Shown here: positions 1 to 64,000 of the stretch, one piece after another
How positions within the stretch are numbered: the first letter of the stretch is position 1
How the letters are laid out: each line of letters begins with the position of its first letter
Assembly (NCBI GenBank): GCA_001303025.1
Contig: LJNK01000022.1
Location: 1 to 64,000 of the forward strand
Origin: Deltaproteobacteria bacterium SG8_13
GTDB lineage: Bacteria; Desulfobacterota; Desulfobacteria; Desulfobacterales; SG8-13
Reading direction: 5' to 3'
Length of the DNA: 64,000 nt
Notes under the pieces: generated by a model
What the model saw: the letters and a program-made list of their open reading frames with translations, nothing else
The model's database searches: none
Told to the model about the DNA's origin: nothing
Made by a program: the position numbers and the translations under genes

Positions 1-403
1 CAACCTTGCCGGTCTTTGCCGCCGCAACCAGCAGAGACGATTGCATGCACAGATAGGCCGGGATCTGAATCACGTCGACGACCTCGCCGGTGGCAGGAAC
101 CTGCTGGGGGTAATGGACGTCGGTGAGCACCGGCAGACCGAACTGTTCCTTGACCCGACCCAATATGCGCAGTCCTTCATCCAGGCCCGGCCCGTGATAA
201 TGCTCCAGGGAGCTTCGGTTGTCTTTCATAAAAGAGGACTTGAAGATGACCGGCAGCTGCAGTTTTTCCGACATCTTCTTCAATGCCTCTGCAGTTTGCA
301 TCATCAGTGCCTCATCTTCGATAACGCAGGGCCCTGAAATCAGAAACAGCCGGTCGGCCCCGCACTCGACGCCGACCACGTGAACCTTTTTTTTGGGTGT
401 CAT
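1..403 (-). CDS. kdsA: 3-deoxy-8-phosphooctulonate synthase (KdsA), N-terminal part, cut by window edge
   Basis: KdsA condenses phosphoenolpyruvate with arabinose 5-phosphate to give KDO 8-phosphate, the precursor of the LPS inner-core sugar KDO. I translated the minus strand myself, because the ORF track misses this truncated gene. The first 134 codons read MTPKKKVHVVG, then the family signatures SGPCVIED (about residues 23-30), FKSSFMKDNRSS, GPGLDEGLRIL and LTDVH. The frame is open to base 1 and continues leftward out of the window. The start ATG is followed at once by a Lys-rich stretch typical of this cytosolic enzyme. It fits the LPS context to its right, from which it is transcribed divergently. 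Confidence 0.95.
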   Translation of the reverse strand, partial: MTPKKKVHVVGVECGADRLFLISGPCVIEDEALMMQTAEALKKMSEKLQLPVIFKSSFMKDNRSSLEHYHGPGLDEGLRILGRVKEQFGLPVLTDVHYPQQVPATGEVVDVIQIPAYLCMQSSLLVAAAKTGKV

Positions 404-742
404 TTTTTCCTCACAGCTTCTTGATGATGCGGCGTCGATCGGATCTTACGAAGGATCCCGATTGTGGCACAAGACAGACGCGACTGCAGCACCGCACGAT
501 GCGGAAAAGCTAAGGAAAAGGAAGTAAAATGTCAAGCAGATTTCTCCCGTCGCTGTGACAAGTCCTTTTATTTCCGGCAGATCCGTCGGGTACATACCGC
601 CCCGCCATCCGTCTCGTCATCGCTTTTTTGATACCGGCGGCCGGCTTGACAGTCCCCCGGGACAACCGGTATATCTGCTCTATCATCGCAGTCTTGCTGA
701 CGCGAAAAGGATACACCCTGTGCGCAAAAAGAAACCGAGAAG
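404..742. other. Divergent intergenic region between kdsA and waaF-like gene
   Basis: This 339-base stretch separates leftward kdsA from the rightward heptosyltransferase gene. The ORFs drawn across it (510..716, 555..746, 568..816) are overlapping shadows without family features. The only signal I can support is the rightward promoter listed separately. No RNA gene or repeat was seen. Confidence 0.6.
646..675 (+). promoter_or_regulatory. Predicted sigma-70 promoter for the waaF-like gene
   Basis: TTGACA at 646-651 is followed after 18 bases by TATATC at 670-675. That is a perfect -35 and a fair -10, about 70 bases upstream of the start at 743. The prediction rests on consensus match only. 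Confidence 0.45.
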
Positions 743-1747
743 ATGAATATATTGCTGGTCCAGACTAGCTGGCTCGGAGACACTGTCCTGTCCACTCCGG
801 TCATAGCGGGTATCAAATCGATTCACCCCGGTGCTGAACTGTGGATGCTGACCACGGCGCTGTCGGCAGACCTGTTGAGAGCAGATCCACTGCTGGCCGG
901 TATCATCACCTATGACAAACGTGGTCGGGACAGCGGTTTTTCAGGCTTTGCCCGCACATGCCGCCGCATCCGCGGTCTGAATTTTCAGCGCGCTTATTCC
1001 CTGCACAAATCCTACCGCACTGCCCTGCTGCTCTGGTATAGCCGGATACCTGAGCGAATCGGATTTGAAAATGCCCGCCTGGCTTTTCTTTACCACATCC
1101 GCAACCCGCGGCCGGCATCCGAACACGATGTCATCCGCAACCTTTCCATTCTTTCTGCACAGGCTCCTGCAGAAGCGTTGAACCCGCAACTGCGGCTCTT
1201 TCCGCCCGATGTTGAAGATGCCCGGCCGCCGGTAAGAGAGTTCCTAAGTCATATCCGGGATTTCGCCATCTTGGTGCCCGGCAGCGCCTGGGCCACGAAA
1301 ATGTGGCCATGGGAAGGTTATCGCCAGGTAGCTGTCCGGCTGCTGGAGAGGGGGGTGCCGGTGGCGCTTTTAGGTGCCAGCGCGGAAATTCCGGTGGCTG
1401 AAAAGGTGGCCCGGGGGCTCGATGTCGTCAACCTGGCGGGAAAGACGAACATCGCCGAAGCCATGTTGATGGTGAGCAGGGCCCGGTTAATGGTCTGCAA
1501 CGACAGCATGGCGATGCACCTGGCATCGGCATTTCAGATCCCGACCGTTGCCATATTTTGCTCTACATCACCGGCGTTTGGATTCGGTCCCTGGCAAAAC
1601 CGTGCCATCGTAGTGCAGCGGGAGGACCTGCCATGCAAGCCTTGCGGGCCGCATGGCTTCAAACGATGTCCAAACGACACGCAGACCTGCATGCAAGATC
1701 TTCCCGCCTCCCGGGTTTGGGAGGCGGTGGACAAGCTGCTCGCCTGA
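743..1747 (+). CDS. waaF: ADP-heptose--LPS heptosyltransferase II-like (glycosyltransferase family 9)
   Basis: GT9 enzymes transfer L-glycero-D-manno-heptose from ADP-heptose to the LPS inner core on the cytoplasmic face of the inner membrane. The 334 residues match the usual RfaF length. Visible features are the N-terminal Rossmann start LLVQTSWLGDTVLSTPV, the donor-site LVPGSAWATKMWP near residue 175, CNDSMAMHLASA near residue 251, and a C-terminal Cys-rich tract (CKPCG, KRCPND) common in the WaaF subgroup. The start at 743 follows a weak GA-rich ribosome site. Subgroup II rather than I or III is inferred from the C-terminal Cys pattern, so the acceptor heptose is not certain. Confidence 0.85.
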   Translation: MNILLVQTSWLGDTVLSTPVIAGIKSIHPGAELWMLTTALSADLLRADPLLAGIITYDKRGRDSGFSGFARTCRRIRGLNFQRAYSLHKSYRTALLLWYSRIPERIGFENARLAFLYHIRNPRPASEHDVIRNLSILSAQAPAEALNPQLRLFPPDVEDARPPVREFLSHIRDFAILVPGSAWATKMWPWEGYRQVAVRLLERGVPVALLGASAEIPVAEKVARGLDVVNLAGKTNIAEAMLMVSRARLMVCNDSMAMHLASAFQIPTVAIFCSTSPAFGFGPWQNRAIVVQREDLPCKPCGPHGFKRCPNDTQTCMQDLPASRVWEAVDKLLA

Positions 1748-1753
1748 CGGTGA

Positions 1754-1783
1754 TTGACACCGGCAGTCTGATTTCCCTATGCT
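1754..1783 (+). promoter_or_regulatory. Predicted sigma-70 promoter for the LPS kinase gene
   Basis: TTGACA at 1754-1759 lies 18 bases before TATGCT at 1778-1783, just after the waaF-like stop codon and about 125 bases before the kinase start. It suggests the kinase has its own transcription start despite the shared direction. Confidence 0.4.
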
Positions 1784-1909
1784 ATGGTAGATAACGAATC
1801 AGCGGCATTTGTTTGTACCGCCGACGGTATAAACCCGCCCCAAGCTCTGTGAAAGAGGCATCAAAGGGTATACCGGATCCCAACAACCATTAGGTATTCA
1901 TCGCGGTCG

Positions 1910-2605
1910 ATGGCAGAGATTCACTACAGCTCATTCGATACGGTCCGATTCGGGTCCTGCCAGCCCCTGGAACAAATGCAGCTACAGGATCTGGTAGGCC
2001 TGTTCGATCGGTCGACGCCGGCAGCCGGATCGGTGCTCGGGGGCAGAACGTCCGTCGTGCGCTATCAGCTGGACAGTGTCGGTCCGGTGGTCATCAAGTA
2101 CTACCGGCGCGGCGGTATCATCAGCCGGTTCAATGAAAAAACCTATCTGCGGTTCGGGAAAACCCGCGGGCAGCGGGAATATGAAATGATGGCGCATGTG
2201 CGCCGGATTGGGGTCCGGGCCCCACGTCCGGTGGCTTTTGCCCATCGGGGGTTTTTGTTCTATCACTGCTGGCTGGTGACCGGCGAAGTCGAACAGCACC
2301 GGACGCTCGCCGAGCTGAGCCTGGCCGATCCGCAACAGGCCTTGAGGCTAACCGCAGCAGTGGCCGCCGAAATCAACCGGCTGGTCGACCATCACCTCCA
2401 CCATGTCGATCTGCACCCGGGCAATGTGCTGGTAGATCGCCGGCAGCAGGTTATTCTCATCGATTTCGACAAGACCCGCCGCATCCGATCGGACCCTGCA
2501 GCACTGCGCCACCGATACCTGCAACGCTGGCGGCGCGCCGTGGCCAAACACCGCCTGCCGGCCGAACTCTCCCAGGCGCTGGAGGCAGCGCTTTTTAAAG
2601 GTTGA
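1910..2605 (+). CDS. Lipopolysaccharide core kinase (KdkA/WaaP family)
   Basis: This family phosphorylates KDO or heptose in the LPS inner core, using ATP at the cytoplasmic face. The 231-residue protein has a reduced kinase fold: VVIKYYRRGG (about residue 61) supplies the ATP-anchoring Lys, HVDLHPGNVLV (about residue 164) is the catalytic loop with Asp and Asn, and LIDFDKTRR (about residue 183) is the metal-binding DFD equivalent of DFG. Size is close to KdkA. It sits immediately after a heptosyltransferase and before other core-sugar genes. Whether it acts on KDO or heptose cannot be decided here. The start is chosen as the first in-frame ATG; its ribosome site is weak. Confidence 0.82.
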   Translation: MAEIHYSSFDTVRFGSCQPLEQMQLQDLVGLFDRSTPAAGSVLGGRTSVVRYQLDSVGPVVIKYYRRGGIISRFNEKTYLRFGKTRGQREYEMMAHVRRIGVRAPRPVAFAHRGFLFYHCWLVTGEVEQHRTLAELSLADPQQALRLTAAVAAEINRLVDHHLHHVDLHPGNVLVDRRQQVILIDFDKTRRIRSDPAALRHRYLQRWRRAVAKHRLPAELSQALEAALFKG

Positions 2606-2671
2606 TGCGAATAATTCGTCTGCAGGCGAAGGGATCGACCGGTGGCGGGCACAAATACCGCTCGTAAAATG

Positions 2672-2710
2672 ATTCCCGGCAAGTGTCCGGTCGGCGGGAT
2701 TCATTTTTTT
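2672..2710 (+). terminator. Possible weak intrinsic terminator after the LPS kinase
   Basis: An imperfect stem (ATTCCCG at 2672-2678 against CGGGATT at 2695-2701, one mismatch) is followed by a run of seven T at 2704-2710. The stem is short, so this is tentative. Confidence 0.3.
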
Positions 2711-2756
2711 ATCTCCGGTTCCGTCGACCCCTGGTGGATCAGTTCGGCACCGCAGA

Positions 2757-3140
2757 TCACCGCTGCTTGTAGTCCACGTATTCTTTCTCTTCGATCAGCT
2801 CCGAACCGCAGGAAAGGTTGATCTTTCTTTTCAGCTCATAGCGCTGATCATTTTGAATATACACACTTCGGGCCAGCTCGATGAATTCGTCGTCGAACTG
2901 TTTTTTCGCTTCCTTGAGACGGATTTTGTCCTCTATATCCCAGAGAATCAGATTGACCGACAGCAGTCCTTTGAATTCGTCCGAATCAATTGCAATCCCG
3001 ACTGCCTCCATCGATTCGCGAAGAATTTCGTATTCCCTGCGGATGTTGGCCAGTTTTTCCTCGTTTTTTATTTTCTGCAGCTTGATCGACAAAATGGTCA
3101 CCTTGTCCACCAGCTCGCCCACGGAGATCTCGATTCTCAT
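2757..3140 (-). CDS. DUF6165 family protein
   Basis: A 127-residue soluble protein starting MRIEISVGELVDKVTIL, which matches my memory of the DUF6165 signature (start followed by GEL-D-KITIL). It is almost entirely alpha-helical and rich in Lys and Glu, with long heptad-like stretches (KLQKIKNEEKLANIRREYEIL), and has no signal peptide or membrane segment. The family's biochemical role is unknown, but members often lie in polysaccharide or LPS clusters, as here. It is transcribed leftward from its own strong promoter and faces the LPS kinase tail to tail. Confidence 0.75.
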   Translation of the reverse strand: MRIEISVGELVDKVTILSIKLQKIKNEEKLANIRREYEILRESMEAVGIAIDSDEFKGLLSVNLILWDIEDKIRLKEAKKQFDDEFIELARSVYIQNDQRYELKRKINLSCGSELIEEKEYVDYKQR

Positions 3141-3179
3141 ACCTGCTCCTTGCGCCTGCGGAATAAATGTTTTTGGGTG

Positions 3180-3207
3180 TTTATACCGAGAGACGACGGT
3201 GTGTCAA
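3180..3207 (-). promoter_or_regulatory. Predicted strong sigma-70 promoter for the DUF6165 gene
   Basis: On the minus strand TTGACA (3207-3202) is separated by 16 bases from TATAAA (3185-3180), about 40 bases upstream of the ATG at 3140. This is one of the best consensus matches in the window. Confidence 0.6.
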
Positions 3208-3315
3208 GCATCCGCGGATTTCGGCAACACAGCGGACAAACTTGCCGTTGACATGCGCCGGTGTCTCCGATAGTGGAGGGGCGGGATCCCCACCGATAGA
3301 AACAGGAGCATCGAC

Positions 3316-4236
3316 ATGTTCATCTCCGGGTTGACCATCATCCGCAATGGCGTCCGGCTCGACTACCCTTTCCTGGAAGCGATCCGCTCCGCTCTGCCCA
3401 TCTGCGATGAATACGTGGTGGTGGTCGGTGACAGTGACGACCAGACCCTGGAGGCGATCGAAGGATTGGAGGACTCCAAAATGCGGGTGATTCAAAGCGC
3501 CTGGTCGAACCGGGTCAAACCTCAGCGATACGTTCTCTCCCAGCAGACCAACATCGGGCTGCACCTGTGCCGCGGCGACTGGGTGGTCTGCCTGCAGGGC
3601 AACGAAGTGCTGCACGAGTCCTCGCTGCCCGCGCTGGTCGGGCTCATGGAAAAACACAACCCTGACCGCAGCGTGGAGGCGCTGCTGCTCGAACGCCTGA
3701 CCTTCTGGGGGGACTATCACCACGTCATCGCCGTCTACCCGGAGCGGTTTAAATTTACACCGCGCATCGTCCGGCCGTATCTGGGCACCTATGCAATCCG
3801 CGATGCCATGAGTTTTGCCGTTTTTGACAACTTTTCCACCCGCGGCAGGTATCCGCGGGCGGTCGACACGGGAGAAAATATATTTCGCTACGGTTATGTA
3901 CAGACTGATCAGCAGCGCCGGCAGAAGATCAGCGAGGCGATCCATTTCGCAGATCATCCGGATACAGATATATCCGTTCAGTATTACTATCAGGAAGTCC
4001 CCAGGCAATTTGTCCGCCGGTTCACCGGCACGCACCCGGCGGTCATGGCGGAAAGGCTCGAAGCCACGCCAGACAGAATCTCACTGGAAGACGGGCGCTG
4101 GAGGGTGAAACCCACCCTCAAGGAGCGGCAGCGGATATGGGAAACAAGGTACTACGAGCGCTACGGTCTGCCGCGCCTGCGCAAGACCCGCTACTCGCTG
4201 GTGGGGAGCTACAAGCGCAAGCCGAAATGCTACTAG
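3316..4236 (+). CDS. Family 2-type glycosyltransferase
   Basis: A 306-residue cytosolic protein with a GT-A-like start, FISGLTIIRNGVRLDYPFLEAI, the pattern of small GT2 enzymes that act on surface glycans. A DXD-like acidic patch (VVVGDSDDQTLEAI, about residue 36) fits nucleotide-sugar and metal binding. CRGDWVVCLQGNEVLHE (about residue 92) occupies the place of the second acidic motif. The C-terminus is strongly basic (KTRYSLVGSYKRKPKCY). An AGGAG site lies 6 bases before the ATG. It sits between LPS kinase/DUF6165 and GT9 genes and probably adds a core or O-antigen sugar. Donor and acceptor are unknown. Confidence 0.78.
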   Translation: MFISGLTIIRNGVRLDYPFLEAIRSALPICDEYVVVVGDSDDQTLEAIEGLEDSKMRVIQSAWSNRVKPQRYVLSQQTNIGLHLCRGDWVVCLQGNEVLHESSLPALVGLMEKHNPDRSVEALLLERLTFWGDYHHVIAVYPERFKFTPRIVRPYLGTYAIRDAMSFAVFDNFSTRGRYPRAVDTGENIFRYGYVQTDQQRRQKISEAIHFADHPDTDISVQYYYQEVPRQFVRRFTGTHPAVMAERLEATPDRISLEDGRWRVKPTLKERQRIWETRYYERYGLPRLRKTRYSLVGSYKRKPKCY

Positions 4237-4256
4237 CGCTCATTGACCAAACGAGT

Positions 4257-5333
4257 CTATGCGTCCTGAACGCTGCAGTTCGTCAGTTTGTCAATCTTGG
4301 GAGCGGGCGGATATTTCTGCAGGGCCAGCTCGATTTTCTCCACCACATCACCGACCGATATTCTTTCCATACGCCCCGGTCGGGTGACCCGTCGAATGGG
4401 TGAATCTTCCTCGCCGGGATCGGCAAACCGGTTTATCAGCAAGTCGTGAAACGATCGATAGGGACCGCATCGTCGCGGATCCGAAAAGCCATACAACCCG
4501 ATGGTCGGTATCGCCATTGCCACCGCCGCATGCAGCGGGCCGGTATCCGGCGATACCACCAGCCGCGATCCGGAGAGCTGCAGGAGCGTGCGGCGAATCG
4601 GTTTTTCCAGGGCGACCGCCACGCGGCACCGGCAAAGGCGGCGGATCTCATCTGCGATCAGCCGCTCTTTTTGACTCGGTCCACCCAGCAAAAGCGCCTG
4701 GAGGCCGAATCGTGAATCGACATGATCGATCACCGCGGCATAGCGCTCTGCCGGCCAGTTTTTCTCGGCAACGGCGGCGGAGACGACGAAGCTGATCACC
4801 GGCCGGTCGAATTGTTTGAAAAAGCTTTTGCGCCAGCGATGCTCTTCCTCCGTGAAAGCAAAGTTCCACTCGATCGGATAATTTTGGATTTCGAGGAAAT
4901 CGAGAAATTCGAAATAGTGATCCTGGACGTGCTGGGTGGGGTGCTCGGTGATGGCCAGGCTGATGAACCATCCGTGCATCTCCCTGGCGCGCTTGCTGTC
5001 GAAGCCGAGCTTGTGTTCGGCACGAACCAGCGAAGAGATCAAACCGGCTTTGAAACTCACCTGGGGCAGCAAAAGCAAGTCGAAGCGCTCAGACTTCAGC
5101 TCCCGGTAGAGATTTCTCCATGCCTGCAAGCCTTCCCTGCGGTTGAACACGATGAAACGGTCCACGTTGGGCTGGTGCATAACCATTTCATAGGGAATTT
5201 TCTCCAGGATCCAGGTCAGATGGGCATCGGGGTATCCCTTGCGCAGGCCGTTTACCATGGCCAGCGCATGGACAACATCTCCCAGTGCCGATGTGCGAAT
5301 CAGGCAGATTTTTCGGGCATCGATTCTGGGCAT
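4257..5333 (-). CDS. Glycosyltransferase family 9 (heptosyltransferase I-like)
   Basis: A 358-residue GT9 protein beginning KICLIRTSALGDVVHALAMVNGL, the usual WaaC/WaaF N-terminal motif. The donor-binding region has VSPDTGPLHAAVAMAIPTIGLYG (about residue 260), where DTGPLH is the GT9 hallmark. It therefore probably moves heptose onto the LPS inner core. It is the last gene of the long leftward lpx/lpt/bam run, starting 13 bases after lpxK, and is convergent with the GT2 gene. The WaaC-versus-WaaF choice is uncertain; the SALGDVVHAL start is closer to WaaC. Confidence 0.82.
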   Translation of the reverse strand: MPRIDARKICLIRTSALGDVVHALAMVNGLRKGYPDAHLTWILEKIPYEMVMHQPNVDRFIVFNRREGLQAWRNLYRELKSERFDLLLLPQVSFKAGLISSLVRAEHKLGFDSKRAREMHGWFISLAITEHPTQHVQDHYFEFLDFLEIQNYPIEWNFAFTEEEHRWRKSFFKQFDRPVISFVVSAAVAEKNWPAERYAAVIDHVDSRFGLQALLLGGPSQKERLIADEIRRLCRCRVAVALEKPIRRTLLQLSGSRLVVSPDTGPLHAAVAMAIPTIGLYGFSDPRRCGPYRSFHDLLINRFADPGEEDSPIRRVTRPGRMERISVGDVVEKIELALQKYPPAPKIDKLTNCSVQDA

Positions 5334-5346
5334 GATTTCTCACCGC

Positions 5347-6492
5347 TCAGCCGGCCGGGCAGAGTCGTAACCGGAGTTGTTCAGCGAACCCCGGTGCATC
5401 CCCGCCAAGGTCGATGTCAACTCCCATCACCGCCAGCTCCAGTGGCCAGTCGACGTGTCGGGGCAATTTTACCCAGTCCTTGTCGGTAGTGCACAAGCAG
5501 TCGGCACCTGCAGAACGCGCTGCATCCAGTATGCGGCTCAGGTCATCAGTGGAGTAGGCGTGGTGGTCCCCAAATCCGATGAAACCGCTCACATCGATGC
5601 CCAAACCCGTCAAGCTGCGCTGGAATACTGCGTTGGCGGCGATGCCTGAAAATGCGAATACCCTGCGTCCGGCCAGCTGCCGAATTTCTAAAGCGCCCGG
5701 CCGGGACAACTGCTCCAAGGCCGCATTCTGCCCGGGCTGGATCCATACTCTCAACACCGGTGCATGCGCAGCCCGAAAAACCGGTCTATCCGGCAAACGA
5801 AACGGCAGCGTGCGGCAAGGATGCGAGCCTGTGTCTTTTTCTTTCGCGGTGGTTCGCGTAAAAACGAACAGGTCGGCACGACGCAGAGAAGACAACGGTT
5901 CCCGCAAAACTCCGCGGGGCAGCAGGTGGCTGTTTCCCAAAGGACGCTGGCTGTCCAGCAGGACCACATCGATGTCTCGGGCCAGCCGAACGTGCTGAAA
6001 CCCGTCATCGAGAATGATCACATCCGGGGCAAACCTTTGAATCGCCTGGAGGCCGATGCGGACCCGGTCGCGGCCCACCAGCACCGGCACCGATAACGGC
6101 ATCAGCCGCACAGCCATCAGAAAGGGCTCGTCACCGGCAGCCTCCGGCGAGGCAAGCAGTCGACTCCCGTCGCTTACAACTGCTCCGCGTCGCTCCGCAT
6201 CTCCTTTATACCCCCTGCTGATCACCGCAGCGCGCAAGCCCCAGCGATGGATCATTGCAGCGACATAAATCGCAAAGGGTGTTTTGCCCGTACCGCCGGC
6301 AGTGACGTTCCCGATGGAAATCACCTTGCAGGGCAGCCGGCGGGTTTTGAATATGCCGTGGCGATAACCGGCCAGGCGCACTTTTACCGCTACTGCGTAG
6401 ATCCTGGACAGTGCGTGGAGAAAAACTTCCAGCGGTGAAGAGTTCTGCGGGTCGTTATTGTCGAAAACGGCCTCTATCGCTTTGCGTGTCAT
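5347..6492 (-). CDS. lpxK: Tetraacyldisaccharide 4'-kinase (LpxK)
   Basis: LpxK phosphorylates the 4' position of the lipid A disaccharide at the inner-membrane cytosolic face. The 381-residue protein has SIGNVTAGGTGKTPF (about residue 59), the characteristic Walker A of this family, and the conserved ILDDGFQHVRLARDIDVVLLD (about residue 160) with its DDGFQH catalytic element. LCTTDKDWVKL near the C-terminus is also family-typical. The N-terminal segment that anchors LpxK to the membrane is present. It follows lptG by about 20 bases and precedes the GT9 gene by 13, so all three are likely cotranscribed. Confidence 0.95.
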   Translation of the reverse strand: MTRKAIEAVFDNNDPQNSSPLEVFLHALSRIYAVAVKVRLAGYRHGIFKTRRLPCKVISIGNVTAGGTGKTPFAIYVAAMIHRWGLRAAVISRGYKGDAERRGAVVSDGSRLLASPEAAGDEPFLMAVRLMPLSVPVLVGRDRVRIGLQAIQRFAPDVIILDDGFQHVRLARDIDVVLLDSQRPLGNSHLLPRGVLREPLSSLRRADLFVFTRTTAKEKDTGSHPCRTLPFRLPDRPVFRAAHAPVLRVWIQPGQNAALEQLSRPGALEIRQLAGRRVFAFSGIAANAVFQRSLTGLGIDVSGFIGFGDHHAYSTDDLSRILDAARSAGADCLCTTDKDWVKLPRHVDWPLELAVMGVDIDLGGDAPGFAEQLRLRLCPAG

Positions 6493-6512
6493 ATGCGATG
6501 CACGATCCAGGA

Positions 6513-7604
6513 TTAGTACTCTACTTTCATCAGTACCAGAACAGCATAGCTCAGAAATATGAAATTCGCAATCCAGGCAGCGACGACAGGCGGCAGCATC
6601 TCACCGTATCCCAGCGACAGGCAGAAATTGTAAAGGATGGTGTAAAGAAAGGTCACGCCAAGGCCGAAGGCAATACTCATCGATATGTTGTGACCGCCCC
6701 GGCGTTTGTGCCGGATGCCGTAACCGGCCGCCAGCATGGACAGGATCAAACACACCATGGGAAATGCGAGCTTGGCATTCAGATCCACGCGGTAGTTTGT
6801 TGCATCGTATCCTTCGGCCTCAACGGCACGTATGTAAGTGATCAGCTCGAAAATGTTCAACTCCTCCGACTTTTTGGCCACGCGATTGAAATCCTCGGGC
6901 AGATAATCGAGCGGTTCGATGCGCTGCTCGAAGAAATCGATCTGATAATGCTCTTGCCGGGAATCGCTTGCAAGGCGTTGCTCCATCAGATCAGAAAATA
7001 CCCACTGTCCGTTTTTGTAAACCGCTGATTTGGCATCGACGCGCCGGGTGAGTCGAAACTGCTGATCGAAAAAGTACAGCGTGATACCCGATACCGTTTT
7101 ACTGCGGTGGCTGTAATGCCTGATGTGGGCAATGGAACGGTGGCTTTTGATCCAGATGTTTCGCTGGCGCGCTGACATGCCGGGTCTTTTTTTCACCTCC
7201 TCCATCCAAATCCGGTTCGCCTTGCTGAAAGTTACAGGAACGATCTGATCCGCCAGGAAAAACAGCAGCACGGCAAACAGTACAGATAATCCCAGCACGG
7301 TTCTGAGAAGATAAAACGCGCTCACACCTCCGCTGCGAAGGGCAACGAGTTCATTGTGCTTGCCCGTCAGCCCGAAGACGATCAGAATGGAAAGCAGGAT
7401 ACCGACCGGTGCGACCTGGGAAACAATGAAGGGTATTCGCAGCCAGAAAAACAGCATCGCTCTGGTAAACGGCAGACCGGCATCCATGAAATCGTCGATC
7501 TTTTCGAAGAAATCTACCGCCAGAAAGATGCCAACGATGGCAACCAAAATGATGCCGAAGTACCTCAAGAATTCACGGATTAAATACCGGTCGATAAGCG
7601 ACAT
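6513..7604 (-). CDS. lptG: LPS export permease LptG
   Basis: LptG with LptF forms the inner-membrane part of the LptB2FG ABC transporter that extracts LPS and passes it to LptC/A/D. The 363 residues contain three N-terminal membrane helices (MSLIDRYLIREFLRYFGIILVAIVG onward), a periplasmic beta-jellyroll of about 160 residues, and three C-terminal helices (FPMVCLILSMLAAGYGI and following). NELVALRSGGVSAFYLLRTV is the cytosolic coupling helix motif shared with LptF. It lies 15 bases after lptF. No lptB, lptC or lptA is present in the window. Confidence 0.93.
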   Translation of the reverse strand: MSLIDRYLIREFLRYFGIILVAIVGIFLAVDFFEKIDDFMDAGLPFTRAMLFFWLRIPFIVSQVAPVGILLSILIVFGLTGKHNELVALRSGGVSAFYLLRTVLGLSVLFAVLLFFLADQIVPVTFSKANRIWMEEVKKRPGMSARQRNIWIKSHRSIAHIRHYSHRSKTVSGITLYFFDQQFRLTRRVDAKSAVYKNGQWVFSDLMEQRLASDSRQEHYQIDFFEQRIEPLDYLPEDFNRVAKKSEELNIFELITYIRAVEAEGYDATNYRVDLNAKLAFPMVCLILSMLAAGYGIRHKRRGGHNISMSIAFGLGVTFLYTILYNFCLSLGYGEMLPPVVAAWIANFIFLSYAVLVLMKVEY

Positions 7605-7619
7605 GGCAGCAGTGTTGTG

Positions 7620-8786
7620 TCAGGTTTGCATCGATCTGCGCAACGTTAACCGTTTGAAGATCCTCTCGAGCGTCACCGGATTCTCTCTGGCTGCCCTGAT
7701 CACCAGAAACACACCCAACGCTCCCATAACGATATCGGGCACCCACATGCCGATCACCGGTGGATACGCGCCGTTTTCGCCAAACACCATGCCGATGGAA
7801 AGCAGCACGTAATAAAACAGGAAAAACAGCAGTCCGAGCACCAGGCCTGAAGAGCGCCCGCCTCGCCGGGATTGGATTCCCAGAGGAACAGCCAGAATAC
7901 CAAGGGACAGGCAGGCGAGCGGGATGGAAAACTTCTTGTAGTATTCCATCAGGGACTTGTAATACCGCAGGTCTTTGTGCGGGTGGGTTTGAATGAACTG
8001 GCGCAGCTCGGCCAAAGACATCTCCTTGCGCCCTTTTTGCGGGCTGGCCGCGGTGACCGCTTTTTTCAAATCCAGCCGGACATTGTAAGTCTCGAAAGAG
8101 ACGGAATTGGCGCTGCGGTTTTCCACGTCCACCTGGTTGACCGTCCCGTCGTAGAGTCGGAGATGAAAGACCAGGCTGTCGGGTTCGCTGAGCAGTTTCC
8201 CGCGCGGGGCGATCACCGTGCTGGTCATCCGCTCGTCGCGTTTGTCTTCGATAAATACATCGATCAGCGCGCGGCTCTTTATGTCGATTTTGTTCACGTA
8301 CAGCATGACATCGTTGAAGCTGTCGTTAAACGTTCTTTCTTTCAAGCCGATGTCCAGGTTGGAAGAAAACACCTTGAAAGTCAGTTTTTTGATCGCCTGC
8401 CGGCCAACCGGTGTTCCATAAACCGCCATCGCATAAGCCAGCAGGCAGGCCAGCAGGCAGAACGCAAATATGGGCAGCACAAGACGATACACGCTGACAC
8501 CGCCGGATTTCAGGGCAACGATTTCGTTGTCTGCCGACATGCGCAGCATGGTGAGCAATACGGCCATCATGGTGGCCATCGGAATGACATAGGTAAGAAA
8601 ATAGGGAATCGAGAAGAGAAGGATCTGGGCGATTATTGTCAAACCGACTCCGTAGTTTACGATCAGGTCGGTGATCTTGAGCATCTCGGCCATCAGAAAC
8701 ACGAACGTGAAGAAGCCGAGGTTGATCACAAATGGAGGAATCAACTCCACAAAAATGTAGCGATCGATGATGGCAATTCTGCTCAT
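7620..8786 (-). CDS. lptF: LPS export permease LptF
   Basis: The 388-residue partner of LptG in LPS extraction from the inner membrane. It begins SRIAIIDRYIFVELIPPFVIN and has the coupling motif NEIVALKSGGVSVYRLVLP, a central periplasmic domain (about residues 125-275) and C-terminal helices (FSIPLACLSLGILAVPLGI, LVLGLLFFLFYYVLLSIG). The order lptF then lptG is the common one. It starts 11 bases after msbA, linking LPS flipping (MsbA) to LPS transport in one transcript. Confidence 0.92.
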   Translation of the reverse strand: MSRIAIIDRYIFVELIPPFVINLGFFTFVFLMAEMLKITDLIVNYGVGLTIIAQILLFSIPYFLTYVIPMATMMAVLLTMLRMSADNEIVALKSGGVSVYRLVLPIFAFCLLACLLAYAMAVYGTPVGRQAIKKLTFKVFSSNLDIGLKERTFNDSFNDVMLYVNKIDIKSRALIDVFIEDKRDERMTSTVIAPRGKLLSEPDSLVFHLRLYDGTVNQVDVENRSANSVSFETYNVRLDLKKAVTAASPQKGRKEMSLAELRQFIQTHPHKDLRYYKSLMEYYKKFSIPLACLSLGILAVPLGIQSRRGGRSSGLVLGLLFFLFYYVLLSIGMVFGENGAYPPVIGMWVPDIVMGALGVFLVIRAARENPVTLERIFKRLTLRRSMQT

Positions 8787-8797
8787 AAATCTGCGGG

Positions 8798-10588
8798 TTA
8801 ATGGGGCTGCGGCGACCCTTCCGCCGGTTGGTCGCTGAACTGCATCTGGTTGAGCTTACAGTACTCGCCCTGCAACGCCATCAGCTCGGCGTGGGTGCCT
8901 TGTTCTGCAATCCGTCCATTGACGACAACGATGATGCGGTTTGCGTGGGCAATGGTCGAAAGGCGATGGGCAATCACGAAGGTGGTCCGCCCCTGCATGA
9001 GATTCTCCAACGCTTTCTGCACCAGTTTCTCGGATTCCGTGTCCAGAGAGGAGGTCGCCTCGTCGAGGATCAGAATGGGCGCGTCTTTCAACAGTGCCCG
9101 TGCGATGCAAATCCGTTGTTTTTCGCCTCCCGACAGACGGGTTCCCAGCTCTCCGATATTGGTGTCGAATTGGCGGGGGAAGCCCTGGATGAAATCGTAG
9201 GCATAGGCCGCCCTGGCCGCGGAGACGATCTCTTCATCGGTCGCATTCTGCCGGCCGTAGGCGATGTTGTTTTTAACCGTATCGTTGAACAGAATCGGCT
9301 CCTGGGTTACGATTGCAATCTGTTTTCGCAGCGATGCGATGGAAGCTTTACGAATGTCCAATCCGTCGACGCAAATCGCCCCTTTGCTGACATCGTAAAA
9401 CCGGGGAATCAAATTCACCAGAGAGGTTTTGCCTCCACCGCTGGTGCCTGCAATGGCGAGGACTTCACCCGAGTTCACCTCCAGGCGGATGTCTCTTAAC
9501 ACCATTTCATCCTGATATTTGAAATACACCCCGTCGAAGGTCACCCGATGCGGACCGGGCTGGATTTCCACCGGGTTGGGGTCGTCGGTAATCTCCGAGG
9601 ATCTTTCCACTATGTCGAAAATTCTGTCGGTGGCCGCCAATCCCCTCTGGATGGCGTTGTTGAAATTGCTGATGTCCTTAATCGGCTTATAGAGAAGAAT
9701 CAGTGCGGTGAGAAAAGAAACGAACGTGCCGGCCGTAAACGCTCCGGAGAGTACCTGGTGACCGCCGTACCACACGATGACCGCCGCGGCAACGCCGCCG
9801 AGAAAGAGATTGATGGGGCTGGTGATCACCCGGGCGCGGGTTTCCTTCATCTCCATTTTGAACAGTCTACGGGATTTTTCAAAGAACCGATTTTTTTCAA
9901 ATCCCTCCATGCCAAAAGCCTTGACGATCTTATTGCCGGCAAATGTCTCGTGCAAATGGGCACTGATATCCGCCATCTCTTCCTGGCAACCGGTGCTGGT
10001 GCGTCGCACCTTGCGTCCGAATATGACGATCGGGAAAAAGGCGGCCGGCAGCACCAGCAGGGCGAACAGCGCCAGGTACCAGATCTGGGTAATCAGCACC
10101 GCAATAAGTCCTATAATGGTAAACAGATCGCGCAGGGACCCGGTGATGGTCGAAGAGACCATGTCGCGGACAAAGTTGACGTCATTGATGATTCGTGACA
10201 TCAGCGCACCGGTGGTCTCCTTTTGAAAAAACGACAGGGGCAGGTCCTGGATTTTTTCATACAGTCGATTTCTCAGGCGGCGAATGATGTCCTGCCCAAC
10301 ATAGGTCATCAGGTAATCGCCCCAGTATATGGACAAGGCCCGCAGAAAGTAGACTGCCACAATCAGCAACGGAACGATGTTGAGCATGCGGGTGTCGCTG
10401 CTGACCAGGATGTGGTCCACCACCGGTTTCATCAGATAGGCCGTTAGGGAAACGCCGCCCGCCTCCACGAGCATGCAGATCATTGCGAGCACTAGACGCA
10501 AACGGTTTTTTCCGACCAGTGCCAGGATCTCCCGATGACGGCTCTGCAGCTGGATTTCTTTTTGTTGTCCTGGTTCCGAGTTTTTCAT
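8798..10588 (-). CDS. msbA: Lipid A export ATP-binding/permease protein MsbA
   Basis: A 596-residue half-transporter that flips lipid A-core across the inner membrane. The N-terminal six-helix domain (about residues 25-325) starts with RLVLAMICMLVEAGGVSLTAYL and contains LSFFQKETTGALMSRI, typical of the MsbA/LptA-like exporters. The nucleotide-binding domain has Walker A GTSGGGKTS (about residue 381), Q-loop VTQEPILFNDT, signature LSGGEKQR (about residue 484), Walker B ILILDEATSSLD and H-loop VIAHRLST. Position between lpxB and lptF supports the MsbA assignment over other ABC exporters. Confidence 0.93.
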   Translation of the reverse strand: MKNSEPGQQKEIQLQSRHREILALVGKNRLRLVLAMICMLVEAGGVSLTAYLMKPVVDHILVSSDTRMLNIVPLLIVAVYFLRALSIYWGDYLMTYVGQDIIRRLRNRLYEKIQDLPLSFFQKETTGALMSRIINDVNFVRDMVSSTITGSLRDLFTIIGLIAVLITQIWYLALFALLVLPAAFFPIVIFGRKVRRTSTGCQEEMADISAHLHETFAGNKIVKAFGMEGFEKNRFFEKSRRLFKMEMKETRARVITSPINLFLGGVAAAVIVWYGGHQVLSGAFTAGTFVSFLTALILLYKPIKDISNFNNAIQRGLAATDRIFDIVERSSEITDDPNPVEIQPGPHRVTFDGVYFKYQDEMVLRDIRLEVNSGEVLAIAGTSGGGKTSLVNLIPRFYDVSKGAICVDGLDIRKASIASLRKQIAIVTQEPILFNDTVKNNIAYGRQNATDEEIVSAARAAYAYDFIQGFPRQFDTNIGELGTRLSGGEKQRICIARALLKDAPILILDEATSSLDTESEKLVQKALENLMQGRTTFVIAHRLSTIAHANRIIVVVNGRIAEQGTHAELMALQGEYCKLNQMQFSDQPAEGSPQPH

Positions 10589-10611
10589 ATGGTTTCAACC
10601 GAATAAAGTAA

Positions 10612-11766
10612 TTACGGTTCGCTGGCGTCAATCATCTGCAGGGCAATCTGCGCAGCTCGATCTGAAGCCCCGGGGCCTCCCAATGCCTCACGCACTTCCA
10701 GCAGATCCCGCTGAATGTCCATCCGGTGAGCATCATCACTGAGCAGCAGCCAGACGGTTTTCGATATGTTTTTGGCAGAAGCGCGCCATTGCACCAGCTC
10801 CGGCACGACCTGCCGACCGGCAATGAGATTGACCAGGCCGATGAATTCGACACGGGCCAGCGCTTTGCCCAACAAGAAGGTAAGCGGAGAAACCTTGTAG
10901 ACAATCACCGTCGGAATTCCGCAGAGCGCGGCCTCCAGGGTGACTGTGCCGGAAGCTGCGACAACGAGCATGCTTCTTCGAAAAATGCTGTCGACTCCGC
11001 CTTCGACAAGCTCCACTTTCGCATTGTCGGCATGCAGGTCAACCAGCTGCCGAATCGTGTCAGGATCTGTCGAGGGAGCCACCGAAACCAGAAACTGGAG
11101 ACGATCGTCTCGGCGGGAAAGATCAACAGCCGCTTTCAGCATCACCGGCAGCAGCCGGCTGATCTCCTTGTCCCGTGAGCCTGGCAGCAAACCGATCGTC
11201 CTGGCTTCAACGGCTCCGGCGCTAGATTCGCGCCCAAACAGGGGGTCTTCCAGGTCCAGCAGCGGATGGCCGACAAAGGTCACCGGCACCTGATGCTGTC
11301 GGAAAAATTCCGCTTCAAACGGCAATATCACCGCCAGGTGATCCACGCGTTTCTTGATTTTTTCCACCCGCCCCGGCCGCCAGGCCCAGACCTGCGGGCA
11401 GATATAGTAGAGCACCGGAATTCCGATCTTCTTGGCGCTGGCGGCCACGTGCAGGTTGAAGTCGGGAAAATCGATCAGTATCAGCAGGTCCGGTCGCAGG
11501 CCGTTGATGGTGTTTTTCGCCCGGCGAATACCATCGAGCAGAAAGGAGGCCTTGGCCAACACCTCCGTAATCCCAACGACAGCCAGTCGGGCCGCATCCG
11601 CCACGATTCTGACCCCGGCCGCCTGCATGGCCGGTCCGCCGATGCCGCAGAAAAACAGATGGCTGTCTCTTTTACGCATGGCACGCACGAGCTTGGCACC
11701 GTGACGATCTCCGGAAGCTTCCCCGGCAATGATCATGACGCACTTGCGTCTATGAGATGTCATCAT
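10612..11766 (-). CDS. lpxB: Lipid-A-disaccharide synthase (LpxB)
   Basis: LpxB (GT19) joins UDP-2,3-diacylglucosamine and lipid X to form the lipid A disaccharide. The 384-residue protein opens with VMIIAGEASGDRHGAKLVRAM, containing the family GEASGD motif, and has IDFPDFNLHVAASAKK, YYICPQVWAWRPGRVEKI and LLPGSRDKEISRLLPV, all LpxB signatures. Its 5' end overlaps the Gfo/Idh oxidoreductase stop by 17 bases, implying translational coupling. The Met at residue 10 is an alternative start. MsbA follows 23 bases later. Confidence 0.95.
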   Translation of the reverse strand: MMTSHRRKCVMIIAGEASGDRHGAKLVRAMRKRDSHLFFCGIGGPAMQAAGVRIVADAARLAVVGITEVLAKASFLLDGIRRAKNTINGLRPDLLILIDFPDFNLHVAASAKKIGIPVLYYICPQVWAWRPGRVEKIKKRVDHLAVILPFEAEFFRQHQVPVTFVGHPLLDLEDPLFGRESSAGAVEARTIGLLPGSRDKEISRLLPVMLKAAVDLSRRDDRLQFLVSVAPSTDPDTIRQLVDLHADNAKVELVEGGVDSIFRRSMLVVAASGTVTLEAALCGIPTVIVYKVSPLTFLLGKALARVEFIGLVNLIAGRQVVPELVQWRASAKNISKTVWLLLSDDAHRMDIQRDLLEVREALGGPGASDRAAQIALQMIDASEP

Positions 11767-12757
11767 CCGATCCAGGGGTCAGGAAACGTTTGTTGGTGGT
11801 GTTGATCTGGTCCATAACGTGCAGAGCAATTTGCAGCGCGTTGCGTCCCACACGGCCATCGACTTCCGGTGTCTTGCGTTCGCCCACAGCCTGAATAAAG
11901 GCTTTCAGCTCGTCCTCCAGGGCATCGCCCTTGTCAAATTGCAGCTGCCGGATCTCCATACCGGGAATCAGGCTGTCGCGCACTTCTTCGTTTCGACGAA
12001 CCAGCGTGATACTGTGGTTGGCGAAATCAACGGAGATATAGGCATCACGTTGAAAGAGTCTGATCTTTCTCTCATTTTTCATTGAAACCCGACTGGCGGT
12101 CACGTTGGCCACGCAGCCGCTGTCAAATTCCAACCGGGCATTGGCGATGTCCACCTGCTCGGTGATCACCGGAATCCCGGCTGCACGGATGTCGCTGATC
12201 CCGGCACCGACAAAATTTGAAATCAGATCGATGTCATGAATCATCAGGTCGAGGACCACACTGACATCCAGCGCCCGATCCTTGTAAACACTGAGACGGT
12301 GAGACTCAATGAACATCGGCCGGTTTACGATGCCGCGCAGGGCAACAACGGCCGGATTGAATCGCTCCAGATGGCCAACCTGGATGATGAGCCCTTTGGA
12401 TTCGGCAAATGCCACCAGCTCGTCTGCCTGCTCAAGGGTGGTGGTCATCGGCTTTTCGATCAGCACGTCCACATTGTGATCGAGAAAATCCCGGCTGATA
12501 TCGAAATGCAGCGACGTGGGCACGACGATGCTGACCGCATCAACGGTCTGCAGCAACGCCCGGTGGTCGGCAAACGCCCGGGTGCGGTGCCGGTTGGCCA
12601 CCTCTTCGGCTGCCGGCCGATCGATGTCGGCAACGCCGACCAGTTCGACGTTTTCCATACGCGCGTATTTGTCGGCATGATATTTACCCAGGTAGCCGGT
12701 GCCGACGACCCCTACGCGGATCTTTTTCTTCGGCTGTTTCGACTCCATCCACCTCAC
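11750..12757 (-). CDS. Gfo/Idh/MocA-family oxidoreductase in the lipid A operon
   Basis: A 335-residue NAD(P)-dependent sugar oxidoreductase. RVGVVGTGYLGKYHADKYA (about residue 14) is the Rossmann dinucleotide motif, and EKPMTTTLEQADELV (about residue 100) carries the family EKP with catalytic Lys. LDLMIHDIDLISNFVG (about residue 170) supplies the HD pair used at the active site. It lies between lpxI and lpxB and overlaps lpxB. By analogy with GnnA, which oxidises the 3-OH of UDP-GlcNAc so that GnnB can install an amine, it may modify the lipid A sugar, but no gnnB-like transaminase is in the window. The substrate is therefore inferred from context only. Confidence 0.8.
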   Translation of the reverse strand: MRWMESKQPKKKIRVGVVGTGYLGKYHADKYARMENVELVGVADIDRPAAEEVANRHRTRAFADHRALLQTVDAVSIVVPTSLHFDISRDFLDHNVDVLIEKPMTTTLEQADELVAFAESKGLIIQVGHLERFNPAVVALRGIVNRPMFIESHRLSVYKDRALDVSVVLDLMIHDIDLISNFVGAGISDIRAAGIPVITEQVDIANARLEFDSGCVANVTASRVSMKNERKIRLFQRDAYISVDFANHSITLVRRNEEVRDSLIPGMEIRQLQFDKGDALEDELKAFIQAVGERKTPEVDGRVGRNALQIALHVMDQINTTNKRFLTPGSDDDIS

Positions 12758-12814
12758 CTCGCTTCGTGGACCCAGATATGGAATTTACACGCATTGAGCG
12801 GCATTGCAGCTTTG

Positions 12815-13627
12815 TCAATCTCCGCGCGCCACGATGGCGATGTCATAGCGATTTGCCAGATCGACCATCTCCTCTTGATCGAATACAATCGCCTTTGCGG
12901 ATTCCACCGCCAGGGTGCGGACACCGGCTTCGTGCATCGTCTGAATGGTCCCGGTGCCGATCGCCGGTATATCAAAACGGGTATCCTGGTTCGGCTTGCA
13001 GACTTTCACTACGACGGCATTGCCGTTTCCCAGCGGGCCGCCCCTTCGGATGGTGGCATCGGTACCGTCGATGGCCTCCACGGCCAGCACCGACCCACCG
13101 GCCACCACCACGCACTGGCCGATGTCGAGTCGCCCGATCTCCTTGGCCAGTCGCCATCCCAGGTTGATGTCGGCCTGCTCGGATCGGTTGGGTTTTCGCT
13201 TGGTCCAGCACCCTTCCGGTGCCAGCAGTTCGGGAACCAGAAAAGTGGAGGCCTTGATACTGATTCCTTCCTCCTCCAGCACCCGGGCAAACGTGCTCAA
13301 CAGGTTATCGTCATGGGTGTGGCGCATCTTGGAAAAGACCGCGATGGCTTTCATATCCGGGCGCACATCGGTGAACATCCGCGTCTTGCGGATCGCTCCC
13401 ATCATAACGGCTTCAGAGACCGCGTTTTGTTTGAAAAAGCGGATCAGGCGCTTTAGCTGCCCGAGGTAGAGCCACTGCACCTCATCGGCGAAATTCTCCA
13501 ATTCCCGGTCGGTTTCGTTGACATAGGCAACCGCATAGACGGCATAGCCTTTATTCTTGGCCGCCCTTGTGAAAATAATGGGAAATTGACCGCTACCGGC
13601 GATAAGTCCGATTCTCATAACGTGCAA
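12815..13627 (-). CDS. lpxI: UDP-2,3-diacylglucosamine diphosphatase LpxI
   Basis: LpxI hydrolyses UDP-2,3-diacylglucosamine to lipid X. It is the non-homologous replacement of LpxH found in alphaproteobacteria, deltaproteobacteria and other groups. The 270 residues show MRIGLIAGSGQFPIIFTRAAK at the N-terminus, GAIRKTRMFTDVRPD (about residue 78), DDNLLSTFARVLEEEGI (about residue 110) and DIGQCVVVAGGSVLAVEAIDGTDA (about residue 163), the conserved parts of the family. It starts about 40 bases after lpxA and is followed by the Gfo/Idh gene after some 57 bases. No LpxH is visible in the window. Confidence 0.92.
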   Translation of the reverse strand: MHVMRIGLIAGSGQFPIIFTRAAKNKGYAVYAVAYVNETDRELENFADEVQWLYLGQLKRLIRFFKQNAVSEAVMMGAIRKTRMFTDVRPDMKAIAVFSKMRHTHDDNLLSTFARVLEEEGISIKASTFLVPELLAPEGCWTKRKPNRSEQADINLGWRLAKEIGRLDIGQCVVVAGGSVLAVEAIDGTDATIRRGGPLGNGNAVVVKVCKPNQDTRFDIPAIGTGTIQTMHEAGVRTLAVESAKAIVFDQEEMVDLANRYDIAIVARGD

Positions 13628-13665
13628 CCGCGCCTGCCGTGGCGATGAAACCAGACAGTCAGCCC

Positions 13666-14439
13666 CTATCGGGTGATGCCCCGCGAGGAAGACTGGATGA
13701 ATTCGATGAAATTGACGACCTCCGGAACCTGTTCGACCTCGGCTTTCACCCTCTCTAAAGACTGCGTAAGTGTCAGCCCGATACGAAAGATAATCCGGTA
13801 GGCTTTTTTCAGTTCGGCCACTGATTTTTTACTGAAACCGTGGCGCTTCAGGCCCACCGAGTTCAAGCCGCGCAAACTGGCCCTTTCCCCGGAGGCGAGG
13901 ACGTAGGGGGGGACATCCTTCGGGACCCCGGTCATGCCGCCGATAAATGCGTATTCGCCCACGCGGGCAAACTGGTGAATGGCTGAAAGACCGCCAATGG
14001 TGGCATAGTCCCCGATTTGGATGTGCCCTGCAAGGGTTGCGTTGTTGGCCATCACGACCTTGCGCCCGATGATGCAGTCGTGGGCAATGTGGGTGTAGGC
14101 CATCAGGAAGCATTCCTCTCCGATTTCCGTTACCTTTCCGCCGAAATCGGTTCCCCGGTGGATGGTGACGAACTCTCTGACAATGCTGCCGCGGTTGATT
14201 TTTACGTAGGTGGTTTCGCCTTTAAATTTCAGCGACTGCGGCATTGCCCCGATGGCGGCATACTGAAATATCTGGCAATCCGCCTCGATGGTGACATGGG
14301 GTTCGATGACGCTGTGAGAACCGATCCGCGTGCCGGATCCGATGAAGACATTTTCCGCGACAACCGCATAGGGTCCGATCTCCACGTCCGAATCGATTTC
14401 GGCCTTGGGGTGGACGATGGCAGTGGGATGAATTTTCAT
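13666..14439 (-). CDS. lpxA: Acyl-ACP--UDP-N-acetylglucosamine O-acyltransferase (LpxA)
   Basis: LpxA catalyses the first step of lipid A synthesis, moving 3-hydroxyacyl from ACP to UDP-GlcNAc (or UDP-GlcNAc3N). The 257-residue length is standard. The N-terminal left-handed beta-helix is visible as hexapeptide repeats from IHPTAIVHPKAEI onward; MAYTHIAHDCIIG (about residue 116) holds the catalytic His region and GLNSVGLKRHGFS (about residue 199) begins the helical C-terminal domain. Its ATG overlaps the fabZ stop (ATGA, 4 bases), so the two are translationally coupled. Confidence 0.95.
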   Translation of the reverse strand: MKIHPTAIVHPKAEIDSDVEIGPYAVVAENVFIGSGTRIGSHSVIEPHVTIEADCQIFQYAAIGAMPQSLKFKGETTYVKINRGSIVREFVTIHRGTDFGGKVTEIGEECFLMAYTHIAHDCIIGRKVVMANNATLAGHIQIGDYATIGGLSAIHQFARVGEYAFIGGMTGVPKDVPPYVLASGERASLRGLNSVGLKRHGFSKKSVAELKKAYRIIFRIGLTLTQSLERVKAEVEQVPEVVNFIEFIQSSSRGITR

Positions 14440-14894
14440 GTTCGCTCTCCTATGGCGGCCAACAGTTCGGCCTGAGCAGCCAGCCGACCTTCGACAGTGG
14501 CCGTGGCGGCTATCTTCAGGGCTTTTTCCCGGGCGTGAATGATGCTGACGTCGAACACGAGTTGATCGCCGGGAACGACCGGTTTGCGGAACCGCACCTT
14601 ATCCATGCCCATGAAGTAAAAGATGTAATCGTCTTTTTTCGGTTTTTTGGTAAGCAAGTAAAGCAGGCCGCCGGTCTGCGCCATCGCCTCGACGATCAGC
14701 ACCCCGGGCATAATCGGCACCTCGGGAAAATGGCCCTGAAAAAAAGGCTCATTTATGGTGACATTTTTCAGCGTCTTGATTCTTTCGCCCGCTACGAATT
14801 CCAATATGCGGTCCACTAGAAGAAATGGATAACGGTGAGGCATGAGCTCCAAAATTCGCTGAATGTCGATGGTTTCGGTTTTCTCCATTTTCAT
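14436..14894 (-). CDS. fabZ: 3-hydroxyacyl-ACP dehydratase FabZ
   Basis: FabZ dehydrates 3-hydroxyacyl-ACP in fatty-acid synthesis and competes with LpxA/LpxD for the same substrate, which explains its frequent place in lpx operons. The 152-residue hotdog protein has LMPHRYPFLLVDRI (catalytic His, about residue 22), GHFPEVPIMPGVLIVEAMAQTGG (catalytic Glu, about residue 68) and MGMDKVRFRKPVVPGDQL. It lies between lpxD (65 bases upstream) and lpxA (4-base overlap). Confidence 0.96.
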   Translation of the reverse strand: MKMEKTETIDIQRILELMPHRYPFLLVDRILEFVAGERIKTLKNVTINEPFFQGHFPEVPIMPGVLIVEAMAQTGGLLYLLTKKPKKDDYIFYFMGMDKVRFRKPVVPGDQLVFDVSIIHAREKALKIAATATVEGRLAAQAELLAAIGERT

Positions 14895-14959
14895 TGTTTG
14901 CCTATCCTGTCCTCATGGTTGATGGGTGCATCGGTGTTTTGGAAGGACCAACCCCTGAT

Positions 14960-15988
14960 TTACCTATCGGTTCCCAAAAGCTGTTGCAACTGTTTTTCCA
15001 GCTGACGAACCTTTTTGTTGATGTCCGGCAGCTCCGGAAACACCCGGTAAACCCGCAGCCAGGTTCGGTGCGGCATGTGCGGAGCACCGGATACCACATC
15101 GCCTGCCGCTATCGGTTTGCCGACACCGGACAGGGGGCCGATAATCGCGCCTTCGCCGACGGTGATGTGGTCGGATACGGCCGCACCGCCTGCGATGATT
15201 GCATGCTTGCCGATGGTGGTGCTGCCGCCGATCAACACTCCCGCGACGAGCACCGAGTCTTCGCCCACGGTCACATTGTGCCCGATGTGCACCAGATTGT
15301 CGATCTTCACTCCCCGCTGGATCCAGGTTTTTCCAAGGGTCGCCCGGTCTACGGTCGAATTGGCCCCGATTTCCACGTCGTCGTCAACCTGAACGAATCC
15401 GACCTGAGGAATTTTGAAGTACGCCCCCCCGTCCGGGGCAAACCCGAAACCGTCGCTGCCGATCACCGCTCCGGCATGCAGGATAACCCGGTTGCCGATG
15501 CGACAGTTCTCGCCAATCGTCACATTGGGATAGATCTGCACATCATCGCCGATGACCACCCCATCGCCGATGACCACCCCGGGATGGCAGGCCAGCCGAT
15601 CGCCGACAGCCACATTATCGCCGATGCATGCCAGCGGGGCAATCGCTGCATCGCGCCCACACTGAAACCGGCGCCCGATGACCGCCTGCGGACTGATTCC
15701 CTCGAATGCTGCCGACGCAGGGTGGAAGAGCGCAAGCACCCTGGCAAATCCCACCTTGGGATTTTTCACCAGCACCAGATTCCCTGCAACGCTGGTCACA
15801 TCTGCCGGCACGATGACCGCACCGGCCCTGCTTTCATGAATTCTTTTTATGTACTTCGGTGCTTCGGCAAAGGTGATTTGATCACTGCCGGCAATTTCAA
15901 ACGGGGCGATGCCCCTGATGACCTTCTCCCCGTCTCCCCTGAGCTGCCCCCCGATCCGTTCGGCAATCTGCTTCAGCAGTATTTCCAT
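14960..15988 (-). CDS. lpxD: UDP-3-O-acylglucosamine N-acyltransferase (LpxD)
   Basis: LpxD adds the N-linked 3-hydroxyacyl chain in the third step of lipid A synthesis. The 342-residue protein has an N-terminal uridine-binding domain (IRGIAPFEIAGSDQITFAEAPKYIK), then many left-handed hexapeptide repeats (IGDGVVIGDDVQIYPNVTIG and following). DGFGFAPDGGAYFKIPQVG and NLVHIGHNVTVGEDS (catalytic His, near residue 235) are diagnostic. The C-terminal coiled helix ends PELPDINKKVRQLEKQLQQLL. It starts about 45 bases after skp. Confidence 0.95.
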   Translation of the reverse strand: MEILLKQIAERIGGQLRGDGEKVIRGIAPFEIAGSDQITFAEAPKYIKRIHESRAGAVIVPADVTSVAGNLVLVKNPKVGFARVLALFHPASAAFEGISPQAVIGRRFQCGRDAAIAPLACIGDNVAVGDRLACHPGVVIGDGVVIGDDVQIYPNVTIGENCRIGNRVILHAGAVIGSDGFGFAPDGGAYFKIPQVGFVQVDDDVEIGANSTVDRATLGKTWIQRGVKIDNLVHIGHNVTVGEDSVLVAGVLIGGSTTIGKHAIIAGGAAVSDHITVGEGAIIGPLSGVGKPIAAGDVVSGAPHMPHRTWLRVYRVFPELPDINKKVRQLEKQLQQLLGTDR

Positions 15989-16032
15989 CAGGTATTCCCT
16001 CCGCCATCCTCCGTCCGGCGGACCGGCTAATA

Positions 16033-16590
16033 TTATTTGTTTTTGGAAGCCTCTGTCTGGCCTTTGGCGAACTGGGCATTGTAACTCTGGATCAGCTTGT
16101 CGGTGACGTCGATGGAGCTCGGGTAGTAAACGGCATTTTCTTTGGTCAGGATCAGCAGGTAACCGTCCTCTTTTCCGATTTTCTGGGCCAGCTTCACAAT
16201 GTCCGCCTGGATGCGGCTCAGCAGCTCCTGCTGCATCTGGCTCATCTCCCTGCTGTATTTCTTTTGCAGGTCCTCAATCTCCACTTTTCGGATCTTCAGC
16301 TCCCGACTCTTGTCATCCCGCTTCTCCTGGCTCATAACCATGGCCTCGCGCTTTAACTGCTCCTCCAGGGTTTTGAACTCCTCGGCTTTCTTCTTTAAAT
16401 CCTCGGTTCTCTGGGTCCCTTCTGCTTTTATACGTGCCTGCGCAGCCTTGCCGGCGCTGGAGATGTCCAGTATCCTCTGGGCGTCGAGAATGCCGATCTT
16501 GGCCACATCGGCGGCAAAAACGCCGCCTGTCGATAACATCAAGGCGATGCACAAGGCCACCACCGAAACCGTCGCATTGCGAGTATTCAT
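16033..16590 (-). CDS. skp: OmpH/Skp-family periplasmic chaperone
   Basis: Skp holds unfolded outer-membrane proteins in the periplasm until BamA accepts them. This 185-residue protein has a clear signal peptide (SVVALCIALMLSTGGVFAAD, cleavage near residue 26), then VAKIGILDAQRIL, then a long Lys/Glu/Gln-rich coiled coil (about residues 55-130) that forms the chaperone tentacles, and a closing segment ENAVYYPSSIDVTDKLIQSYN. The gene follows bamA by about 93 bases and precedes lpxD, the classic bamA-skp-lpxD-fabZ-lpxA order. Confidence 0.92.
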   Translation of the reverse strand: MNTRNATVSVVALCIALMLSTGGVFAADVAKIGILDAQRILDISSAGKAAQARIKAEGTQRTEDLKKKAEEFKTLEEQLKREAMVMSQEKRDDKSRELKIRKVEIEDLQKKYSREMSQMQQELLSRIQADIVKLAQKIGKEDGYLLILTKENAVYYPSSIDVTDKLIQSYNAQFAKGQTEASKNK

Positions 16591-16683
16591 TTTTCTACCC
16601 CCTTATAGTTGTAACAGAATCATTGCCGCCACCGGCAGGCCGGCAGCACTGGTTACGATCTGTGTTATGTGCGTTCATTGATT

Positions 16684-19359
16684 TTAAAATGCTGCCCCCA
16701 GGGCAAATTCCCAGTTGCCGCTCTTATCGCCCTCCCGGGGATCGAGCTTGTAGCCGTAGGCGAGAGCGATGGGTCCCATGGGAGAGTTCCAGCGAAATCC
16801 GAAGCCAACGCTCTCGCGCAACGTGTTGGAATTGATCTGTTGCGTGTCGGGATTCGGATTTGTTTCTGGATCGGAGTCCACTACCGCGCCGATATCGAAA
16901 AATACGAACCCGTCCAGGCCCACGTCTTTTACCAGCGGGCGGATCAGCTCCAGTGTGCCGATGGCAAAGCGATCACCGCCCACAACGTTTCCATCCACGG
17001 TCGGTTGGATTTCGTCTTCCTCATACCCGCGAACCGCATTGAATCCGCTGAGGTAAAACTTTTCGTAGTCCGGCAACACGAATCCCGAGTTTTCCCACAC
17101 CACCCCGCCCCTGGCGCGGGCATAGAAGGTAAACTGCCACAACAGCGGAAAATAGCGGGCCAGCTGCCCTTCGATTTTCGTAAATCCGATATCCCCCCCC
17201 AACCCGGCATACTCTGCGCTGATCCGGTGATCGGAGCCTTCCGTGGCGGAAAAGATCCGGTCCCGGGTGTCATAGCGAACAGATCCGACCACGCTGTTGG
17301 TGAGGATGCGATCTTCGCCGAAAATGCCCGCCAGTTCTACGATTGAGGCCGGTGCCCTTTCGTCATCCACGTTCGTCAGCTTGGCGTTGTCGTGGACAAA
17401 CGAAATGCTGAAGCGGGTATCCCGGATTATCGGATACCCGAGCGTGATCGACCCTCCCCGGCTGTCGCGCGTGTAGGCGTCATACTCGGTCTCCCAGTTA
17501 TAGAGCCTGAATCCGGCGGTCAGCGGGATGTCGAAAAGCCACGGTTCGGTAAATCCCAGGGTAAAGCGGGTGGTCCGCGAGCCCAGCTCGGCTTTGAGGT
17601 TGAGGATCTGGCCCCGTCCGAAAAGGTTTCGCTGGGATACGGAACCCACCAGAAAGAGATTTTCGGTGTTGCTGTATCCACCGCCGAAGCTGAACTGCCC
17701 GGTAGATTTCTCTTTCACATCGATTTTCAGAACCATCTTGTCGTCCGCGCTGCCCCGAACGGTGTTGACTTGCACATCTTCAAAGTAGTCGAGGCGGTAT
17801 AGGTTGCGGACGCTGCGTTTCAGCTTGGACCCGCTGTACAGACCCTGCTCGTAAACCTCCAGCTGTCGACGGATGACCTTGTCTCGTGTTTTGGTGTTTC
17901 CGGCGATGATGATTTCTTCGAAAAAAACCAGGCTGCCCTTGCGGATATCGTAAACAATGTCCACCACCAGCCGGTCGGCATCTTCATTGATGCGCGGTGC
18001 CACATCGACATGCGCAAATCCCTCGTCGGCATACAGGTCCCCCAGTGCCAGCAGGTCGTTGCGCAGGATGGTGCGGTTGTAATATTCCTGCTCGTTGAGT
18101 TTGATTTTTTTGAAAAGCACCTCGCGGGGAAAAATCAGGTCCCCCTGCAGGTCGACAGTTCCGACCCGGTACCGCGGTCCTTCCTGTATTTTAAAAGTGA
18201 TGTCGATCCAGCTTTCCTGGAATTCCACAACCGGTTCGCCGATTCGGGCCCGTATATACCCATTGTTATGGTAGAAGGCCTCCAGCTTGGCGACATCCTG
18301 GTTCAACTCGTCGGTTTTGAGCTCCCCGGAATCGGTAAGAAACGAGAAAAAGCCCTTCTCCGACGTCGATATCTGCTTTTTCAACTCCTTGGCTTCGAAT
18401 CCCCGGTTGCCGACAAAGGTGATGTTTTTTACCAGGACCTTAGCACCCTCGATGACGGTGAACACGATGTCGGCCTGGTTATTGGGTTGCTCGATAATTT
18501 CGTAATTCACTTCAACATTGTGATAGTTCTTTTCTTTGTAAAGTTCCTCGATCCGCTTCAGGTTGTTCTGTATCTGGTAGACATTGAGGATCGATCCGGT
18601 CTTGACGGTGAGGTTTTCCTCGATTTTTTCATCGTCATGAACCCGGTTGCCCTCGATCTTGATGCGACGAATGGTCCTCTTTTCCTGTACGCGAAAGATA
18701 ATCGTCTTGCCCTGCGGGCTGTCGTCGGCCTCGATGCGGACATCGTCGAAGTACCCCATGGCAAAAACCGATTTCAGGTCTTCCGACAGCCCTTTAACCG
18801 AGTAGATGTCTCCAGGGGCGGTTTTGATCAGCCGGCGAATCGCATCTGCCTCGATCCGCTGATTGCCGTCGATGCGGATTTCGACAATCTTTTTCCGTTC
18901 GAACAGCACCAGCACGACATCTTCGGCCAGTTCCTTGACCTTGATCGGCAGGTTTTCCAGACCCCGGCCCTCGCTGGAGAAAACGCGCGCAGCCCTGGTC
19001 TGGAAGATATCGAGCATGCGCACATCCAGGCTGAACTGTTGTCCGATCAAGGTGATGCTTCCAAACAAAACGACATCTGCGCCTGCTTGCATCCCGGCTT
19101 GACGAATCTGCTCGGAGGACCACCCGGTCTCTTGGGTCGGTGAAAGAAACTCCTGCGGCACAGGCAGGACCGCAGCGCCTTCGGATTCGAGGTGTCTGCC
19201 GACAGCCGCCGGAATTTCGGTTGCCAGATTGCTTATATCTTCAACCGCGTTGATTTCAAACGGCAGCACCAGCACATTAACCGATTTCTGAGCGGCTCCG
19301 GCAAAAAAGGGCAGAAACCAGAAGGTCACCAGGATGATCGGGAACAAACGCTTGACCAT
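16684..19359 (-). CDS. bamA: Outer-membrane protein assembly factor BamA with extra N-terminal TolB/CsgG-like domain
   Basis: BamA folds and inserts beta-barrel proteins into the outer membrane. The 891-residue reading has a signal peptide (VTFWFLPFFAGAAQ), then an unusual domain of about 130 residues (VNVLVLPFEINAVEDISN to VRMLDIFQTRAARVF) resembling TolB-N/CsgG-type folds. Five POTRA repeats follow, from about residue 155 (KIVEIRIDGNQRIEADAI). The barrel starts near residue 570 (FSFGGGYSNTENLFL), with the lid motif NAVRGYEEDE and a terminal aromatic Phe. Canonical BamA is about 800 residues, so the excess equals the added domain. ATG 19359 is chosen over an upstream GTG at 19377; neither has a strong ribosome site. 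Confidence 0.93.
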   Translation of the reverse strand: MVKRLFPIILVTFWFLPFFAGAAQKSVNVLVLPFEINAVEDISNLATEIPAAVGRHLESEGAAVLPVPQEFLSPTQETGWSSEQIRQAGMQAGADVVLFGSITLIGQQFSLDVRMLDIFQTRAARVFSSEGRGLENLPIKVKELAEDVVLVLFERKKIVEIRIDGNQRIEADAIRRLIKTAPGDIYSVKGLSEDLKSVFAMGYFDDVRIEADDSPQGKTIIFRVQEKRTIRRIKIEGNRVHDDEKIEENLTVKTGSILNVYQIQNNLKRIEELYKEKNYHNVEVNYEIIEQPNNQADIVFTVIEGAKVLVKNITFVGNRGFEAKELKKQISTSEKGFFSFLTDSGELKTDELNQDVAKLEAFYHNNGYIRARIGEPVVEFQESWIDITFKIQEGPRYRVGTVDLQGDLIFPREVLFKKIKLNEQEYYNRTILRNDLLALGDLYADEGFAHVDVAPRINEDADRLVVDIVYDIRKGSLVFFEEIIIAGNTKTRDKVIRRQLEVYEQGLYSGSKLKRSVRNLYRLDYFEDVQVNTVRGSADDKMVLKIDVKEKSTGQFSFGGGYSNTENLFLVGSVSQRNLFGRGQILNLKAELGSRTTRFTLGFTEPWLFDIPLTAGFRLYNWETEYDAYTRDSRGGSITLGYPIIRDTRFSISFVHDNAKLTNVDDERAPASIVELAGIFGEDRILTNSVVGSVRYDTRDRIFSATEGSDHRISAEYAGLGGDIGFTKIEGQLARYFPLLWQFTFYARARGGVVWENSGFVLPDYEKFYLSGFNAVRGYEEDEIQPTVDGNVVGGDRFAIGTLELIRPLVKDVGLDGFVFFDIGAVVDSDPETNPNPDTQQINSNTLRESVGFGFRWNSPMGPIALAYGYKLDPREGDKSGNWEFALGAAF

Positions 19360-19387
19360 AGAAGTAACTCTCAGCACCGGTCCATCA

Positions 19388-20152
19388 TCAATGAGGATGC
19401 TTCGCTCTGCTGCCGAACCGATCGAACCGGTCCATGTCCACCAAGCGTCCTTCGACGATCGTCACCTGCCGTGACATCAGTGCGGCCAGTTCGAGATTGT
19501 GGGTTACCACCACCATGGTCATTTGCAGTTCCCGGTTCAGCTCCATCAGCAGGTCATGAACTTGCTCGCTGTTGGCGATGTCAAGATTTCCGGTCGGTTC
19601 ATCCGCCAAAAGAATTCGGGGATTGAGGGCCAGGGCCCGCGCCAGAGCGACCCGCTGCTGTTCTCCACCTGAAAGCTTGGTGACGCGGTGGTGGAGTCGC
19701 TCCTTGAGACCGACGCGCACCAGGATCCTTTCGGCAGCTTTCCGGGCATCGCCCTTGGGCATGCCGTTGATCAGCGCCGGCATCATCGTATTCTCCAGAG
19801 CGGTGAATTCGGGCAAAAGGTGGTGAAATTGAAAAACAAACCCGATCGACATGTTGCGGAATCGGGCCAGCTTGCGGTCGTCGTAGGTGAAAACGTCTTC
19901 CCCCTGCACCAGAAGTCTGCCTTTGTCCGGTCGATCCAGGGTCCCGAGTATGTGCAACAGGGTCGATTTGCCGATGCCCGAGGCCCCGACGACGGCCAGG
20001 GTCTCTCCGGCCGCGATGTCAAAGTCGACACCGCACAAGATTTCGATGCGCGCGCCGGTGACATTGTAGCCTTTGTGCAGGTCCCGAAGCGACATGAAAC
20101 CATCAGCGGTATCCCGATGTCCATCTCGGGTCTGCAGGGTCGCATCAGCCAT
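19388..20152 (-). CDS. lolD: Lipoprotein-releasing system ATP-binding protein LolD
   Basis: LolD energises release of outer-membrane lipoproteins from the inner membrane to LolA. The 254-residue ABC ATPase has Walker [11 protein letters not shown] (about residue 56), Q-loop [22 protein letters not shown] (the FQFHHLL-ENV-like segment is typical of LolD), signature [15 protein letters not shown] and Walker [13 protein letters not shown]. It overlaps the lolC/E stop by 8 bases. An N-terminal extension of about 25 residues precedes the usual start, so a start at a later codon is possible. Confidence 0.93.
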
Positions 20153-21389
20153 AACGAATCGCCTCGACCGGGTCGAGTTTGGAGGCTTGACGTGCCGGGT
20201 ACAGCGTGGCGAGGAAACAGATCACCAGCGCTGCGCTCACAATGATCAACACATCCGGCAGCTCCAGCCTTACCGGCAGTTTGGTGGTGAAATAGTAGAT
20301 GTCGCCGGTCAGCTCGACGATGCTGTACCGTTTGAGCACTGCGCATAGAAGAAATCCGCACAAGACACCCAAAACGGTGCCCACCACGCCGATGACCATA
20401 CCCTTGAAGACGAAAATCTTGCGGATGTGGTGATCCGTGGCGCCCATCGCCTTGAGAATGGCAATATCGCGGGTTTTCCCCATTACCATCATGATCAGGG
20501 TGCTGGCGATATTGAAGGCCGCCACCAGTATGATGAGCGTCAGAATGATGAACATGGCTGTTTTTTCAAGCTTGAGAGCCGTAAACAGGTTCTTGTTCTT
20601 TCGCATCCAATCCCAGGCCCAGTAAGGAAACCCGAGGTCGGCAACAAACTGGTCGGCCACTTCCCTGGCCCGGTAAATGTCCGTTACTCTCGCTTCCACG
20701 CCGGATACAGCATCGCCCATTTGCATCAGATTTTGCGCATCCTTCAGGTGGATGTAGGCGAACGATCCATCAAAATCGTACATGCCCGATTCAAAATATC
20801 CGGTCACCTGGAATTGTTTCATCGCCGGCAGATGACCGATGGGAGACAGCACGCCCCGGGGAGAGATCAGATAGACCATGTCTCCTTTGACCACACCCAG
20901 GCTGCGCGCCAACTCTCTCCCCAGAACGATTCCGGGGGCTGCGCGGTCTGCGGCTCGCGCCGGATCGGCTGAGGCGGGCTCGGGCAGCGGAATATTTTCC
21001 AGGGTCTTGATCACGCCTCCCGCCGTTTGCGGGTCGACACCCCTGAGAACTGCACCGGACACGCCGTTGGCAGAGCGCAGCATCACCTGATGATAGATCA
21101 CCGGGGATGCGGCTTCTACACCGCTTACGGTCTTTGCGTATTCGGCAACCCGCCGGTAGTCCTTCATCGGTTCACCATGACGCATAATCACCACGTGGGC
21201 CTGCCCGCCGAGTATACGGGCCTTCAAGTCGGATTCAAATCCCGACATGACCGCAATGATGACGATCAGCGCCATGACGCCCACCATCACGCCGGCAGTG
21301 GAAAGGATCGTGATCAGGGATATAAAGGCTTGCTTTTGCCTGGCGCGCAGATACCGGCCGCCGATAAAATATTCAAAACTCATAATCAC
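20145..21389 (-). CDS. Lipoprotein-releasing ABC permease (LolC/LolE family)
   Basis: The permease that extracts mature lipoproteins from the inner membrane together with LolD. The 414-residue protein begins [38 protein letters not shown] (first membrane helix, LolC/E hallmark), then a periplasmic MacB-like domain (about residues 50-260), then three C-terminal helices within a FtsX domain ([27 protein letters not shown]). Only one permease gene is present beside lolD, so it probably works as a homodimer (LolF-type arrangement), unlike the LolC/LolE pair of enterobacteria. Confidence 0.9.
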
Positions 21390-21443
21390 CTGGGAATGCG
21401 GCTATCCCCTCTTTTGCGACTGGGCCGCATCTAGTTCCTGTGC

Positions 21444-22973
21444 TCACTCCCTTTCAACACGCTTCATATGCGGGAAAAGGATGACCTCACGGATAGAGGC
21501 TGCATCGGTCAGCAGCATGACCACCCGATCGATTCCGATTCCTTCTCCGGCCGTCGGTGGCATGCCGTACTCCAGGGCTTCGATATAGTCTTCATCCATC
21601 CAGTGGGCCTCTTCGTCCCCTTCCTGCCGCCTGGCAAGCTGCTGGAGGAACCGGTCCTTCTGGTCGGACGGGTCGTTCAATTCGGAAAATCCGTTGGCGA
21701 TTTCACGACCGCCGATAAACAGTTCAAACCGGTCGGTCAGCTCGGGATGCTTTTCGCTGCGCCGGGAAAGCGGGGATACCTCCACCGGATATCCCGTAAT
21801 AAAAGTGGGTTGGATCAACTTGGGTTCCACCAGGGCGTCGAACAGCTTGGTGACGATCTTTCCGATCCGGCCGGTCTTGGTAATCCGGACGTTCTTGCGT
21901 GCGGCAAACTCGAGCAACTGCTCCCGCTGGGCAAGCAGCCGGGGATCGACTCCCCCGATCGACTCCAGCGCCCCTGTAAGGGTCATTCGCTTCCACCTGC
22001 CCGCCAGTTCGATGGTCTCGCCCTGGTACTGGACCGAAGTGCTGCCGTGAACGGTTCCGGCAACCTCGGCCAGGAGCTTTTCGGTCAGATCCATCAGGTC
22101 CTCGTATGTGGCGTAGGCCTGGTAGAACTCCAGCATGGTAAACTCCGGGTTGTGCTGGCTGGAAACCCCCTCGTTTCTGAAATTGCGGTTGATTTCGAAA
22201 ACCCGTTCAAATCCGCCGACCACCAGTCGCTTGAGGTAGAGTTCCGGTGCAATGCGCAAGTACAAATCCATACCCAGCGCATTGTGATAGGTCTTAAACG
22301 GAGCCGCCTCTGCGCCGCCCGGAATGGGCTGCATCATCGGCGTCTCCACTTCCAGATAGTCGTGTTTGAGAAAGAAGTCGCGAAACGCCTGAATGATGCG
22401 GGATCGAAGAACAAAGATCTCCCGCACGTCGGCATTCACCATCAAGTCGATATAGCGCCGCCGGTAGCGCTTCTCCGGGTCTCGCAGTCCGTGGAATTTT
22501 TCAGGCAAGGGTCGAATGGCCTTTGTCAGCAGGGTCAGCGAAGTGGCCAACAGCGTCCACTCACCGGTGCGCGTTTGAAACACCGGTCCGACCAAGCCGA
22601 CGATATCGCCGATATCCAGTTGCTGGAAAAAGCGGTAGTTGTCGCTGCCGATCCGGTCTTTGCGGATGTACGCCTGCAGTTGGCCGGAGCGGTCTCGAAA
22701 ACGAATGAAAGCCGTTTTCCCGAACCGGTTGATGGCCATAATCCGGCCGGCAACCGTAAAGACCGGCTCGGACTCGGTGATGCGAATGCCGGGGACTTCC
22801 ACCTGCCGGCGGATTTCAGCAACTGTGTGCCGAACCGCAAAGTGATTCGGATACAGCTCATAGCCCTGGTCCTGCAGACCGGTGGCCTTTTGTCGATATT
22901 TCTCCAGTATATCGCTTGAATTGTCCTTCGCCATGGCTGATCCGGAACTCCCGTGCAGTGATGTGGTCGGCAA
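21444..22973 (-). CDS. lysS: Lysyl-tRNA synthetase, class II
   Basis: LysS charges tRNA-Lys with lysine. The 509-residue length and architecture match class II LysRS: an N-terminal OB-fold anticodon domain (about residues 70-160, VFTVAGRIMAINRFGKTAFIRFRD), motif 1 RSRIIQAFRDFFLKHDYLEVETPMM, motif 2 FERVFEINRNFRNEGVSSQHNPEFTMLE, and motif 3 near the C-terminus (GEGIGIDRVVMLLTD). It is the first gene of the run leading into lolC-lolD-bamA and has its own promoter upstream. Confidence 0.96.
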   Translation of the reverse strand: MPTTSLHGSSGSAMAKDNSSDILEKYRQKATGLQDQGYELYPNHFAVRHTVAEIRRQVEVPGIRITESEPVFTVAGRIMAINRFGKTAFIRFRDRSGQLQAYIRKDRIGSDNYRFFQQLDIGDIVGLVGPVFQTRTGEWTLLATSLTLLTKAIRPLPEKFHGLRDPEKRYRRRYIDLMVNADVREIFVLRSRIIQAFRDFFLKHDYLEVETPMMQPIPGGAEAAPFKTYHNALGMDLYLRIAPELYLKRLVVGGFERVFEINRNFRNEGVSSQHNPEFTMLEFYQAYATYEDLMDLTEKLLAEVAGTVHGSTSVQYQGETIELAGRWKRMTLTGALESIGGVDPRLLAQREQLLEFAARKNVRITKTGRIGKIVTKLFDALVEPKLIQPTFITGYPVEVSPLSRRSEKHPELTDRFELFIGGREIANGFSELNDPSDQKDRFLQQLARRQEGDEEAHWMDEDYIEALEYGMPPTAGEGIGIDRVVMLLTDAASIREVILFPHMKRVERE

Positions 22974-23079
22974 CCACGCCTGTTTTCACCGCACTGTCGT
23001 TTTCGGGGCTCCTTGTGGGCCCGAATCCCTTCGGTTGTGAGGCATTGATGATCTGATGGTGAAAAAAGGTAAATTTGGT

Positions 23080-23108
23080 TAAATACTCAATTTGCAGGGG
23101 AGTGTCAA
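23080..23108 (-). promoter_or_regulatory. Predicted sigma-70 promoter of the lysS-lol-bam-lpx-lpt run
   Basis: On the minus strand TTGACA (23108-23103) and TATTTA (23085-23080) are separated by 17 bases in a locally AT-rich stretch, about 105 bases upstream of lysS. The -35 overlaps the end of the upstream kinase gene. It is the only good promoter seen before the outer-membrane gene run. Confidence 0.55.
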
Positions 23109-24424
23109 GCTCGAGTTGGCGGGTCTGTGCGTTTCAGGTGGACGGCAAAAGTGGTTCCGGTTCCCTGCCGGCTCCGCACTTCCAGGTGGCTGTCGTAGGA
23201 TTCGAGAATGCTGTGCACGATCGACAGGCCCAGCCCCGTGCCGCTGTGCTTGGTGGTGAAAAACGGATCGAATATCGATCCGATCACTTCAGCGGATATG
23301 CCGCAGCCGGTGTCGGATATCTCCATGCAGGCACGACGGCCTTTGGCAGAAAACAGGTTGATGTCGATACTGCCGCTGCCGTCAATGGCCTCGGCAGCAT
23401 TCAACAGCAGGTTCCAGAGGACCTGGCGAAAATGGATCGGGTCCATCTGGATACAGATACCGTCAGCAATCTTTTTTTGTATGGTGATTTTTTCCCTGCA
23501 GGCATCGTCTTTTTCAAAGAGCTCCACTGTTTCGACAATTGCCCGACCCAGATCGATAACTTCGGATTTGCCCGCCGGTGGTCGCGCAAACAGCAGGAAG
23601 TTGTTCACCAGAGAGCTGAGGCGATCCGCCTCTCGAAGAACGATTTGCATCAACCGCGCGTGATCGGCGTCCAGCTGAATCCCGTCTTTCAGGATTTGTA
23701 TCGAACCGGCCAACGATGCGAGTGGATTTTTGATTTCGTGCGCCAATCCGGCGGCCATTTCACCGATGACCGCCATTTTCTCCACGCGCTTCACCTGGTC
23801 TTCCATCGCCCACAGTTCCTTGCGGGTCCTGCGGGTCTGTTCGGCCAGAAAACTGCTCAGAAACGCAACGGCGAAACAGGCAAGGGCGGTGATGAGAATC
23901 TTGTACAAAATTTGAGATATGGGAAACTGCAGCGCCGTGAGTCCCTCTTCTACGGCAAAGGGAACAATCCAGCCCTTGTACTCGAGTACCATCAGCAGGG
24001 CATACTGTACGCTGCACAGCAGGGCAATGACCATGCTCCCTTTTCGGTACAGCAGTATGCTCGAGTAAATGATCACCACCAGGTACAGAAACGAAAAAAT
24101 GCTGGAAAAATTGCCGGTGACAAATATGATCAGGGAGACGACAATCGAATCGATGCTGATCTGCAGATAAGCGAGCCACAAAACCTCCCGCACACGGGTC
24201 AACATCACCGAGTAAAAAAAGGAGAGAATAAATATACCGATGATCAGCCCGTAAAGTACCAGCAGAGGCGGAGCCAGGGGCGAGGGCGTCTCACCGAGCT
24301 GCACAATGGCGGTGGAGCCGAGCAGCAGGGTGGTAAACAAGACCCGGGCAAACATCAGCCACTTCAACCGAAAATTCAGGTCTTCGGAATGTGAGGCTGA
24401 GCTGCCCATCGATTTCAAGAACAT
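23105..24424 (-). CDS. Membrane sensor histidine kinase (PilS/NtrB-like)
   Basis: A 439-residue two-component sensor. The N-terminal half has about six membrane helices (FARVLFTTLLLGSTAIV, LIIGIFILSFFYSVML, VVSLIIFVTGNFSSIFSFLYLVVIIYSSILLY and others). The H-box is GLAHEIKNPLASLAGSIQIL (about residue 222), followed by N-box VLWNLLLNAAEAI, G1 DTGCGI and G2 GTGLGLSIVHSILES. Domain order and the adjacent pilC suggest PilS, which pairs with an NtrC-type PilR to control type IV pilin via sigma-54. No response regulator gene is adjacent. Met6 (24406) is an alternative start. Confidence 0.8.
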   Translation of the reverse strand: MFLKSMGSSASHSEDLNFRLKWLMFARVLFTTLLLGSTAIVQLGETPSPLAPPLLVLYGLIIGIFILSFFYSVMLTRVREVLWLAYLQISIDSIVVSLIIFVTGNFSSIFSFLYLVVIIYSSILLYRKGSMVIALLCSVQYALLMVLEYKGWIVPFAVEEGLTALQFPISQILYKILITALACFAVAFLSSFLAEQTRRTRKELWAMEDQVKRVEKMAVIGEMAAGLAHEIKNPLASLAGSIQILKDGIQLDADHARLMQIVLREADRLSSLVNNFLLFARPPAGKSEVIDLGRAIVETVELFEKDDACREKITIQKKIADGICIQMDPIHFRQVLWNLLLNAAEAIDGSGSIDINLFSAKGRRACMEISDTGCGISAEVIGSIFDPFFTTKHSGTGLGLSIVHSILESYDSHLEVRSRQGTGTTFAVHLKRTDPPTRA

Positions 24425-24513
24425 CGGCTTGGCTTCTGGCGGCGGTAGTTGGGATGAAACAATTGTTTCAGCAGGTTGGACCCATCGATCTCATTCGCCG
24501 GTTTTGTTTCCGG

Positions 24514-25725
24514 TCAGCCGCCAATGGTACCGGCCATTTTGAAAATCGGCAGATACATGGCCACCACCAGGCCCCCGATGGTAACACCCAGAAAAACCAG
24601 CATGAACGGTTCAATCAGCGCGGTCAGGTTCTCCACGGCCTGGTCGACCTCCTCGTCGTAAAAAATGGCGATCTTGTCGAGCATCGCATCCAGAGCTCCG
24701 GTGGATTCACCGACGGCAATCATCTGGCAAACCATGGAGGGAAACACCCCGCTTTCCTGGAGTGGATCGGCCATGGTGCGGCCCTCGGCAATGTCGGATC
24801 GAACCGCGTAAATGGCTTTTTCGATGGTTTTGTTTCCCGAGGTCTTGGCGACGATGTCCAGCGCTTCGAGAATGGCGACCCCGCTGGAGAGCATGGTTCC
24901 CATCGTACGGGTAAATTTGGCCACCGCAACCTTGCGGATGAGCAAACCGATAATGGGAAAACGCAGAATGCCCTCATCGACGATTTCCCTGCCTCTTTCG
25001 GTCCGGTACACGCGCCGGAAGGCGAAGATAAAAAGGATCAGCGCAATGATCAGGTATACGACGTTTTTCTTGGTGAAATCGCTGACGTTGATGACCAGCT
25101 GCGTGAAGGCCGGCAGTTGACTGCCGAACTCGTTGAACATGTCTTGGAAGACCGGGATGACAAACACCAGGATGACGATCAGCACCACTACCGCAATGGC
25201 CAGGGTGACGATGGGATAGGTCATGGCACCTTTGACCTGTGACTTGAGCCTGGCGGCTTTTTCCATATACGTCGACAGTCTGCGCAGGATGGTGTCGAGG
25301 ATACCTCCGGCCTCTCCGGCGGTGATCATGTTCACAAACAGGTCATCGAAATGCTTGGGGAACTTTTTCAACGATTCGGCCAGAGTGGCGCCACTTTCGA
25401 CCGATTCTTTGATCTGTTTGAGCATTTTCTTGAAGGTGGCATTTTCCTGTTGAGAGTAGAGGATCTCAAGACACTGAATAATGGGAAGGCCGGCGTCGAT
25501 CATGGTGGAGAACTGTCTGGCGAACAAAATGATATGCTCTTCTTTGACCTTCGGTTGCAGAAAGGACACATTGGCGAACAGATCTTTCGGTTTCAGCTTT
25601 ATCTTCGACGGTTCGATCTTTACCTTGCGAAGGTGCGCGCGAACAGCCTCCAGAGAAGGTGCTTCATACTCTCCCTTCTTTTTGTCTCCGCGCGCGTTTT
25701 TTCCTTGCCAGATGTAAACCGGCAT
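24514..25725 (-). CDS. pilC: Type IV pilus inner-membrane platform protein PilC (type II secretion F family)
   Basis: PilC is the inner-membrane platform on which the pilin assembly ATPases act. The 403-residue protein starts MPVYIWQGKNARGDKKKGE and has two repeated GspF domains: the first with FARQFSTMIDAGLPIIQCLEIL (about residue 70), the second with FTRTMGTMLSSGVAILEALDIVAKT (about residue 275). Three membrane helices are visible (YPIVTLAIAVVVLIVILVFVIPVF; NVVYLIIALILFIFAF; FMLVFLGVTIGGLVVAMYLPIF). ATG 25725 is chosen because AAAGGGGG lies the right distance upstream; the track start at 25731 is too close. No pilB or pilT is nearby. Confidence 0.92.
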   Translation of the reverse strand: MPVYIWQGKNARGDKKKGEYEAPSLEAVRAHLRKVKIEPSKIKLKPKDLFANVSFLQPKVKEEHIILFARQFSTMIDAGLPIIQCLEILYSQQENATFKKMLKQIKESVESGATLAESLKKFPKHFDDLFVNMITAGEAGGILDTILRRLSTYMEKAARLKSQVKGAMTYPIVTLAIAVVVLIVILVFVIPVFQDMFNEFGSQLPAFTQLVINVSDFTKKNVVYLIIALILFIFAFRRVYRTERGREIVDEGILRFPIIGLLIRKVAVAKFTRTMGTMLSSGVAILEALDIVAKTSGNKTIEKAIYAVRSDIAEGRTMADPLQESGVFPSMVCQMIAVGESTGALDAMLDKIAIFYDEEVDQAVENLTALIEPFMLVFLGVTIGGLVVAMYLPIFKMAGTIGG

Positions 25726-25731
25726 AACCAT

Positions 25732-26327
25732 CCCCCTTTGTCACCGAGGTTCGGTGATCCCGCACAGGAAGTAGCGCAGGCCTTGCATTGACTTGTCGGT
25801 CCCGGCTGCGGAGAATCCGCCCACCGCGTCCGACAAGCAATAGGCCACGGCACTGATCGCAATGACGCCGGTTAGCGACGAGTTATATGCGGGCCGGGCC
25901 TATCCAAGAGAATGATGTTGATTGCAGGGTATGTTCGGTTCTTGCCAAAGCCTGTACTTCATTTTGACTTAGATTTTGATATACATTGTACCATAATGTC
26001 AGATGATCGACAATATCTTTTGGAACGATTGCAAATTCGCTTCATATATGAGAATCTAATGTAATCCCCGAATTTTGCAAGAATATTAACGAGTAGCTGA
26101 AATGTGAAAAAATAACGGCTTGTTGAACCGGCAGAGGTTGTTAGGCCAAACCGCGTATAAATAATCACGGATGGCTGTCGATTGTCTCTCATTGATTTTC
26201 ACCCTGCGGGTGGCAGAGCCGCAGGCTTTTATCTGATGTGTTTTGAAGGGCACGCAACGTTGAACTGTGGCGTCGCCCTTCAGTGCCTTGCACCTGAAGG
26301 CCTCCGGCACGGGCAAGCTGCGGGCGA
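25732..26327. other. Long intergenic region with an AT-rich island
   Basis: About 600 bases without a convincing gene, between leftward pilC and the rightward nucleotidyltransferase gene. Bases about 25960-26180 are much more AT-rich than the surroundings. The minus-strand ORFs here (25959..26192, 26086..26352, 26189..26443, 25620..25862) lack ribosome sites and recognisable domains. Visible structure: a leftward promoter candidate (25985-26013), a hairpin CCTGCGG/CCGCAGG at 26203-26225 followed by CTTTT, and a second stem CCTTCAG/CTGAAGG at 26277-26300. Confidence 0.5.
25985..26013 (-). promoter_or_regulatory. Possible sigma-70 promoter toward pilC
   Basis: Minus-strand TTGTCG (26013-26008), 17-base spacer, TACAAT (25990-25985). 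The -10 lies inside a short inverted repeat ACATT/AATGT. It would give a leader of about 250 bases before pilC. Confidence 0.35.
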
Positions 26328-29048
26328 ATGAGTGCGGTATCCAGCGGGTCAACCATCATGGCATCCAAACGCAAAAAAATGCCGAAGCGCCTCACCGTGA
26401 TCACCACCCACATCAATGCGGATTTCGATGCGGTGGCTTCCATGCTGGCGGCCCAAAAGCTCTATCCAAATTCGGTGGTGGTTTTCCCCGGGTCCCAGGA
26501 GAAAAACCTGAGAAATTTTTTCGTGAATTCAATGGCCTATCTTTTCAACATGGCGGATATCAAGGACATTGACTTCACCGAAATCCGGCGTCTGGTCTTG
26601 GTGGATACCCGGCAACCGCATCGCATCGGCAAGCTGTCGGAACTGCTCAAGATACCGAACCTGGAAGTTCACACCTACGACCATCATCCGGCCAAAGACA
26701 GCGATGTGAAGGCTGATCTGGAACACGTGCGCATCACCGGGGCAACCGTAACCATCCTGACGGAAATTATCGCCGAAAGAAACATCGATATCTCTGCTGA
26801 CGAAGCCACCATCATGTGTCTCGGCATCTACGAAGATACCGGTTCGTTTACCTTTTCCTCCACCACCGAGGCCGATTTCCGGGCAGCCGCTTTCCTGCTT
26901 TCCAAAGGGGCCAACCTGAACATCGTCTCGAGTCTTATCAGCCGAGAGATAAACCCGGAGCAAGTGGGAATTCTCAGCGACATGATCCAGGCGGCCACCC
27001 GCTATAGCATCACCGGGGTTGAAGTGCTGGTCACCTCTGTTTCACGGGACACCTACGTACCGGATTTTGCCTTCCTGGTGCAAAAAATGGTGAAGATGGA
27101 GAACCTCGACGCCATATTCGCCATTGCCCGCATGGAAGATAAGGTATACGTGGTTGCCCGCAGCCGGATCGGGGAAGTGGATGCGGGATCCATTTTAGAA
27201 GAACTGGGCGGAGGCGGGCATCCCTATGCCGCAGCGGCCACCATCAAAAACAGAACCCTGACCCAAGTCGAGCACCAGCTGGTGGATTTGCTCTACAAGA
27301 ACATCCGGTCCCGGCGGCTGGCACGGGATCTGATGTCCTCACCGCCGATTGCCGTCTCTGTCGATACGAACTGCCGTCTGGCCAGTGAAATGCTGACCCG
27401 CTACAACATCAATGCGTTGCTGGTCACCAACCCCTCTTCCAGCGGTGCGGACAACAGCCCCCTGGTGGGTTTCATCACCCGCCAGGTGATCGAAAAAGCC
27501 CTTTTCCACAAGCTCGATCACGTGCCGGTCAGCGAGTACATGACCACCGAGGTCGTCACAGCAGGGCCGGAATCCGATCTAACCGAGATCCAGGAAAAAA
27601 TTATCGAACACAAGCAGCGGATCCTTCCGGTGACGGATCGGAGCCAGATTCTGGGGGTCATCACCCGTACCGACCTGCTCAACATTCTGGTGCGCAAAAA
27701 TGAGTCGGAGGAAGCCTCCTCGCCAGACCCGCTGCTGGCACCGAGTCTGGCCCGCAAACGCCCGATCGCCAAGTTCATGCGCGAGCGGCTTCCGCGGCGA
27801 ATCATCGACCTGCTGAAACAAATCGGTACCACGGCAGACGATATCGGCTTCTCGGCCTACGTGGTGGGCGGCTTCGTGCGGGATTTGTTTCTCTACCGCA
27901 CCAATGAAGACATCGACATCGTGATCGAGGGCGACGGGATCGATTTTGCACGCAAGTTCGCAAAACTGGAAGGCGCCCGTATTCATGCCTATGAAAAATT
28001 CGGCACGGCGGTGGTCACTTTTCCCGATGGATTCAAGATCGATATCGCCTCGGCAAGGATGGAATACTACAAGTTCCCGGCAGCCCTTCCCATCGTTGAG
28101 ATGAGTTCGATCAAACTGGATCTGTACCGCCGCGATTTCACCATCAACTGCCTGGCTATCGGGCTAAATGCCAGTCGGTTCGGCGTTCTGATCGATTTTT
28201 TCTCGGCCCAGAAGGACATCAAAGAAAAAGTGATCCGGGTGCTGCACAACCTGAGCTTTGTGGAAGACCCTACGCGGGTGTTTCGGGCCATCCGGTTTGA
28301 ACAGCGATTTGGCTTTACCGTCGGCAAACTGACGACCGGCCTGATTGAAAACGCGGTGAAGATGGACTTCTTCAAGCGGCTGAGCGGCAAACGCGTTTTT
28401 ACCGAGCTTCGCCAGATTCTGGAGGAGGAAAATCCGACGCCGGCCATGGTCCGGTTGCACGAGTTCGACCTTCTGAAGGTCATCCACCCATCCATTATAT
28501 TAAATAAAGAAATGATCATTTCGTTCAATACGGTCCGCAAGGTGCTGGCATGGTATGATTTGCTTTTTCTGGAAGAATCGTATATGAGGTGGACCGTTTA
28601 TTTTCTGGCCCTGATCCGGCACGTGGACCAAGCCACCACCGAAAAGATCTGCAGGCGTTTTGAGCTGGCGCCCCGACACCGCAGGCTGTTCACTGCTGAA
28701 AGGCTGGAAGCCGAAAGCTGCCTGGCGTGGCTGGAACGCAGCAATAAATTGAAAAACAGCCAGCTCTACAACAAACTGGTCGGTTTCAGAATCGAACTGA
28801 TACTGTACATGATGGCCGTGACGAGGAAAGAGACCGTCAAACGGGCGATATCCCAGTACATCACCGCTCTGCGTTACGTTCGCATTTCCCTGCGGGGCAA
28901 GGATATCAAAAAGATGGGACTCGAGCCCGGCCCGATCTATCGGGAAGTTCTCCATTCGGTTCTGGAAGCCAGGCTGGACGGCAAGTTGAAAACCAGAACC
29001 GACGAGGTTCGGTTCGTTACGCAATATCTGAAAGCTGCAGCCACATAG
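26328..29048 (+). CDS. DHH phosphoesterase-CBS-tRNA nucleotidyltransferase fusion
   Basis: A 906-residue multidomain protein. It begins with a DHH phosphoesterase domain: THINADFDAVASMLAA, LVDTRQPHRIG, TYDHHPAKDSD and EDTGSFTF (about residues 25-170). A DHHA1 domain follows (GGGGHPYAAAATI, about residue 291), then two CBS domains (about residues 325-450). The C-terminal third is a class II poly(A) polymerase/CCA-adding domain: VVGGFVRDLF (about residue 511) and DIDIVIEGDG (about residue 527), with DRRDFTINCLAIGL-type sequence. Such fusions in this group act in tRNA 3'-end synthesis, possibly as A-adding enzymes, with the CBS pair sensing adenine nucleotides (inference). Starts at 26358 or 26379 are equally plausible; no strong ribosome site marks any. 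Confidence 0.9.
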   Translation: MSAVSSGSTIMASKRKKMPKRLTVITTHINADFDAVASMLAAQKLYPNSVVVFPGSQEKNLRNFFVNSMAYLFNMADIKDIDFTEIRRLVLVDTRQPHRIGKLSELLKIPNLEVHTYDHHPAKDSDVKADLEHVRITGATVTILTEIIAERNIDISADEATIMCLGIYEDTGSFTFSSTTEADFRAAAFLLSKGANLNIVSSLISREINPEQVGILSDMIQAATRYSITGVEVLVTSVSRDTYVPDFAFLVQKMVKMENLDAIFAIARMEDKVYVVARSRIGEVDAGSILEELGGGGHPYAAAATIKNRTLTQVEHQLVDLLYKNIRSRRLARDLMSSPPIAVSVDTNCRLASEMLTRYNINALLVTNPSSSGADNSPLVGFITRQVIEKALFHKLDHVPVSEYMTTEVVTAGPESDLTEIQEKIIEHKQRILPVTDRSQILGVITRTDLLNILVRKNESEEASSPDPLLAPSLARKRPIAKFMRERLPRRIIDLLKQIGTTADDIGFSAYVVGGFVRDLFLYRTNEDIDIVIEGDGIDFARKFAKLEGARIHAYEKFGTAVVTFPDGFKIDIASARMEYYKFPAALPIVEMSSIKLDLYRRDFTINCLAIGLNASRFGVLIDFFSAQKDIKEKVIRVLHNLSFVEDPTRVFRAIRFEQRFGFTVGKLTTGLIENAVKMDFFKRLSGKRVFTELRQILEEENPTPAMVRLHEFDLLKVIHPSIILNKEMIISFNTVRKVLAWYDLLFLEESYMRWTVYFLALIRHVDQATTEKICRRFELAPRHRRLFTAERLEAESCLAWLERSNKLKNSQLYNKLVGFRIELILYMMAVTRKETVKRAISQYITALRYVRISLRGKDIKKMGLEPGPIYREVLHSVLEARLDGKLKTRTDEVRFVTQYLKAAAT

Positions 29049-29297
29049 ACGCCGCAACAATGGCGGGTGCAGCGTGCTGATACGGGCTGATGGTTCCAGG
29101 AGTTGCGAATCGTTTGGACCTGCTTTCCCCGGGATGCTGCCGGTTGCAACCGTCAAGCCGATGGCATGGACATCCCGGGGATATTTTCGACCAGATTCTT
29201 GCATGAAGCCGGCATGAACATTGGCTTCGTTTCGATGGCGGCTGCCTCTGCCCGATCAACGGGCTCGGCGGCCGTCGATGATACCGGGAGATAAGTA
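29049..29297. other. trpS leader region with long-range inverted repeat
   Basis: About 250 bases precede trpS. A perfect 10-base inverted repeat, CCCCGGGATG at 29127-29136 and CATCCCGGGG at 29171-29180, encloses 34 bases that contain the palindrome CGGTTGCAACCG. Together they could form a long stem with an inner hairpin. No T-box consensus (AGGGTGG-ACCGCG) is present. Confidence 0.45.
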
Positions 29298-30284
29298 ATG
29301 AAACCGAAAAAGCGCGTTCTGAGCGGCATGCGGCCGACCGGACCCCTTCACCTGGGCAACCTGTTGGGGGCCCTCTCCAACTGGGTGCGGATGCAGGAAG
29401 AGTATGACTGCTTCTTTTTCATCGCCGATTGGCATGCTCTGACCAGTGATTATGAAAAACCGGATTCGATCAAAGGCTACATTCGCGAGATGATGATCGA
29501 CTGGCTCAGCGTCGGCCTGACACCTGAAAAGAGCACGCTGTTTGTCCAGTCCGATATCAAGGAAACCGCCGAACTCAGCTTGCTGCTTTCGATGATCACC
29601 CCCGTTCCCTGGTTGGAGCGGAATCCAACTTACAAAGATCAAATCGCACAGCTTGCCAACAAGGACCTCTCGACATTCGGCTTTCTCGGATACCCGGTGC
29701 TGCAGGCCGCTGATATCATTATGTACAAAGCCAACGGGGTGCCGGTCGGGGTCGATCAGGTTCCGCATGTGGAGATCACCCGCGAAATTGCTCGGCGTTT
29801 CAATTATCTGTATACGAACGTGTTCCCCGAACCGGATGCGATTTTGACCGAGACACCTAAAATCCTTGGCCTCGACCGGCGCAAGATGAGCAAGAGCTAC
29901 AACAATGCCATTTACCTCTCCGACAGTCCCGATGCGATTTCCGAAAAGGTCGGCCAGATGATCACCGATCCACAACGGGCCCGCCGCAGCGATCCGGGAG
30001 ACCCCGATGTATGCAACGTGTTCAGCTTCCATAAGCTGTACACCGATCCGCAAACGGTCACCGAAATCGATGCCCAGTGCCGATCGGCGGAGATCGGGTG
30101 CGTGGAATGCAAAAAAATCATGGCACGGAATCTGGTCGAAGCACTCGCTCCGATTCGTGAAAAGCGCGCGTTTTATGTCGATCGACCCGATCTGGTGGAG
30201 CAGATCATCTCCGAAGGCGGCCACCGCGCCCGGCAGGTGGCTGAGCTGACAATGAAGGAAGTCCGCGCGGCGATCAAGATCTAA
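29298..30284 (+). CDS. trpS: Tryptophanyl-tRNA synthetase
   Basis: Charges tRNA-Trp. The 328 residues match bacterial TrpRS length. The class I signatures are clear: RPTGPLHLGNLLGALSNW (HIGH-type motif, about residue 12) and RRKMSKSYNNAIYLSD (KMSKS, about residue 196). ADIIMYKANGVPVGVDQVPHVEITREIARRFN is the conserved tryptophan-binding stretch. It is followed by scpA after only 2 bases, forming a trpS-scpA-scpB string. Confidence 0.96.
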   Translation: MKPKKRVLSGMRPTGPLHLGNLLGALSNWVRMQEEYDCFFFIADWHALTSDYEKPDSIKGYIREMMIDWLSVGLTPEKSTLFVQSDIKETAELSLLLSMITPVPWLERNPTYKDQIAQLANKDLSTFGFLGYPVLQAADIIMYKANGVPVGVDQVPHVEITREIARRFNYLYTNVFPEPDAILTETPKILGLDRRKMSKSYNNAIYLSDSPDAISEKVGQMITDPQRARRSDPGDPDVCNVFSFHKLYTDPQTVTEIDAQCRSAEIGCVECKKIMARNLVEALAPIREKRAFYVDRPDLVEQIISEGGHRARQVAELTMKEVRAAIKI

Positions 30285-30286
30285 CG

Positions 30287-31003
30287 ATGACCGAACAAGG
30301 CTACCAGGTTAAATTAACGGATGTGTTCGAAGGTCCCATGGACCTGCTGCTTCACCTTATCAAGAAAAACGAGGTAAACATCTACGACATTCCCATCGCC
30401 GAAATCACCAAGCAGTATCTTCAATACCTGGAATGGATGAAAGCCTTGAACATCGATTTTGCCGGTGAGTTTATCGTTATGGCGTCGACCTTGGCGCAGG
30501 TGAAATCTCGCATGCTGCTGCCGATCGCCTCCGACCTGGAAGGCGAGGAGGAAGACCCGCGGATGGAGATTGTACGGCCACTGACAGAGTATCTGCAGAT
30601 GAAATCGGCCGCTGAAGTACTGGCGCAACGGACGCTGCTCGGTGAGGGCACCTTCACCCGCACCAGCGGGGAAGTGCGCCAGCTTTTCGCTCAGGATGAC
30701 CAGCTGATTCAGATCGGGCTGTTCGAGCTGATCGACGCCTTCCAGCAGATTTTGATCAAATTTGACCCGGAAGACCGCCTCGATCTGACGGCCGATCGAA
30801 TTTCCGTAAAAGACCGAATCACCGAACTGGTGGACATGTTCGAGAAAAAGGAGTCCCTGACCTTCGAGGAACTGTTTTCGCAGCGTCCCAACCGCACGGA
30901 GGTGATCGTCACTTTCCTGGCCATTCTGGAGATGGTGAAGCTCGCTCTCATCCGCCTGGCCCAGCATTCCCAGACCGGGGTAATACGGCTCTTTTACCAA
31001 TGA
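30287..31003 (+). CDS. scpA: Segregation and condensation protein A (ScpA)
   Basis: ScpA is the kleisin that bridges SMC heads and, with ScpB, forms the bacterial condensin. The 238-residue protein starts YQVKLTDVFEGPMDLLLHLIKKNEVNIYDIPIAEITKQYL, the canonical ScpA N-terminus, then FIVMASTLAQVKSRMLLP. The C-terminal winged-helix has FEELFSQRPNRTEVIVTFLAILEMVKLALIRLAQ. Its stop overlaps the scpB start by 4 bases (ATGA), the usual arrangement. No smc gene is in the window. Confidence 0.95.
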   Translation: MTEQGYQVKLTDVFEGPMDLLLHLIKKNEVNIYDIPIAEITKQYLQYLEWMKALNIDFAGEFIVMASTLAQVKSRMLLPIASDLEGEEEDPRMEIVRPLTEYLQMKSAAEVLAQRTLLGEGTFTRTSGEVRQLFAQDDQLIQIGLFELIDAFQQILIKFDPEDRLDLTADRISVKDRITELVDMFEKKESLTFEELFSQRPNRTEVIVTFLAILEMVKLALIRLAQHSQTGVIRLFYQ

Positions 31004-31713
31004 TGGAAGATCTGAAAAATATTGTCGAAAGCATCCTGTTCGTCGCCGAAGAACCGCTGACCGTCGATCGGATCAAACGGGTCGTGGTTGAAGCCGACAC
31101 CAGCGAGATTCTCGATGCACTGAGGGAACTGGCCCGGGAATACGACGCAAGGCAGGGGGGATTTTACCTGCGGGAAGTCGCCGGCGGCTTTCAGTTCCGT
31201 ACCCGACCGGATTACACCGAGTGGGTCAAGCGACTGCTGGCGCCAAAACCTCCAAGGCTCAGCCGGGCGGCACTGGAAACCCTGGCCATTATCGCCTACA
31301 AGCAGCCGATCATCCGCAGCGACGTCGAGCACCTCCGCGGTGTGGACTGCGGTGGGGTTTTACGGGCACTTCTGGAACGCAACCTCATTCGGGTTCTTGG
31401 GCGTAAGAACATCCCCGGCAGGCCGCTGATCTACGGAACCACCCGGCGATTTCTGGAAGTATTCGATTTAAAAGACCTCAAGGACCTGCCTTCACCGGAG
31501 GAGATTGAATCGGTTGCCAAAGAAAAATTTGACCTGACCGACGATTCGGAACTGTCCGACAACGATGAACCGGAGGCTCCGGATGGCCCCGAATACGAAT
31601 CCGCTGAATCGCCGACCGACGATCCGCCTTCAGCAGCGGCCGATCAGCAGCAATTCGACACCGTTGCCGCAGAGAATGAAGCCGTTACGAAAAACGGGCG
31701 AAAAAATCCTTGA
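31000..31713 (+). CDS. scpB: Segregation and condensation protein B (ScpB)
   Basis: ScpB dimers bind ScpA within the SMC complex. Residues 1-180 form the two winged-helix domains: MEDLKNIVESILFVAEEPLTVDRI, GGFYLREVAGGFQFRTRPDY, LSRAALETLAIIAYKQPIIRSDVEHLRGVDCGGVLRALLERNLI and GRPLIYGTTRRFLEVFDLKDLKDLPS are all ScpB signatures. The last 50 or so residues form an acidic, low-complexity tail (SELSDNDEPEAPDGPEYESAES) longer than in most ScpB proteins. Confidence 0.95.
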   Translation: MMEDLKNIVESILFVAEEPLTVDRIKRVVVEADTSEILDALRELAREYDARQGGFYLREVAGGFQFRTRPDYTEWVKRLLAPKPPRLSRAALETLAIIAYKQPIIRSDVEHLRGVDCGGVLRALLERNLIRVLGRKNIPGRPLIYGTTRRFLEVFDLKDLKDLPSPEEIESVAKEKFDLTDDSELSDNDEPEAPDGPEYESAESPTDDPPSAAADQQQFDTVAAENEAVTKNGRKNP

Positions 31714-31738
31714 CTTCGCAGATGATAACCCACTATGT
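31710..31738 (+). promoter_or_regulatory. Possible promoter for the IHF/HU gene
   Basis: TTGACT (31710-31715), 17 bases, CTATGT (31733-31738); with an 18-base spacer the -10 reads TATGTT. It overlaps the scpB stop and would give a leader of about 70 bases before the IHF-like gene. Confidence 0.35.
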
Positions 31739-31813
31739 TTACCCCGTTTTTGTCGATGTGGAATTGCAGCCGTTACCCTGCTATCTTGGGCATGAATGGA
31801 TGAAGGAGACCGA

Positions 31814-32089
31814 ATGAATCGCTCGGGCGTGATCAGCGTACTGAAGGAAGAGTCGAATTTAAGTCGCAAAGAGGCAGAAAAAATCACGGAGGTTTTCTTC
31901 AACGCCATCGAAGAGACGCTGGTCAGGGGTGAACGGGTTGAAATCAGGGGATTCGGCAGCTTTACGGTAAATGAGTACAAATCGTATACCGGCCGCAATC
32001 CGAAAACCGGCGTGCAGATAGACGTACCGGCCAAAAAACTCCCCTTTTTTAAAGTCGGCAAAGAGTTGAAGGATCGCGTCGACTACTAA
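31814..32089 (+). CDS. Integration host factor/HU-family DNA-bending protein
   Basis: A 91-residue nucleoid protein that bends DNA and assists transcription, recombination and replication initiation. It contains LKEESNLSRKEAEKITEVFFNAIEETL (dimerisation helices), VEIRGFGSFTVNEYKSYTGRNPKTG (saddle, with the GRNPKTG intercalating arm) and VPAKKLPFFKVGKELKDRV. ATG 31814 is chosen because AAGGAG lies 7 bases upstream; the track start at 31796 lacks a ribosome site. The sequence is closer to IHF beta/alpha of deltaproteobacteria than to HU, but the subunit cannot be fixed. Confidence 0.9.
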   Translation: MNRSGVISVLKEESNLSRKEAEKITEVFFNAIEETLVRGERVEIRGFGSFTVNEYKSYTGRNPKTGVQIDVPAKKLPFFKVGKELKDRVDY

Positions 32090-32104
32090 GCTTGGTTTGT
32101 GCAC

Positions 32105-32179
32105 GGGCGGTTAACTCAGCGGGAGAGTGCTACCCTCACACGGTAGAAGTCGCTGGTTCAAATCCAGCACCGCCTACCA
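32105..32179 (+). tRNA. tRNA-Val (anticodon CAC)
   Basis: A full cloverleaf can be drawn. The acceptor stem is GGGCGGT with ACCGCCT, closed by a G-T first pair. The D-arm is ACTCAGCGGGAGAGT. The anticodon arm is CTACC-CTCACAC-GGTAG, giving anticodon CAC (valine, codon GUG). The T-arm is GCTGG-TTCAAAT-CCAGC. The discriminator is A and the CCA end is encoded. It lies 15 bases after the IHF-like stop and is followed at once by a strong terminator. Confidence 0.95.
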
Positions 32180-32186
32180 ATTCGGT

Positions 32187-32224
32187 AAAAAGGGCTCATG
32201 GCAGCTGCCATGAGCCCTTTTTTT
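32187..32224 (+). terminator. Strong intrinsic terminator after tRNA-Val
   Basis: The near-perfect stem AGGGCTCATGGC / GCCATGAGCCCT around a minimal loop is flanked by AAAA on the left and TTTTTTT on the right. It can work in both directions, ending the IHF/tRNA transcript and the convergent PilZ gene transcript. Confidence 0.9.
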
Positions 32225-32282
32225 ATGCAAAAATGATTGTCAAAAAGCCCAGCGCTCTGTTGGCCGCCCGCCGTCTTGTCGA

Positions 32283-32771
32283 TCATCCGAACATGTAGAA
32301 ACCGAGCGCTTTATCGGAGGGGTCGGACGCATGCACGGAGGTGAACGCCACACCCAGTTCCTGTCCGAATATTTTCTTGATTTCAACCTCCTTGCGGATC
32401 AGCGATCGGTTGGTATCGTCAAGGTGAAATTCGATCATGAGCCGATCACCGACGGCATAAGCGGGATTGTCGTTCAGCTTGATTTTCAATCCGGAGCGCG
32501 AAAGGTCGACAACCTTCATATACCCTTTGTCCGTCGGTCGTCCGTCGACCAGCAGCGTAAAAGTGCCCGGCAGGTCTACAACCTTTCGGTACTGGCCCCG
32601 TCTTTCAATGACTACCAGGTACCGGTGACCGCAACGCTTGCATTTGACTTTGACGCGGTCCACCGTCTCCAGTTCTTTGTGCTGGGCAACGTTTACTACC
32701 CGCGGGTATTCGCATTGCGGGCAGGTGAAGGTCACCATTTTGCTGCTGCTTATGTAAACTTTCTGAACCAT
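32283..32771 (-). CDS. Zinc-ribbon PilZ-domain protein
   Basis: A 162-residue protein probably binding cyclic di-GMP. The N-terminus has a zinc-ribbon-like pair, CPQC (about residue 17) and CKRC (about residue 44). The PilZ domain follows, with a degenerate ERRGQYRK switch (consensus RxxxR) and VVDLSRSGLKIKL (the DxSxxG motif, about residue 90). ATG 32771 is chosen over the track start at 32885 because it lies below the predicted promoter and begins the conserved part. The partner or output is unknown. It is divergent from the FlgT-like gene. Confidence 0.75.
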   Translation of the reverse strand: MVQKVYISSSKMVTFTCPQCEYPRVVNVAQHKELETVDRVKVKCKRCGHRYLVVIERRGQYRKVVDLPGTFTLLVDGRPTDKGYMKVVDLSRSGLKIKLNDNPAYAVGDRLMIEFHLDDTNRSLIRKEVEIKKIFGQELGVAFTSVHASDPSDKALGFYMFG

Positions 32772-32831
32772 TGTTCCCGACCGACGGTCGCAGGGCCTGC
32801 ACCAGGATGGGATGTTTGACTTAAAGCTTGA

Positions 32832-32860
32832 AGTATAAATCATGTTTACCGAAAAATCAA
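32832..32860 (-). promoter_or_regulatory. Predicted sigma-70 promoter for the zinc-ribbon PilZ gene
   Basis: Minus-strand TTGATT (32860-32855), 17-base spacer, TATACT (32837-32832), about 60 bases before the ATG at 32771. It lies back to back with the rightward promoter at 32865-32893. Confidence 0.55.
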
Positions 32861-32864
32861 TTGA

Positions 32865-32893
32865 TTGACAAAACCGCGAAAACATAATAAATT
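32865..32893 (+). promoter_or_regulatory. Predicted sigma-70 promoter for the FlgT-like gene
   Basis: TTGACA (32865-32870), 17-base spacer, TAAATT (32888-32893), about 105 bases before the ATG at 32998. The two divergent promoters are only 4 bases apart at their -35 ends, so one regulator could control both. Confidence 0.5.
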
Positions 32894-32997
32894 ATATTGG
32901 TTACACACCTATGCGCTTCGGTTGTTCCTTCCGGCAACCATCCATCCGTTCGCCGTTTGCTTTTGCCCGGAGGCACACCAAGGGAGACTCGGTCATC

Positions 32998-34137
32998 ATG
33001 ATCAAGGTCAGAAGCAGATTTGCAGCGGCACCATTCATCGGTCTCATGTCGCTGCTGATATGGCTGGTTTCGCCTGTATATGCCCAGCAGCAGGCCGGCG
33101 ACATCACGGTGGATGCGGAGGGGATCGGCACCTCGCAAAAGGATGCCACGCTGAAGGCGAAGCGGGAGGCGGTGGAGACCGGAATCGGAACGGTTCTCAT
33201 TTCCCAGACCGAAATCAAGAACTATGAGCTGCAGAAGGATGTCATCCTCACCCGAACCCTCGGATCCGTGAAATCCTACGAGTTGCTGGAGGAAATCCGC
33301 AAGCCGGACATGACGGTCTTCGTTAAGATCAGGGCCACCGTTTCACTGGCAGGCATCAAGGAAGACCTGGCAGCGTTGAAAATCCTGCTCGAATCGATGG
33401 ACAAACCCCGCATGATGGTTGTCGTGGAAGAGGCGGGTGGCCATGGTGCCGAAAGCGCCATCGTCGACTATCTCAACTCCAAAGAGTTTGAACTGGTCGA
33501 CCCGGCAGTGGTGGCGGCACTGATGAAAAAGGAATCGGATCTCGTAAACAGGGCCGCCGCAGGGGATCCGGCTGCTGCCGCCAGGATCGGCAGCGAAAAT
33601 GGCGCCGAATTCATCCTTGCCGGTCGCGTCACCAAAAGCGCCGCGGGAAGCGACGTGTTGAAGGGCACCGGTTTGATATCCGGGCAGGCTTCCATCGCTG
33701 CAAAGGTGATCAACTGCTCCAATGCAAAGATCATTGCCGCCAAAACGGCCCAGAGTGCTGCAGCGCATCTTTCCGCTGAGGTTGCGGCAGCCATGGCCGC
33801 TGAAAAGGCCGGCCGGAAGTTGATGGACGCAGCGCTTTTCGAGGCGATCGTCGCCTCCTTCCAGGACACGCTCAACAATGGGCTTCCTCTGGATATTACC
33901 ATCGAGCCGGTATCCTCTTACAAGCAGCAGAAGGCCCTGCAGGGACATTTCCGGGATATTGAAGATGTCGTCTCCGTCAATAAGCGCAGTTACGGCAACG
34001 GTCGGCTGAAACTCACTGTCTTCTTTAAGGGCAGTGCCGATTCGTTCAGTGACGCTGTGGACGGCACGACCTTTATGGGCAAAACCCTTTCTGTCATTGA
34101 AGTGGAAGGCAGCCGGATCGGCATTCAACTCAATTAG
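32998..34137 (+). CDS. Exported FlgT N-domain/TolB-like protein
   Basis: A 379-residue secreted protein. The signal peptide is MIKVRSRFAAAPFIGLMSLLIWLVSPVYAQQ (cleavage after AQ, about residue 29). Next comes ITVDAEGIGTSQKDATLKAKREAVETGIGTVLISQTE, which resembles the N-terminal domain of the flagellar outer-membrane protein FlgT and LPP20-type proteins. The middle, MMVVVEEAGGHGAESAIVDYLNSKEFELVDP, resembles TolB-N/CsgG folds, and the C-terminus is a small alpha-beta domain. ATG 32998 is chosen because AGGGAGA lies upstream and it starts the signal peptide. It is probably periplasmic or outer-membrane associated. A flagellar role is not supported by any neighbour. Confidence 0.7.
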   Translation: MIKVRSRFAAAPFIGLMSLLIWLVSPVYAQQQAGDITVDAEGIGTSQKDATLKAKREAVETGIGTVLISQTEIKNYELQKDVILTRTLGSVKSYELLEEIRKPDMTVFVKIRATVSLAGIKEDLAALKILLESMDKPRMMVVVEEAGGHGAESAIVDYLNSKEFELVDPAVVAALMKKESDLVNRAAAGDPAAAARIGSENGAEFILAGRVTKSAAGSDVLKGTGLISGQASIAAKVINCSNAKIIAAKTAQSAAAHLSAEVAAAMAAEKAGRKLMDAALFEAIVASFQDTLNNGLPLDITIEPVSSYKQQKALQGHFRDIEDVVSVNKRSYGNGRLKLTVFFKGSADSFSDAVDGTTFMGKTLSVIEVEGSRIGIQLN

Positions 34138-34243
34138 CTTCAAACAGGGATCGGGACCTTACCGGTGCGCTTTTCATGACCGCAGGGTACCTGTTCACAA
34201 ACTGCAGCGGCAGATCGCCGTTTTTTGCCGGAGGTAGGCGGGC

Positions 34244-34804
34244 ATGCGAGAATCTGAAGCCAAGCTGGAAATCTACAGTATCATCCCCAAGCTTTTCCGA
34301 CTGATCAACGAACTGTCGGAAGACCAGCAAATGATGATCTTTAAGCAGGTTTCCAGGGGAAACCTGAAGAAACACCTTTTCAAAGCCGTTATCGACATGA
34401 CCGATGTGCAGCAGATGAATCTGCTCAAGCAACTGGAATCCCGTGCGGTAGACAATACCGATGTCCGCACTGTCAGTCTGGATGAGGATGAAGATTCTTC
34501 CATGCGCGGTCACCGCCGCAAACGCTGCTTGCTGAACGTAACCTACAGCTCTGAAGGAAAAGAATACAAAGATTACATCCTCGATATCAGCAGCGTCGGG
34601 GTTTTTATCGAAACCGAAGAAACCTTCAACGTCGGCCAGCAAATCATTTTGAACTTTACACTGCCCAACTACCAGCAACCGTTGAAACTCGACTCCAGCG
34701 TCGCCTGGATCGGGCACAGGGGTATCGGTGTCAAGTTCAAACACCTTTCACCGTATCAGGAAGAAATCATTCATTCCTATATCGAAAAGGAGGAGCGGGC
34801 ATAA
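34244..34804 (+). CDS. PilZ-domain protein
   Basis: A 186-residue protein. The first 85 residues are helical (IYSIIPKLFRLINELSEDQQMMIFKQV) with a repeated sub-motif: QQMMIFKQVSRGNLKKHLF and QQMNLLKQLESRAV look like two copies of one helical unit. The C-terminal PilZ domain has RGHRRKRCLLNVTY (RRxxR-type cyclic di-GMP switch, about residue 88) and ILDISSVGVFIET (DxSxxG, about residue 119). Both binding motifs are intact, better than in the zinc-ribbon paralogue nearby. It lies 106 bases after the FlgT-like gene in the same direction. Confidence 0.82.
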   Translation: MRESEAKLEIYSIIPKLFRLINELSEDQQMMIFKQVSRGNLKKHLFKAVIDMTDVQQMNLLKQLESRAVDNTDVRTVSLDEDEDSSMRGHRRKRCLLNVTYSSEGKEYKDYILDISSVGVFIETEETFNVGQQIILNFTLPNYQQPLKLDSSVAWIGHRGIGVKFKHLSPYQEEIIHSYIEKEERA

Positions 34805-34948
34805 TGTATGATTAATTCGATACACCGAACCGCCCGCCAGCGTGCCCTGAACCCCTGACAGCACGTGCTGCAGCCGCCTCGAGAATACCGATATAGCCGC
34901 CCCCTATCACCGTTGTCCGTCCATTGCCGCCACCGCTGTCTATTCCCC

Positions 34949-34992
34949 TGTGTTGACCTTGTAATGTCATTGTGTTGACCTCGCAGTGTAAA
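34949..34992 (+). repeat. Imperfect 22-base tandem repeat
   Basis: TGTGTTGACCT opens both copies (34949-34970 and 34971-34992), and 17 of 22 positions match. The second copy contains the -35 hexamer of the promoter at 34975-35003. Two helical turns between copies would suit a regulator dimer pair. Confidence 0.5.
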
Positions 34993-35003
34993 AATGATAA
35001 AAT
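34975..35003 (+). promoter_or_regulatory. Predicted sigma-70 promoter for the DUF2752 gene
   Basis: TTGACC (34975-34980), 17-base spacer, TAAAAT (34998-35003). It overlaps the track ORF start at 34994, which argues that translation begins further downstream. Confidence 0.5.
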
Positions 35004-35119
35004 TGAGTCATTCAAACAGTTTAAGAGTTTACACCCGCACAGGCAGATCGCCGGTTGGCCCGGTGGGCAAGTCGGAATCTGCATGCGCAACCTCGCGATC
35101 TCAACTCGGGGGTGAATCG

Positions 35120-35626
35120 GTGCAATCTGCAGCCGCCATGGCAAAGAATCTCAGGACAGGCCACTATCAGTCGCCATCTCTTCGGGCGATCCGTTGGTTG
35201 GTCAATACGCCCGTTGCCGCTGGAAAACGTGCCGCCATACTGACGCCCGTTTTACAGAATCGCCGGCTCAGCACCGTTTTGTTCCTGGTCGCAGTGGCGC
35301 AGACCGGCTTGGTTGCAGCCGGCCTGTCCGCATGGACGTGTCCATTCGCCACCGTTTTTTCCGTACCCTGTCCTGCTTGCGGCCTGACTACCGGTGTGCT
35401 TCACTTGCTGCAGGGTCAGTGGGATTCGGCGTTGCAGGCCCATTTGCTTTCACCCCTGCTGCTCACCGGGACGGCAGCAGTCGGACTTTTGATCCTGATG
35501 CCGACATCGATACACCGCAGAACGGTCAGCAGGATGGAAGTGTTGGAGCGAAGCACGGGAGCGAGCACGTGGATCGGTGTTTGCCTCGGTGTGTCCTGGA
35601 TCTGGCGTATAGCGGGAGGCTTCTGA
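35120..35626 (+). CDS. DUF2752 membrane protein
   Basis: A small inner-membrane protein (168 residues from this start). The family signature is CPFATVFSVPCPACGLTTGVLHLLQGQWDSALQAH (about residue 75), with the paired Cys of CPACG, between helices TVLFLVAVAQTGLVAAGLSA and LLLTGTAAVGLLILM. A third helix ends the protein (IGVCLGVSWIWRIAGGF). The biochemical role of DUF2752 is unknown. The GTG at 35120 is preferred because GGGGG lies 7-8 bases upstream and the predicted promoter overlaps the track start; ATG 35138 is the alternative. Confidence 0.7.
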   Translation: MQSAAAMAKNLRTGHYQSPSLRAIRWLVNTPVAAGKRAAILTPVLQNRRLSTVLFLVAVAQTGLVAAGLSAWTCPFATVFSVPCPACGLTTGVLHLLQGQWDSALQAHLLSPLLLTGTAAVGLLILMPTSIHRRTVSRMEVLERSTGASTWIGVCLGVSWIWRIAGGF

Positions 35627-35679
35627 AAATCTGCTGCAGGGATGCTTCCCATAACCTATGAACGTGAGAGAGGAAAAAG

Positions 35680-36555
35680 ATGGAACTCGTTAATACCGCC
35701 GTATTTGGGCTGCTGTCCGTTGCCGGCCTGGTTGTTTTCATCATCGTTTTGATCAAATCGTTTAAAGAAGGCGGCGTGCTGCACGGCATCCTGGGTATCC
35801 TGACATGCGGATTGTACACCTATATTTGGGGATGGCTCAAAAGCAAGCAGCTTCAGCTTGCCAAATTGATGCTGCTGTGGACCGTCGTCTGGGTCCTCAG
35901 CATGGCGATGCCGCTTATCGTCGGCACCTCCGCGCTGATGCAAGCCATACCGATGGCCGGAGAATTGGGTATTGGCGGACAACCCGCAGAGACGATGAAG
36001 CCGGCGAAATTGAGGGGCAAGAAGTCGGCCAAGAGCTCCAAAAAGTCGAAAGCCCGCGCTGGCAAGGCCAGCAAAAAGGGCAAACCCGCAAAAGCGAAAC
36101 CTTCGGATCCAAATTCTAAGGCATTGGCCCTTTGGAAAAAGGGCAAATTCAATAAACCCGACCAGGCGGCAGCTCTGCTGGGCAAGGTGATCAAGCAACA
36201 CCCCGACTTCGCTCCCGCATACAACAATCGGGGAAATGCCTATCGCGATTTGCGGCAATATGCAAAGGCCATTCAGGACTATAATCGCGCAATCAGCCTG
36301 GATCCCAAGTTTGCGAAAGCGTTTAACAACCGGGGAAACGTCTATTTCGATCAGAAGAATTATCAGATGGCCATTCGTGACTACAACCAATCGGTCTCAG
36401 CCAACCCCAATTACAAGCTGGCCTATATGAATCGCGGTTTGGCATACCATCAGCTCAAGCAGAACAATTTGGCATGCAAAGACTTCAGTAAGGCCTGTCA
36501 AATGGGCGAATGCGACGGGATCCAATGGGCCAAGAAACAACGTATCTGCAAATAA
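35680..36555 (+). CDS. TPR-repeat membrane protein
   Basis: A 291-residue protein with three membrane segments at the N-terminus (VFGLLSVAGLVVFIIVLIKSF, VLHGILGILTCGLYTYIWGWL and LMLLWTVVWVLSMAMPLIVGT). A Lys/Ala/Ser-rich linker follows (KSAKSSKKSKARAGKASKKGK, about residues 110-140), then three tetratricopeptide repeats (AYNNRGNAYRDLRQYAKAI, AFNNRGNVYFDQKNYQMAI and AYMNRGLAYHQLKQNNLAC). The last repeat ends with a Cys-containing CKDFSKACQMGECDG element. The TPR domain probably binds a protein partner; the cargo is unknown. The basic linker could contact membrane or nucleic acid. AGGAAAAAG precedes the ATG. Confidence 0.8.
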   Translation: MELVNTAVFGLLSVAGLVVFIIVLIKSFKEGGVLHGILGILTCGLYTYIWGWLKSKQLQLAKLMLLWTVVWVLSMAMPLIVGTSALMQAIPMAGELGIGGQPAETMKPAKLRGKKSAKSSKKSKARAGKASKKGKPAKAKPSDPNSKALALWKKGKFNKPDQAAALLGKVIKQHPDFAPAYNNRGNAYRDLRQYAKAIQDYNRAISLDPKFAKAFNNRGNVYFDQKNYQMAIRDYNQSVSANPNYKLAYMNRGLAYHQLKQNNLACKDFSKACQMGECDGIQWAKKQRICK

Positions 36556-36596
36556 GCCCGCTGAAGTGTGCTGCCCGACCGGGGGGAAAAAACGAC

Positions 36597-36633
36597 AAAA
36601 GGGGGCAGGGCTCAAACGGCCCTGCCCCCTTTT
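36597..36633 (+). terminator. Strong intrinsic terminator
   Basis: The 15-base stem AAAAGGGGGCAGGGC / GCCCTGCCCCCTTTT with a 7-base loop lies between the convergent TPR and nrdJ genes. It carries A and T tracts on opposite sides, so it can serve both directions. Confidence 0.9.
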
Positions 36634-36675
36634 GCGCTGTAAGGTTTGACGGATGCCGCCGGTCGCGGCGGGGGG

Positions 36676-39168
36676 TTATCCGCACTTGGTGAAGCCGCAA
36701 AAATGGCAGGTCATGCAACCCTCTTCGAAGCTGATCGTCTGACCGCATTCCGGGCAGGTTCCTCCGAGCAGGGCATTTTGCATGTTCGCCAGTCCCGAAC
36801 TGTTGTTGGATTTGGTCAGGTACCGCTTCTCGAGCACCCTGGCAATCCCGTCGGGGATGGAAAGCACCAGACCGCCTTCCTGAAAAACCGGGTGTTCTCC
36901 GCCGATACCCTTTAACTGATCGATGATGGCATCCACCTTTACTCCGGCACGCAGTGCCAGCGACACCAGCCGCCCGATCGCTTCGGTCTTGGCGGTAGTG
37001 GAGCGGCCGGATTTACCGATGGTGGCGAACACTTCAAACGGCTGGCCTTCGTATTCGGTCACGGTCACGTACAGATGCCCCAGGCCGGTCTTTATTTTCG
37101 AGGTGAATCCGTCAAGTGTTTCCGGCCTCTCCTTGACCGCCCGCATGAACTTGCCTTCCTTATCGGCTTGTTCTCCGAACGTGAGCACCTGGTTTTCCTT
37201 GCTGCCGTCACGATAGATCGTAATCCCCTTGCACCCCAACTCGTACGCCAGGTTGTAGACCTTGAACACGTCTTCCGGCGTGGCGTCACGGGGCAGATTG
37301 ACGGTTTTGGAAACCGCGTTGTCGGTGTATTTTTGAAACGCTGCCTGCATGCGCACATGCCATTCCGGGGAGACGTCGTGGGCAGTTACAAAGACCCGGC
37401 GGACATCTTCCGGGATGGTTTCGATTCCGGCAATGCTTCCCTTTGCGGCGATCTCGTTCATCAGCTCCAGGCTGTAAAAGCCGCGCTGTTTGGCGATCTG
37501 CTCAAAATGGGGATTGACTTCCGGCAGCTCGTCGTTGTCCATCACCTTGCGCACAAAGCTCAGCGCAAACAGCGGTTCGATACCGCTCGAGCAGCCCGAG
37601 AGAATGCTCAACGTGCCGGTCGGTGCGATGGTGGTGACGGTGGCGTTGCGATAGCGGCAGTTTTTCCGCCGCCGATATACACTTTTGCCATAGTTTTTGA
37701 AAACACCCCGGGTTTCGGCCAGGTGCCGGGAAGCAGCGTGGCCCTCTTCCTGGATAAAGCCCATGACTTCTTCGGCTGTCTGCAGCGCCTCCTCCGTGTT
37801 GTAAGGGGTGCCGAGCTGAAACAACAGGTCCGCGAAACCCATCACCCCGAGACCGATCTTTCGGTTACCGGCCACCATGGTCTCGATTTCCGGCAGCGGG
37901 TAGCGGGACATGTCGATTGTGTTGTCCAGAAAGCGCACTGCCAGCCAGACGGTTTCTTTCAACCGGTCATAGTCGATCTGCGCCCGGTCCCCGTCGTGTC
38001 TGACAAACTTGGCCAGATTGATGGAACCGAGGTTGCAGGCTTCGAAGGGCAGTAAGGGTTGTTCGCCGCACGGATTGGTGCTTTCGATCTCCCCGATGGT
38101 GGCAGTCGGGTTGTCCCGGTTGACCCGGTCGATGAATATGATGCCCGGATCGCCGTTCTCCCATGCCTGCAGCACGAGTTTGCCGTAAACGTCAGCGGCA
38201 TCCAGCTCGGCGGTTTTGCACCGGTCCTTGGGGTCGATCAGGTTATATTTGCCGCCGCTTTTCACGGCGTCCATGAAGGTGTCGGTCACGCTGACGGAAA
38301 TATTGAAATTGTTCAGCTCCCTGTTTTGTTTCTTGCAGCTGATGAATTCAAGAATATCCGGGTGGTCTACCTGCAGTATGGCCATATTCGCACCGCGTCG
38401 GGTGCCGCCCTGCTTTACCTGCTCGGTGGCGGTGTTGAAAATCTTCATAAATGAGACCGGGCCCGATGCCACCCCGCCCGTGCTTCCGACCCGGCTGTCT
38501 CTGGGCCGCAGCCGCGAAAACGAAAAACCGGTGCCGCCGCCGGATTTGTGAATCAGGGCGGCGTTGCGCAGGGCGGAGAAAATACCTTCCAGGCTGTCTT
38601 CCACCGGCAGGACGAAACACGCTGCGAGTTGCCCGAGACGTCGCCCCGCATTCATCAGCGTCGGAGAGTTGGGTAAAAATAAAAACTCCGTCATCATCTT
38701 ATAAAACAAATTCTCGGACTTGATGACGTCCGCATCGCCACCGTAGTTTTTTTCCGCCTGCGCGATGTGGTTCGCCACCCGGCGAAACATTTCCTCGGGG
38801 CCTTCCACCACTCTGCCGTCCTCGTCTTTGCGCAGATACCGTCTCTTCAGCACGGTGCGGGCATTTTTAGAAAGTCCGAGAGAATTCTTCACAAAGATCG
38901 ATTTGTCCAGATGGACGGGACTTTCCGGCGTGTAACCGTATTCGCTCAGCTTGGCGCCGATGAGCTTTTCGATCACCGCGGCGGTGATCGTCTCTCTTTC
39001 CATCTTAGCGATCTCTTCCCGCATGCAGCGGCTGATAAGCAGTGCCTGATCGGCATTGATGGGATTTGCCTTTGTGAGCATATCGGAAAACCGGTGGTCG
39101 TCCCAGCGGTATTCGTTCAAGTCGAAACTACCCTCTTTCGTAATCAATATTTTCGCGCGCTGCCCCAT
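36676..39168 (-). CDS. nrdJ: Adenosylcobalamin-dependent (class II) ribonucleotide reductase
   Basis: NrdJ reduces ribonucleotides to deoxyribonucleotides using coenzyme B12, independent of oxygen. The 830-residue protein has NAGRRLGQLAACFVLPVED (substrate-site Cys), ESTNPCGEQPLLPFEACNLGSIN (NPCGE radical site, about residue 380) and ATVTTIAPTGTLSILSGCSSGIEP. The N-terminal domain covers about residues 1-150. The C-terminal tail ends CPECGQTISFEEGCMTCHFCGFTKCG, a zinc-ribbon-like segment with the CxxCG redox ending. ATG 39168 is chosen because AGGAG lies 7 bases upstream; the track start at 39222 lacks one. NrdR control is indicated by two boxes in its promoter. Confidence 0.96.
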   Translation of the reverse strand: MGQRAKILITKEGSFDLNEYRWDDHRFSDMLTKANPINADQALLISRCMREEIAKMERETITAAVIEKLIGAKLSEYGYTPESPVHLDKSIFVKNSLGLSKNARTVLKRRYLRKDEDGRVVEGPEEMFRRVANHIAQAEKNYGGDADVIKSENLFYKMMTEFLFLPNSPTLMNAGRRLGQLAACFVLPVEDSLEGIFSALRNAALIHKSGGGTGFSFSRLRPRDSRVGSTGGVASGPVSFMKIFNTATEQVKQGGTRRGANMAILQVDHPDILEFISCKKQNRELNNFNISVSVTDTFMDAVKSGGKYNLIDPKDRCKTAELDAADVYGKLVLQAWENGDPGIIFIDRVNRDNPTATIGEIESTNPCGEQPLLPFEACNLGSINLAKFVRHDGDRAQIDYDRLKETVWLAVRFLDNTIDMSRYPLPEIETMVAGNRKIGLGVMGFADLLFQLGTPYNTEEALQTAEEVMGFIQEEGHAASRHLAETRGVFKNYGKSVYRRRKNCRYRNATVTTIAPTGTLSILSGCSSGIEPLFALSFVRKVMDNDELPEVNPHFEQIAKQRGFYSLELMNEIAAKGSIAGIETIPEDVRRVFVTAHDVSPEWHVRMQAAFQKYTDNAVSKTVNLPRDATPEDVFKVYNLAYELGCKGITIYRDGSKENQVLTFGEQADKEGKFMRAVKERPETLDGFTSKIKTGLGHLYVTVTEYEGQPFEVFATIGKSGRSTTAKTEAIGRLVSLALRAGVKVDAIIDQLKGIGGEHPVFQEGGLVLSIPDGIARVLEKRYLTKSNNSSGLANMQNALLGGTCPECGQTISFEEGCMTCHFCGFTKCG

Positions 39169-39236
39169 GGATTTCTCCTGTTTGCCGGAATGATGGTGTC
39201 GGTTTGCAGTGCTGGTGAACAATTGCAGTAAATAAA

Positions 39237-39263
39237 ATTATCACACAACATGTTGTGCGTCAA
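39237..39263 (-). promoter_or_regulatory. nrdJ promoter
   Basis: Minus-strand TTGACG (39263-39258) precedes GATAAT (39242-39237) by 15 bases; with 16 or 17 bases the -10 reads ATAATT or TAATTT. The first NrdR box fills the spacer exactly, as expected for a repressor blocking RNA polymerase. Confidence 0.55.
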
Positions 39264-39289
39264 GTGCAAAATAGATCAATATATTGGTT
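39243..39289. promoter_or_regulatory. Pair of NrdR boxes upstream of nrdJ
   Basis: Box 1 (39243-39258) reads ACACAACATGTTGTGC, containing the perfect palindrome CACAACATGTTGTG. Box 2 (39274-39289) reads GATCAATATATTGGTT, with the invariant core CAATATATTG. Their starts are 31 bases apart, the three-turn spacing known for NrdR box pairs. Against the remembered consensus ACACWATATATWGTGT they match about 13 and 11 of 16 positions. NrdR senses ATP/dATP and represses reductase genes. Confidence 0.75.
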
Positions 39290-39402
39290 CTGGCACCACC
39301 GTTTCTGGTGCTTTGGCTGCCACCGGCAACCCGCATGTACGCGGGGTCCGTTTCTCGTGAAATCGCTGCGCATTGCCGCACAAAGTTTCAGGCGTGTGCG
39401 GC

Positions 39403-40932
39403 TTACAGGATGGCTCCGATGTGCCAGGGGACAAATTCACAGTCTCCGAAACCGTGCTGCTCGCTGCGGGTCTTGCGGCCCGACGCGGTTTCCAGAATTT
39501 GCCGAAATATCAGCTCCCCGAGCTCTTCGACCGAACGGTCACCATCGATGATCACGCCGCAGTTTACGTCCATATCATCTGCAAGCCGGCGGTACATGGA
39601 ACTGTTGGAGGCCAGTTTGAGGGTCGGCACCGGTTTGACGCCGTAAACAGTACCCCGGCCGGTGGTAAAACAGATGACGTTGGCACCCCCGGCGACCATT
39701 CCGGTGACCGATGCCGGGTCATATCCGGGGGTATCCATAAAGACGAGCCCTTTTTCTGTCACCGGCTCGGCATACTGGTAGACCTCCACCAGGTTGGTGG
39801 AGCCGGCCTTGGCCACCGCTCCCAACGACTTTTCCATGATGGTGGTAATACCGCCGGCCTTGTTGCCCGGTGTTGGATTGTTGTCGATGGCTGATTCCAG
39901 CCGTGCCGTGTGCTTCTCCCACCAGCGGATGCGACGCAGCAGCTTTTCACCCACCTCGGGTCGCTCTGACCTGCGGGTCAACAGATGCTCGGCCCCGTAT
40001 ATTTCCGGAGTTTCACTGAGGATCGCCGTTCCCCCACTGCCGACAAGCAGGTCGACGGCTGCTCCCAGTGCCGGGTTGGCCGATATGCCCGAGTAGGCGT
40101 CCGAGCCACCGCACTCGAGCCCCAGGAGAATATGGCTGGCCGGCACGGGTTGCCGTTGGACTCGATCGGCTTCCGGCAACATCTTCCCGATCAACGCAAT
40201 CCCTTTCTCCACCGTTGCCCGCGTGCCGCCCGTCGACTGGATGTCGAGGGTCTTCAGCCGCTGGTTTTCTGCCAGGCCCATGTTCGCCATCAGGCACTCT
40301 ACCTGGTTCACCTCACAGCCGAGTCCGATCACCAGCACGGCACCGAAGTTCGGATGACGGGCATATCCAGCCAGGGTGCGTTGCAAAATCTGCAGGCCCT
40401 CACTGTCGCCTGGAGAACAGCACCCGCTTTGGTGAACGAGAGCGACCACCCCGTCGATATTGGGGTACCGGGACCGCAACTCGCCGGCGACGCCATCGGC
40501 GATAAAACGGGCAACACCGGCCGAACAGTTTACCGTAGGCAATATCGCAACGTAGTTGCGGGTGGCCACCGTGCCGTCAGGCCTCACGATCCCGCTGAAA
40601 GAAGCGGTCTGTGAGCCGACCGCACCGCGGGCGGGGGCTGCGTCGCACCCGATGGCGGTTTCACGGGAAAAATCCTTCAGGGCCACGTTGTGGGTATGCA
40701 CCTGTTCACCGGGCTGGATCGCTACGGAGGCAAAGCCGATGATCTGACCGTACTTGATGATCGCCCGTCCGGCAGATATGGCGCGAACCGCGACCTTGTG
40801 TCCGGCCGGTATCGGATCTTTACAGCACAGGTCCTGGTTTCCGAACCTGTCACCAGGTGCCATGTCGACCCTGGCAACCACCACGTTGTCGTCCGGATGG
40901 AGGCGAATGGTTTTCGGTTTGTCGGATGTCAT
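39403..40932 (-). CDS. UxaA-family (altronate/galactarate-type) dehydratase
   Basis: A 509-residue metal-dependent sugar-acid dehydratase. The N-terminal SAF domain (about residues 10-90, VVVARVDMAPGDRFGNQDL) ends before a linker. The catalytic part has GIVRPDGTVATRNYVAILPTVNCSAGVA, HQSGCCSPGDSEG, GLGCEVNQVE, LGLECGGSDAYSGISANPALG and GGANVICFTTGRGTVYG, with the conserved Cys residues that bind Fe(II). Altronate dehydratase (UxaA) is the closest common name; the true substrate (altronate, galactarate or another sugar acid) cannot be told from sequence alone. No uronate pathway partner lies nearby. It ends about 115 bases short of the nrdJ promoter and reads toward it. Confidence 0.82.
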   Translation of the reverse strand: MTSDKPKTIRLHPDDNVVVARVDMAPGDRFGNQDLCCKDPIPAGHKVAVRAISAGRAIIKYGQIIGFASVAIQPGEQVHTHNVALKDFSRETAIGCDAAPARGAVGSQTASFSGIVRPDGTVATRNYVAILPTVNCSAGVARFIADGVAGELRSRYPNIDGVVALVHQSGCCSPGDSEGLQILQRTLAGYARHPNFGAVLVIGLGCEVNQVECLMANMGLAENQRLKTLDIQSTGGTRATVEKGIALIGKMLPEADRVQRQPVPASHILLGLECGGSDAYSGISANPALGAAVDLLVGSGGTAILSETPEIYGAEHLLTRRSERPEVGEKLLRRIRWWEKHTARLESAIDNNPTPGNKAGGITTIMEKSLGAVAKAGSTNLVEVYQYAEPVTEKGLVFMDTPGYDPASVTGMVAGGANVICFTTGRGTVYGVKPVPTLKLASNSSMYRRLADDMDVNCGVIIDGDRSVEELGELIFRQILETASGRKTRSEQHGFGDCEFVPWHIGAIL

Positions 40933-41204
40933 TATCGCACTTTCCCGTTGAAGTTCATCGGTGACGAAAAAAGAACGAACGCTGCCGGATCGTCACGGGC
41001 AACGATAACTGTCGTTGGGAACCACGGAAGATATGGCTTGCGCCGATCGCCTGCCCTCTCATTCTTTCAGCAACCGGAAGCCGCCGGGCAGGGTCATCAT
41101 AGCGACAAACAAATTGCGGGCCGTCTTCTGCGGCAACCCTTACAGAGCGTTGCCACCGGAAACGGCCCGCCGGTTGATTTCTACAGTGCACCCGGGAAAC
41201 CGAA

Positions 41205-41348
41205 TCAGCTCGAGGTGCAACCACAGCTGCATTGGGCCCGCTTTACCCGGCATACGGACTCGTGCTCTTTGCCGGACATACATGACCGGTAGTCCGCCTC
41301 ACAGCGGCTGGAGCAGCTGCTCTCGTCGGCATGGTATGGTGCAGACAT
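41205..41348 (-). CDS. 47-residue Cys-rich peptide
   Basis: A small ORF below the track's length limit as a separate start. It has 47 residues, starting MSAPYHADESSC, with seven Cys in the pattern C-x3-C-x6-C-x9-C-x6-C-x-C-x-C, ending CSCGCTSS. AGGAG lies 8 bases upstream of ATG 41348, which is much better than any start used by the track ORF 41205..41654. There is no signal peptide. The Cys spacing suggests metal binding or disulfides, but no family is recognised. It is leftward, upstream of the UxaA-family gene (272 bases) and divergent from the 111-residue hypothetical gene. Confidence 0.55.
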   Translation of the reverse strand: MSAPYHADESSCSSRCEADYRSCMSGKEHESVCRVKRAQCSCGCTSS

Positions 41349-41487
41349 CGATATCTCCTCTCTTGCATTCGGTTCAGGTTTTACGGCAAACGGACAGCGA
41401 CATTGGCCGGCGGTTGCCGGTATTCGCTGACCCTGGTACAGAGAGTAATCACGATGCAGTCTCTTACAAGCCCGGGGCAATATCGTG

Positions 41488-41516
41488 TTGACAGCGATCA
41501 CCAAACAAACTAAATA
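41488..41516 (+). promoter_or_regulatory. Predicted sigma-70 promoter for the DsrE-like cluster
   Basis: TTGACA (41488-41493), 17-base spacer, TAAATA (41511-41516), about 100 bases before the 41614 start. A good consensus match in an AT-rich stretch. Confidence 0.55.
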
Positions 41517-41613
41517 TACACTATTACATTGTGGCATCGAGCGGGTAGCGCCTCGCTTTCTGGCGGCAACAGCCGTGCGCCCGACTCGATCGATCGCAAG
41601 GGTGATTTTCGTC

Positions 41614-41949
41614 ATGAGAGTTGTCTGGCAGCGAAAAAAAGCAGCGGAGTCCAATTCCCATTTCCGGCTTACCGCAGTGCTGGAGATGGACGGTGAAAAT
41701 CGTCAATCTCCGGCGATATCGAAACTGGGATCCATTGAGGAAAGATTTTTGGAGACCCGCATCCGTTGCACACGTGAATTCCACCAGGGGCTGTTCTGGA
41801 AGGTTGTGGACCGCCGACTAGACGCCCTCGGTCTGCAACAATCGCAAAGAGCGACCCTTGAGCAGGAGATAACTCGCACGGTGCCGCGACCGGGAGATGA
41901 GTGGGCACTGTGGGGGGTGACCTGCATTCCCCGCTTCGATCCCCACTGA
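41614..41949 (+). CDS. Conserved hypothetical protein upstream of DsrE-like genes
   Basis: A 111-residue soluble basic protein. It contains FRLTAVLEMDGENRQSPAISKLGSIEERFL, then TREFHQGLFWKVVDRRLDALGL and QRATLEQEITRTVPRPGDEW. From memory this recalls small uncharacterised proteins with a conserved pattern (beta-hairpin, LGSI, FW-VD-RL, then VPRP); no function is known to me. ATG 41614 is preferred because AAGGGTG lies upstream and the downstream sequence is the protein-like part; the track start at 41485 precedes the predicted transcription start. It is 63 bases upstream of the DsrE-like gene and likely in the same transcript. Confidence 0.6.
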   Translation: MRVVWQRKKAAESNSHFRLTAVLEMDGENRQSPAISKLGSIEERFLETRIRCTREFHQGLFWKVVDRRLDALGLQQSQRATLEQEITRTVPRPGDEWALWGVTCIPRFDPH

Positions 41950-42012
41950 TGCGCCATCGCCGGCGATGGACAGCATGCCCGGGGTTATTCGAACCAGTCA
42001 AAGGAGGCAACG

Positions 42013-42318
42013 TTGGACAAAATACTCGGAATTTACGTCAGTTCGGACCTGCATTTGGACAAGCTCATCAAGCTGTGCCAGGCAGCTCATAAAAAAGGAG
42101 TCGAAGTCCGCGTGTTTTTCACACACCTTGGGACACGGCTCTGTTTGGATCCTCAGCTGAAGGAACTCCAAAGCTGCGCAAGTATTGCGCTGTGCAAGGT
42201 CGGTTTTGAATCGAATGAGCTCGACCAGGACCAAACCAACCTCCGGCAGGAGGCCTTTACGTCCCAGGCCTGGCACGCTGAGATGATTTATGAATGTGAC
42301 CGTTACGTAACCTTCTGA
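42013..42318 (+). CDS. DsrE-like sulfur-relay protein
   Basis: A 101-residue protein starting DKILGIYVSSDLHLDKLIKLCQAAHKKGVEVRVFFTHLGT, a Rossmann-like DsrE/TusD fold. Cys residues occur at LCLDPQ and CASIALCKVGFE, the second being the likely persulfide-carrier position. It starts with TTG at 42013, supported by AAAGGAGG 5-6 bases upstream. It heads a three-gene string with two further DsrE-superfamily-like proteins, each preceded by a clear ribosome site. A role in moving sulfane sulfur (as TusBCD/DsrEFH) is inferred. Confidence 0.75.
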   Translation: MDKILGIYVSSDLHLDKLIKLCQAAHKKGVEVRVFFTHLGTRLCLDPQLKELQSCASIALCKVGFESNELDQDQTNLRQEAFTSQAWHAEMIYECDRYVTF

Positions 42319-42393
42319 GTTGAGGTTACCGGCAACCACCCATTCATCGTCCATCTTAGCAAGGTTGGCAGAAAGAAGATAAGGAGAATAGAA

Positions 42394-42705
42394 GTGGAAA
42401 ACATCAAGCACTGCGCCGTTCTGGTGCGAAGGCCTCAGGACATCTGGGAAGGCACTCGCACAACACTCGGTTTGGCCGTCCATAATATCTGGGCCTATTT
42501 CTTTGTCCTCGACATTGAGCTCGAAGTAGACGAGAAGCTGCAGGAGAACCTCGAATGGCTGGAAGAAATGGAATGTGCCTGCATCTCCAACCGCGAGGAA
42601 AATTCCCGACACGGGTTCACCATCATGACGACTGAACTGCTTGCCCGGGAACTCAAAAAGATGGACCTTGTGATCCCCTTTGGGGATCGGAACCACAGCC
42701 AATAG
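42394..42705 (+). CDS. DsrE/DsrF-like protein
   Basis: A 103-residue protein with the start KHCAVLVRRPQDIWEGTRTTLGLAVHNIWAYFFVLDIELE, consistent with the DsrE/DsrF alpha-beta fold (beta-strand, helix, strand). Cys occurs early (HCAVL) and in the middle (MECACIS). It uses GTG at 42394, supported by AAGGAG 7 bases upstream. It lies 75 bases after the DsrE-like gene and 18 before the TusB-like gene. The assignment is by fold pattern and context, weaker than for the first gene. Confidence 0.6.
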   Translation: MENIKHCAVLVRRPQDIWEGTRTTLGLAVHNIWAYFFVLDIELEVDEKLQENLEWLEEMECACISNREENSRHGFTIMTTELLARELKKMDLVIPFGDRNHSQ

Positions 42706-42723
42706 GATGGCAAGGAGAGCCCT

Positions 42724-42918
42724 ATGCCGCAAAGAAAAAAAAAGCTGCACATAATGAAAACCCCGGCCGACGATCTGCAGCGGTCCCTGATGTCCAACCT
42801 GTCGCTGGGATACAATTGTCTCCAATTCCCGCTGTTTGACCTGGATGGCGAGGGCCCGGATTACGACGATCTGGTGGATTTGATATTCGAATTCGACGAA
42901 GTTATCACCTGGTGGTAG
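42724..42918 (+). CDS. TusB/DsrH-like small protein
   Basis: A 64-residue protein: KKKLHIMKTPADDLQRSLMSNLSLGYNCLQFPLFD then DYDDLVDLIFEFDEVITWW. The LH-start and the ending DxLVDLIF-xxDxVI-WW resemble the ends of DsrH/TusB, but the protein is shorter than the usual 95 residues, lacking the middle. AAGGAG lies before ATG 42724. It is the third gene of the operon, matching the order D-C-B of sulfur-relay triplets. Confidence 0.6.
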   Translation: MPQRKKKLHIMKTPADDLQRSLMSNLSLGYNCLQFPLFDLDGEGPDYDDLVDLIFEFDEVITWW

Positions 42919-43242
42919 ACCTCGACGGTTGCCAGCCCCCTGTTCCGATCAATGAGCACGCCCCCGGCTGCCGGTGCCCGCCGCTTGCAGCTCTGCAATG
43001 GTTGTATTTGACAAAGAAACGAGGATATGACATTACCGTTATCTGCAACAGCAGGCACTTCGGGCATATCGCGAGTCCGGGGAGATCCTATCCGAATGGT
43101 TCCACCGGCTGAAAGGCGAATCCCGTGTTTCAGCCGTTTCCAACCGACAGTTCGTCAATCAACGAACAAACGAACAATGCTTCATTGACAAACGATTCCT
43201 GAAAATCCAAACCAGCACCTTCAACGCAAAGGAGGGTTAGCC
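42919..43242. other. Intergenic region between the DsrE-like cluster and the ABC transporter operon
   Basis: 324 bases without a supported gene; the ORF 42912..43112 overlaps the TusB-like stop and has no ribosome site. The region holds the hairpin listed at 43106-43136 and short repeats of ACGAACA near 43160-43175. A TTGACA near 43188 has no matching -10. Confidence 0.5.
43106..43136 (+). terminator. Hairpin, probable terminator of the DsrE-like operon
   Basis: The perfect 9-base stem CGGCTGAAA / TTTCAGCCG with a 13-base loop is followed by TTTCC. The T tract is short, so it may pause rather than fully terminate. Confidence 0.45.
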
Positions 43243-44517
43243 ATGAGAGCAAACAAAGCGAGTTTCTGGTTGGTCCTGTTCACTGTCCTGATAATGACGC
43301 TGTCTGCCGGAACAGCACTGGCCGCCAAACCGATCATACTCGGCGCCCCGCTGTCCACGGCGTACCTGTATGGCTGGGATGCGGAAAGAGGTTTCACCCT
43401 GGCGGTCGAAGAAATCAACGCGGCCGGTGGGGTCAATGTGGGCGGCACCAAACGCTTGTTGAAGCTGGAGGTTATCGACACGCGGGACTTAGAGCCCGGG
43501 GTGCCCGTCAGCGATGCCCTTTTGGCCGTTGAAAAGCTGATCCTGGACAAAAAGGCCGATTTCATCGTGGGGGGACCGGTTCGCTCCGAAGCGGCCCTGG
43601 CGGCCATGCCGCTTTTGTCCAAGTACAAAAAAGTCTCCATCCTCTCCACCGGCGTGCTGACACCCAAATACCATGCCATGGTCGCCGAGCAGTACGACAA
43701 GTTCAAGTATTGCTTTCGTATCCACGGCGAGGCCAAAAACCTCGTGGGGGAGATGTTTGCCAACTTCACCGAACTGAAAGAAAAACACGGTTTCAACAAC
43801 CTGTTTATCATTGCCCAGGATGTGTCCCACGCCCGCGGGGCAGCCGCGGTGATGAAAAGTGTCGCCGAAAAGAAGGGCTGGAACGTCACCGGGGTGGAGA
43901 TCTATCCTACCGGGGCCACCGATTTTTCCATGGGTTTGCTCAAGGCCAAGGAGACCCAGACGGAAATCATCAACATCTGGATGGATATGCCGGAAAGCGC
44001 CATATTGCTTAAACAATGGTACGAAATGAAAATACCGGCACTTCCCTTCGGTTCCACCCTGGCGGCAGCCGAACAGCCGGGCTTCTGGAAAGCTACAGAC
44101 GGCAAGGGCGAATACACCCTATGCAACGTGGTCAACGCCGGCAACGCACCATCGGACGCCACCGAGTGGACCATGAAGTTTTACAACGCTTACACCAACA
44201 GGTGGAAGGTCGAACCCGAAGGGCTGGGCACCTCCAGCAGCTACATGGTCGTCTACGTGCTGCGGGATGCCATCGAACGCGCCGGCAGCCTCGATCCGGA
44301 CAAGATGGTGCAAGCCCTGGAGCAGACCGACATCATGGGCGTCTACGGAAGGCTTCGTTTCGACCCGAAAAGCCACCAGGTCATTCCGGCCCAGGACCCC
44401 AAAGAGGGAGCGGTGGGAAGTATTCTCCAGTGGCAGGCCGGCAAGCGGGTGGTGGTCTATCCGAAAAGCATCGCCAAGGGCAACATCGAACTGCCACCCT
44501 GGATGATGAAAAAATAG
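43243..44517 (+). CDS. Branched-chain-type ABC transporter substrate-binding protein
   Basis: The periplasmic binding component. The signal peptide is SFWLVLFTVLIMTLSAGTALAAK (cleavage about residue 27), then IILGAPLSTAYLYGWDAERGFTLAVEEINAAGGVNVGG, the classic LivJ/type I periplasmic-binding start. The fold continues with DKKADFIVGGPVRSEAALAAMPLL and a second lobe to residue 424. AAGGAGGG precedes the ATG. It leads a tight operon of two permeases, two ATPases and an acyl-CoA ligase. This suggests the ligand is a carboxylic or aromatic acid rather than an amino acid (inference). Confidence 0.88.
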   Translation: MRANKASFWLVLFTVLIMTLSAGTALAAKPIILGAPLSTAYLYGWDAERGFTLAVEEINAAGGVNVGGTKRLLKLEVIDTRDLEPGVPVSDALLAVEKLILDKKADFIVGGPVRSEAALAAMPLLSKYKKVSILSTGVLTPKYHAMVAEQYDKFKYCFRIHGEAKNLVGEMFANFTELKEKHGFNNLFIIAQDVSHARGAAAVMKSVAEKKGWNVTGVEIYPTGATDFSMGLLKAKETQTEIINIWMDMPESAILLKQWYEMKIPALPFGSTLAAAEQPGFWKATDGKGEYTLCNVVNAGNAPSDATEWTMKFYNAYTNRWKVEPEGLGTSSSYMVVYVLRDAIERAGSLDPDKMVQALEQTDIMGVYGRLRFDPKSHQVIPAQDPKEGAVGSILQWQAGKRVVVYPKSIAKGNIELPPWMMKK

Positions 44518-44521
44518 TCCC

Positions 44522-45388
44522 ATGCAAATCCTTATCTACGGTACGATCAACAGCATTTCGCTGGCGCTGTTTGCCATCGGATTTGCCATGGTCTACGGGG
44601 TCAGCCGCCTTCCCAATTTTGCCCACGGCGCACTGTACGTGCTCAGTGGTTTTATCACATGGAGCTTTCTCAATGCCGTGGGGATGAACTACCTGTTGAG
44701 CATCGTGCTTTCAATGCTGGCTACCGGCATCATCGGCGCGCTGATCTACCAGTTCGTGCTGATACGCGTCCGGGGCATGGAAATCTCGGAGATCATGGCC
44801 TCCTATGCACTGGGCCTGGCGATTCTGGAGGGACTGCGCTGGCGGGGGTTTCGGGGAATGACCTACACCCTGCCGTCCTTTATTGAAGGCAGCACAGAGA
44901 TTGCCGGCGTATCCGTGGATTACCAGCGTTTGCTGGTGGTGGGCATCGGCGCGGCCGTAGTCGCGCTGCTGTGGCTGTTCACTCACTATACGCGCATCGG
45001 TCTGGCGCTGCGCGGCATGGCCCAGGACGAACGCGCCGCCATGATGCTGGGAATCGACTCCGACCGGATGGCGGTCGTGGCCATGGGTTTCGGATCGATG
45101 CTGGCAGCGCTGGCCGCGGTGGTGCTGCTGCCGCTGGGCAACATCGTCGTGGAGGCCGGCTACAATGTGCTGATCCTGGCCATCGCGGTCTGCATCGTGG
45201 GAGGCCTGGGCAGTTGGGTCGGAGCGGTGCTGGCCGCCTTTCTCATCGGCTTCGCCCAGATCCTTACGGTGGTATACCTGGGGGCCCACTACCAGATGGT
45301 GGTGGCCCTGCTGGCCATCATATTAACGTTGATCCTCAAACCATCCGGGCTGTTCGGCCAGCAGAAAGAACTGGAAGAAAGGGTGTGA
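44522..45388 (+). CDS. Branched-chain-type ABC permease (LivH-like)
   Basis: A 288-residue inner-membrane permease with about eight helices: ISLALFAIGFAMVYGVSRLPNFAHGALYVLSGFITWSFL at the N-terminus carries the LivH NFAHGA motif, and LALRGMAQDERAAMMLGIDSDRMAVVAMGFGSMLAALAAVVL is the EAA-type loop. It starts 5 bases after the binding-protein gene and its stop overlaps the next gene start (GTGA at 45385). Confidence 0.9.
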   Translation: MQILIYGTINSISLALFAIGFAMVYGVSRLPNFAHGALYVLSGFITWSFLNAVGMNYLLSIVLSMLATGIIGALIYQFVLIRVRGMEISEIMASYALGLAILEGLRWRGFRGMTYTLPSFIEGSTEIAGVSVDYQRLLVVGIGAAVVALLWLFTHYTRIGLALRGMAQDERAAMMLGIDSDRMAVVAMGFGSMLAALAAVVLLPLGNIVVEAGYNVLILAIAVCIVGGLGSWVGAVLAAFLIGFAQILTVVYLGAHYQMVVALLAIILTLILKPSGLFGQQKELEERV

Positions 45389-45390
45389 CC

Positions 45391-46349
45391 GTGTCAAACG
45401 GACAGCGCCGCAAGGAACGCATCGATCGGGGCATCAAGGTCCGCACCGAAGGGATCTACGCACTGTCGTCGCTGCGCGAGTTGTCATATTTGAGCGTGCC
45501 GCGCCTGGTGCTGATCATCGGCATGCTAAGCCTGCCGTTTGCAATGCCCAGCATTTACTGGCAGCGGGTAATCACCATCACCTGCATCTATGCGCTGCTG
45601 GCGCTCAGCTTCGATTTTCTGGCCCATTACGTAGGCCTGGTCTGTCTGGGAGGTGCCTTTTTCGTCGGCACCGGCGGCTACCTGGCAGCCATCGCCAACA
45701 CCACCTTCGGGCCTTGCTGCTCATGCCCTGCCTGCCTCTCAGGGGGGTCTATTTTGCCATCGTCAGCCTCATGTACCCGTTGCTGCTGGCACGGGTGATA
45801 GAAGCCCTGGACATCCTCGGCGGGACAGACGGAATCATGGGCATCGACAGCTTCCCCAACCGCTGGGTGGAGCAGTACTTTCTGATCGGGATCCTGCTGC
45901 TGCTGACGTTCGGCGTTCGCAGGCTGGTCAACACCGACCTCGGCCTGGTCCTGCGGGGCGTCAAGGACAACGACCAGGCCATCCGTGCCTCGGGAATGAG
46001 TGTTACATTCTACAAATCCATTGCGGTGTTTATCGCCGCGGTGATCGGATGCCTGAGCGGCGCCTACCTGGTGCACATCTACATGTGGTCCGGAATCTCC
46101 CAGTTTGCCCTCGATTTTTCCATTCTGCCGATCGCCGCCACGGTGATCGGTGGCGGCGGAACGCTGGTGGGACCGGTGCTGGGCTGTCTGCTGCTGGTTC
46201 CCATATCGGAGCTGTTGAGAGACTTCGGAACGCTGCGCATTGTGTTCTATGCCCTCATACTGGTGGCATTTATTATTTTTCGCAGCGAAGGGTTGATGGT
46301 GTACGGACAGCGCAAATATCACCAGTTCGAAAGGTGGACCGAAGTATGA
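45391..46349 (+). pseudogene. Branched-chain-type ABC permease (LivM-like), internal deletion and frameshift
   Basis: The gene is split between two frames. Frame 1 (from GTG 45391 or 45385) gives GIYALSSLRELSYLSVPRLVL through FVGTGGYLAAIANTTFG. After about 45709 it degenerates (PCCSCPACLSGG). The frame starting near 45714 gives LLLMPCLPLRGVYFAIVSLMYPLLLARVIEALDILGGTDGIMGI and runs to 46349. Relative to typical LivM, the stretch joining the NTTFG helix to the LPCLPLRG segment is missing (roughly 15-20 codons), with a net change not divisible by three. Flanking genes are intact. It may be a genuine inactivating deletion, or a sequencing or assembly error. Confidence 0.85.
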
Positions 46350-47134
46350 GCGGCGAACCGATTATCCGGGTGCAGGAGGTCACCAAGGCCTTCGGCGGCA
46401 TCATCGCTTTGAGCAAAGTGAGTTTCGATGTCCACGAGGGCGAAATTCTGGGTATCATCGGACCGAACGGCTCCGGCAAGACAACGATCGTCAACTGCAT
46501 CACGGGTTTCATCAGGAAAACCTCCGGGCGCGTGTTCTACCGCGGCCGGGATATCTCCGACAAGCCACCCCACAAGATCGCCGACATGGGCATCACCCGA
46601 ACGTTTCAGATCATGCGTCCATATTACACTCTGCCGGCCTATAAAAACCTGGTGATCCCGTTGTTTTCTCCCCGCGCCAAACGCACCGGCGGGTGGCGCG
46701 GCGGAGGACGCCGGGGAGATCGCAACACCGTCGGAATCGACATCCTGGAAGAAATCGGATTTGAGCGGGATTCGTACGTTCCATACAAGACCGCCTCGAC
46801 TCTCCCCACCGGATACCTGAAACGACTGGAACTGGCCCGCTGCCTGGCGCTGCGGCCGGAGGTGGTCATCTGCGATGAAATCTTCTCCGGCCTCAGTATG
46901 AGTGAAATCGCCAGCATGGTGCCGTTGATCGAACGGTTGCAGATGGACGGGATCACCCTGATCATGATCGAGCACCGGCTCAGAGAGCTCTTCCGGGTGT
47001 CCAACCGGGTGATTGTGCTTAATTTCGGGGAAAAACTGATCGAAGGCAATCCGCAGGAGGTCATGGCCGACCCGAAAGTCAGAGAGGCCTATTTCGGGTC
47101 TCAGAAGGTCGAGGAGGTGATGAACCATGCTTGA
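46346..47134 (+). CDS. Branched-chain-type ABC transporter ATP-binding protein (LivG-like)
   Basis: A 262-residue ATPase: IIRVQEVTKAFGGIIALSKVSFDVHEGEILGIIGPNGSGKTTIVNCITG carries Walker A, TRTFQIMRPYYTLPAYKNLVIPL is the Q-loop region, and VVICDEIFSGLSMSE is the Walker B region (with an unusual Ile-Phe-Ser in place of Pro-Ala/Leu-Gly). The signature loop is replaced by TLPTGYLKRLELARCLAL, which lacks the usual LSGGQ sequence. ATG 46346 overlaps the livM-like stop (ATGA); the longer track ORF from 45653 is a fusion of shadow sequence. Confidence 0.88.
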   Translation: MSGEPIIRVQEVTKAFGGIIALSKVSFDVHEGEILGIIGPNGSGKTTIVNCITGFIRKTSGRVFYRGRDISDKPPHKIADMGITRTFQIMRPYYTLPAYKNLVIPLFSPRAKRTGGWRGGGRRGDRNTVGIDILEEIGFERDSYVPYKTASTLPTGYLKRLELARCLALRPEVVICDEIFSGLSMSEIASMVPLIERLQMDGITLIMIEHRLRELFRVSNRVIVLNFGEKLIEGNPQEVMADPKVREAYFGSQKVEEVMNHA

Positions 47135-47888
47135 GGCTTCCGACCTGATGGTGTTTTACGAAAACATGCTGGCCCTGAACAACATCAACATCAGATGTGC
47201 GCAGGGCCAGATCGTCGGCGTTTTCGGCGCCAACAGCGCCGGTAAGTCGACACTGATGTACACCCTGTCGGGTATCATGCGGGACATCCAAAAAAAGGAG
47301 CAGATGGCCGGCGGAGAGCGGATCACGATCCTGGGGGACGTGCTCTACCAGGGGGAGAACATCTCCCGGCTCAAGCCCAGCCAGCGGGCTCGCAAGGGCA
47401 TCGTGCTCTGCCCGGAACGGCGACGCATCTTCAGTGAAAGCAGCGTGCTGGAGAACCTGAAAATCGGCGGATACCTGGCATCGCCTGCCCAGGCGCGCAA
47501 AACCCTGCGGTATGTCTTCGATATCTTCCCGGCCCTGGAAAAGCTGAAAAAGCGGGTCGGTGGATTTTTGAGCGGCGGAGAACAGCAGATGCTGGCCATC
47601 GGTCGTGCCATCATGGCCCAGCCGAAACTGCTGCTGCTCGATGAACCGCTGATGGGATTGAGCCCGCTGATGCAGGCGATGTTGATGCGTGCAACCCGCG
47701 AAATCCGCGACCGGATGGACATTTCGATCATTGTCACCGAACAGTATGCCCGGCCGGTTTTCCCGATCGTGGACTACGCCTTTATCCTTGAAAACGGAGC
47801 GGCAGTGATGGAGGGAACCCGCGAAGAACTGATGGACAATCCGGATGTCCGCTCCGCATACTTCGGCGTCGAGGAGTCACACGCGTAA
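47127..47888 (+). CDS. Branched-chain-type ABC transporter ATP-binding protein (LivF-like)
   Basis: A 253-residue ATPase with VFGANSAGKSTLMYTLSGI (Walker A), KGIVLCPERRRIFSESSVLENLKIGGY (the LivF PERRRIF region), FLSGGEQQMLAIGRAIMAQPKLLLLDEPLMGLSP (signature and Walker B). It overlaps the LivG-like gene by 8 bases and ends in a TAATG junction with the acyl-CoA ligase. With its intact LSGGE signature it complements the degenerate signature of its partner. Confidence 0.92.
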   Translation: MLEASDLMVFYENMLALNNINIRCAQGQIVGVFGANSAGKSTLMYTLSGIMRDIQKKEQMAGGERITILGDVLYQGENISRLKPSQRARKGIVLCPERRRIFSESSVLENLKIGGYLASPAQARKTLRYVFDIFPALEKLKKRVGGFLSGGEQQMLAIGRAIMAQPKLLLLDEPLMGLSPLMQAMLMRATREIRDRMDISIIVTEQYARPVFPIVDYAFILENGAAVMEGTREELMDNPDVRSAYFGVEESHA

Positions 47889-49540
47889 TGGGCGCAGACG
47901 GCAACAACCAGACAGGGGAATTGACCTTCACCCGCTTTGACCGGATGTGCGAAACCTTCCCGGATCGCACAGCCGTGGTGTACCTCGGCGAGCGCTTCTC
48001 CTACCGTCGGCTGCGCGATCTCAGTGAGCGCTTCGCAGGGGCACTGGCGTCCCTGGGCTTGCAAAAGGGCGACCGGGTGATGATTTACATTCCCAACTGC
48101 ATTCAGTGGGTCATCGCCTTTCTCGGTATCCAGAAACTGGGGGCCGTAATCGTACCGGTTGCCCCCATCTACACCTCGCATGAACTGGAATACCTGATCC
48201 GCGATTGCGGTGCACAGACCATCATCTGCATGGATACCAACTTCGGTTACGTCAAAGAGGTCATGGAAAGCACCGGGCTGCGGAAGGTGATTGTCACGAA
48301 CCTGGTGGATCTGCTGCCGCTTTGGAAGCGCTGGTTGGGCGTGCTGTTCGACAAGATTCCAACGGGAAAGGTTGACCGCGATCGGCAGATTCATCGTTTC
48401 AAAACGCTTCTGAATCACCCGCCGCTGACAAAACCGGTGGAGATCGATCCCATGGAGGACCTGTCTTACATGCTCTATACCGGTGGAACCACCGGATTCC
48501 CCAAAGGGGTGCCCGGCAACCATTCGGGCATGACATCCTATGTAAATGACGTCACCGACGACGTTGCCGGAAAGCACGTCCTGGAAGGCGAGGATGTGTA
48601 CATCGCCGTCAATCCGCTGTTTCACATCATGGCCCTGGGCCTGTTCATGTCGATCGGTTTGAACAAGGGCAACATGACAATACTGATGCCCACACCCCAG
48701 GTGGATGCCATTTTAGACAGCATCGAGCGATATGGTGTCCGGTGGTTGCTGGGAGTACCGGCCTTGTACCGGATGATCCTCGACAATGATCGCCTCGATC
48801 GTTACCGTCTCAACTCCCTGACGTATTGCTTCTGCGGTGGAGACGTGCTGCCGGCGGAAATATACAATCGCTGGGAGAAGCATTTCGGTATTCCCATTTA
48901 CCAGGTCTACGGCTCCACAGAAGTCGGACACGTCTGCTACAGTCGCATCGACAAACAGCCCAAACCCGGCACCATCGGCCTGCCGCTGGGAAGCCGTGAA
49001 TGCGTAATCGTGGATCCGGCCACTCTCGATCCGGTGGGGCCGGGGGAAAGCGGTGAACTGCTGGTTTCCTCACCGTACACCGTAAAGGGGTACTGGAACA
49101 AGCCGGAGGAGACAGCCAGGACCTGCGTGGAGATCGACGGCAAGGTGTATTGCCGCATGGGCGACTACGTTCGCAAAGATGAAGACGGCGAACTCTACTA
49201 TGTGGAGCGCAGCGCAGATTTGATCAAGCACAAGGGGTTTCGGGTCTCAGCCTCTGAGGTCGAGGCCGTTCTGCAGGACCATCCGACCGTCATCGGTGCG
49301 TGCGTGGTGGGCATCCCCGACGAGCGGGTGGGGGAACGGATCAAAGCCATCGTGGTACTAAAAGAAGACGCCCGGGGCGTGGGGGGAGCGGATCTGATCC
49401 GGTGGTGCAGTCAACACCTGGCTGCCTACAAGGTCCCCAGTTATATCGAGTTTAGAGACATGCTGCCCAAGTCGAAGGTCGGCAAGTTGCTGCGCCGTGA
49501 AATCCGCGATGAAGAACGCCGGCGGATCGCAAAAGAGTAA
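47888..49540 (+). CDS. AMP-forming acyl-CoA synthetase
   Basis: A 550-residue ANL-family ligase that activates a carboxylic acid with ATP and CoA. P-loop: MLYTGGTTGFPKGVPGNHSGM (about residue 194). Later come VYGSTEVGHVCYSRID (adenine-binding A5), VYCRMGDYVRKDEDGELYYVERSADLIKHKGFRVSASEVEAVL (A7-A8) and the catalytic Lys near the end (MLPKSKVGKLLRRE). Its ATG overlaps the livF-like stop by one base, so it is translated with the transporter and probably traps the imported acid as its CoA ester. The substrate chain is not determinable from sequence. Confidence 0.9.
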   Translation: MGADGNNQTGELTFTRFDRMCETFPDRTAVVYLGERFSYRRLRDLSERFAGALASLGLQKGDRVMIYIPNCIQWVIAFLGIQKLGAVIVPVAPIYTSHELEYLIRDCGAQTIICMDTNFGYVKEVMESTGLRKVIVTNLVDLLPLWKRWLGVLFDKIPTGKVDRDRQIHRFKTLLNHPPLTKPVEIDPMEDLSYMLYTGGTTGFPKGVPGNHSGMTSYVNDVTDDVAGKHVLEGEDVYIAVNPLFHIMALGLFMSIGLNKGNMTILMPTPQVDAILDSIERYGVRWLLGVPALYRMILDNDRLDRYRLNSLTYCFCGGDVLPAEIYNRWEKHFGIPIYQVYGSTEVGHVCYSRIDKQPKPGTIGLPLGSRECVIVDPATLDPVGPGESGELLVSSPYTVKGYWNKPEETARTCVEIDGKVYCRMGDYVRKDEDGELYYVERSADLIKHKGFRVSASEVEAVLQDHPTVIGACVVGIPDERVGERIKAIVVLKEDARGVGGADLIRWCSQHLAAYKVPSYIEFRDMLPKSKVGKLLRREIRDEERRRIAKE

Positions 49541-49623
49541 CTCCGGCGGTCAAATTCGATCCGGCCGGCATTCCGGGGGCGGGTGGTCGGCTTCAGGGGC
49601 CTTGTAGGATCGTGCCGCCCTCG

Positions 49624-50202
49624 TTAATCGGAAGATGAGTAGCGGCCCTGGTGCATCCGGGGTGCTTTGCGGGGCGGCGGCTCCGATTGCTGGGCCGGCT
49701 GGCCGATCGGCACGATGGCCACGACTTCTTTTTCCACCGGCACGCCGAGGACGGCGCGGACTGCTTCCGGGTCGAAAAAGGTAAACCAGAGCGAACCGAG
49801 GCCCAGATCCGCTGCAGCCAGCATCATGTTCTGAACGCACGCGCAGGCTGCCTGCATGGCACCGAGGGTCTGCCCGAAGAATCCTCCCAGCCCTCCTTTG
49901 CGGGGGTTGCATATCACCACGATCAAAACCGGTGCCTGCTCCAGAAAGTCCATGCCGTATTTTTTTGCCCAGCCGGGACCGCCGCCGTCGATCACCTGCT
50001 GGCGGGCCTGTTCACCGACTTGCCGGATGCGCGTTTTCATCTCGGGATCGGCAACGACGACAAACTCCCAGGGTTGCAGATTCATCGGGCTCGGGGCCCA
50101 TTGGCCGGCTTCTAAGATCTTTTCAATCTGCTCCTCGGACACGGCAGTCGGTTCGAATGAACGACAGCTGCGGCGAGATCTGACCAGTTCTTTGAATTCC
50201 AT
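49624..50202 (-). CDS. Nitroreductase-family FMN protein
   Basis: A 192-residue FMN-binding oxidoreductase. The N-terminus EFKELVRSRRSCRSFEPTAVSEEQIEKILEAGQWAPSPMNLQPWEFVVV is the family signature (RRSxRxF, then AP-S-N-QPW). DLGLGSLWFTFFDPEAVRAVLGVP is the second FMN-contact region. ATG 50202 is preferred over the track start at 50310 because AAGGGAG lies upstream and conservation begins there. The C-terminal QSEPPPRKAPRMHQGRYSSSD is short and basic. The electron acceptor is unknown. It is divergent from the hotdog gene. Confidence 0.88.
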   Translation of the reverse strand: MEFKELVRSRRSCRSFEPTAVSEEQIEKILEAGQWAPSPMNLQPWEFVVVADPEMKTRIRQVGEQARQQVIDGGGPGWAKKYGMDFLEQAPVLIVVICNPRKGGLGGFFGQTLGAMQAACACVQNMMLAAADLGLGSLWFTFFDPEAVRAVLGVPVEKEVVAIVPIGQPAQQSEPPPRKAPRMHQGRYSSSD

Positions 50203-50495
50203 AGTAGCTCCCTTCCGTTCATCGGGTGTCGGATGAAAATCCGTTTTTGTTTGGCACCCTTGCCCGGTTTTGTCAAGAACTGTTCCAGACAGCCTTTCCG
50301 GGTGGCGCACACCGGATGTCGAACTTGCAAAAAACAGATCCGGTCCTACTGTATGCGGTATAGCCCGCCAGTCCCGGGATCCGCGGCAGGTTTTTCCGCA
50401 CAGCGTCTGTGGGTGGATACAGCAGGAACGATCGTGGAAGTGCTGCGATCAATGCGTCTGTGCAGCGGAAATTCAAACCGGTGTATCGGGATGAT

Positions 50496-51215
50496 ATGAC
50501 AACTCAGGTAATCATCGACCGTCGATTCTGCGGACCGCCGAATTCAGGCAACGGGGGGTATGTTTGCGGTCTGGTGGGCGGACTTCTGGCGTCGGAAGCC
50601 GAAGTGACCCTTCGTCGGCCGCCACCCCTGGACACAGCGTTGGATGCGGAAATTATCGACAACAACCGCGTCCGCCTGCTCGACCGATCCGACCTGGTGG
50701 CAGAGGGCCGCTGTGACCCTGTCGAATTCGACATCCCCTTCTGCCCGTCATTCGAGCAAGCCCGGTTGGCCTCCGAAAGCTACAGCGGATACGATCGGCA
50801 TTTCTACCCGACCTGTTTCGTTTGCGGCCCCGCCCGCACACCGGGAGACGGATTGCGGGTCTTTGCCGGGCCGATGCCGAAAAGAAAGGCTGTTGCTGCA
50901 CCCTGGATTCCGGATCCATCCCTGGCCGACAGAACCGGCAGGGTAAAGGCCGAGTTTCTATGGGCTGTTCTCGATTGCCCGGGTTATTTTGCAGTCAATA
51001 CAGATCGCCACCGGCACATGCTGCTGGGGCAGATGGCAGCGGCAGTCCATCACCGGCCCCGACCCGCAGAGCGTTGCGTGGTGGCAGCCTGGCAAAGCGG
51101 CTCGCAGGGACGTAAGCATTTTGCCTCATCCGCCCTGTTTTCCGAAACCGGACGCCTGTTGGGCAAGGCCAGGACCACATGGATAGCGCTCGAGCCGCCG
51201 GACGCAACCTTTTGA
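50496..51215 (+). CDS. Hotdog-fold protein (acyl-CoA thioesterase-like)
   Basis: A 239-residue protein. RRFCGPPNSGNGGYVCGLVGGLLAS begins a first hotdog-like half, with YPTCFVCGPARTPGDGLRVFAGPMP (about residue 105) as the most conserved stretch; the CxxCG pair and the GDGLR element recur in uncharacterised hotdog proteins. A second half (KAEFLWAVLDCPGYFAV, CVVAAWQSGSQGRKHFASSALFSETGRLLGKARTTWIAL) resembles a double hotdog arrangement. ATG 50496 is used because it starts the conserved region. A thioesterase or dehydratase role is inferred from fold only. Confidence 0.65.
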   Translation: MTTQVIIDRRFCGPPNSGNGGYVCGLVGGLLASEAEVTLRRPPPLDTALDAEIIDNNRVRLLDRSDLVAEGRCDPVEFDIPFCPSFEQARLASESYSGYDRHFYPTCFVCGPARTPGDGLRVFAGPMPKRKAVAAPWIPDPSLADRTGRVKAEFLWAVLDCPGYFAVNTDRHRHMLLGQMAAAVHHRPRPAERCVVAAWQSGSQGRKHFASSALFSETGRLLGKARTTWIALEPPDATF

Positions 51216-51326
51216 GTCGGCGGCCCGCCAGGCGAATGTCAATAGCACGTATCGCAGACTGTCACGGGCAGGCGCCTGGCGGCTTTCATCCGGAACCGAC
51301 TATCCCAATTATAGGAGAAGTTTACC

Positions 51327-52838
51327 ATGTTTCATGAAAACCCGGCAAAATCGGCTCCGGCGGCCGATTCGGACGTCACGGCCGAAGAGACCCTTGACCC
51401 CGAAAACTGGGATGCCATGCGACAGCTCGGGCACGAAATGGTCGATGACATCATGACATACCTGCAGACCGTTCGCAGACGGCCGGTCTGGCAGCCCATT
51501 CCGGATCGGATCCGTGATGAACTGAGCCGTCCCCTGCCGATCGAGCCCCAGGGTGCGCAGCAAACCTATCAGGACTTTCGCGATATCGTGTTGCCGCATC
51601 CGATGGGCAACATCCATCCGCGATTCTGGGGCTGGGTAATCGGCACCGGCACCCCCTTCGGGGCTTTGGCGGAAATGCTGGCCGCGGCAATGAATCCGAA
51701 CCTGGGGGGTGCCGAACACGTTCCGAACCTGGTGGAAATACAGGTGATCGATTGGTGCAAGCAGATGCTCGGTTATGATCCCGACGCCAGCGGTCTGCTG
51801 GTCAGCGGCGGCTCCATGGCCAACCTGGTCGGCCTGACTGTCGCCCGCAACACCAACGCCGAATTTGACGTGCGCAGCAGCGGGCTGCGGGCCGCTCCCC
51901 GACCGATGACCCTATACGGATCGGTGGAGATGCACAGCTCTATCCAGAAGGCGGTGGAACTGCTGGGCCTGGGAAGTCAGGCGCTGGTAAAAATTCCGGT
52001 GGACGACCGGTACCGTATCGAACTGCCGGCGCTGGAGGCGGCAGTGGCCGAAGATCGTGCAGCCGGCCGGTATCCGTTTTGTGTTGTCGGAAATGCCGGA
52101 ACCGTCAATACCGGCGCATTTGACAATTTGAACCGGCTGGCCGAGTTCGCCCACCGGGAAAAGATGTGGTTTCATGTCGACGGCGCCTTCGGCGCCCTGG
52201 CAGCCGTATCAAAGGATCTGCAGTACCTGGTGGAAGGAATGGGGAAAGCCGACTCCATCGCCTTTGATCTTCACAAGTGGATGTACATGCCCATCGAAGT
52301 CGGCTGTGTTCTGGTGCGCAGCGAGGCGGCCCACCGCCGGGCATTTTCACTAACGCCCGAATATCTGGCCCATGGCGGAGACCGCGGGCTGATCGCCGGT
52401 TCCCGCTGGTTCAGTGACTACGGTATTCAGCTTTCCCGCGGATTTCGGGCGCTGAAGGTGTGGATGTCCCTCAAGGAGCATGGAATCGAACGATACGGAC
52501 GCATTATCCGCCAGAATACCCGCCAGGCCCGATATTTGGCCGAACTGGTCGATAAGGCACCGGAACTGCAGCGTTTGGCTCCGGTGCCGTTGAATATCGT
52601 CTGTTTTCGCTACATCGCCGACGGATTGGACGAAGAAGCACTGAACCGGCTCAACCAGGAGATCCTGATTCAACTGCACGAAAAAGGTGTCGCTGCCCCC
52701 TCCTACACGACCCTCAACGGCAAGTATGCGATTCGGGCCGCCATCGTCAACCACCGCAGCCGCAGGGAAGATTTCGAACTGCTGGTCAGCGAAACCATCC
52801 GGCTGGGCGCGGCACTGGCCGGCCAGCAGGTCTCATGA
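51327..52838 (+). CDS. Group II PLP-dependent decarboxylase
   Basis: A 503-residue fold-type I decarboxylase of the aromatic-L-amino-acid/glutamate group. HPRFWGWVIGTGTPFGALAEMLAAAMN (about residue 94) is the substrate region. GLLVSGGSMANLVGLTVARN is the phosphate-binding stretch, WFHVDGAFGALAAVS holds the cofactor Asp, and ADSIAFDLHKWMYMPIEVGCVLVR (about residue 310) carries the PLP Lys in HKW. AGGAG precedes the ATG at a good distance. The amine product is unknown; the DDC-like sequence favours an aromatic or similar amino acid. No transporter partner adjoins. Confidence 0.85.
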   Translation: MFHENPAKSAPAADSDVTAEETLDPENWDAMRQLGHEMVDDIMTYLQTVRRRPVWQPIPDRIRDELSRPLPIEPQGAQQTYQDFRDIVLPHPMGNIHPRFWGWVIGTGTPFGALAEMLAAAMNPNLGGAEHVPNLVEIQVIDWCKQMLGYDPDASGLLVSGGSMANLVGLTVARNTNAEFDVRSSGLRAAPRPMTLYGSVEMHSSIQKAVELLGLGSQALVKIPVDDRYRIELPALEAAVAEDRAAGRYPFCVVGNAGTVNTGAFDNLNRLAEFAHREKMWFHVDGAFGALAAVSKDLQYLVEGMGKADSIAFDLHKWMYMPIEVGCVLVRSEAAHRRAFSLTPEYLAHGGDRGLIAGSRWFSDYGIQLSRGFRALKVWMSLKEHGIERYGRIIRQNTRQARYLAELVDKAPELQRLAPVPLNIVCFRYIADGLDEEALNRLNQEILIQLHEKGVAAPSYTTLNGKYAIRAAIVNHRSRREDFELLVSETIRLGAALAGQQVS

Positions 52839-52899
52839 CCTCTTGGCAGGGTTTTCTTACCCCTGAAAGTTTGCGCCCAATCGTCGGACCCGTTGCCGA

Positions 52900-53082
52900 T
52901 CAGGCGGTTACTTCCGTTATTTCGCTCAACCGGCGCCGAGCCGTTTCCACCACCTCCGGATCCTTGTCGTTTTCGATGACCCGCTGAAGAAGCCCGGCGT
53001 CGCTTTCCGACATCACGGCTTTTTTGCGCACCTCCGGGTTCGAATGGGCGATTTTGGGCAGAAACAGATCTCTAAAAGCCAT
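52900..53082 (-). CDS. 60-residue HEAT-like repeat protein
   Basis: A small all-helical protein: MAFRDLFLPKIAHSNPEVRKKAVMSESDAGLLQRVIENDKDPEVVETARRRL. The HSNPEVRKKAV and DKDPEVVETARRRL segments are the second helices of two HEAT-type units, so the protein is a minimal two-repeat solenoid. AAAGGAGGGACC lies directly before ATG 53082, a very strong ribosome site. It is leftward, convergent with the PLP decarboxylase. The function is unknown; such units bind proteins. Confidence 0.7.
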   Translation of the reverse strand: MAFRDLFLPKIAHSNPEVRKKAVMSESDAGLLQRVIENDKDPEVVETARRRLSEITEVTA

Positions 53083-53866
53083 TGGTCCCTCCTTTCGGTG
53101 TATGCCTGTTCGCTTTTCCTGTAAATCGGCAGCAGGTTTTACAGCCGCATGTTACCCCGGCTTTTGGAACCGAGCACTACTGGAAATTGCCGTTGCAATC
53201 GCTTGCCGAAAGCGATCGGAGCTGCACACCCTTGCCCGCTGACCAGCCGGATGGGTACCGCGTCACCCCGTTCAGCAAGGGCCGTCCGATCCGCTATCGC
53301 CTGCAGCGCCAGGGAAAATGCGGATATCGCTCCGCCCGCAGGCCACAGACGGCCCATATTGGAATGGATCATAAAACAAACGACACGGGGATGCACTTCG
53401 AGAAGCAAGGGGACGAACAACCGACGCAGATGCGAAAGTAACCCACGGCAGTATCCGTGGTAGATTCAAAGAGGGCGAAACATCGGCCAGGCAGTAGAAC
53501 CAATCAGATCCAATCGATGATCAAGAAACGCTCGGTTGTGCAGCATGTAACCACCCTGCCACCTGTCAACCTGATTGCGAATCGTCACTTCTAACAGCCA
53601 AACAGCGTTCACCTCCTTTCCCGATCCGCACGTTTCTTATTACCATGAATGGAAACGGTTATCAAGCACCGCGAGGCGCCGGCCGGCGCCTTGATTTCCA
53701 ACAGCGCTCATCCGGGCAGGCTCGAGGTGTGCGCGCACAGCCGCGACAGCCGTTTTTCGCAAACGCGCCGGCTGGGCCCACCACAGGCAGGAGGCTGCAG
53801 GGTCGTCGCACGGCAGCGGGCCCGGTTCGCAATCCATCTGAAGCGGACGACGGCCATCTTCCGGCT
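53083..53866. other. Long intergenic region between the HEAT-like and ferredoxin genes
   Basis: 784 bases with no gene in the ORF track that I can support. The plus-strand ORFs 53645..54325 and 53649..54098 are shadows of the ferredoxin gene. Found inside: a candidate 48-residue leftward ORF (53466-53612); a hairpin ATCGCTT/AAGCGAT at 53198-53216; a stem CCACGG/CCGTGG near 53444-53461; and a perfect 16-base palindrome GGCGCCGGCCGGCGCC at 53675-53690. No clear terminator with a T tract follows the ferredoxin gene. Confidence 0.5.
53466..53612 (-). CDS. Candidate 48-residue small ORF with an extended Shine-Dalgarno sequence
   Basis: Below the track's length limit. The minus-strand frame reads VNAVWLLEVTIRNQVDRWQG, then GYMLHNRAFLDHRLDLIGST and AWPMFRPL. 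It is preceded by GAAAGGAGGTGA, a 12-base match to the 16S rRNA 3' end, but the GTG at 53612 overlaps that sequence, and the codon at ideal spacing is GTT. So either an unusual start is used or the gene is degraded. The residue mix looks protein-like (amphipathic helix, Trp/Tyr/His). No family is recognised. Confidence 0.35.
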   Translation of the reverse strand: MNAVWLLEVTIRNQVDRWQGGYMLHNRAFLDHRLDLIGSTAWPMFRPL

Positions 53867-54334
53867 TCAGTGGATTCTGGTGCGTGCCGTCCCGGACGAT
53901 ATCTGTTTTGCCACCGAACGGCTGTCACCCCAGTGGATGCAGCCGGTGGGGCAGACACTGCTGCAAGCCGGAGGACGGTTTTCCTTCAGGCGCTCGATGC
54001 AAAGATCGCATTTAATGGCCACCTCTTGCTTTTCATCGTATTGCATGGCGCCGAACGGACATGCCTCCAGGCACTCCTTGCAGCCGATGCACTGCTGACG
54101 ATCGATGAGCACGACCCCGCTTTCGTCCCTGGATATCGCATTCTCCGGGCAAGCCTTTTTGCAGGGGGCATCGGGGCAATGGTGGCAGTATACCGGATAA
54201 AAATCAGGGGCTTGCTCGATGACCTGCACCAGTCGAGGCCCGACACCCAGCCCGTGCTCCTGTTTGCAGGCCACTTCACAGGAATGACAGCCCATGCACT
54301 CTTTTTTGAAAAACATCAACGTTAGCTTTGCCAT
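53867..54334 (-). CDS. Four-cluster ferredoxin-type electron-transfer subunit
   Basis: A 155-residue iron-sulfur protein of the DmsB/PhsB/NrfC type. Cys motifs: CMGCHSCEVACKQEHG, then CHHCPDAPCKKACPENAI, CIGCKECLEACPFGAM and CDLCIERLKENRPPACSSVCP, enough for four [4Fe-4S] clusters. It would carry electrons from the Mo enzyme to a membrane or soluble acceptor. Its start overlaps the Mo-enzyme stop by 13 bases and has AGGAGG upstream. No membrane anchor gene follows, so its electron acceptor is not apparent. Confidence 0.92.
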   Translation of the reverse strand: MAKLTLMFFKKECMGCHSCEVACKQEHGLGVGPRLVQVIEQAPDFYPVYCHHCPDAPCKKACPENAISRDESGVVLIDRQQCIGCKECLEACPFGAMQYDEKQEVAIKCDLCIERLKENRPPACSSVCPTGCIHWGDSRSVAKQISSGTARTRIH

Positions 54335-56430
54335 GTGGAAACCTCCTGATTTTCACTGGGCGATATGCTGCAGAGGCAAACCCGCAAGTTGGTTGCCGCC
54401 ATCAGCGGATCCAGGCTCTGGGGGGAATTGTCGGTTAGAATGTTGATGTTGGAAATGTCCCACCCGTGGCCTTCCTCCTTGATCTCCGGATACCACCAGC
54501 CGTGTTCGGCGACAATCACCCGGGGATCGATGCCCGCATTGAGCTTGGCCCGCAACTTCACGCAACCCCTCGGAGAAGAGATGTCCACCCACTGGCCGCT
54601 CTCGATGCCGTGCTTTTCGGCGGTCTGCGGATGGATTTCGACGATGGGGTCCGGGCGGATCTCCCTCAGCCAAGGGATCATTCGATTGGCGGAGTGAAAA
54701 AAGGTGGGGGTTCGCAACCCGGCGTTCAGGATGTACGGAAACTGTTCGGCAATCTCCGGAGTTGATACCGGGCTCTCCGGCATTTCGGTATACTTCGGAA
54801 GGGGGTCGTGGCCCCATTTCTCCAGCACGGTGGAGTAAAGCTCCACTTTGCCGGTGGGAGTCGAAAAGCCTTTTTGCCGATACTTGTGATACGTCATTTC
54901 GCCTTTCAGGTGGCCGACCTGTTTGAACTCCTCCCAGGTCAACCCGGATGGTTCCAGAAGATAATCGAGCGCATCTTCGACAGTATCCCACCACGGCTGA
55001 CTCATTTTTTTTCCCAGTTCCATGAAAATCTTGTGGTCCTGCCAGCACTCACCGATCTCCACCGCTTTTTGCCTGGCCAACACGAATCCGTGCCGTTTCC
55101 AATTGTCGGCCACGTGGTTTTGTTCCAGCCATGTGCCGGCCGGCAGGAAGATATCCGCCAGATCCGCAGTCGGCGTCATGAAAAAGTCGATAACGGCCAA
55201 AAACTCGAGTTTCTTCAAGGCTGCATAAGCTTCACGCGCATTGGCCCGGGTGATTACCGGATTGGTCCCGCAGAGCAACCCCGCTTTCAGCGGATAGGGT
55301 TTTTCCGTCAAGATGGCATCCCAGGCCGCCTTGGGACTGATCAGAGCCACCCGGGAGGCCAGCTTGTACTGATCACCGCCAAGGCGTTTGCTGCGCTGTT
55401 CGGCGCTCAAGTCTTTGTGGCGGGAAAATTCGGAGACCGTGCGGACCTTCGGCGGCACGCTGAAAATATTGCCCCCGGGGATGTCCAGATTTCCGGCGGC
55501 CGCCATCAGCCCGACCAGGGTGCGGGTGCAATCCGTACAGTTGAGGGTTTGCTCGGTGGGCACCCCCCATTGAAGCGCTGCCGGCTTGATGCGGGCATAC
55601 ATTCTGGCCGCCCTGCGGATCAGATCCTGTTTCACCCAGGTGATGGCCTCTACTTTGTCCAGCGGATATTGTTTGACCCGCTCCGCAAATGCCTCCCAGC
55701 CGTGCACGTACCGGTCGACAAATTCCTTGTCGTAAAGGTCCTCTTCGATGATCACGTTTAAAAAGCCCATGGCCAGCGCTCCGTCGGTACCCGGTCGCAA
55801 CTGAAGCCACAGGTCCGCCTTTTTGGCGAGAAACCCCTTGCGCGGATCGATGACGATCAGCTTGGCGCCTTTCTTGTAGGCCTGCCAAAATTCTACGCCC
55901 TTGTGTTCGTCCGGGTTTGTCCACTGCGGATTGCAGGCCCACATCACGATGCACCGCGGATCGCCGTGCCAGTCGGTCACCGGCAGGTTGCCGCAGGTCA
56001 CCAGCGTGGCCCCGATCCGCGATATGTAGCACATGTGCCCGGCGGTCAACACATTGGGAGTTCCCAGCAGGTTGGCAAACCGGTAGAGGTGGCTTTCGTA
56101 GTCCCGACCGGTGCCCTGTCCGATGACGATCGACTCGGGCCCGTTGGTTTCGATCACCTCCCGGAATTTTGCCGCGATCGTCTCCAGGGCCTCCTCCCAG
56201 CTGATCCGACCCCATCCCTTACCGGTTTTTTTCATCGGATAGAGGATGCGATCGGGATGGTAGGCAAGCTGGGTGACCGCCAAACCCTTGCTGCAAAGCG
56301 TACCGTGGCTGATCGGAGACGCGGGGTCTCCTTCCACTTTGACCACCTTGCCGTCTCTGACATGGGCGATGACACCGCATCCCCCGTGACAATTGCGACA
56401 GGCGGTTCGGATCTGTTGCTCCTGACCCAT
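54322..56430 (-). CDS. Molybdopterin oxidoreductase, DMSO reductase family, catalytic subunit
   Basis: A 702-residue bis-MGD enzyme. The N-terminal [4Fe-4S] motif is CRNCHGGCGVIAHV with LCSKG. LTAGHMCYISRIGATL (about residue 130) gives a Cys as the likely Mo/W ligand. LIVIDPRKGFLAKKADLWLQLRPGTDGALAMGFLNVIIEE and a C-terminal molydopterin-binding domain (TPTGKVELYS, then GLRTPTFFHSANR) complete the fold. There is no Tat signal, so it is probably cytosolic. The Asp next to the second Fe-S Cys of acetylene hydratase is His here, which argues against that enzyme. In an operon with a CoA ligase and a ferredoxin, it resembles phenylacetyl-CoA:acceptor oxidoreductase (Pad) logic. AAAGGAGGTG precedes the ATG. 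Confidence 0.9.
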   Translation of the reverse strand: MGQEQQIRTACRNCHGGCGVIAHVRDGKVVKVEGDPASPISHGTLCSKGLAVTQLAYHPDRILYPMKKTGKGWGRISWEEALETIAAKFREVIETNGPESIVIGQGTGRDYESHLYRFANLLGTPNVLTAGHMCYISRIGATLVTCGNLPVTDWHGDPRCIVMWACNPQWTNPDEHKGVEFWQAYKKGAKLIVIDPRKGFLAKKADLWLQLRPGTDGALAMGFLNVIIEEDLYDKEFVDRYVHGWEAFAERVKQYPLDKVEAITWVKQDLIRRAARMYARIKPAALQWGVPTEQTLNCTDCTRTLVGLMAAAGNLDIPGGNIFSVPPKVRTVSEFSRHKDLSAEQRSKRLGGDQYKLASRVALISPKAAWDAILTEKPYPLKAGLLCGTNPVITRANAREAYAALKKLEFLAVIDFFMTPTADLADIFLPAGTWLEQNHVADNWKRHGFVLARQKAVEIGECWQDHKIFMELGKKMSQPWWDTVEDALDYLLEPSGLTWEEFKQVGHLKGEMTYHKYRQKGFSTPTGKVELYSTVLEKWGHDPLPKYTEMPESPVSTPEIAEQFPYILNAGLRTPTFFHSANRMIPWLREIRPDPIVEIHPQTAEKHGIESGQWVDISSPRGCVKLRAKLNAGIDPRVIVAEHGWWYPEIKEEGHGWDISNINILTDNSPQSLDPLMAATNLRVCLCSISPSENQEVSTWQS

Positions 56431-56442
56431 TGAACACCTCCT

Positions 56443-56634
56443 TTAGGAAAATTCGATATCAGCTATGTCCGAAATCCCGAATTTGAGTACATATACGGTG
56501 TGCAGGATATCGCGGGCGTTCTTCTCGACGGCCGGCAGCCCCTTTCCCAATTGCTGCAGTTCCTGCGCCCGGCTTTCAATTTGCGTGATTTTCTCTGCCA
56601 TCCGGCGTAAAAGGTCACGATCGCTGTTTTCCAT
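56443..56634 (-). CDS. 63-residue helical protein in the Mo-enzyme operon
   Basis: MENSDRDLLRRMAEKITQIESRAQELQQLGKGLPAVEKNARDILHTVYVLKF then an acidic end. Mostly coiled-coil helix with no Cys, no signal peptide and no membrane segment. It sits 6 bases after the CoA ligase and 12 before the Mo enzyme, so it is surely cotranslated. It could be a small accessory or stability factor for either neighbour. No family is recognised. Confidence 0.7.
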   Translation of the reverse strand: MENSDRDLLRRMAEKITQIESRAQELQQLGKGLPAVEKNARDILHTVYVLKFGISDIADIEFS

Positions 56635-56640
56635 TTTCCC

Positions 56641-57966
56641 CTATCCCCTCTGGATACCCCTCATATCCTTGTATCTTTTCGCTTTTAGCTTATACCGCGG
56701 CAGTGTACCCGGTCTTACCGGCAGAAGACGAAAGGTCAGATTGGTCTTGATTTTCAGCCGTTCGGACAAAATGACCGACAGCTCCTGACCGGCCGTCTGT
56801 TCCATCTCCTCCAGTGGTTCATATATCAGGCTGATCTCGTCGAGAGTGCCCTTTCTCTCCACGCTGATTTCATACTCTCCGATTTGGGGAAATTCGCCCC
56901 GCAACAACTCCTCGACGGCAACCGGTGTAAACAGAACCCCGCGGATCTTGGTGAGATGATCCATCCTGCCGGCCACCTCCTCGATTTTCTGTGACGTTCG
57001 CCCGCAGCCGCAGCCGTTAGAACCTTTGCGGACGATATCCTTGGTGTTGAACCGGATCATCGGAAATGAACGCCTTCCCAGTGCCGAAACAACGGCCACT
57101 GCCAACTCGCCTTGCGCAACGTCACGCTGCTGGTTTTCCATGTCCAGCATTTCCACCAGAAAGAACGGCTCCATGATGTGCAGTCCCTGCCGCTGACCGC
57201 ACATGGCTGCCCAGGCACAGGGCTCGGTGCCGCCGATGTGATCATAAACTTCTGCACCCCACAAGGTCTCGAGTTTATGGCGCGTGGCTGGAGGAAGGGG
57301 CTCACCGGCGCACACCATCCGCCGAATGCCCATATCGGGAGGATGAATGCCCATGTTCTTTGCGGCTTCGGCCAGGTGCACTCCGTAGGTAGGGGTGTTA
57401 AGCAGGGCCGTGGCCCGCACTTCCTGCATCTTGTTCAAGCGCCCGATCGTGTCGAGAGCTCCGCCGGGGATGACCATACAGCCAAGTTTCTCTGCCGCGT
57501 AATGGCCTTCCCAGAAAGCCACATAGACGTTGTAGCCAAAGGGGATAAAGACCCGATCGACTTCTCTGAAGCCGGCCATCCAAAGGATGTGGCACCAGAC
57601 TTCCACCCGCCACTGCCAGCTTTCCCTGCTTTCCGGCACGTAGACGGGAGTGCCGGTCGTACCGGATGTCTGCCGAAAATCGCTGACCTCCTCGGGCGAA
57701 ACGCCGAGCAGCTCTCCGAACAAAAACGGCTCTTTACCAACCTGGGCCATTCGCAGATCTTCCTTTTCCACCATGGGCAGCTGTCGGACATCTGCCATCG
57801 AACGGATGTCTTCCGGCTCGATATGCCGGTATTTTTCCCGGTAGAAAACCGTATGCTGCTTGGCGTAGGCAACCATCCGGCGAAGGTTTTTCAGTTGCAC
57901 CTGCCGAATCTTCTCCGGGGGCAGGGTTTCCACAAATGGATTCCAGTAAGTCGATGCTTGGCTCAT
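56641..57966 (-). CDS. Phenylacetate-CoA ligase family protein (PaaK-like)
   Basis: A 441-residue AMP-forming ligase. The P-loop DFRQTSGTTGTPVYVPES (about residue 93) and later EPCAWAAMCGQRQGLHIMEPFFLVE, FNTKDIVRKG and RMDHLTKIRGVLFTPVAVEELL are PaaK hallmarks. It activates phenylacetate or another aryl/short carboxylic acid as its CoA thioester. It lies between the IclR regulator (22 bases) and the 63-residue protein (6 bases). Substrate identity is inferred from family, not proved. Confidence 0.88.
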   Translation of the reverse strand: MSQASTYWNPFVETLPPEKIRQVQLKNLRRMVAYAKQHTVFYREKYRHIEPEDIRSMADVRQLPMVEKEDLRMAQVGKEPFLFGELLGVSPEEVSDFRQTSGTTGTPVYVPESRESWQWRVEVWCHILWMAGFREVDRVFIPFGYNVYVAFWEGHYAAEKLGCMVIPGGALDTIGRLNKMQEVRATALLNTPTYGVHLAEAAKNMGIHPPDMGIRRMVCAGEPLPPATRHKLETLWGAEVYDHIGGTEPCAWAAMCGQRQGLHIMEPFFLVEMLDMENQQRDVAQGELAVAVVSALGRRSFPMIRFNTKDIVRKGSNGCGCGRTSQKIEEVAGRMDHLTKIRGVLFTPVAVEELLRGEFPQIGEYEISVERKGTLDEISLIYEPLEEMEQTAGQELSVILSERLKIKTNLTFRLLPVRPGTLPRYKLKAKRYKDMRGIQRG

Positions 57967-57988
57967 GGCAACCTGTCCTTGTTAGCGG

Positions 57989-58780
57989 TCATGCGCATAC
58001 GGCAGCCCCCGGCCCACCGTTTAGGGCGAAACGATGGTTGATCTGCTCCCCAACCTCTCTCAGATACCGGGCAACGGCGGGAAGCTGCTGCTCGGTTAAC
58101 TGTCTTTTAAGACCCACTGCCCAGACAGCGGCTTGCAGTTTTTCCTTGCGGGTCTTCAACGGAACGGCGTAGGCGATGATACCTTCGATATATTCTTCCC
58201 GGTCGATAGCCAGTCCGTTTTCACGAACCAGCAACACCTCCTTTTTATATCGGGATTTGTTCACGCACGAGCTGGCGGTATATTTCTTCAGCCGATTGCC
58301 ATTTAGAACCTGCTCGAGCTCTTCGTCGGAAAGCTGCGCCAGCAGGGCTTTGCCGCCGGCACCGGCCAGCAGCGGTATCCGCATGCCAATTTCTGAGGAA
58401 ATTTTGATGTCGTAAGCCGTATCGACTTTGTCGATGATCACGGCATCCATTCCGGAACGGATGCCCAAAAAGGCGGAAAGGGTCGTTTTTCTGTTGATCG
58501 CCACCAGATGGGGATGTACGGTTTGAATCAGTGCAGAACCTTCACCGGCGGCAATCCCCAGTGAATACAGACGATGGCCGAATGTAAACTTGTCATCGAG
58601 TCCTTTTTCCAAAACCTGCAGGTCGGCAAGGGTGTGAAGGATTTGAAAAACGGTGCTTTTGTTGAGCTGAAGCTGCCGCGATATCTCGCTCACCCCAAGC
58701 GGCGCGGTGGATCGGCTGAACAGATCGAGGATGGCAAAACACTTGTCTATGGCAGGAACCCGTTTGAATTCGCTACTCAT
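57989..58780 (-). CDS. IclR-family transcriptional regulator
   Basis: A 263-residue regulator. The N-terminal winged helix is AIDKCFAILDLFSRSTAPLGVSEISRQLQLNKSTVFQILHTLADLQVL (about residues 9-58). The effector domain has GMRIPLLAGAGGKALLAQLSDEELEQVL (about residue 130) and VLLVRENGLAIDREEYIEGIIAYAVPL, both IclR signatures. IclR proteins usually sense aromatic or short organic acids and control the adjacent catabolic operon. It heads the five-gene operon; a perfect palindrome in its promoter suggests it represses itself and the genes below. Confidence 0.92.
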   Translation of the reverse strand: MSSEFKRVPAIDKCFAILDLFSRSTAPLGVSEISRQLQLNKSTVFQILHTLADLQVLEKGLDDKFTFGHRLYSLGIAAGEGSALIQTVHPHLVAINRKTTLSAFLGIRSGMDAVIIDKVDTAYDIKISSEIGMRIPLLAGAGGKALLAQLSDEELEQVLNGNRLKKYTASSCVNKSRYKKEVLLVRENGLAIDREEYIEGIIAYAVPLKTRKEKLQAAVWAVGLKRQLTEQQLPAVARYLREVGEQINHRFALNGGPGAAVCA

Positions 58781-58812
58781 CTGAGGGCCCTCATTTGTTC
58801 TCTATATAGAAC

Positions 58813-58836
58813 GATCGTTTTTTATAATAAACGATC
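58813..58836. promoter_or_regulatory. Palindromic operator candidate for the IclR regulator
   Basis: GATCGTTT (58813-58820) and AAACGATC (58829-58836) are perfect inverted repeats with an 8-base AT centre. The site covers the -10 of the iclR promoter completely, the position of an autorepressor operator. Confidence 0.6.
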
Positions 58837-58852
58837 CATTTTCCCTTGTCAA
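58824..58852 (-). promoter_or_regulatory. Strong sigma-70 promoter of the iclR-paaK-Mo operon
   Basis: Minus-strand TTGACA (58852-58847), 17-base spacer, TATTAT (58829-58824), about 45 bases before the iclR ATG. A perfect -35 with a 5-of-6 -10. Confidence 0.7.
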
Positions 58853-59149
58853 CACCTTCACCCGCTTTTTCACAAGCCTTTTTTGTTCCGCTGCCGGGCT
58901 GTCTGCAGGAAAGTTGCAGCCCGTGAACCGGCATCACGGCACCCGTTTCCTGGACATGGCCCGGCCGTTCAATTCGCCATGGATCTGCCATTGCAGACAT
59001 GAATCCTGCAGTTGCCCTGCAATGGCCAGCCGCTGATTTGCTCGACGGATCTGATTGTGATAGGCTGTCGCATCCCCGCGGCCGTCCCGTCGCCGCATCC
59101 GCGGCCGGCGGTCTGCATGTATTTGACCCACCCCGACTTTGGAGGCGTG

Positions 59150-60787
59150 ATGAAAAAGTCCGTGTACATCGTCTTGCTGGTTCTGTCCGCCGGAATGTCT
59201 TTTGCCGAGACCGTTCAAACCGTTGACTCGCAAATTACCACGGTCACCGTTTTCAGCAATCAGGCGCTGATCGAACGGCAGGCGTCGGTCGCCGTCAAAA
59301 AGGGGTTTGCCGAAATCCGGGTGCCGGTGGAGACCTTTGCCGTCGACCCGGATTCCGTCACGGCACGGATTTTCGGCAAGGGTGAGGTCCTCAGCGTCCA
59401 GTTCAAGGAAATCCCGGTCGCCGAACAGCCCCAGGAAAAAATCCGCACTCTGGAAGCAACGCTCACCCGGCTGACCAGCTCCCGCAGAGAGCTTCAAGAC
59501 AGCAAGCTGGTGTTGAAAAAGCAAGAAGCGTTTCTGGACGCCTTCATCGACTTTTCCCAAAGCCAGATTCCCAGAGACCTTGCCACCCGGCTGCCGAAAC
59601 CCGACGATCTCAACCAGACCCTTTCTTTTTTGCGCACCGGTTACCGGAATGTATTCGAGCAGCTGCAGGCTTTGGATAGCAAACGCACGCAACTCGACAA
59701 GGAGATCCAGGTGGTGGAAAGAGAACTGGCGGCCTTGCGCGGTCCGGACCGCCGGAGTCTGCGGGTCATAGAGTTGTTGTTTCTCTCAGCTGCGGACCAG
59801 AATATTCGAATCGAAGCCCAGTACATCACACGAAGCGCTCGCTGGCAACCGCTGTACAAGGTGTCGGTACCCGCAACGCTGGCCGGTGTCGATCTCACCA
59901 TGTTCTCCAATATCACCCAGAAAAGCGGAGAAGACTGGAAACAGGTGCAGCTGGCGGTATCCAACGTCGTTCCGCTGCGCGGGGTTCGTCTGCCGTCGCT
60001 TACCAGCTGGCTGCTCGATCTGCCACGACCGGTCGCCGCCCAGCCGCGCCGCAGCAAGGTGGCGATGCGCGAGACGGCGCCGGCCGCCGATGAAATCGCT
60101 GTTGCCGGGGAAGCCGCCCGGCCTGAAGAAGCCGAATTCGTGCAGGCCGAAAGAACGAAGCTGCCCCTTTCCTTCGAATACAAAATGCCCCGCAAGATCG
60201 ACATCGAATCCCGTGACAAGGAAACGCTTCTGCCGCTGCTGTCAAAAAAAATGAGCGGAAATTTCTACCACTACTGTGTCCCCCGGCGGAGCCCATTGAC
60301 CTTCCTGGTGGCCGATGTTAAGGCCGACAAGGAACTGCTCAGCGGCATGCTCAATGTCTACTTCGAGAGCCAGTATGTGGGCAAAACCTTTCTGCAGGAG
60401 AAAAAGCCGGGCGAGGAATTCACTCTAAACCTAGGCGCCGACCGGGAGGTTTCGGTCAAACGAGAAAAAACCCACGACAAGGTCAAGGAAACGTTTCTGG
60501 GAAAATTCGAACGCGACAACGTTGTCAGGGAACTTTCCTACAAGATTACGGCCGAAAACCGCAAAGACTCGAAGGTGTCCCTTACAATCCTCGACAGCAT
60601 TCCGGTGTCCAAAACCGACCGCATCGAAGTCACCGATGTCCGGATAACTCCCGAGCCGGACCAAAAAAACCACCTGGACCGCCAGGGCGTCATGCGCTGG
60701 GACCTGCAGCTGAAACCGGAGCAGAAGAACGAGATTGTCATCGAATTTACGGTGACCTACCCCAAGGAGTTTCCACCGCGCTTCTGA
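59150..60787 (+). CDS. Mucoidy inhibitor MuiA-like exported protein (DUF4140/DUF4139)
   Basis: A 545-residue secreted protein. The signal peptide is KKSVYIVLLVLSAGMSFAET (cleavage near residue 19). DUF4140 N-domain: ITTVTVFSNQALIERQASVAVKKGFAEIRVP. A coiled coil follows (about residues 95-200). The DUF4139 domain contains QYITRSARWQPLYKVSVPATLAGVDLTMFSNITQKSGEDWKQVQLAVSN (about residue 225) and, at the end, HLDRQGVMRWDLQLKPEQKNEIVIEFTVTYPK. ATG 59150 is chosen for its GGAGG 5 bases upstream and the signal peptide. Family members affect exopolysaccharide production in some hosts; the mechanism is unknown. It stands alone between two operons. Confidence 0.85.
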   Translation: MKKSVYIVLLVLSAGMSFAETVQTVDSQITTVTVFSNQALIERQASVAVKKGFAEIRVPVETFAVDPDSVTARIFGKGEVLSVQFKEIPVAEQPQEKIRTLEATLTRLTSSRRELQDSKLVLKKQEAFLDAFIDFSQSQIPRDLATRLPKPDDLNQTLSFLRTGYRNVFEQLQALDSKRTQLDKEIQVVERELAALRGPDRRSLRVIELLFLSAADQNIRIEAQYITRSARWQPLYKVSVPATLAGVDLTMFSNITQKSGEDWKQVQLAVSNVVPLRGVRLPSLTSWLLDLPRPVAAQPRRSKVAMRETAPAADEIAVAGEAARPEEAEFVQAERTKLPLSFEYKMPRKIDIESRDKETLLPLLSKKMSGNFYHYCVPRRSPLTFLVADVKADKELLSGMLNVYFESQYVGKTFLQEKKPGEEFTLNLGADREVSVKREKTHDKVKETFLGKFERDNVVRELSYKITAENRKDSKVSLTILDSIPVSKTDRIEVTDVRITPEPDQKNHLDRQGVMRWDLQLKPEQKNEIVIEFTVTYPKEFPPRF

Positions 60788-60865
60788 TATCCGACTTTGC
60801 GGTTGCACGAAAACCGGATTTGGGGTACGTATGGGGTAAATTGGTCTGAACACCTGACCTAATGC

Positions 60866-60888
60866 GCTGAACTGACCGATTGTTCAGC
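60866..60888 (+). repeat. Inverted repeat upstream of the glycyl radical operon
   Basis: GCTGAAC (60866-60872) and GTTCAGC (60882-60888) form a perfect 7-base stem with a 9-base loop, ending 8 bases before the AAGGAGG ribosome site of the activase gene. It could be an operator or a translational control hairpin; no T tract follows, so it is not a terminator. Confidence 0.4.
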
Positions 60889-60911
60889 CGCCTGCAAGGA
60901 GGTCGAGCGCT

Positions 60912-61823
60912 TTGGCCAGCGGAATGATTTTTGATTGTCGTCGATTTGCCACCCACGACGGGCCGGGGATTCGAACTACGGTTTTCCTCAAAGGCTGCCC
61001 CTTTGCCTGCCGATGGTGCCACAACCCGGAAAACTGGGACACGGTTCCGTCCGTGGTGTACCGGCCGGAAAGATGTATCGGCTGCAGCCGCTGTGTCGAA
61101 AACTGCCCGGAAGCGGCGCTGGCATTGACTGCCGCAGGGGTGGTACGCGACCCTTCGCGTTGCCGGGATTGTGGCGACTGCGTTCACAGCTGCCCGGCAG
61201 AAGCCCGGGAAAGCACGGGCTGGATGACCTCGGCGGCAGATCTGCTGGCAATCATCGAAAAAGATATCCCGTTTTACGACCAGTCCGGAGGCGGTGTTAC
61301 CTTCTCCGGCGGAGAACCGCTTGTTCAATCCGATTTTCTGATCGAGCTGCTGCAAGGCTGCCGGCAACGAGAAATTCACCGGGCGGTGGACACCACCGGT
61401 TTCGCACCGGCTCAAACGGTTGCCGAGGTGAGCCGACATACCGATCTTTTCCTCTACGACCTGAAAATGATGGATCCGGAAAACCACCGGCGATTCACCG
61501 GCCACTCCAACCACCTGGTTCTAGAAAACCTGAAGATGCTGTCGTCTTCCACTGCGAAGATCATCATCCGAATACCCCTGATTCCCGGCATAAACGACGA
61601 TGCCGACAACATGCAACGAACTGCGGATTTCGTCACCGGCCTTCCCCGCCGCCACCCGGTGGAGCTGCTACCGTTTCATCGCTCCGCCGTTCACAAATAC
61701 GGCAAGCTGGGGTTGTCCTACCCGGCCGAAGGGTTGCTGCCGCCCGGTCCGGAGCAACTTTCGGCAGCAGCCGTCTGTCTGCAAAAAGCCGGATTGAGCG
61801 TTCACACGGGAGGTGAATCATGA
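60912..61823 (+). CDS. Glycyl radical enzyme activating protein
   Basis: A radical-SAM activase that makes the glycyl radical on the downstream enzyme. The cluster motif GCPFACRWCHNPENW (C-x3-C-x2-C) is near residue 29. A double ferredoxin insert follows (CIGCSRCVENCP, about residue 54; CRDCGDCVHSCP, about residue 79), then GGGVTFSGGEPLVQ (GGEP motif). TTG at 60912 is used as start because AAGGAGG lies 9-10 bases upstream, whereas ATG 60924 is too far. Its stop overlaps the enzyme start (ATGA). The partner is therefore the HypD-like enzyme. Confidence 0.93.
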   Translation: MASGMIFDCRRFATHDGPGIRTTVFLKGCPFACRWCHNPENWDTVPSVVYRPERCIGCSRCVENCPEAALALTAAGVVRDPSRCRDCGDCVHSCPAEARESTGWMTSAADLLAIIEKDIPFYDQSGGGVTFSGGEPLVQSDFLIELLQGCRQREIHRAVDTTGFAPAQTVAEVSRHTDLFLYDLKMMDPENHRRFTGHSNHLVLENLKMLSSSTAKIIIRIPLIPGINDDADNMQRTADFVTGLPRRHPVELLPFHRSAVHKYGKLGLSYPAEGLLPPGPEQLSAAAVCLQKAGLSVHTGGES

Positions 61824-64000
61824 ATGCAAGAATCAAACGGCTTCGTCGCAGTTCCATGGAGGCGCAGCCGTCTATCTCCATCGAACGGGCGTTGCTGGTC
61901 ACCGAATTCTACAAGGAACATCTCGGCAAATTTTCGACCCCTGTTCTGCGGGCACTGACTTTTGCGCACCTGTGCGACAACAAGAGCATATGGATCGGCC
62001 AGGACGAGCTGATCGTCGGCGAACGGGGCCCGCACCCCAAATCCGTTCCCACATTTCCGGAACTCACCTGCCATTCGGCAGAGGATCTGCGGATCCTCGA
62101 CAGCCGCGCAATGACCCGCTACCGGATCGAAGAGGCGGATATTCAAACCTATGCCGATCGGGTCATTCCTTTCTGGCAGGGTCGCAACATGCGTGATCGG
62201 TTGTTCGAACAGGTGCCGGAAAGCTGGAAAAAGGCATACGCGGCCGGCCTGTTTACCGAGTTCATGGAGCAGCGGGCCCCCGGTCACACCGCCCTGGACG
62301 GAACCATCTACGGGCAGGGAATGCAGGATTTCAAGCTCGAGATAGCGGGGCAATTGCAGACCCTGGACTATCACAGCGATCCGCATGCAGCAGACCGCGC
62401 CGAGCAGCTGAAGGCCATGGACATCGCCTGCAGCGCAGCCATCCGATTTGCCCGGCGGCATGCACAGCTGGCCCGGCAGATGGCGGAAAGTGAGTCCGAC
62501 CCAGGCAGACGAAAGGAACTGGCGCGGATCGCCGCCAACTGCCACCGGGTGCCTGCCCATGCCCCGCGGGATTTCTGGGAGGCATTGCAGATGTACTGGT
62601 TTGTCCACCTGGGCACCATCACCGAGCTCAACGGCTGGGATGCCATGACGCCCGGGCACCTCGATCAGCACCTTCACCCTTTTTACCAAGCCGAGCTGGC
62701 CGCCGGCACCCTGGCGCGCGATTCCGCCAAAGAGCTGCTCGCCTGTTTCTGGATCAAGGTCAACAACCATCCGGCACCGCCGAAAGTGGGCGTGACAGCG
62801 AAAGAAAGCGGCACCTACAACGACTTTACCAACGTCAATCTCGGGGGGCTGACCCGCGACGGCACCGATGCGGTCAACGAGGTTTCCTACCTGATCCTGG
62901 AGGTGCTCGACGAGCTGCACATCCTGCAGCCCCAGGCCAGCGTGCACATCAGCACCAAGACGCCCGACCGTTTTGTGAAAGCCGCCTGCCGGGTCATCCG
63001 CAACGGGTTCGGCTACCCCTCGGTCTTCAATGCCGACGCCACCGTCATGGAGCAGGTCCGGGCGGGCAAATCCGTGGAGGACGCCCGGGAGGGCGGGTGC
63101 AGCGGATGCATCGAAACCGGCGCGTTCGGCAAGGAGGCCTACATACTGACCGGATACCTAAACGTGCCCAAAATTCTCGAACTGGCCCTCAACGACGGCC
63201 GCGATCCGGCCGGCGGCGAGCAGATCGGTCCCGCAACCGGTGACCCGGCGCACTTCACCGGATTTGAGGATCTCTATCGTGCATTCGAAGAGCAGCTGCG
63301 CGCAATCGTCGATCTGAAGATTCGGGTGAACAACATCATCGAACGCATGTACGCCGCTAACACGCCGGCGCCGTTTCTATCGGTTGTCATCGGCGACTGC
63401 ATCGCCAAGGGGCGAGACTATTACGACGGCGGGCCGCGATACAACACCAACTATATCCAGTGCTGCGGCATCGGAACCGTCACCGACAGCCTGTCGGCCA
63501 TTCGCACCCATGTCTACGAAAACCGGGCGGTTGACATGCAGCGACTGGTTGCATCCCTTGCCGGCAACTTTGAAGGGGAGGAGGCCCTGCGACTGCAGCT
63601 GAAAAACCGCACGCCCTGCTTCGGAAACGACGACGACCGTGCCGACAGCATCATGCAGCGGGTCTACAACTCACTGTTGGAGGCCATCGACGGCCGGCCG
63701 AACACCAAAGGCGGCCGGTATCACCTCAACATGCTGTCGACCACCTGCCACGTGTACTTCGGCCGTATGCTGGGAGCTTCGGCCAACGGCCGCATGGCCG
63801 GACTGCCCATATCCGACGGGACCTCCCCCTCCCATGGCGCGGACCGCAACGGACCGACAGCGGTGATCAAGTCGCTGAGCAAGATGGATCAGCTGAAATC
63901 CGGCGGGACCCTGCTGAACCAGCGCTTTCTGCCGGCCGCGCTGAAAGGGGAAAGCGACGTGGACAAACTGGCGCAACTGATCCGCACCTATTTCCGTTTA
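61820..64000 (+). CDS. hypD: Glycyl radical enzyme, trans-4-hydroxy-L-proline dehydratase (HypD)-like, cut by window edge
   Basis: HypD dehydrates trans-4-hydroxy-L-proline to pyrroline-5-carboxylate, which P5C reductase turns into proline. I read 727 codons from ATG 61820 (GGAGGT upstream) with no stop. GGCSGCIETGAFGKEAYILTGY carries the thiyl Cys430 and Glu432. Substrate-site residues recalled for C. difficile HypD (F152, H160, D278, S334, D339, Y450) all have identical counterparts at a constant offset of four: F148, H156, D274, S330, D335, Y446. EFMEQRAPGHT and NLGG also fit. The C-terminal glycyl-radical loop lies outside the window. The name rests on recalled numbering, not a database search. 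Confidence 0.82.
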   Translation, partial: MNARIKRLRRSSMEAQPSISIERALLVTEFYKEHLGKFSTPVLRALTFAHLCDNKSIWIGQDELIVGERGPHPKSVPTFPELTCHSAEDLRILDSRAMTRYRIEEADIQTYADRVIPFWQGRNMRDRLFEQVPESWKKAYAAGLFTEFMEQRAPGHTALDGTIYGQGMQDFKLEIAGQLQTLDYHSDPHAADRAEQLKAMDIACSAAIRFARRHAQLARQMAESESDPGRRKELARIAANCHRVPAHAPRDFWEALQMYWFVHLGTITELNGWDAMTPGHLDQHLHPFYQAELAAGTLARDSAKELLACFWIKVNNHPAPPKVGVTAKESGTYNDFTNVNLGGLTRDGTDAVNEVSYLILEVLDELHILQPQASVHISTKTPDRFVKAACRVIRNGFGYPSVFNADATVMEQVRAGKSVEDAREGGCSGCIETGAFGKEAYILTGYLNVPKILELALNDGRDPAGGEQIGPATGDPAHFTGFEDLYRAFEEQLRAIVDLKIRVNNIIERMYAANTPAPFLSVVIGDCIAKGRDYYDGGPRYNTNYIQCCGIGTVTDSLSAIRTHVYENRAVDMQRLVASLAGNFEGEEALRLQLKNRTPCFGNDDDRADSIMQRVYNSLLEAIDGRPNTKGGRYHLNMLSTTCHVYFGRMLGASANGRMAGLPISDGTSPSHGADRNGPTAVIKSLSKMDQLKSGGTLLNQRFLPAALKGESDVDKLAQLIRTYFRL

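Follow-up and report, generated by a model that had tools for sequence, protein, structure and literature searches.

The window, the stretch of 64,000 nucleotides from Deltaproteobacteria bacterium SG8_13 that was analysed, contains a cassette of four small genes, here designated g1 to g4, together with a promoter-like sequence ahead of them:

Positions 41488..41516, + strand: TTGACA-N17-TAAATA, read directly from the sequence, promoter-like at best
Positions 41614..41949, + strand: g1, a conserved 111-aa protein with an ATG start
Positions 42013..42318, + strand: g2, the predicted DsrE subunit of a divergent DsrEFH type II (101 aa, TTG start, putative carrier Cys61)
Positions 42394..42705, + strand: g3, the predicted DsrF subunit of type II (103 aa, GTG start)
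Positions 42724..42918, + strand: g4, the predicted DsrH/TusB-like subunit of type II (64 aa, ATG start, C-terminal FDEVITWW)

The gaps between g1 and g2, g2 and g3, and g3 and g4 are 63, 75, and 18 bases, respectively. The bases 5′ of the start codons read AAAGGAGGCAACG-TTG for g2 (the TTG being preceded by AAAGGAGG), TAAGGAGAATAGAA-GTG for g3 (with TAAGGAG before the GTG), and CAAGGAGAGCCCT-ATG for g4. The positions, the three different starts, and the good Shine-Dalgarno sequences of g2, g3, and g4 are as given in a preliminary description of this DNA; g1 has a weak AAGGG alone. Upstream of the cassette, on the minus strand, lie genes that we take, from reading the sequence, to encode a UxaA-like protein and a B12-type ribonucleotide reductase, and downstream is what is presumably the start of a branched-chain amino-acid-type ABC transporter. 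No recognised sulfur gene (tusA, yedE, or other) adjoins the cassette in this genome, and it therefore stands alone.

A TTGACA promoter had also been proposed. The hexamer does occur at 41488, 126 bases ahead of g1. However, the hexamer at the 17-base spacing, TAAATA, matches a −10 box at only three of six positions and is not convincing. A consensus scan yielded no + strand promoter, its single match being at the level given by shuffled sequences. Because of the 3/6 match and the lack of recovery by the scan, the promoter is unproven, its function being no better supported than chance. Likewise, no terminator near the cassette rose above shuffled sequence.

To place the cassette among its relatives, public genomes were scanned with g3, and it was found by tblastn that the order and strand of g1-g2-g3-g4 are kept in four other Desulfobacterota loci (L013, L014, L015, and L016, in genomes G158, G148, G136, and G113, respectively). 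By tblastn, identity to these four relatives was 45-59% for g1, 56-66% for g2, 66-71% for g3 (67-72% in the scan), and 69-73% for g4; the g1 reading frame of L014 is shorter at the N-terminus. Since all four genes have relatives in the same order in four loci, they are not chance open reading frames, and the suggestions that a conserved gene stands ahead of the triplet and that the short g4 would be conserved in homologues are both borne out. The sulfur-relay operon is genuine and conserved, and it includes an associated protein that has no name. In genome G036, the E-F-H genes of the same clade are found with no g1 beside them, and so g1 is not always needed. Some further genes were seen at related loci: L016 has an extra DsrE-like gene directly 3′ of dsrH (8519-8913), apparently split over two overlapping frames, and in L066 (4092-4961) and L065 (7974-8915) g1-dsrEFH is preceded by a gene for an HdrC-like Fe-S protein containing several 4Fe-4S motifs, and this gene overlaps the g1 open frame in one of the two.

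The same tblastn comparison gave ATG as the start codon of g2 and g3 in the close relatives examined. Within this comparison, TTG and GTG starts are confined to this genome, which rules out non-ATG starts as a conserved device and leaves the idea that they set the stoichiometry of the subunits without support.

DsrEFH type II was identified in 2026 from the dsrE-like gene of the YTD gene cluster and two conserved hypothetical proteins (ISME J 2026, PMC13293266), and the structural resemblance was reached independently in a second paper (PMC13047784). The YTD cluster itself (yedE-tusA-dsrE-chp) is discussed in PMC12998232 and PMC13047784. The adjacent genes g2, g3, and g4 are homologous to the type II E, F, and H proteins, respectively, by tblastn and alignment, and correspond to dsrE, chp1, and chp2 of the YTD cluster. 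Identity was 40-46% between g2 and most YTD-cluster DsrE sequences and 33-40% between g3 and the CHP/DsrF proteins, and g4 is homologous to the 57-60 aa DsrH. The more distant relatives of g3 (33-40%) belong to clusters that read yedE-tusA-dsrF-dsrH-(168-aa gene)-dsrE-cytochrome c. In three such YTD clusters (L006, L009, and L096), dsrH and dsrE are separated by a conserved gene of some 160-168 aa, which appeared by eye to be unrelated to g1.

Cys61 of g2 was invariant in all 31 aligned DsrE sequences, as it was in a smaller alignment (11/11), and the carrier cysteine is therefore kept in homologues. On the strength of this invariance Cys61 may be equated with Cys67 of Electronema aureum, as it is the only invariant cysteine among the 31 sequences of this family. 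Mutagenesis in the cable-bacterial system identified Cys67 of DsrE-II as the site of sulfur exchange with TusA, and the type II complex donated sulfur to DsrC (PMC13293266). Assignment of g2, g3, and g4 to the DsrEFH type II family, by homology and the putative active cysteine, appears well supported.

Standard family models recognised the triplet poorly. Pfam and NCBIfam scans of g1 to g4 gave nothing significant, Pfam DsrE on g2 being sub-threshold (13.5 versus 22.7 bits) and the match of g4 to the C-terminus of NCBIfam TIGR03011 TusB being weak (12 versus 49.2 bits), and profile searches of PDB sequences likewise gave nothing significant. The single-chain AF2 model of g3 had a pLDDT of 91.9 and a pTM of 0.84, and its best Foldseek match was the DsrE-fold structure 3pnx (probability 1.00, TMq 0.65, E 2.3e-3). 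The best matches were DsrE-family structures, with modest E-values, none reaching E<=1e-3. The model and the 3pnx match support a DsrE-type fold for g3. The preliminary naming of the triplet as DsrE, DsrE-like, and TusB-like is corrected, with g3 as the DsrF-type subunit. The DsrH proteins are about 57-60 aa long in YTD clusters and 64-67 aa in the clade of the window; because a short DsrH is normal throughout type II, the 64 residues of g4 do not represent a truncation. Within type II, the DsrH of the window clade has a cysteine, in the motif GYNCLQF, that is absent from the other sequences and that might correspond to Cys20 of the type I DsrH of Allochromatium vinosum.

The triplet shares with canonical DsrEFH of Allochromatium vinosum and with TusBCD the three subunits, the E-F-H order, the DsrE-fold subunits, and the DsrE active-site cysteine, whereas its Pfam and NCBIfam scores lie far below the cut-offs and its DsrH is much shorter than the 95-position TusB model. 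The triplet can still be viewed as a sulfur relay of the DsrEFH kind whose TusB/DsrH member is short, but not as an abbreviated canonical TusBCD/DsrEFH, since type II is a separate family. It resembles the type II system of E. aureum in its three small adjacent E, F, and H genes, its DsrE active cysteine, its short DsrH, and its occurrence in a genome with reductive-type dsrAB and DsrC. It differs in forming a long-branch clade (in a joined E+F+H tree, with a support of 1.000 and a stem length of 0.91 substitutions per site), in having g1 in front of E-F-H, and in the absence of an adjacent tusA/yeeE. The gene order is E-F-H in the window clade versus F-H-E in most YTD clusters. On approximate profiles of our own, built from 24-25 other type II members, the window proteins scored 99.7 (E), 77.7 (F), and 44.8 bits (H), and the published survey required >80 bits for each subunit (PMC13293266). 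As F and H fall below 80 bits on our profiles rather than the published ones, the clade was only probably missed or not counted by the published scans. These comparisons indicate that the triplet would be a further, divergent branch of DsrEFH type II.

The content of the genome, which is 91% complete, was established by separate family searches. It has dsrA and dsrB followed by dsrD, which is a marker of the reductive type. In the search for dsrC and tus genes that had been suggested, a DsrC with both cysteines of the C-terminal arm was found, as was one TusA. No match to TIGR03012 (TusD/DsrE, type I) was obtained in the genome, and by this model a canonical TusBCD is absent there. No match to PF04143 was found either, and hence no YedE partner for the cassette. 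With respect to the YTD cluster, then, this genome differs in having no yedE match and in having its tusA on another contig. This TusA gene is part of the following cluster:

Contig C36 (7 kb; L082, positions 1-4627): marR(3′ end)-dsrE2-tusA-dsrM′-dsrK′-fadL

The Pfam families of the products of dsrE2 to fadL are DrsE_2, TusA, Nitrate_red_gam, Fer4+CCG, and Toluene_X, and dsrM′ was present in 41/390 genomes of the order. No published description of this cluster was found in a limited literature search. In G148, marR-dsrE2-tusA lies directly upstream of g1-E-F-H, and in four genomes (G117, G126, G171, and G151) the arrangement is marR-dsrE2-tusA-dsrM′-dsrK′-(fadL)-dsrF-H-E-g1. By gene order, these relatives tie a cluster of the C36 type to the cassette.

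The genome also contains a second, very divergent dsrF-dsrH-dsrE set (C72:73.6-75.3 kb; L080 7584-9315). It is a distant type II copy with a very long branch, which rules it out as the source of the window triplet. Upstream of it, on the other strand, is a sigma-54-type regulator; a c-type cytochrome-like gene follows it, and a rhodanese-domain protein is encoded nearby.

The protein encoded by g1 has an FHQGLFW core and the C-terminal sequence WALWGVTC(104)IPRFD, of which the tail W-A-L-W-x-V-T-C is conserved, and Cys104 was invariant in all 14 sequences whose C-terminus is complete. Neither g1 nor two of its homologues could be assigned to a Pfam or NCBIfam family, and Foldseek gave no PDB fold match to the AF2 model of g1 (pLDDT 83, pTM 0.76), in which the region of Cys104 falls to a pLDDT of about 50. 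Like DsrC/TusE, g1 is small, has a conserved cysteine near a probably flexible C-terminus, and keeps company with a DsrK-like partner. Unlike DsrC, which has two conserved cysteines, it has one, and there is no sequence-profile similarity or fold match between them: the hhalign probability was 0.2%, and no DsrC was among the best 50 Foldseek matches listed, so that g1 was rejected as a DsrC homologue. Because g1 has neither DsrC similarity nor a known fold, any role for it is a guess.

Within the order, 16/390 genomes have a homologue of g1, and a phylum-wide draw of 395 genomes gave one besides its own (G527, a distant copy). The G527 copy (L105 7486-7851) was read by eye as lying at the end of an HdrA/MetV-type (heterodisulfide-reductase-like) cluster; a further copy, which is partial, lies at 9163-9336. 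In the order, where several of the genomes counted are incomplete MAGs, DsrF-II was present in 15 of the 16 genomes with g1 versus 65/374 others (P=2e-10) and dsrM′ in 12/16 versus 29/374 (P=5e-10), these P values ignoring shared ancestry. The 111-residue gene therefore does co-occur with the triplet it had been said to accompany. The 16th genome (G003, 70% complete and of the family of the window) has g1, split over two frames, 83 bases from a contig end, with a gene like the neighbouring ribonucleotide reductase of the window on its other side; the missing DsrF is thus explained by the contig end.

It might be argued that g1 is an unrelated passenger that came to stand beside dsrEFH by chance. 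This would fit the arrangement in G036 and the separation of g1 from dsrEFH in G121 (and in G260, on a short contig), where it is divergent and next to the marR of a dsrE2-tusA-dsrM′K′ cluster. However, g1 adjoins dsrE in two different layouts, g1-E-F-H and F-H-E-g1, and the co-occurrence with DsrF-II, with the one exception at a contig end, also speaks against a passenger, which we consider unlikely. The neighbours of g1 in L071 and L074 (G233 and G121) include a gene for a MoxR/NorQ-like ATPase and a large gene of 939 aa. No g1 was seen in any of the yedE-containing stretches examined, YTD clusters included. We regard g1 as probably a partner of the sulfur relay, and our best guess is that it is dedicated to this carrier, as its partner or acceptor.

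The reading that we favour, with a probability of roughly 0.75, is that g2, g3, and g4 encode a cytoplasmic sulfurtransferase like DsrEFH type II, with which g1 co-operates. The three subunits would form a complex in which Cys61 of DsrE (g2) takes up sulfane sulfur in persulfide form, the most likely donor being the single TusA of the genome (or else DsrE2), both encoded in the marR-dsrE2-tusA-dsrM′K′-fadL cluster. From Cys61 the sulfur would go on to the next carrier, which would be DsrC or else a partner involving g1, and would enter a reductive-type Dsr pathway run oxidatively or in disproportionation, with DsrAB working in reverse by analogy with cable bacteria. The most speculative step, which we prefer tentatively, is that g1 may serve through its conserved C-terminal cysteine as a dedicated acceptor or adaptor between the carrier and a DsrMK-like complex. 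A stronger form of this idea, in which g1 is a new carrier/adaptor unrelated to DsrC whose Cys104 takes the persulfide from DsrEFH-II and hands it on to a DsrMK-like membrane complex, so that a branch of Dsr sulfur oxidation would run parallel to DsrC, is conceivable but doubtful.

Two other functions were weighed for the relay as a whole. The MarR-type regulator gene that opens related clusters, and of which the 3′ end lies upstream of dsrE2 on C36, would suit a module for detoxification or stress in which excess polysulfide is bound under the control of MarR, with g1 as a thiol sink or redox sensor; but the neighbouring dsrM′K′-like respiratory genes better fit energy conservation, and neither a persulfide dioxygenase nor any other gene for detoxification was recognised in the stretches examined, which makes such a module quite improbable. 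The shared folds of TusBCD and DsrEFH, and the similarity of g4 to the C-terminus of TusB, could instead point to a biosynthetic TusBCD-like relay for tRNA 2-thiouridine or another assimilatory need, outside energy metabolism. This appears very improbable given the lack of a TIGR03012 match in the genome, the patchy distribution of DsrF-II in the order (80/390), which is unlike that of a housekeeping tRNA function, and the neighbours in relatives, which are dsrE2, tusA, dsrMK-like genes, and yedE. In addition, type II genes mostly occur together with reductive dsrAB (PMC13293266).

The relay that we favour bears on how sulfur metabolism is read from genomes. The presence of DsrEFH has long been taken to tell sulfur oxidisers from sulfate reducers. 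Here, what would be a divergent type II branch lies in a genome that has reductive dsrAB-dsrD and gave no YedE match, and it points to both an unnamed protein family, that of g1, and the marR-dsrE2-tusA-dsrM′K′-fadL cluster. If the link between them is true, there would be a further route of sulfur oxidation or disproportionation in apparent sulfate reducers, which can be tested.

Follow-up and report, generated by a model that had tools for sequence, protein, structure and literature searches.

A conserved operon of sediment anaerobes encoding an acetylene-hydratase-like molybdenum/tungsten enzyme: a candidate module for aryl-CoA dehydroxylation

Results

Gene content and promoter

The window is a stretch of 64,000 nucleotides from Deltaproteobacteria bacterium SG8_13 (contig LJNK01000022.1), and the locus of interest lies on its minus strand, where five genes in the same direction encode, in order, an IclR regulator, a PaaK-like CoA ligase, a 63-aa protein, a 702-aa Mo/W enzyme and a 155-aa protein with four [4Fe-4S] clusters. 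The annotated features are as follows:

58824..58852, minus strand: sigma70-type promoter, TTGACA-17-TATTAT, 11/12 consensus matches
58797..58832, no strand assigned: putative IclR operator made up of two near-palindromes of 16 bp in tandem, spaced 20 bp apart
57989..58780, minus strand: IclR-family regulator, 263 aa (PF01614 and PF09339)
56641..57966, minus strand: PaaK-like AMP-forming acyl-CoA ligase, 441 aa (PF00501 and PF14535)
56443..56634, minus strand: two-helix 63-aa protein, conserved alongside the PaaK-type ligase
54322..56430, minus strand: Mo/W-bisMGD catalytic subunit of the acetylene-hydratase-like clade, 702 aa (Pfam, PDB search, tree and residue alignment)
53867..54334, minus strand: FeS electron-transfer subunit, 155 aa (four 4-Cys motifs, 17 Cys)

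Searches of Pfam and NCBIfam confirmed the family of every gene in the operon except that of the 63-aa protein. The ORF coordinates bear out the original prediction of five leftward genes, separated in operon order by gaps of 22, 6, 12 and -13 bases, under a strong promoter. The latter was the only sigma70-type site when positions 53500-59100 were scanned, and TTGACA is visible at a similar position 5' of the IclR gene in most of the orthologous loci inspected. The IclR protein gave its top NCBIfam score (122 bits) with the PcaR/PcaU/PobR model, under the cut-off of that model. The system had also been described as anchor-less, and no anchor subunit was seen in the operon of the window or in the orthologous neighbourhoods listed.

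Conservation of the operon and its putative operator

One half of the putative operator (58817-58832) overlaps the promoter -10 element and the other half (58797-58812) reads GTTCTCTATATAGAAC. The motif GTTCTNTATANAGAAC has no second site anywhere in the source genome, even allowing one mismatch, and so offered no added hint at the substrate; it was found exactly in 11 others of the retrieved loci, corresponding to about eight distinct places, and was located 5' of the IclR gene where this was checked. As the motif recurs in divergent loci, the conserved DNA suggests that the IclR regulator binds the tandem palindromes across its own promoter.

Approximately 50 orthologues of the catalytic (core) gene, with 64-82% identity, were identified in Desulfobacterota, Chloroflexota and Lokiarchaeota. 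Since both the gene order and the operator recur in many genomes, the arrangement is more than chance; the operon is real, widely conserved in sediment anaerobes and uncharacterised.

The CoA ligase and the 63-aa protein

The ligase shares its domains and length with the PaaK phenylacetate-CoA ligase family, but its score against the equivalog model TIGR02155 (208 bits) falls far under the cut-off of 646. Its PDB relatives were 4r1l (199 bits), 6hdw and 2y27, of which 6hdw, the second-best match, is a 2-hydroxyisobutyryl-CoA synthetase, a type of enzyme also included in the PaaK family. Ligases of this family also activate aliphatic acids (6hdw).

The 63-aa protein gave nothing meaningful against Pfam, NCBIfam and the PDB. 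AlphaFold2 modelled it as a two-helix hairpin (pLDDT 90), which supports its earlier description as helical; the accompanying description as unique was wrong, the protein being a member of a conserved family. When the gene immediately upstream was surveyed in 51 non-redundant core loci, a PaaK-type ligase was found in 22 and a FadD-type ligase in 8, with only two switches between the types on the tree. Together with the TRAP or branched-chain-type ABC importers that recur near core loci, this ties the core gene to the activation and uptake of acids. The remaining 21 have no ligase immediately 5', some of them on truncated contigs and some (such as L035, L051 and L054) not, which speaks against the link. 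The 63-aa protein accompanies the PaaK-type ligase in 21 of 22 loci and the FadD-type in none of the eight, and is probably a partner of the PaaK-like ligase.

Placement of the catalytic subunit

The catalytic subunit carries PF00384, PF01568 and PF04879 (Molybdopterin, Molydop_binding, Fe4S4) above gathering thresholds, as expected of the DMSO reductase (MopB) superfamily. Its nearest characterised protein in both sequence and fold is acetylene hydratase (AH; Ahy of Pelobacter acetylenicus, PDB 2e7z), which headed the PDB matches both in the sequence search (414 bits, against 224 for Psr and 204 for FdhF) and in the fold search (E 8.8e-69, TM 0.92), with approximately 36% identity over the full length. 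The nearest NCBIfam models were Fdh-alpha and PhsA, which would be in keeping with a polysulfide/thiosulfate reductase or formate dehydrogenase whose neighbours are fortuitous, but both scored far under their cut-offs, AH scored nearly twice as high, and a single clade of the AH-like set with Psr was rejected (p-AU 0.015). Membership of the Psr/Phs and Fdh groups was rejected on these grounds and is highly improbable; the placement firmly within the thiosulfate/polysulfide reductases that had been named as fatal to the original prediction did not occur.

The enzyme is of the same size as AH and retains the four cysteines of the [4Fe-4S] cluster (C11, C14, C18 and C46), K48, Trp293 (by alignment) and Trp472 (by hand count on the alignment with AH). 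The Cys ligand and the His in place of the AH Asp that had been predicted are both present: C134 is the counterpart of the metal ligand Cys141 of AH and His15 occupies the position of Asp13. Both residues are invariant in the core clade, and His15 occurs in all core, sister and DHGGC-clade alignment rows. Of the six residues that form the hydrophobic acetylene cavity of AH, four (Ile14, Ile113, Ile142 and Trp179) are replaced or missing, e.g. Ile14 by Gly and Trp179 by Pro.

The FeS subunit and the proposed electron route

AH is a single-subunit, non-redox hydratase, whereas the system in the window has a dedicated four-cluster FeS subunit and a CoA ligase. At about a dozen distinct loci, a GltD-like pyridine-nucleotide flavoprotein is inserted in the FeS subunit, which suggests a soluble redox system with a link that looks pyridine-nucleotide-like. 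In the proposed route, electrons would be exchanged through the 4x[4Fe-4S] subunit with NAD(P)H or ferredoxin and not with the quinone pool. A non-redox reaction, in which water or a hydroxyl is added to or moved on an unsaturated or aromatic acyl-CoA in the manner of AH or pyrogallol transhydroxylase, would agree with the kinship to AH and with the conserved Cys ligand, [4Fe-4S] cysteines, Lys48 and Trp293; however, His replaces the catalytic Asp13 throughout, little of the acetylene cavity survives and the conserved four-cluster subunit, with its flavoprotein fusions, has no obvious non-redox role. We consider such a reaction rather improbable.

Comparison with phenylacetyl-CoA oxidation (Pad)

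In the anaerobic breakdown of aromatic compounds, PadBCD likewise provides Mo and FeS subunits that act after a CoA ligase, and the original prediction regarded the operon as a soluble relative. Three PadB references, identified by synteny, are 848-900 aa in length against 702 aa for the Mo subunit and share about 28% identity with it over part of the length. They group away from the core clade (98/99), and the tree comparison that had been proposed rejected the core clade and PadB as one clade (AU p=0.027); one clade of PadB with the wider AH-like set was not rejected (p 0.2). PadBCD further differs in its PadB cluster motif (CKMCLHSC in G172), its membrane anchor and the PadEFGHI genes that adjoin it in G172. 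The source genome (91.5% complete) holds no match to PadB at E<=1e-40 or to PadI at E<=1e-60, and the NrfD-like anchor, which together with phenylglyoxylate oxidoreductase characterises PadBCD, was not seen in the operon or in the orthologous loci examined. In the Desulfobacterota sample, G237 is the only genome that combines the core clade with a strong PadI match. Membership of Pad was therefore rejected and the predicted kinship is unsupported; what stands is an operon of anaerobes that converts an acid to its CoA ester and pairs a soluble Mo enzyme with an FeS subunit.

The enzyme might still convert arylacetyl-CoA, indoleacetyl-CoA or a similar ester into a 2-oxoacid by oxidising its alpha carbon, an activity that would have evolved separately from that of PadB. 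The PaaK-like ligase and the soluble FeS chain are compatible with this, as are 2-oxoacid:ferredoxin oxidoreductase-like genes near distant AH-like relatives (C108 of the source genome, 37% identity; L082 of G122, 39-44%). Apart from the tree and the missing PadB and PadI matches, it is opposed by the core loci examined, in which no 2-oxoacid oxidoreductase was noticed, and by the electron link, since Pad is quinone-linked. We hold it to be unlikely: of the original prediction, anaerobic aromatic catabolism is the likely part, and arylacetyl-CoA oxidation a possible chemistry that is not the best supported.

Aromatic neighbourhood of the orthologues

In a Dehalococcoidia locus (L048), bzdN and bzdO of a bzd-type benzoyl-CoA reductase, Oah and Had lie beside the core gene, all over cut-off, and the same clusters occur in L047. 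A BzdQ-like gene, below cut-off, is found near the core gene in a Lokiarchaeota locus (L036), and immediately after a relative with 54% identity (L055) comes a trio of genes resembling 4-hydroxybenzoyl-CoA reductase, for which the best model was TIGR03194 (915 bits against a cut-off of 995). URO-D/corrinoid methyltransferase genes adjoin the core gene in four loci (L029, L037, L041 and L063) against approximately 0.2 expected (Poisson P 6e-5, from rough copy numbers in 10 genomes), and L041 also has a pterin-binding methyltransferase. Among solved structures, CdmB (chloromethane) alone was found to be related to the neighbouring methyltransferase, so the methyl group could come from a donor other than a methoxyarene. 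Of the Desulfobacterota genomes sampled, Oah occurs in 12 of the 16 that encode the core enzyme and in 50 of the 231 that lack it (Fisher p 2e-5, confounded by phylogeny). The source genome has Oah and no match to 4-hydroxybenzoyl-CoA reductase; no O-demethylase, Hcr or Bcr lies beside the window operon itself.

These neighbours in other genomes suggest that the operon is a step in aromatic acid breakdown. Redox chemistry on a CoA ester that is not aromatic would fit the promiscuity of PaaK-family and FadD-like ligases, the match to 2-hydroxyisobutyryl-CoA synthetase and, as unspecific evidence, the TRAP or branched-chain-type ABC importers that recur near core loci. Genes of the benzoyl-CoA pathway lie near the core gene time and again, which, with the co-occurrence of Oah, argues against it, and we judge it to have a minor chance of being correct.

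Discussion

Among bis-MGD enzymes, the catechol dehydroxylases (Dadh, Cldh and relatives) have likewise been placed nearest AH, and homologues were reported in Desulfobacula, Geobacter and Thauera, including aromatic-degrading Desulfobacterota (PMC7028382). The characterised members act on free catechols and come from gut Actinobacteria, whereas a CoA thioester is proposed here. A plasmid search for characterised dehydroxylases returned remote relatives only. The open-licence literature gave no description of this clade as a DMSO-reductase-type aryl-CoA dehydroxylase or in protocatechuyl-CoA dehydroxylation, and where PAH or benzene degradation by anaerobes was the subject, AH matched in reference lists only.

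We propose that the operon would be a self-contained, locally regulated catabolic module. The PaaK-like ligase, probably with its 63-aa partner, would turn an imported carboxylic acid into its CoA thioester, on which the soluble bis-MGD Mo/W enzyme, with its Cys ligand and His for Asp13, would then carry out a redox step. A redox reaction, performed by a soluble enzyme on the CoA ester of an aromatic acid, is in our view fairly probable. In a reaction resembling that of the catechol dehydroxylases, a phenolic hydroxyl may be reductively removed from a (poly)hydroxyaryl-CoA, the product entering the benzoyl-CoA pathway. Gene content, operon structure, conservation, clade, operator motif, the exchange of ligase partners and the neighbouring genes are observations; that the substrate is a CoA thioester, that it is aromatic and that the direction is reductive we infer from them. 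Reductive dehydroxylation in particular is put forward tentatively as the likeliest chemistry, and a module performing aryl-CoA dehydroxylation is our best reading as a whole, at somewhat under even confidence. More doubtful is the view that the enzyme represents a distinct class of CoA-thioester-dependent aryl dehydroxylases within the AH-like Mo/W clade, with a dedicated 63-aa ligase partner; equally doubtful, as part of the same reading, is that such a class is common to sulfate reducers, syntrophs, Chloroflexota and Lokiarchaeota.

Generic annotation would label the Mo enzyme a 'molybdopterin oxidoreductase', and metagenome surveys built on an acetylene hydratase orthology group may score genes of this kind as AH, even though they lack the catalytic Asp13 and most of the cavity. 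The module recurs little changed in anoxic-sediment bacteria and Asgard archaea, and its function is therefore probably a common carbon-turnover step. If aryl-CoA dehydroxylation is indeed its function, it would connect the benzoyl-CoA pathway with lignin-like aromatics that bear methoxyl and hydroxyl groups, and a CoA-dependent aryl dehydroxylase would supply the dehydroxylation for benzoyl-CoA reductase in anaerobes without 4-hydroxybenzoyl-CoA reductase.

Operon organization and regulation

The five leftward genes of the original prediction were reproduced in coordinates, strand and gaps (22, 6, 12 and -13 bases), and were assigned by domain scan as follows:

58852-58824, minus strand: promoter TTGACA-17 nt-TATTAT, 11/12 consensus matches
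58780-57989, minus strand: IclR regulator, IclR family
57966-56641, minus strand: PaaK-like ligase, AMP-binding family
56634-56443, minus strand: 63-residue protein, no family match in domain scans
56430-54322, minus strand: Mo enzyme, MopB family
54334-53867, minus strand: FeS protein (four 4-Cys motifs, 17 cysteines), 4Fe-4S dicluster family

Two 16-bp near-palindromes lie in tandem at 20 bp spacing between promoter and start codon, one covering the -10 box. Even with one mismatch allowed, the motif GTTCTNTATANAGAAC has no second copy in the organism's own genome (GCA_001303025.1). Exact copies were found in 11 further fetched loci, a count that includes some loci copied from one contig and represents about eight distinct places (among them L014, L016, L020, L026, L027, L028 and the sister-clade L131), directly upstream of IclR wherever positions were checked. 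Since the motif is single in this genome and recurs upstream of IclR elsewhere, IclR probably regulates this operon only, through autoregulation.

Several neighbouring genes in the window were also recorded. In 43243-49540, genes for a branched-chain-type ABC transporter precede a second AMP-binding ligase (550 aa, 47888-49540); this group lies a few genes from the operon and is a possible importer and activator. A PLP-dependent decarboxylase (51327-52838, PF00282, 503 aa) has 2,4-diaminobutyrate decarboxylase as its top NCBIfam match, far below cut-off. A glycyl-radical activase and enzyme (60912-61823 and 61820-64000, the enzyme continuing in fetched locus L156, 1321-3681) were also present, the latter being a trans-4-hydroxy-L-proline dehydratase (NCBIfam 1191 against a 1100-bit cut-off).

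Descent and active site of the Mo enzyme

The best PDB match of the Mo enzyme was acetylene hydratase (AH, 2e7z), which scored 414 bits where polysulfide reductase reached 224 and FdhF 204, and which also ranked first in a fold search with the AlphaFold model (pLDDT 92; E 8.8e-69, TM 0.92). The expected Cys ligand was borne out, C134 aligning to the AH metal ligand Cys141, and C11, C14, C18 and C46 match the AH cluster cysteines, with Lys48 retained. The anticipated His in place of the AH Asp likewise held, Asp13 being His15 in all core rows (close orthologues); AH numbering here assumes an offset of 3 from aligned chain positions. Of the six acetylene-cavity residues, Trp293 is retained and Trp472, counted by hand on the alignment with 2e7z, appears to be; Ile14 is replaced by Gly, Ile142 by Tyr and Trp179 by Pro, and a gap stands opposite Ile113. 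With Asp13, Ile14, Ile142 and Trp179 all replaced, the sequence describes an enzyme that is AH-like by descent and scaffold with an active site that is not that of acetylene hydratase.

The proposed kinship with the phenylacetyl-CoA-oxidizing Pad system was not supported by comparison with PadB references chosen by synteny. One comes from genome G172, in which PadI exceeds the NCBIfam cut-off and is followed by a Mo gene of 860 aa and one resembling NrfD; the others are relatives of this PadB from G177 and G160, both adjoining FeS and NrfD-like genes (the latter judged by eye). These PadBs share about 28% identity with the Mo enzyme over part of its length only, and group with polysulfide reductase (Psr), apart from the AH-like side (98/99). 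A grouping of the core with PadB was rejected by the AU test (p 0.027). For the wider AH-like set, grouping with Psr was rejected (p 0.015); grouping with PadB (p 0.2) or with AH (p 0.395) was not, so more than one order of the deepest branches fits the data, and long branches are in play. No match to PadB at 1e-40 or PadI at 1e-60 was found in the own genome (91.5% complete), and Pad-like oxidation by the Mo enzyme is given lower weight.

Other AH-like genes were encountered. A second AH-like Mo gene of the own genome (contig C108, locus L079, 9299-11374) is distantly related, at 37% identity. It lies immediately 5' of a gene pair resembling, by eye, 2-oxoacid:ferredoxin oxidoreductase, then a TAXI-TRAP transporter; this region may represent the true arylacetate-type system of the genome. 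In the CxRxDHGGC subclade (L079, L140, L141, L144 and relatives), Asp replaces the second cluster cysteine (AH Cys12), which would imply unusual [4Fe-4S] ligation. A Rhodococcus opacus DSM 44186 plasmid gene (NZ_CP082159.1; L160, 5989-8349), annotated only as molybdopterin-dependent oxidoreductase, retains AH Asp13, Ile14, Ile113 and Trp179, clusters with AH at 100/100 and has transposases nearby; its product is a candidate aerobic acetylene hydratase.

Conservation and the 63-residue protein

A genome-collection scan returned 55 loci with relatives in Desulfobacterota/Syntrophaceae, Chloroflexota (Anaerolineae, Dehalococcoidia) and Lokiarchaeota, most 64-82% identical over the full Mo protein, and the FeS gene lies 3' of the Mo gene in nearly all loci reaching far enough. 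Among 51 non-redundant core loci, 22 have a PaaK-type ligase as the same-strand gene immediately upstream and 8 a FadD-type ligase; the remaining 21, of which some but not all are on truncated contigs, have neither. The ligase type switches only twice on the tree. The 63-residue protein goes with the PaaK-type ligase and not with the Mo enzyme, as it is found in 21/22 PaaK-type loci against 0/8 FadD-type loci (1/21 of the others). N39 and L50 are invariant in its alignment (20 sequences), and a two-helix hairpin is confidently predicted.

An Lcl_C (PF07603) protein of 125-160 aa is encoded directly 3' of, or between, the Mo and FeS genes in L028 (13779-14192) and 19 other loci; the window operon lacks this gene.

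Functional context and proposed reaction

About a dozen distinct loci encode the FeS subunit as a fusion protein (about 633 aa), in which a GltD-like pyridine-nucleotide flavoprotein sits between the ferredoxin halves, and the system is therefore probably redox and soluble; non-redox hydration by this AH-like enzyme is weighted lower. The ligase, together with recurring importers of TRAP or ABC type and regulators of the IclR or GntR kind, makes acid catabolism the probable role.

The substrate is probably aromatic, given the bzd, Oah, Had, BzdQ-like and 4-hydroxybenzoyl-CoA-reductase-like genes near relatives. In the Dehalococcoidia locus L048, bzdN, bzdO, Oah and Had, all above cut-off, adjoin the Mo operon together with a CoA-dehydratase-activase gene, and L047 has matching gene clusters. 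Lokiarchaeal L036 carries a BzdQ-like gene and L038 a Had-like gene, and a trio resembling 4-hydroxybenzoyl-CoA reductase comes directly after L055, a relative at 54% identity; all of these are below cut-off. Among sampled Desulfobacterota genomes, Oah occurred in 12/16 that have the core enzyme versus 50/231 that lack it (p 2e-5, a statistic that ignores phylogeny); Oah is present in the own genome, where 4-hydroxybenzoyl-CoA reductase alpha gave no match at 1e-60. A non-aromatic acid as substrate is given lower weight. URO-D-type methyltransferases adjoin the Mo operon in four loci (about 0.2 expected from rough copy numbers, P 6e-5), accompanied in L041 by a corrinoid protein and a pterin-binding methyltransferase.

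Catechol dehydroxylases are close to AH (PMC7028382). Reductive dehydroxylation of hydroxyaryl-CoA, with every link drawn from neighbouring genes, is the most likely reading, since it fits this closeness, the pyridine-nucleotide-type partner, O-demethylation upstream and benzoyl-CoA reduction downstream. O-demethylation would yield phenols and catechols, the Mo enzyme would reductively dehydroxylate the hydroxyaryl-CoA with a pyridine-nucleotide-type electron partner, and benzoyl-CoA reduction would follow.
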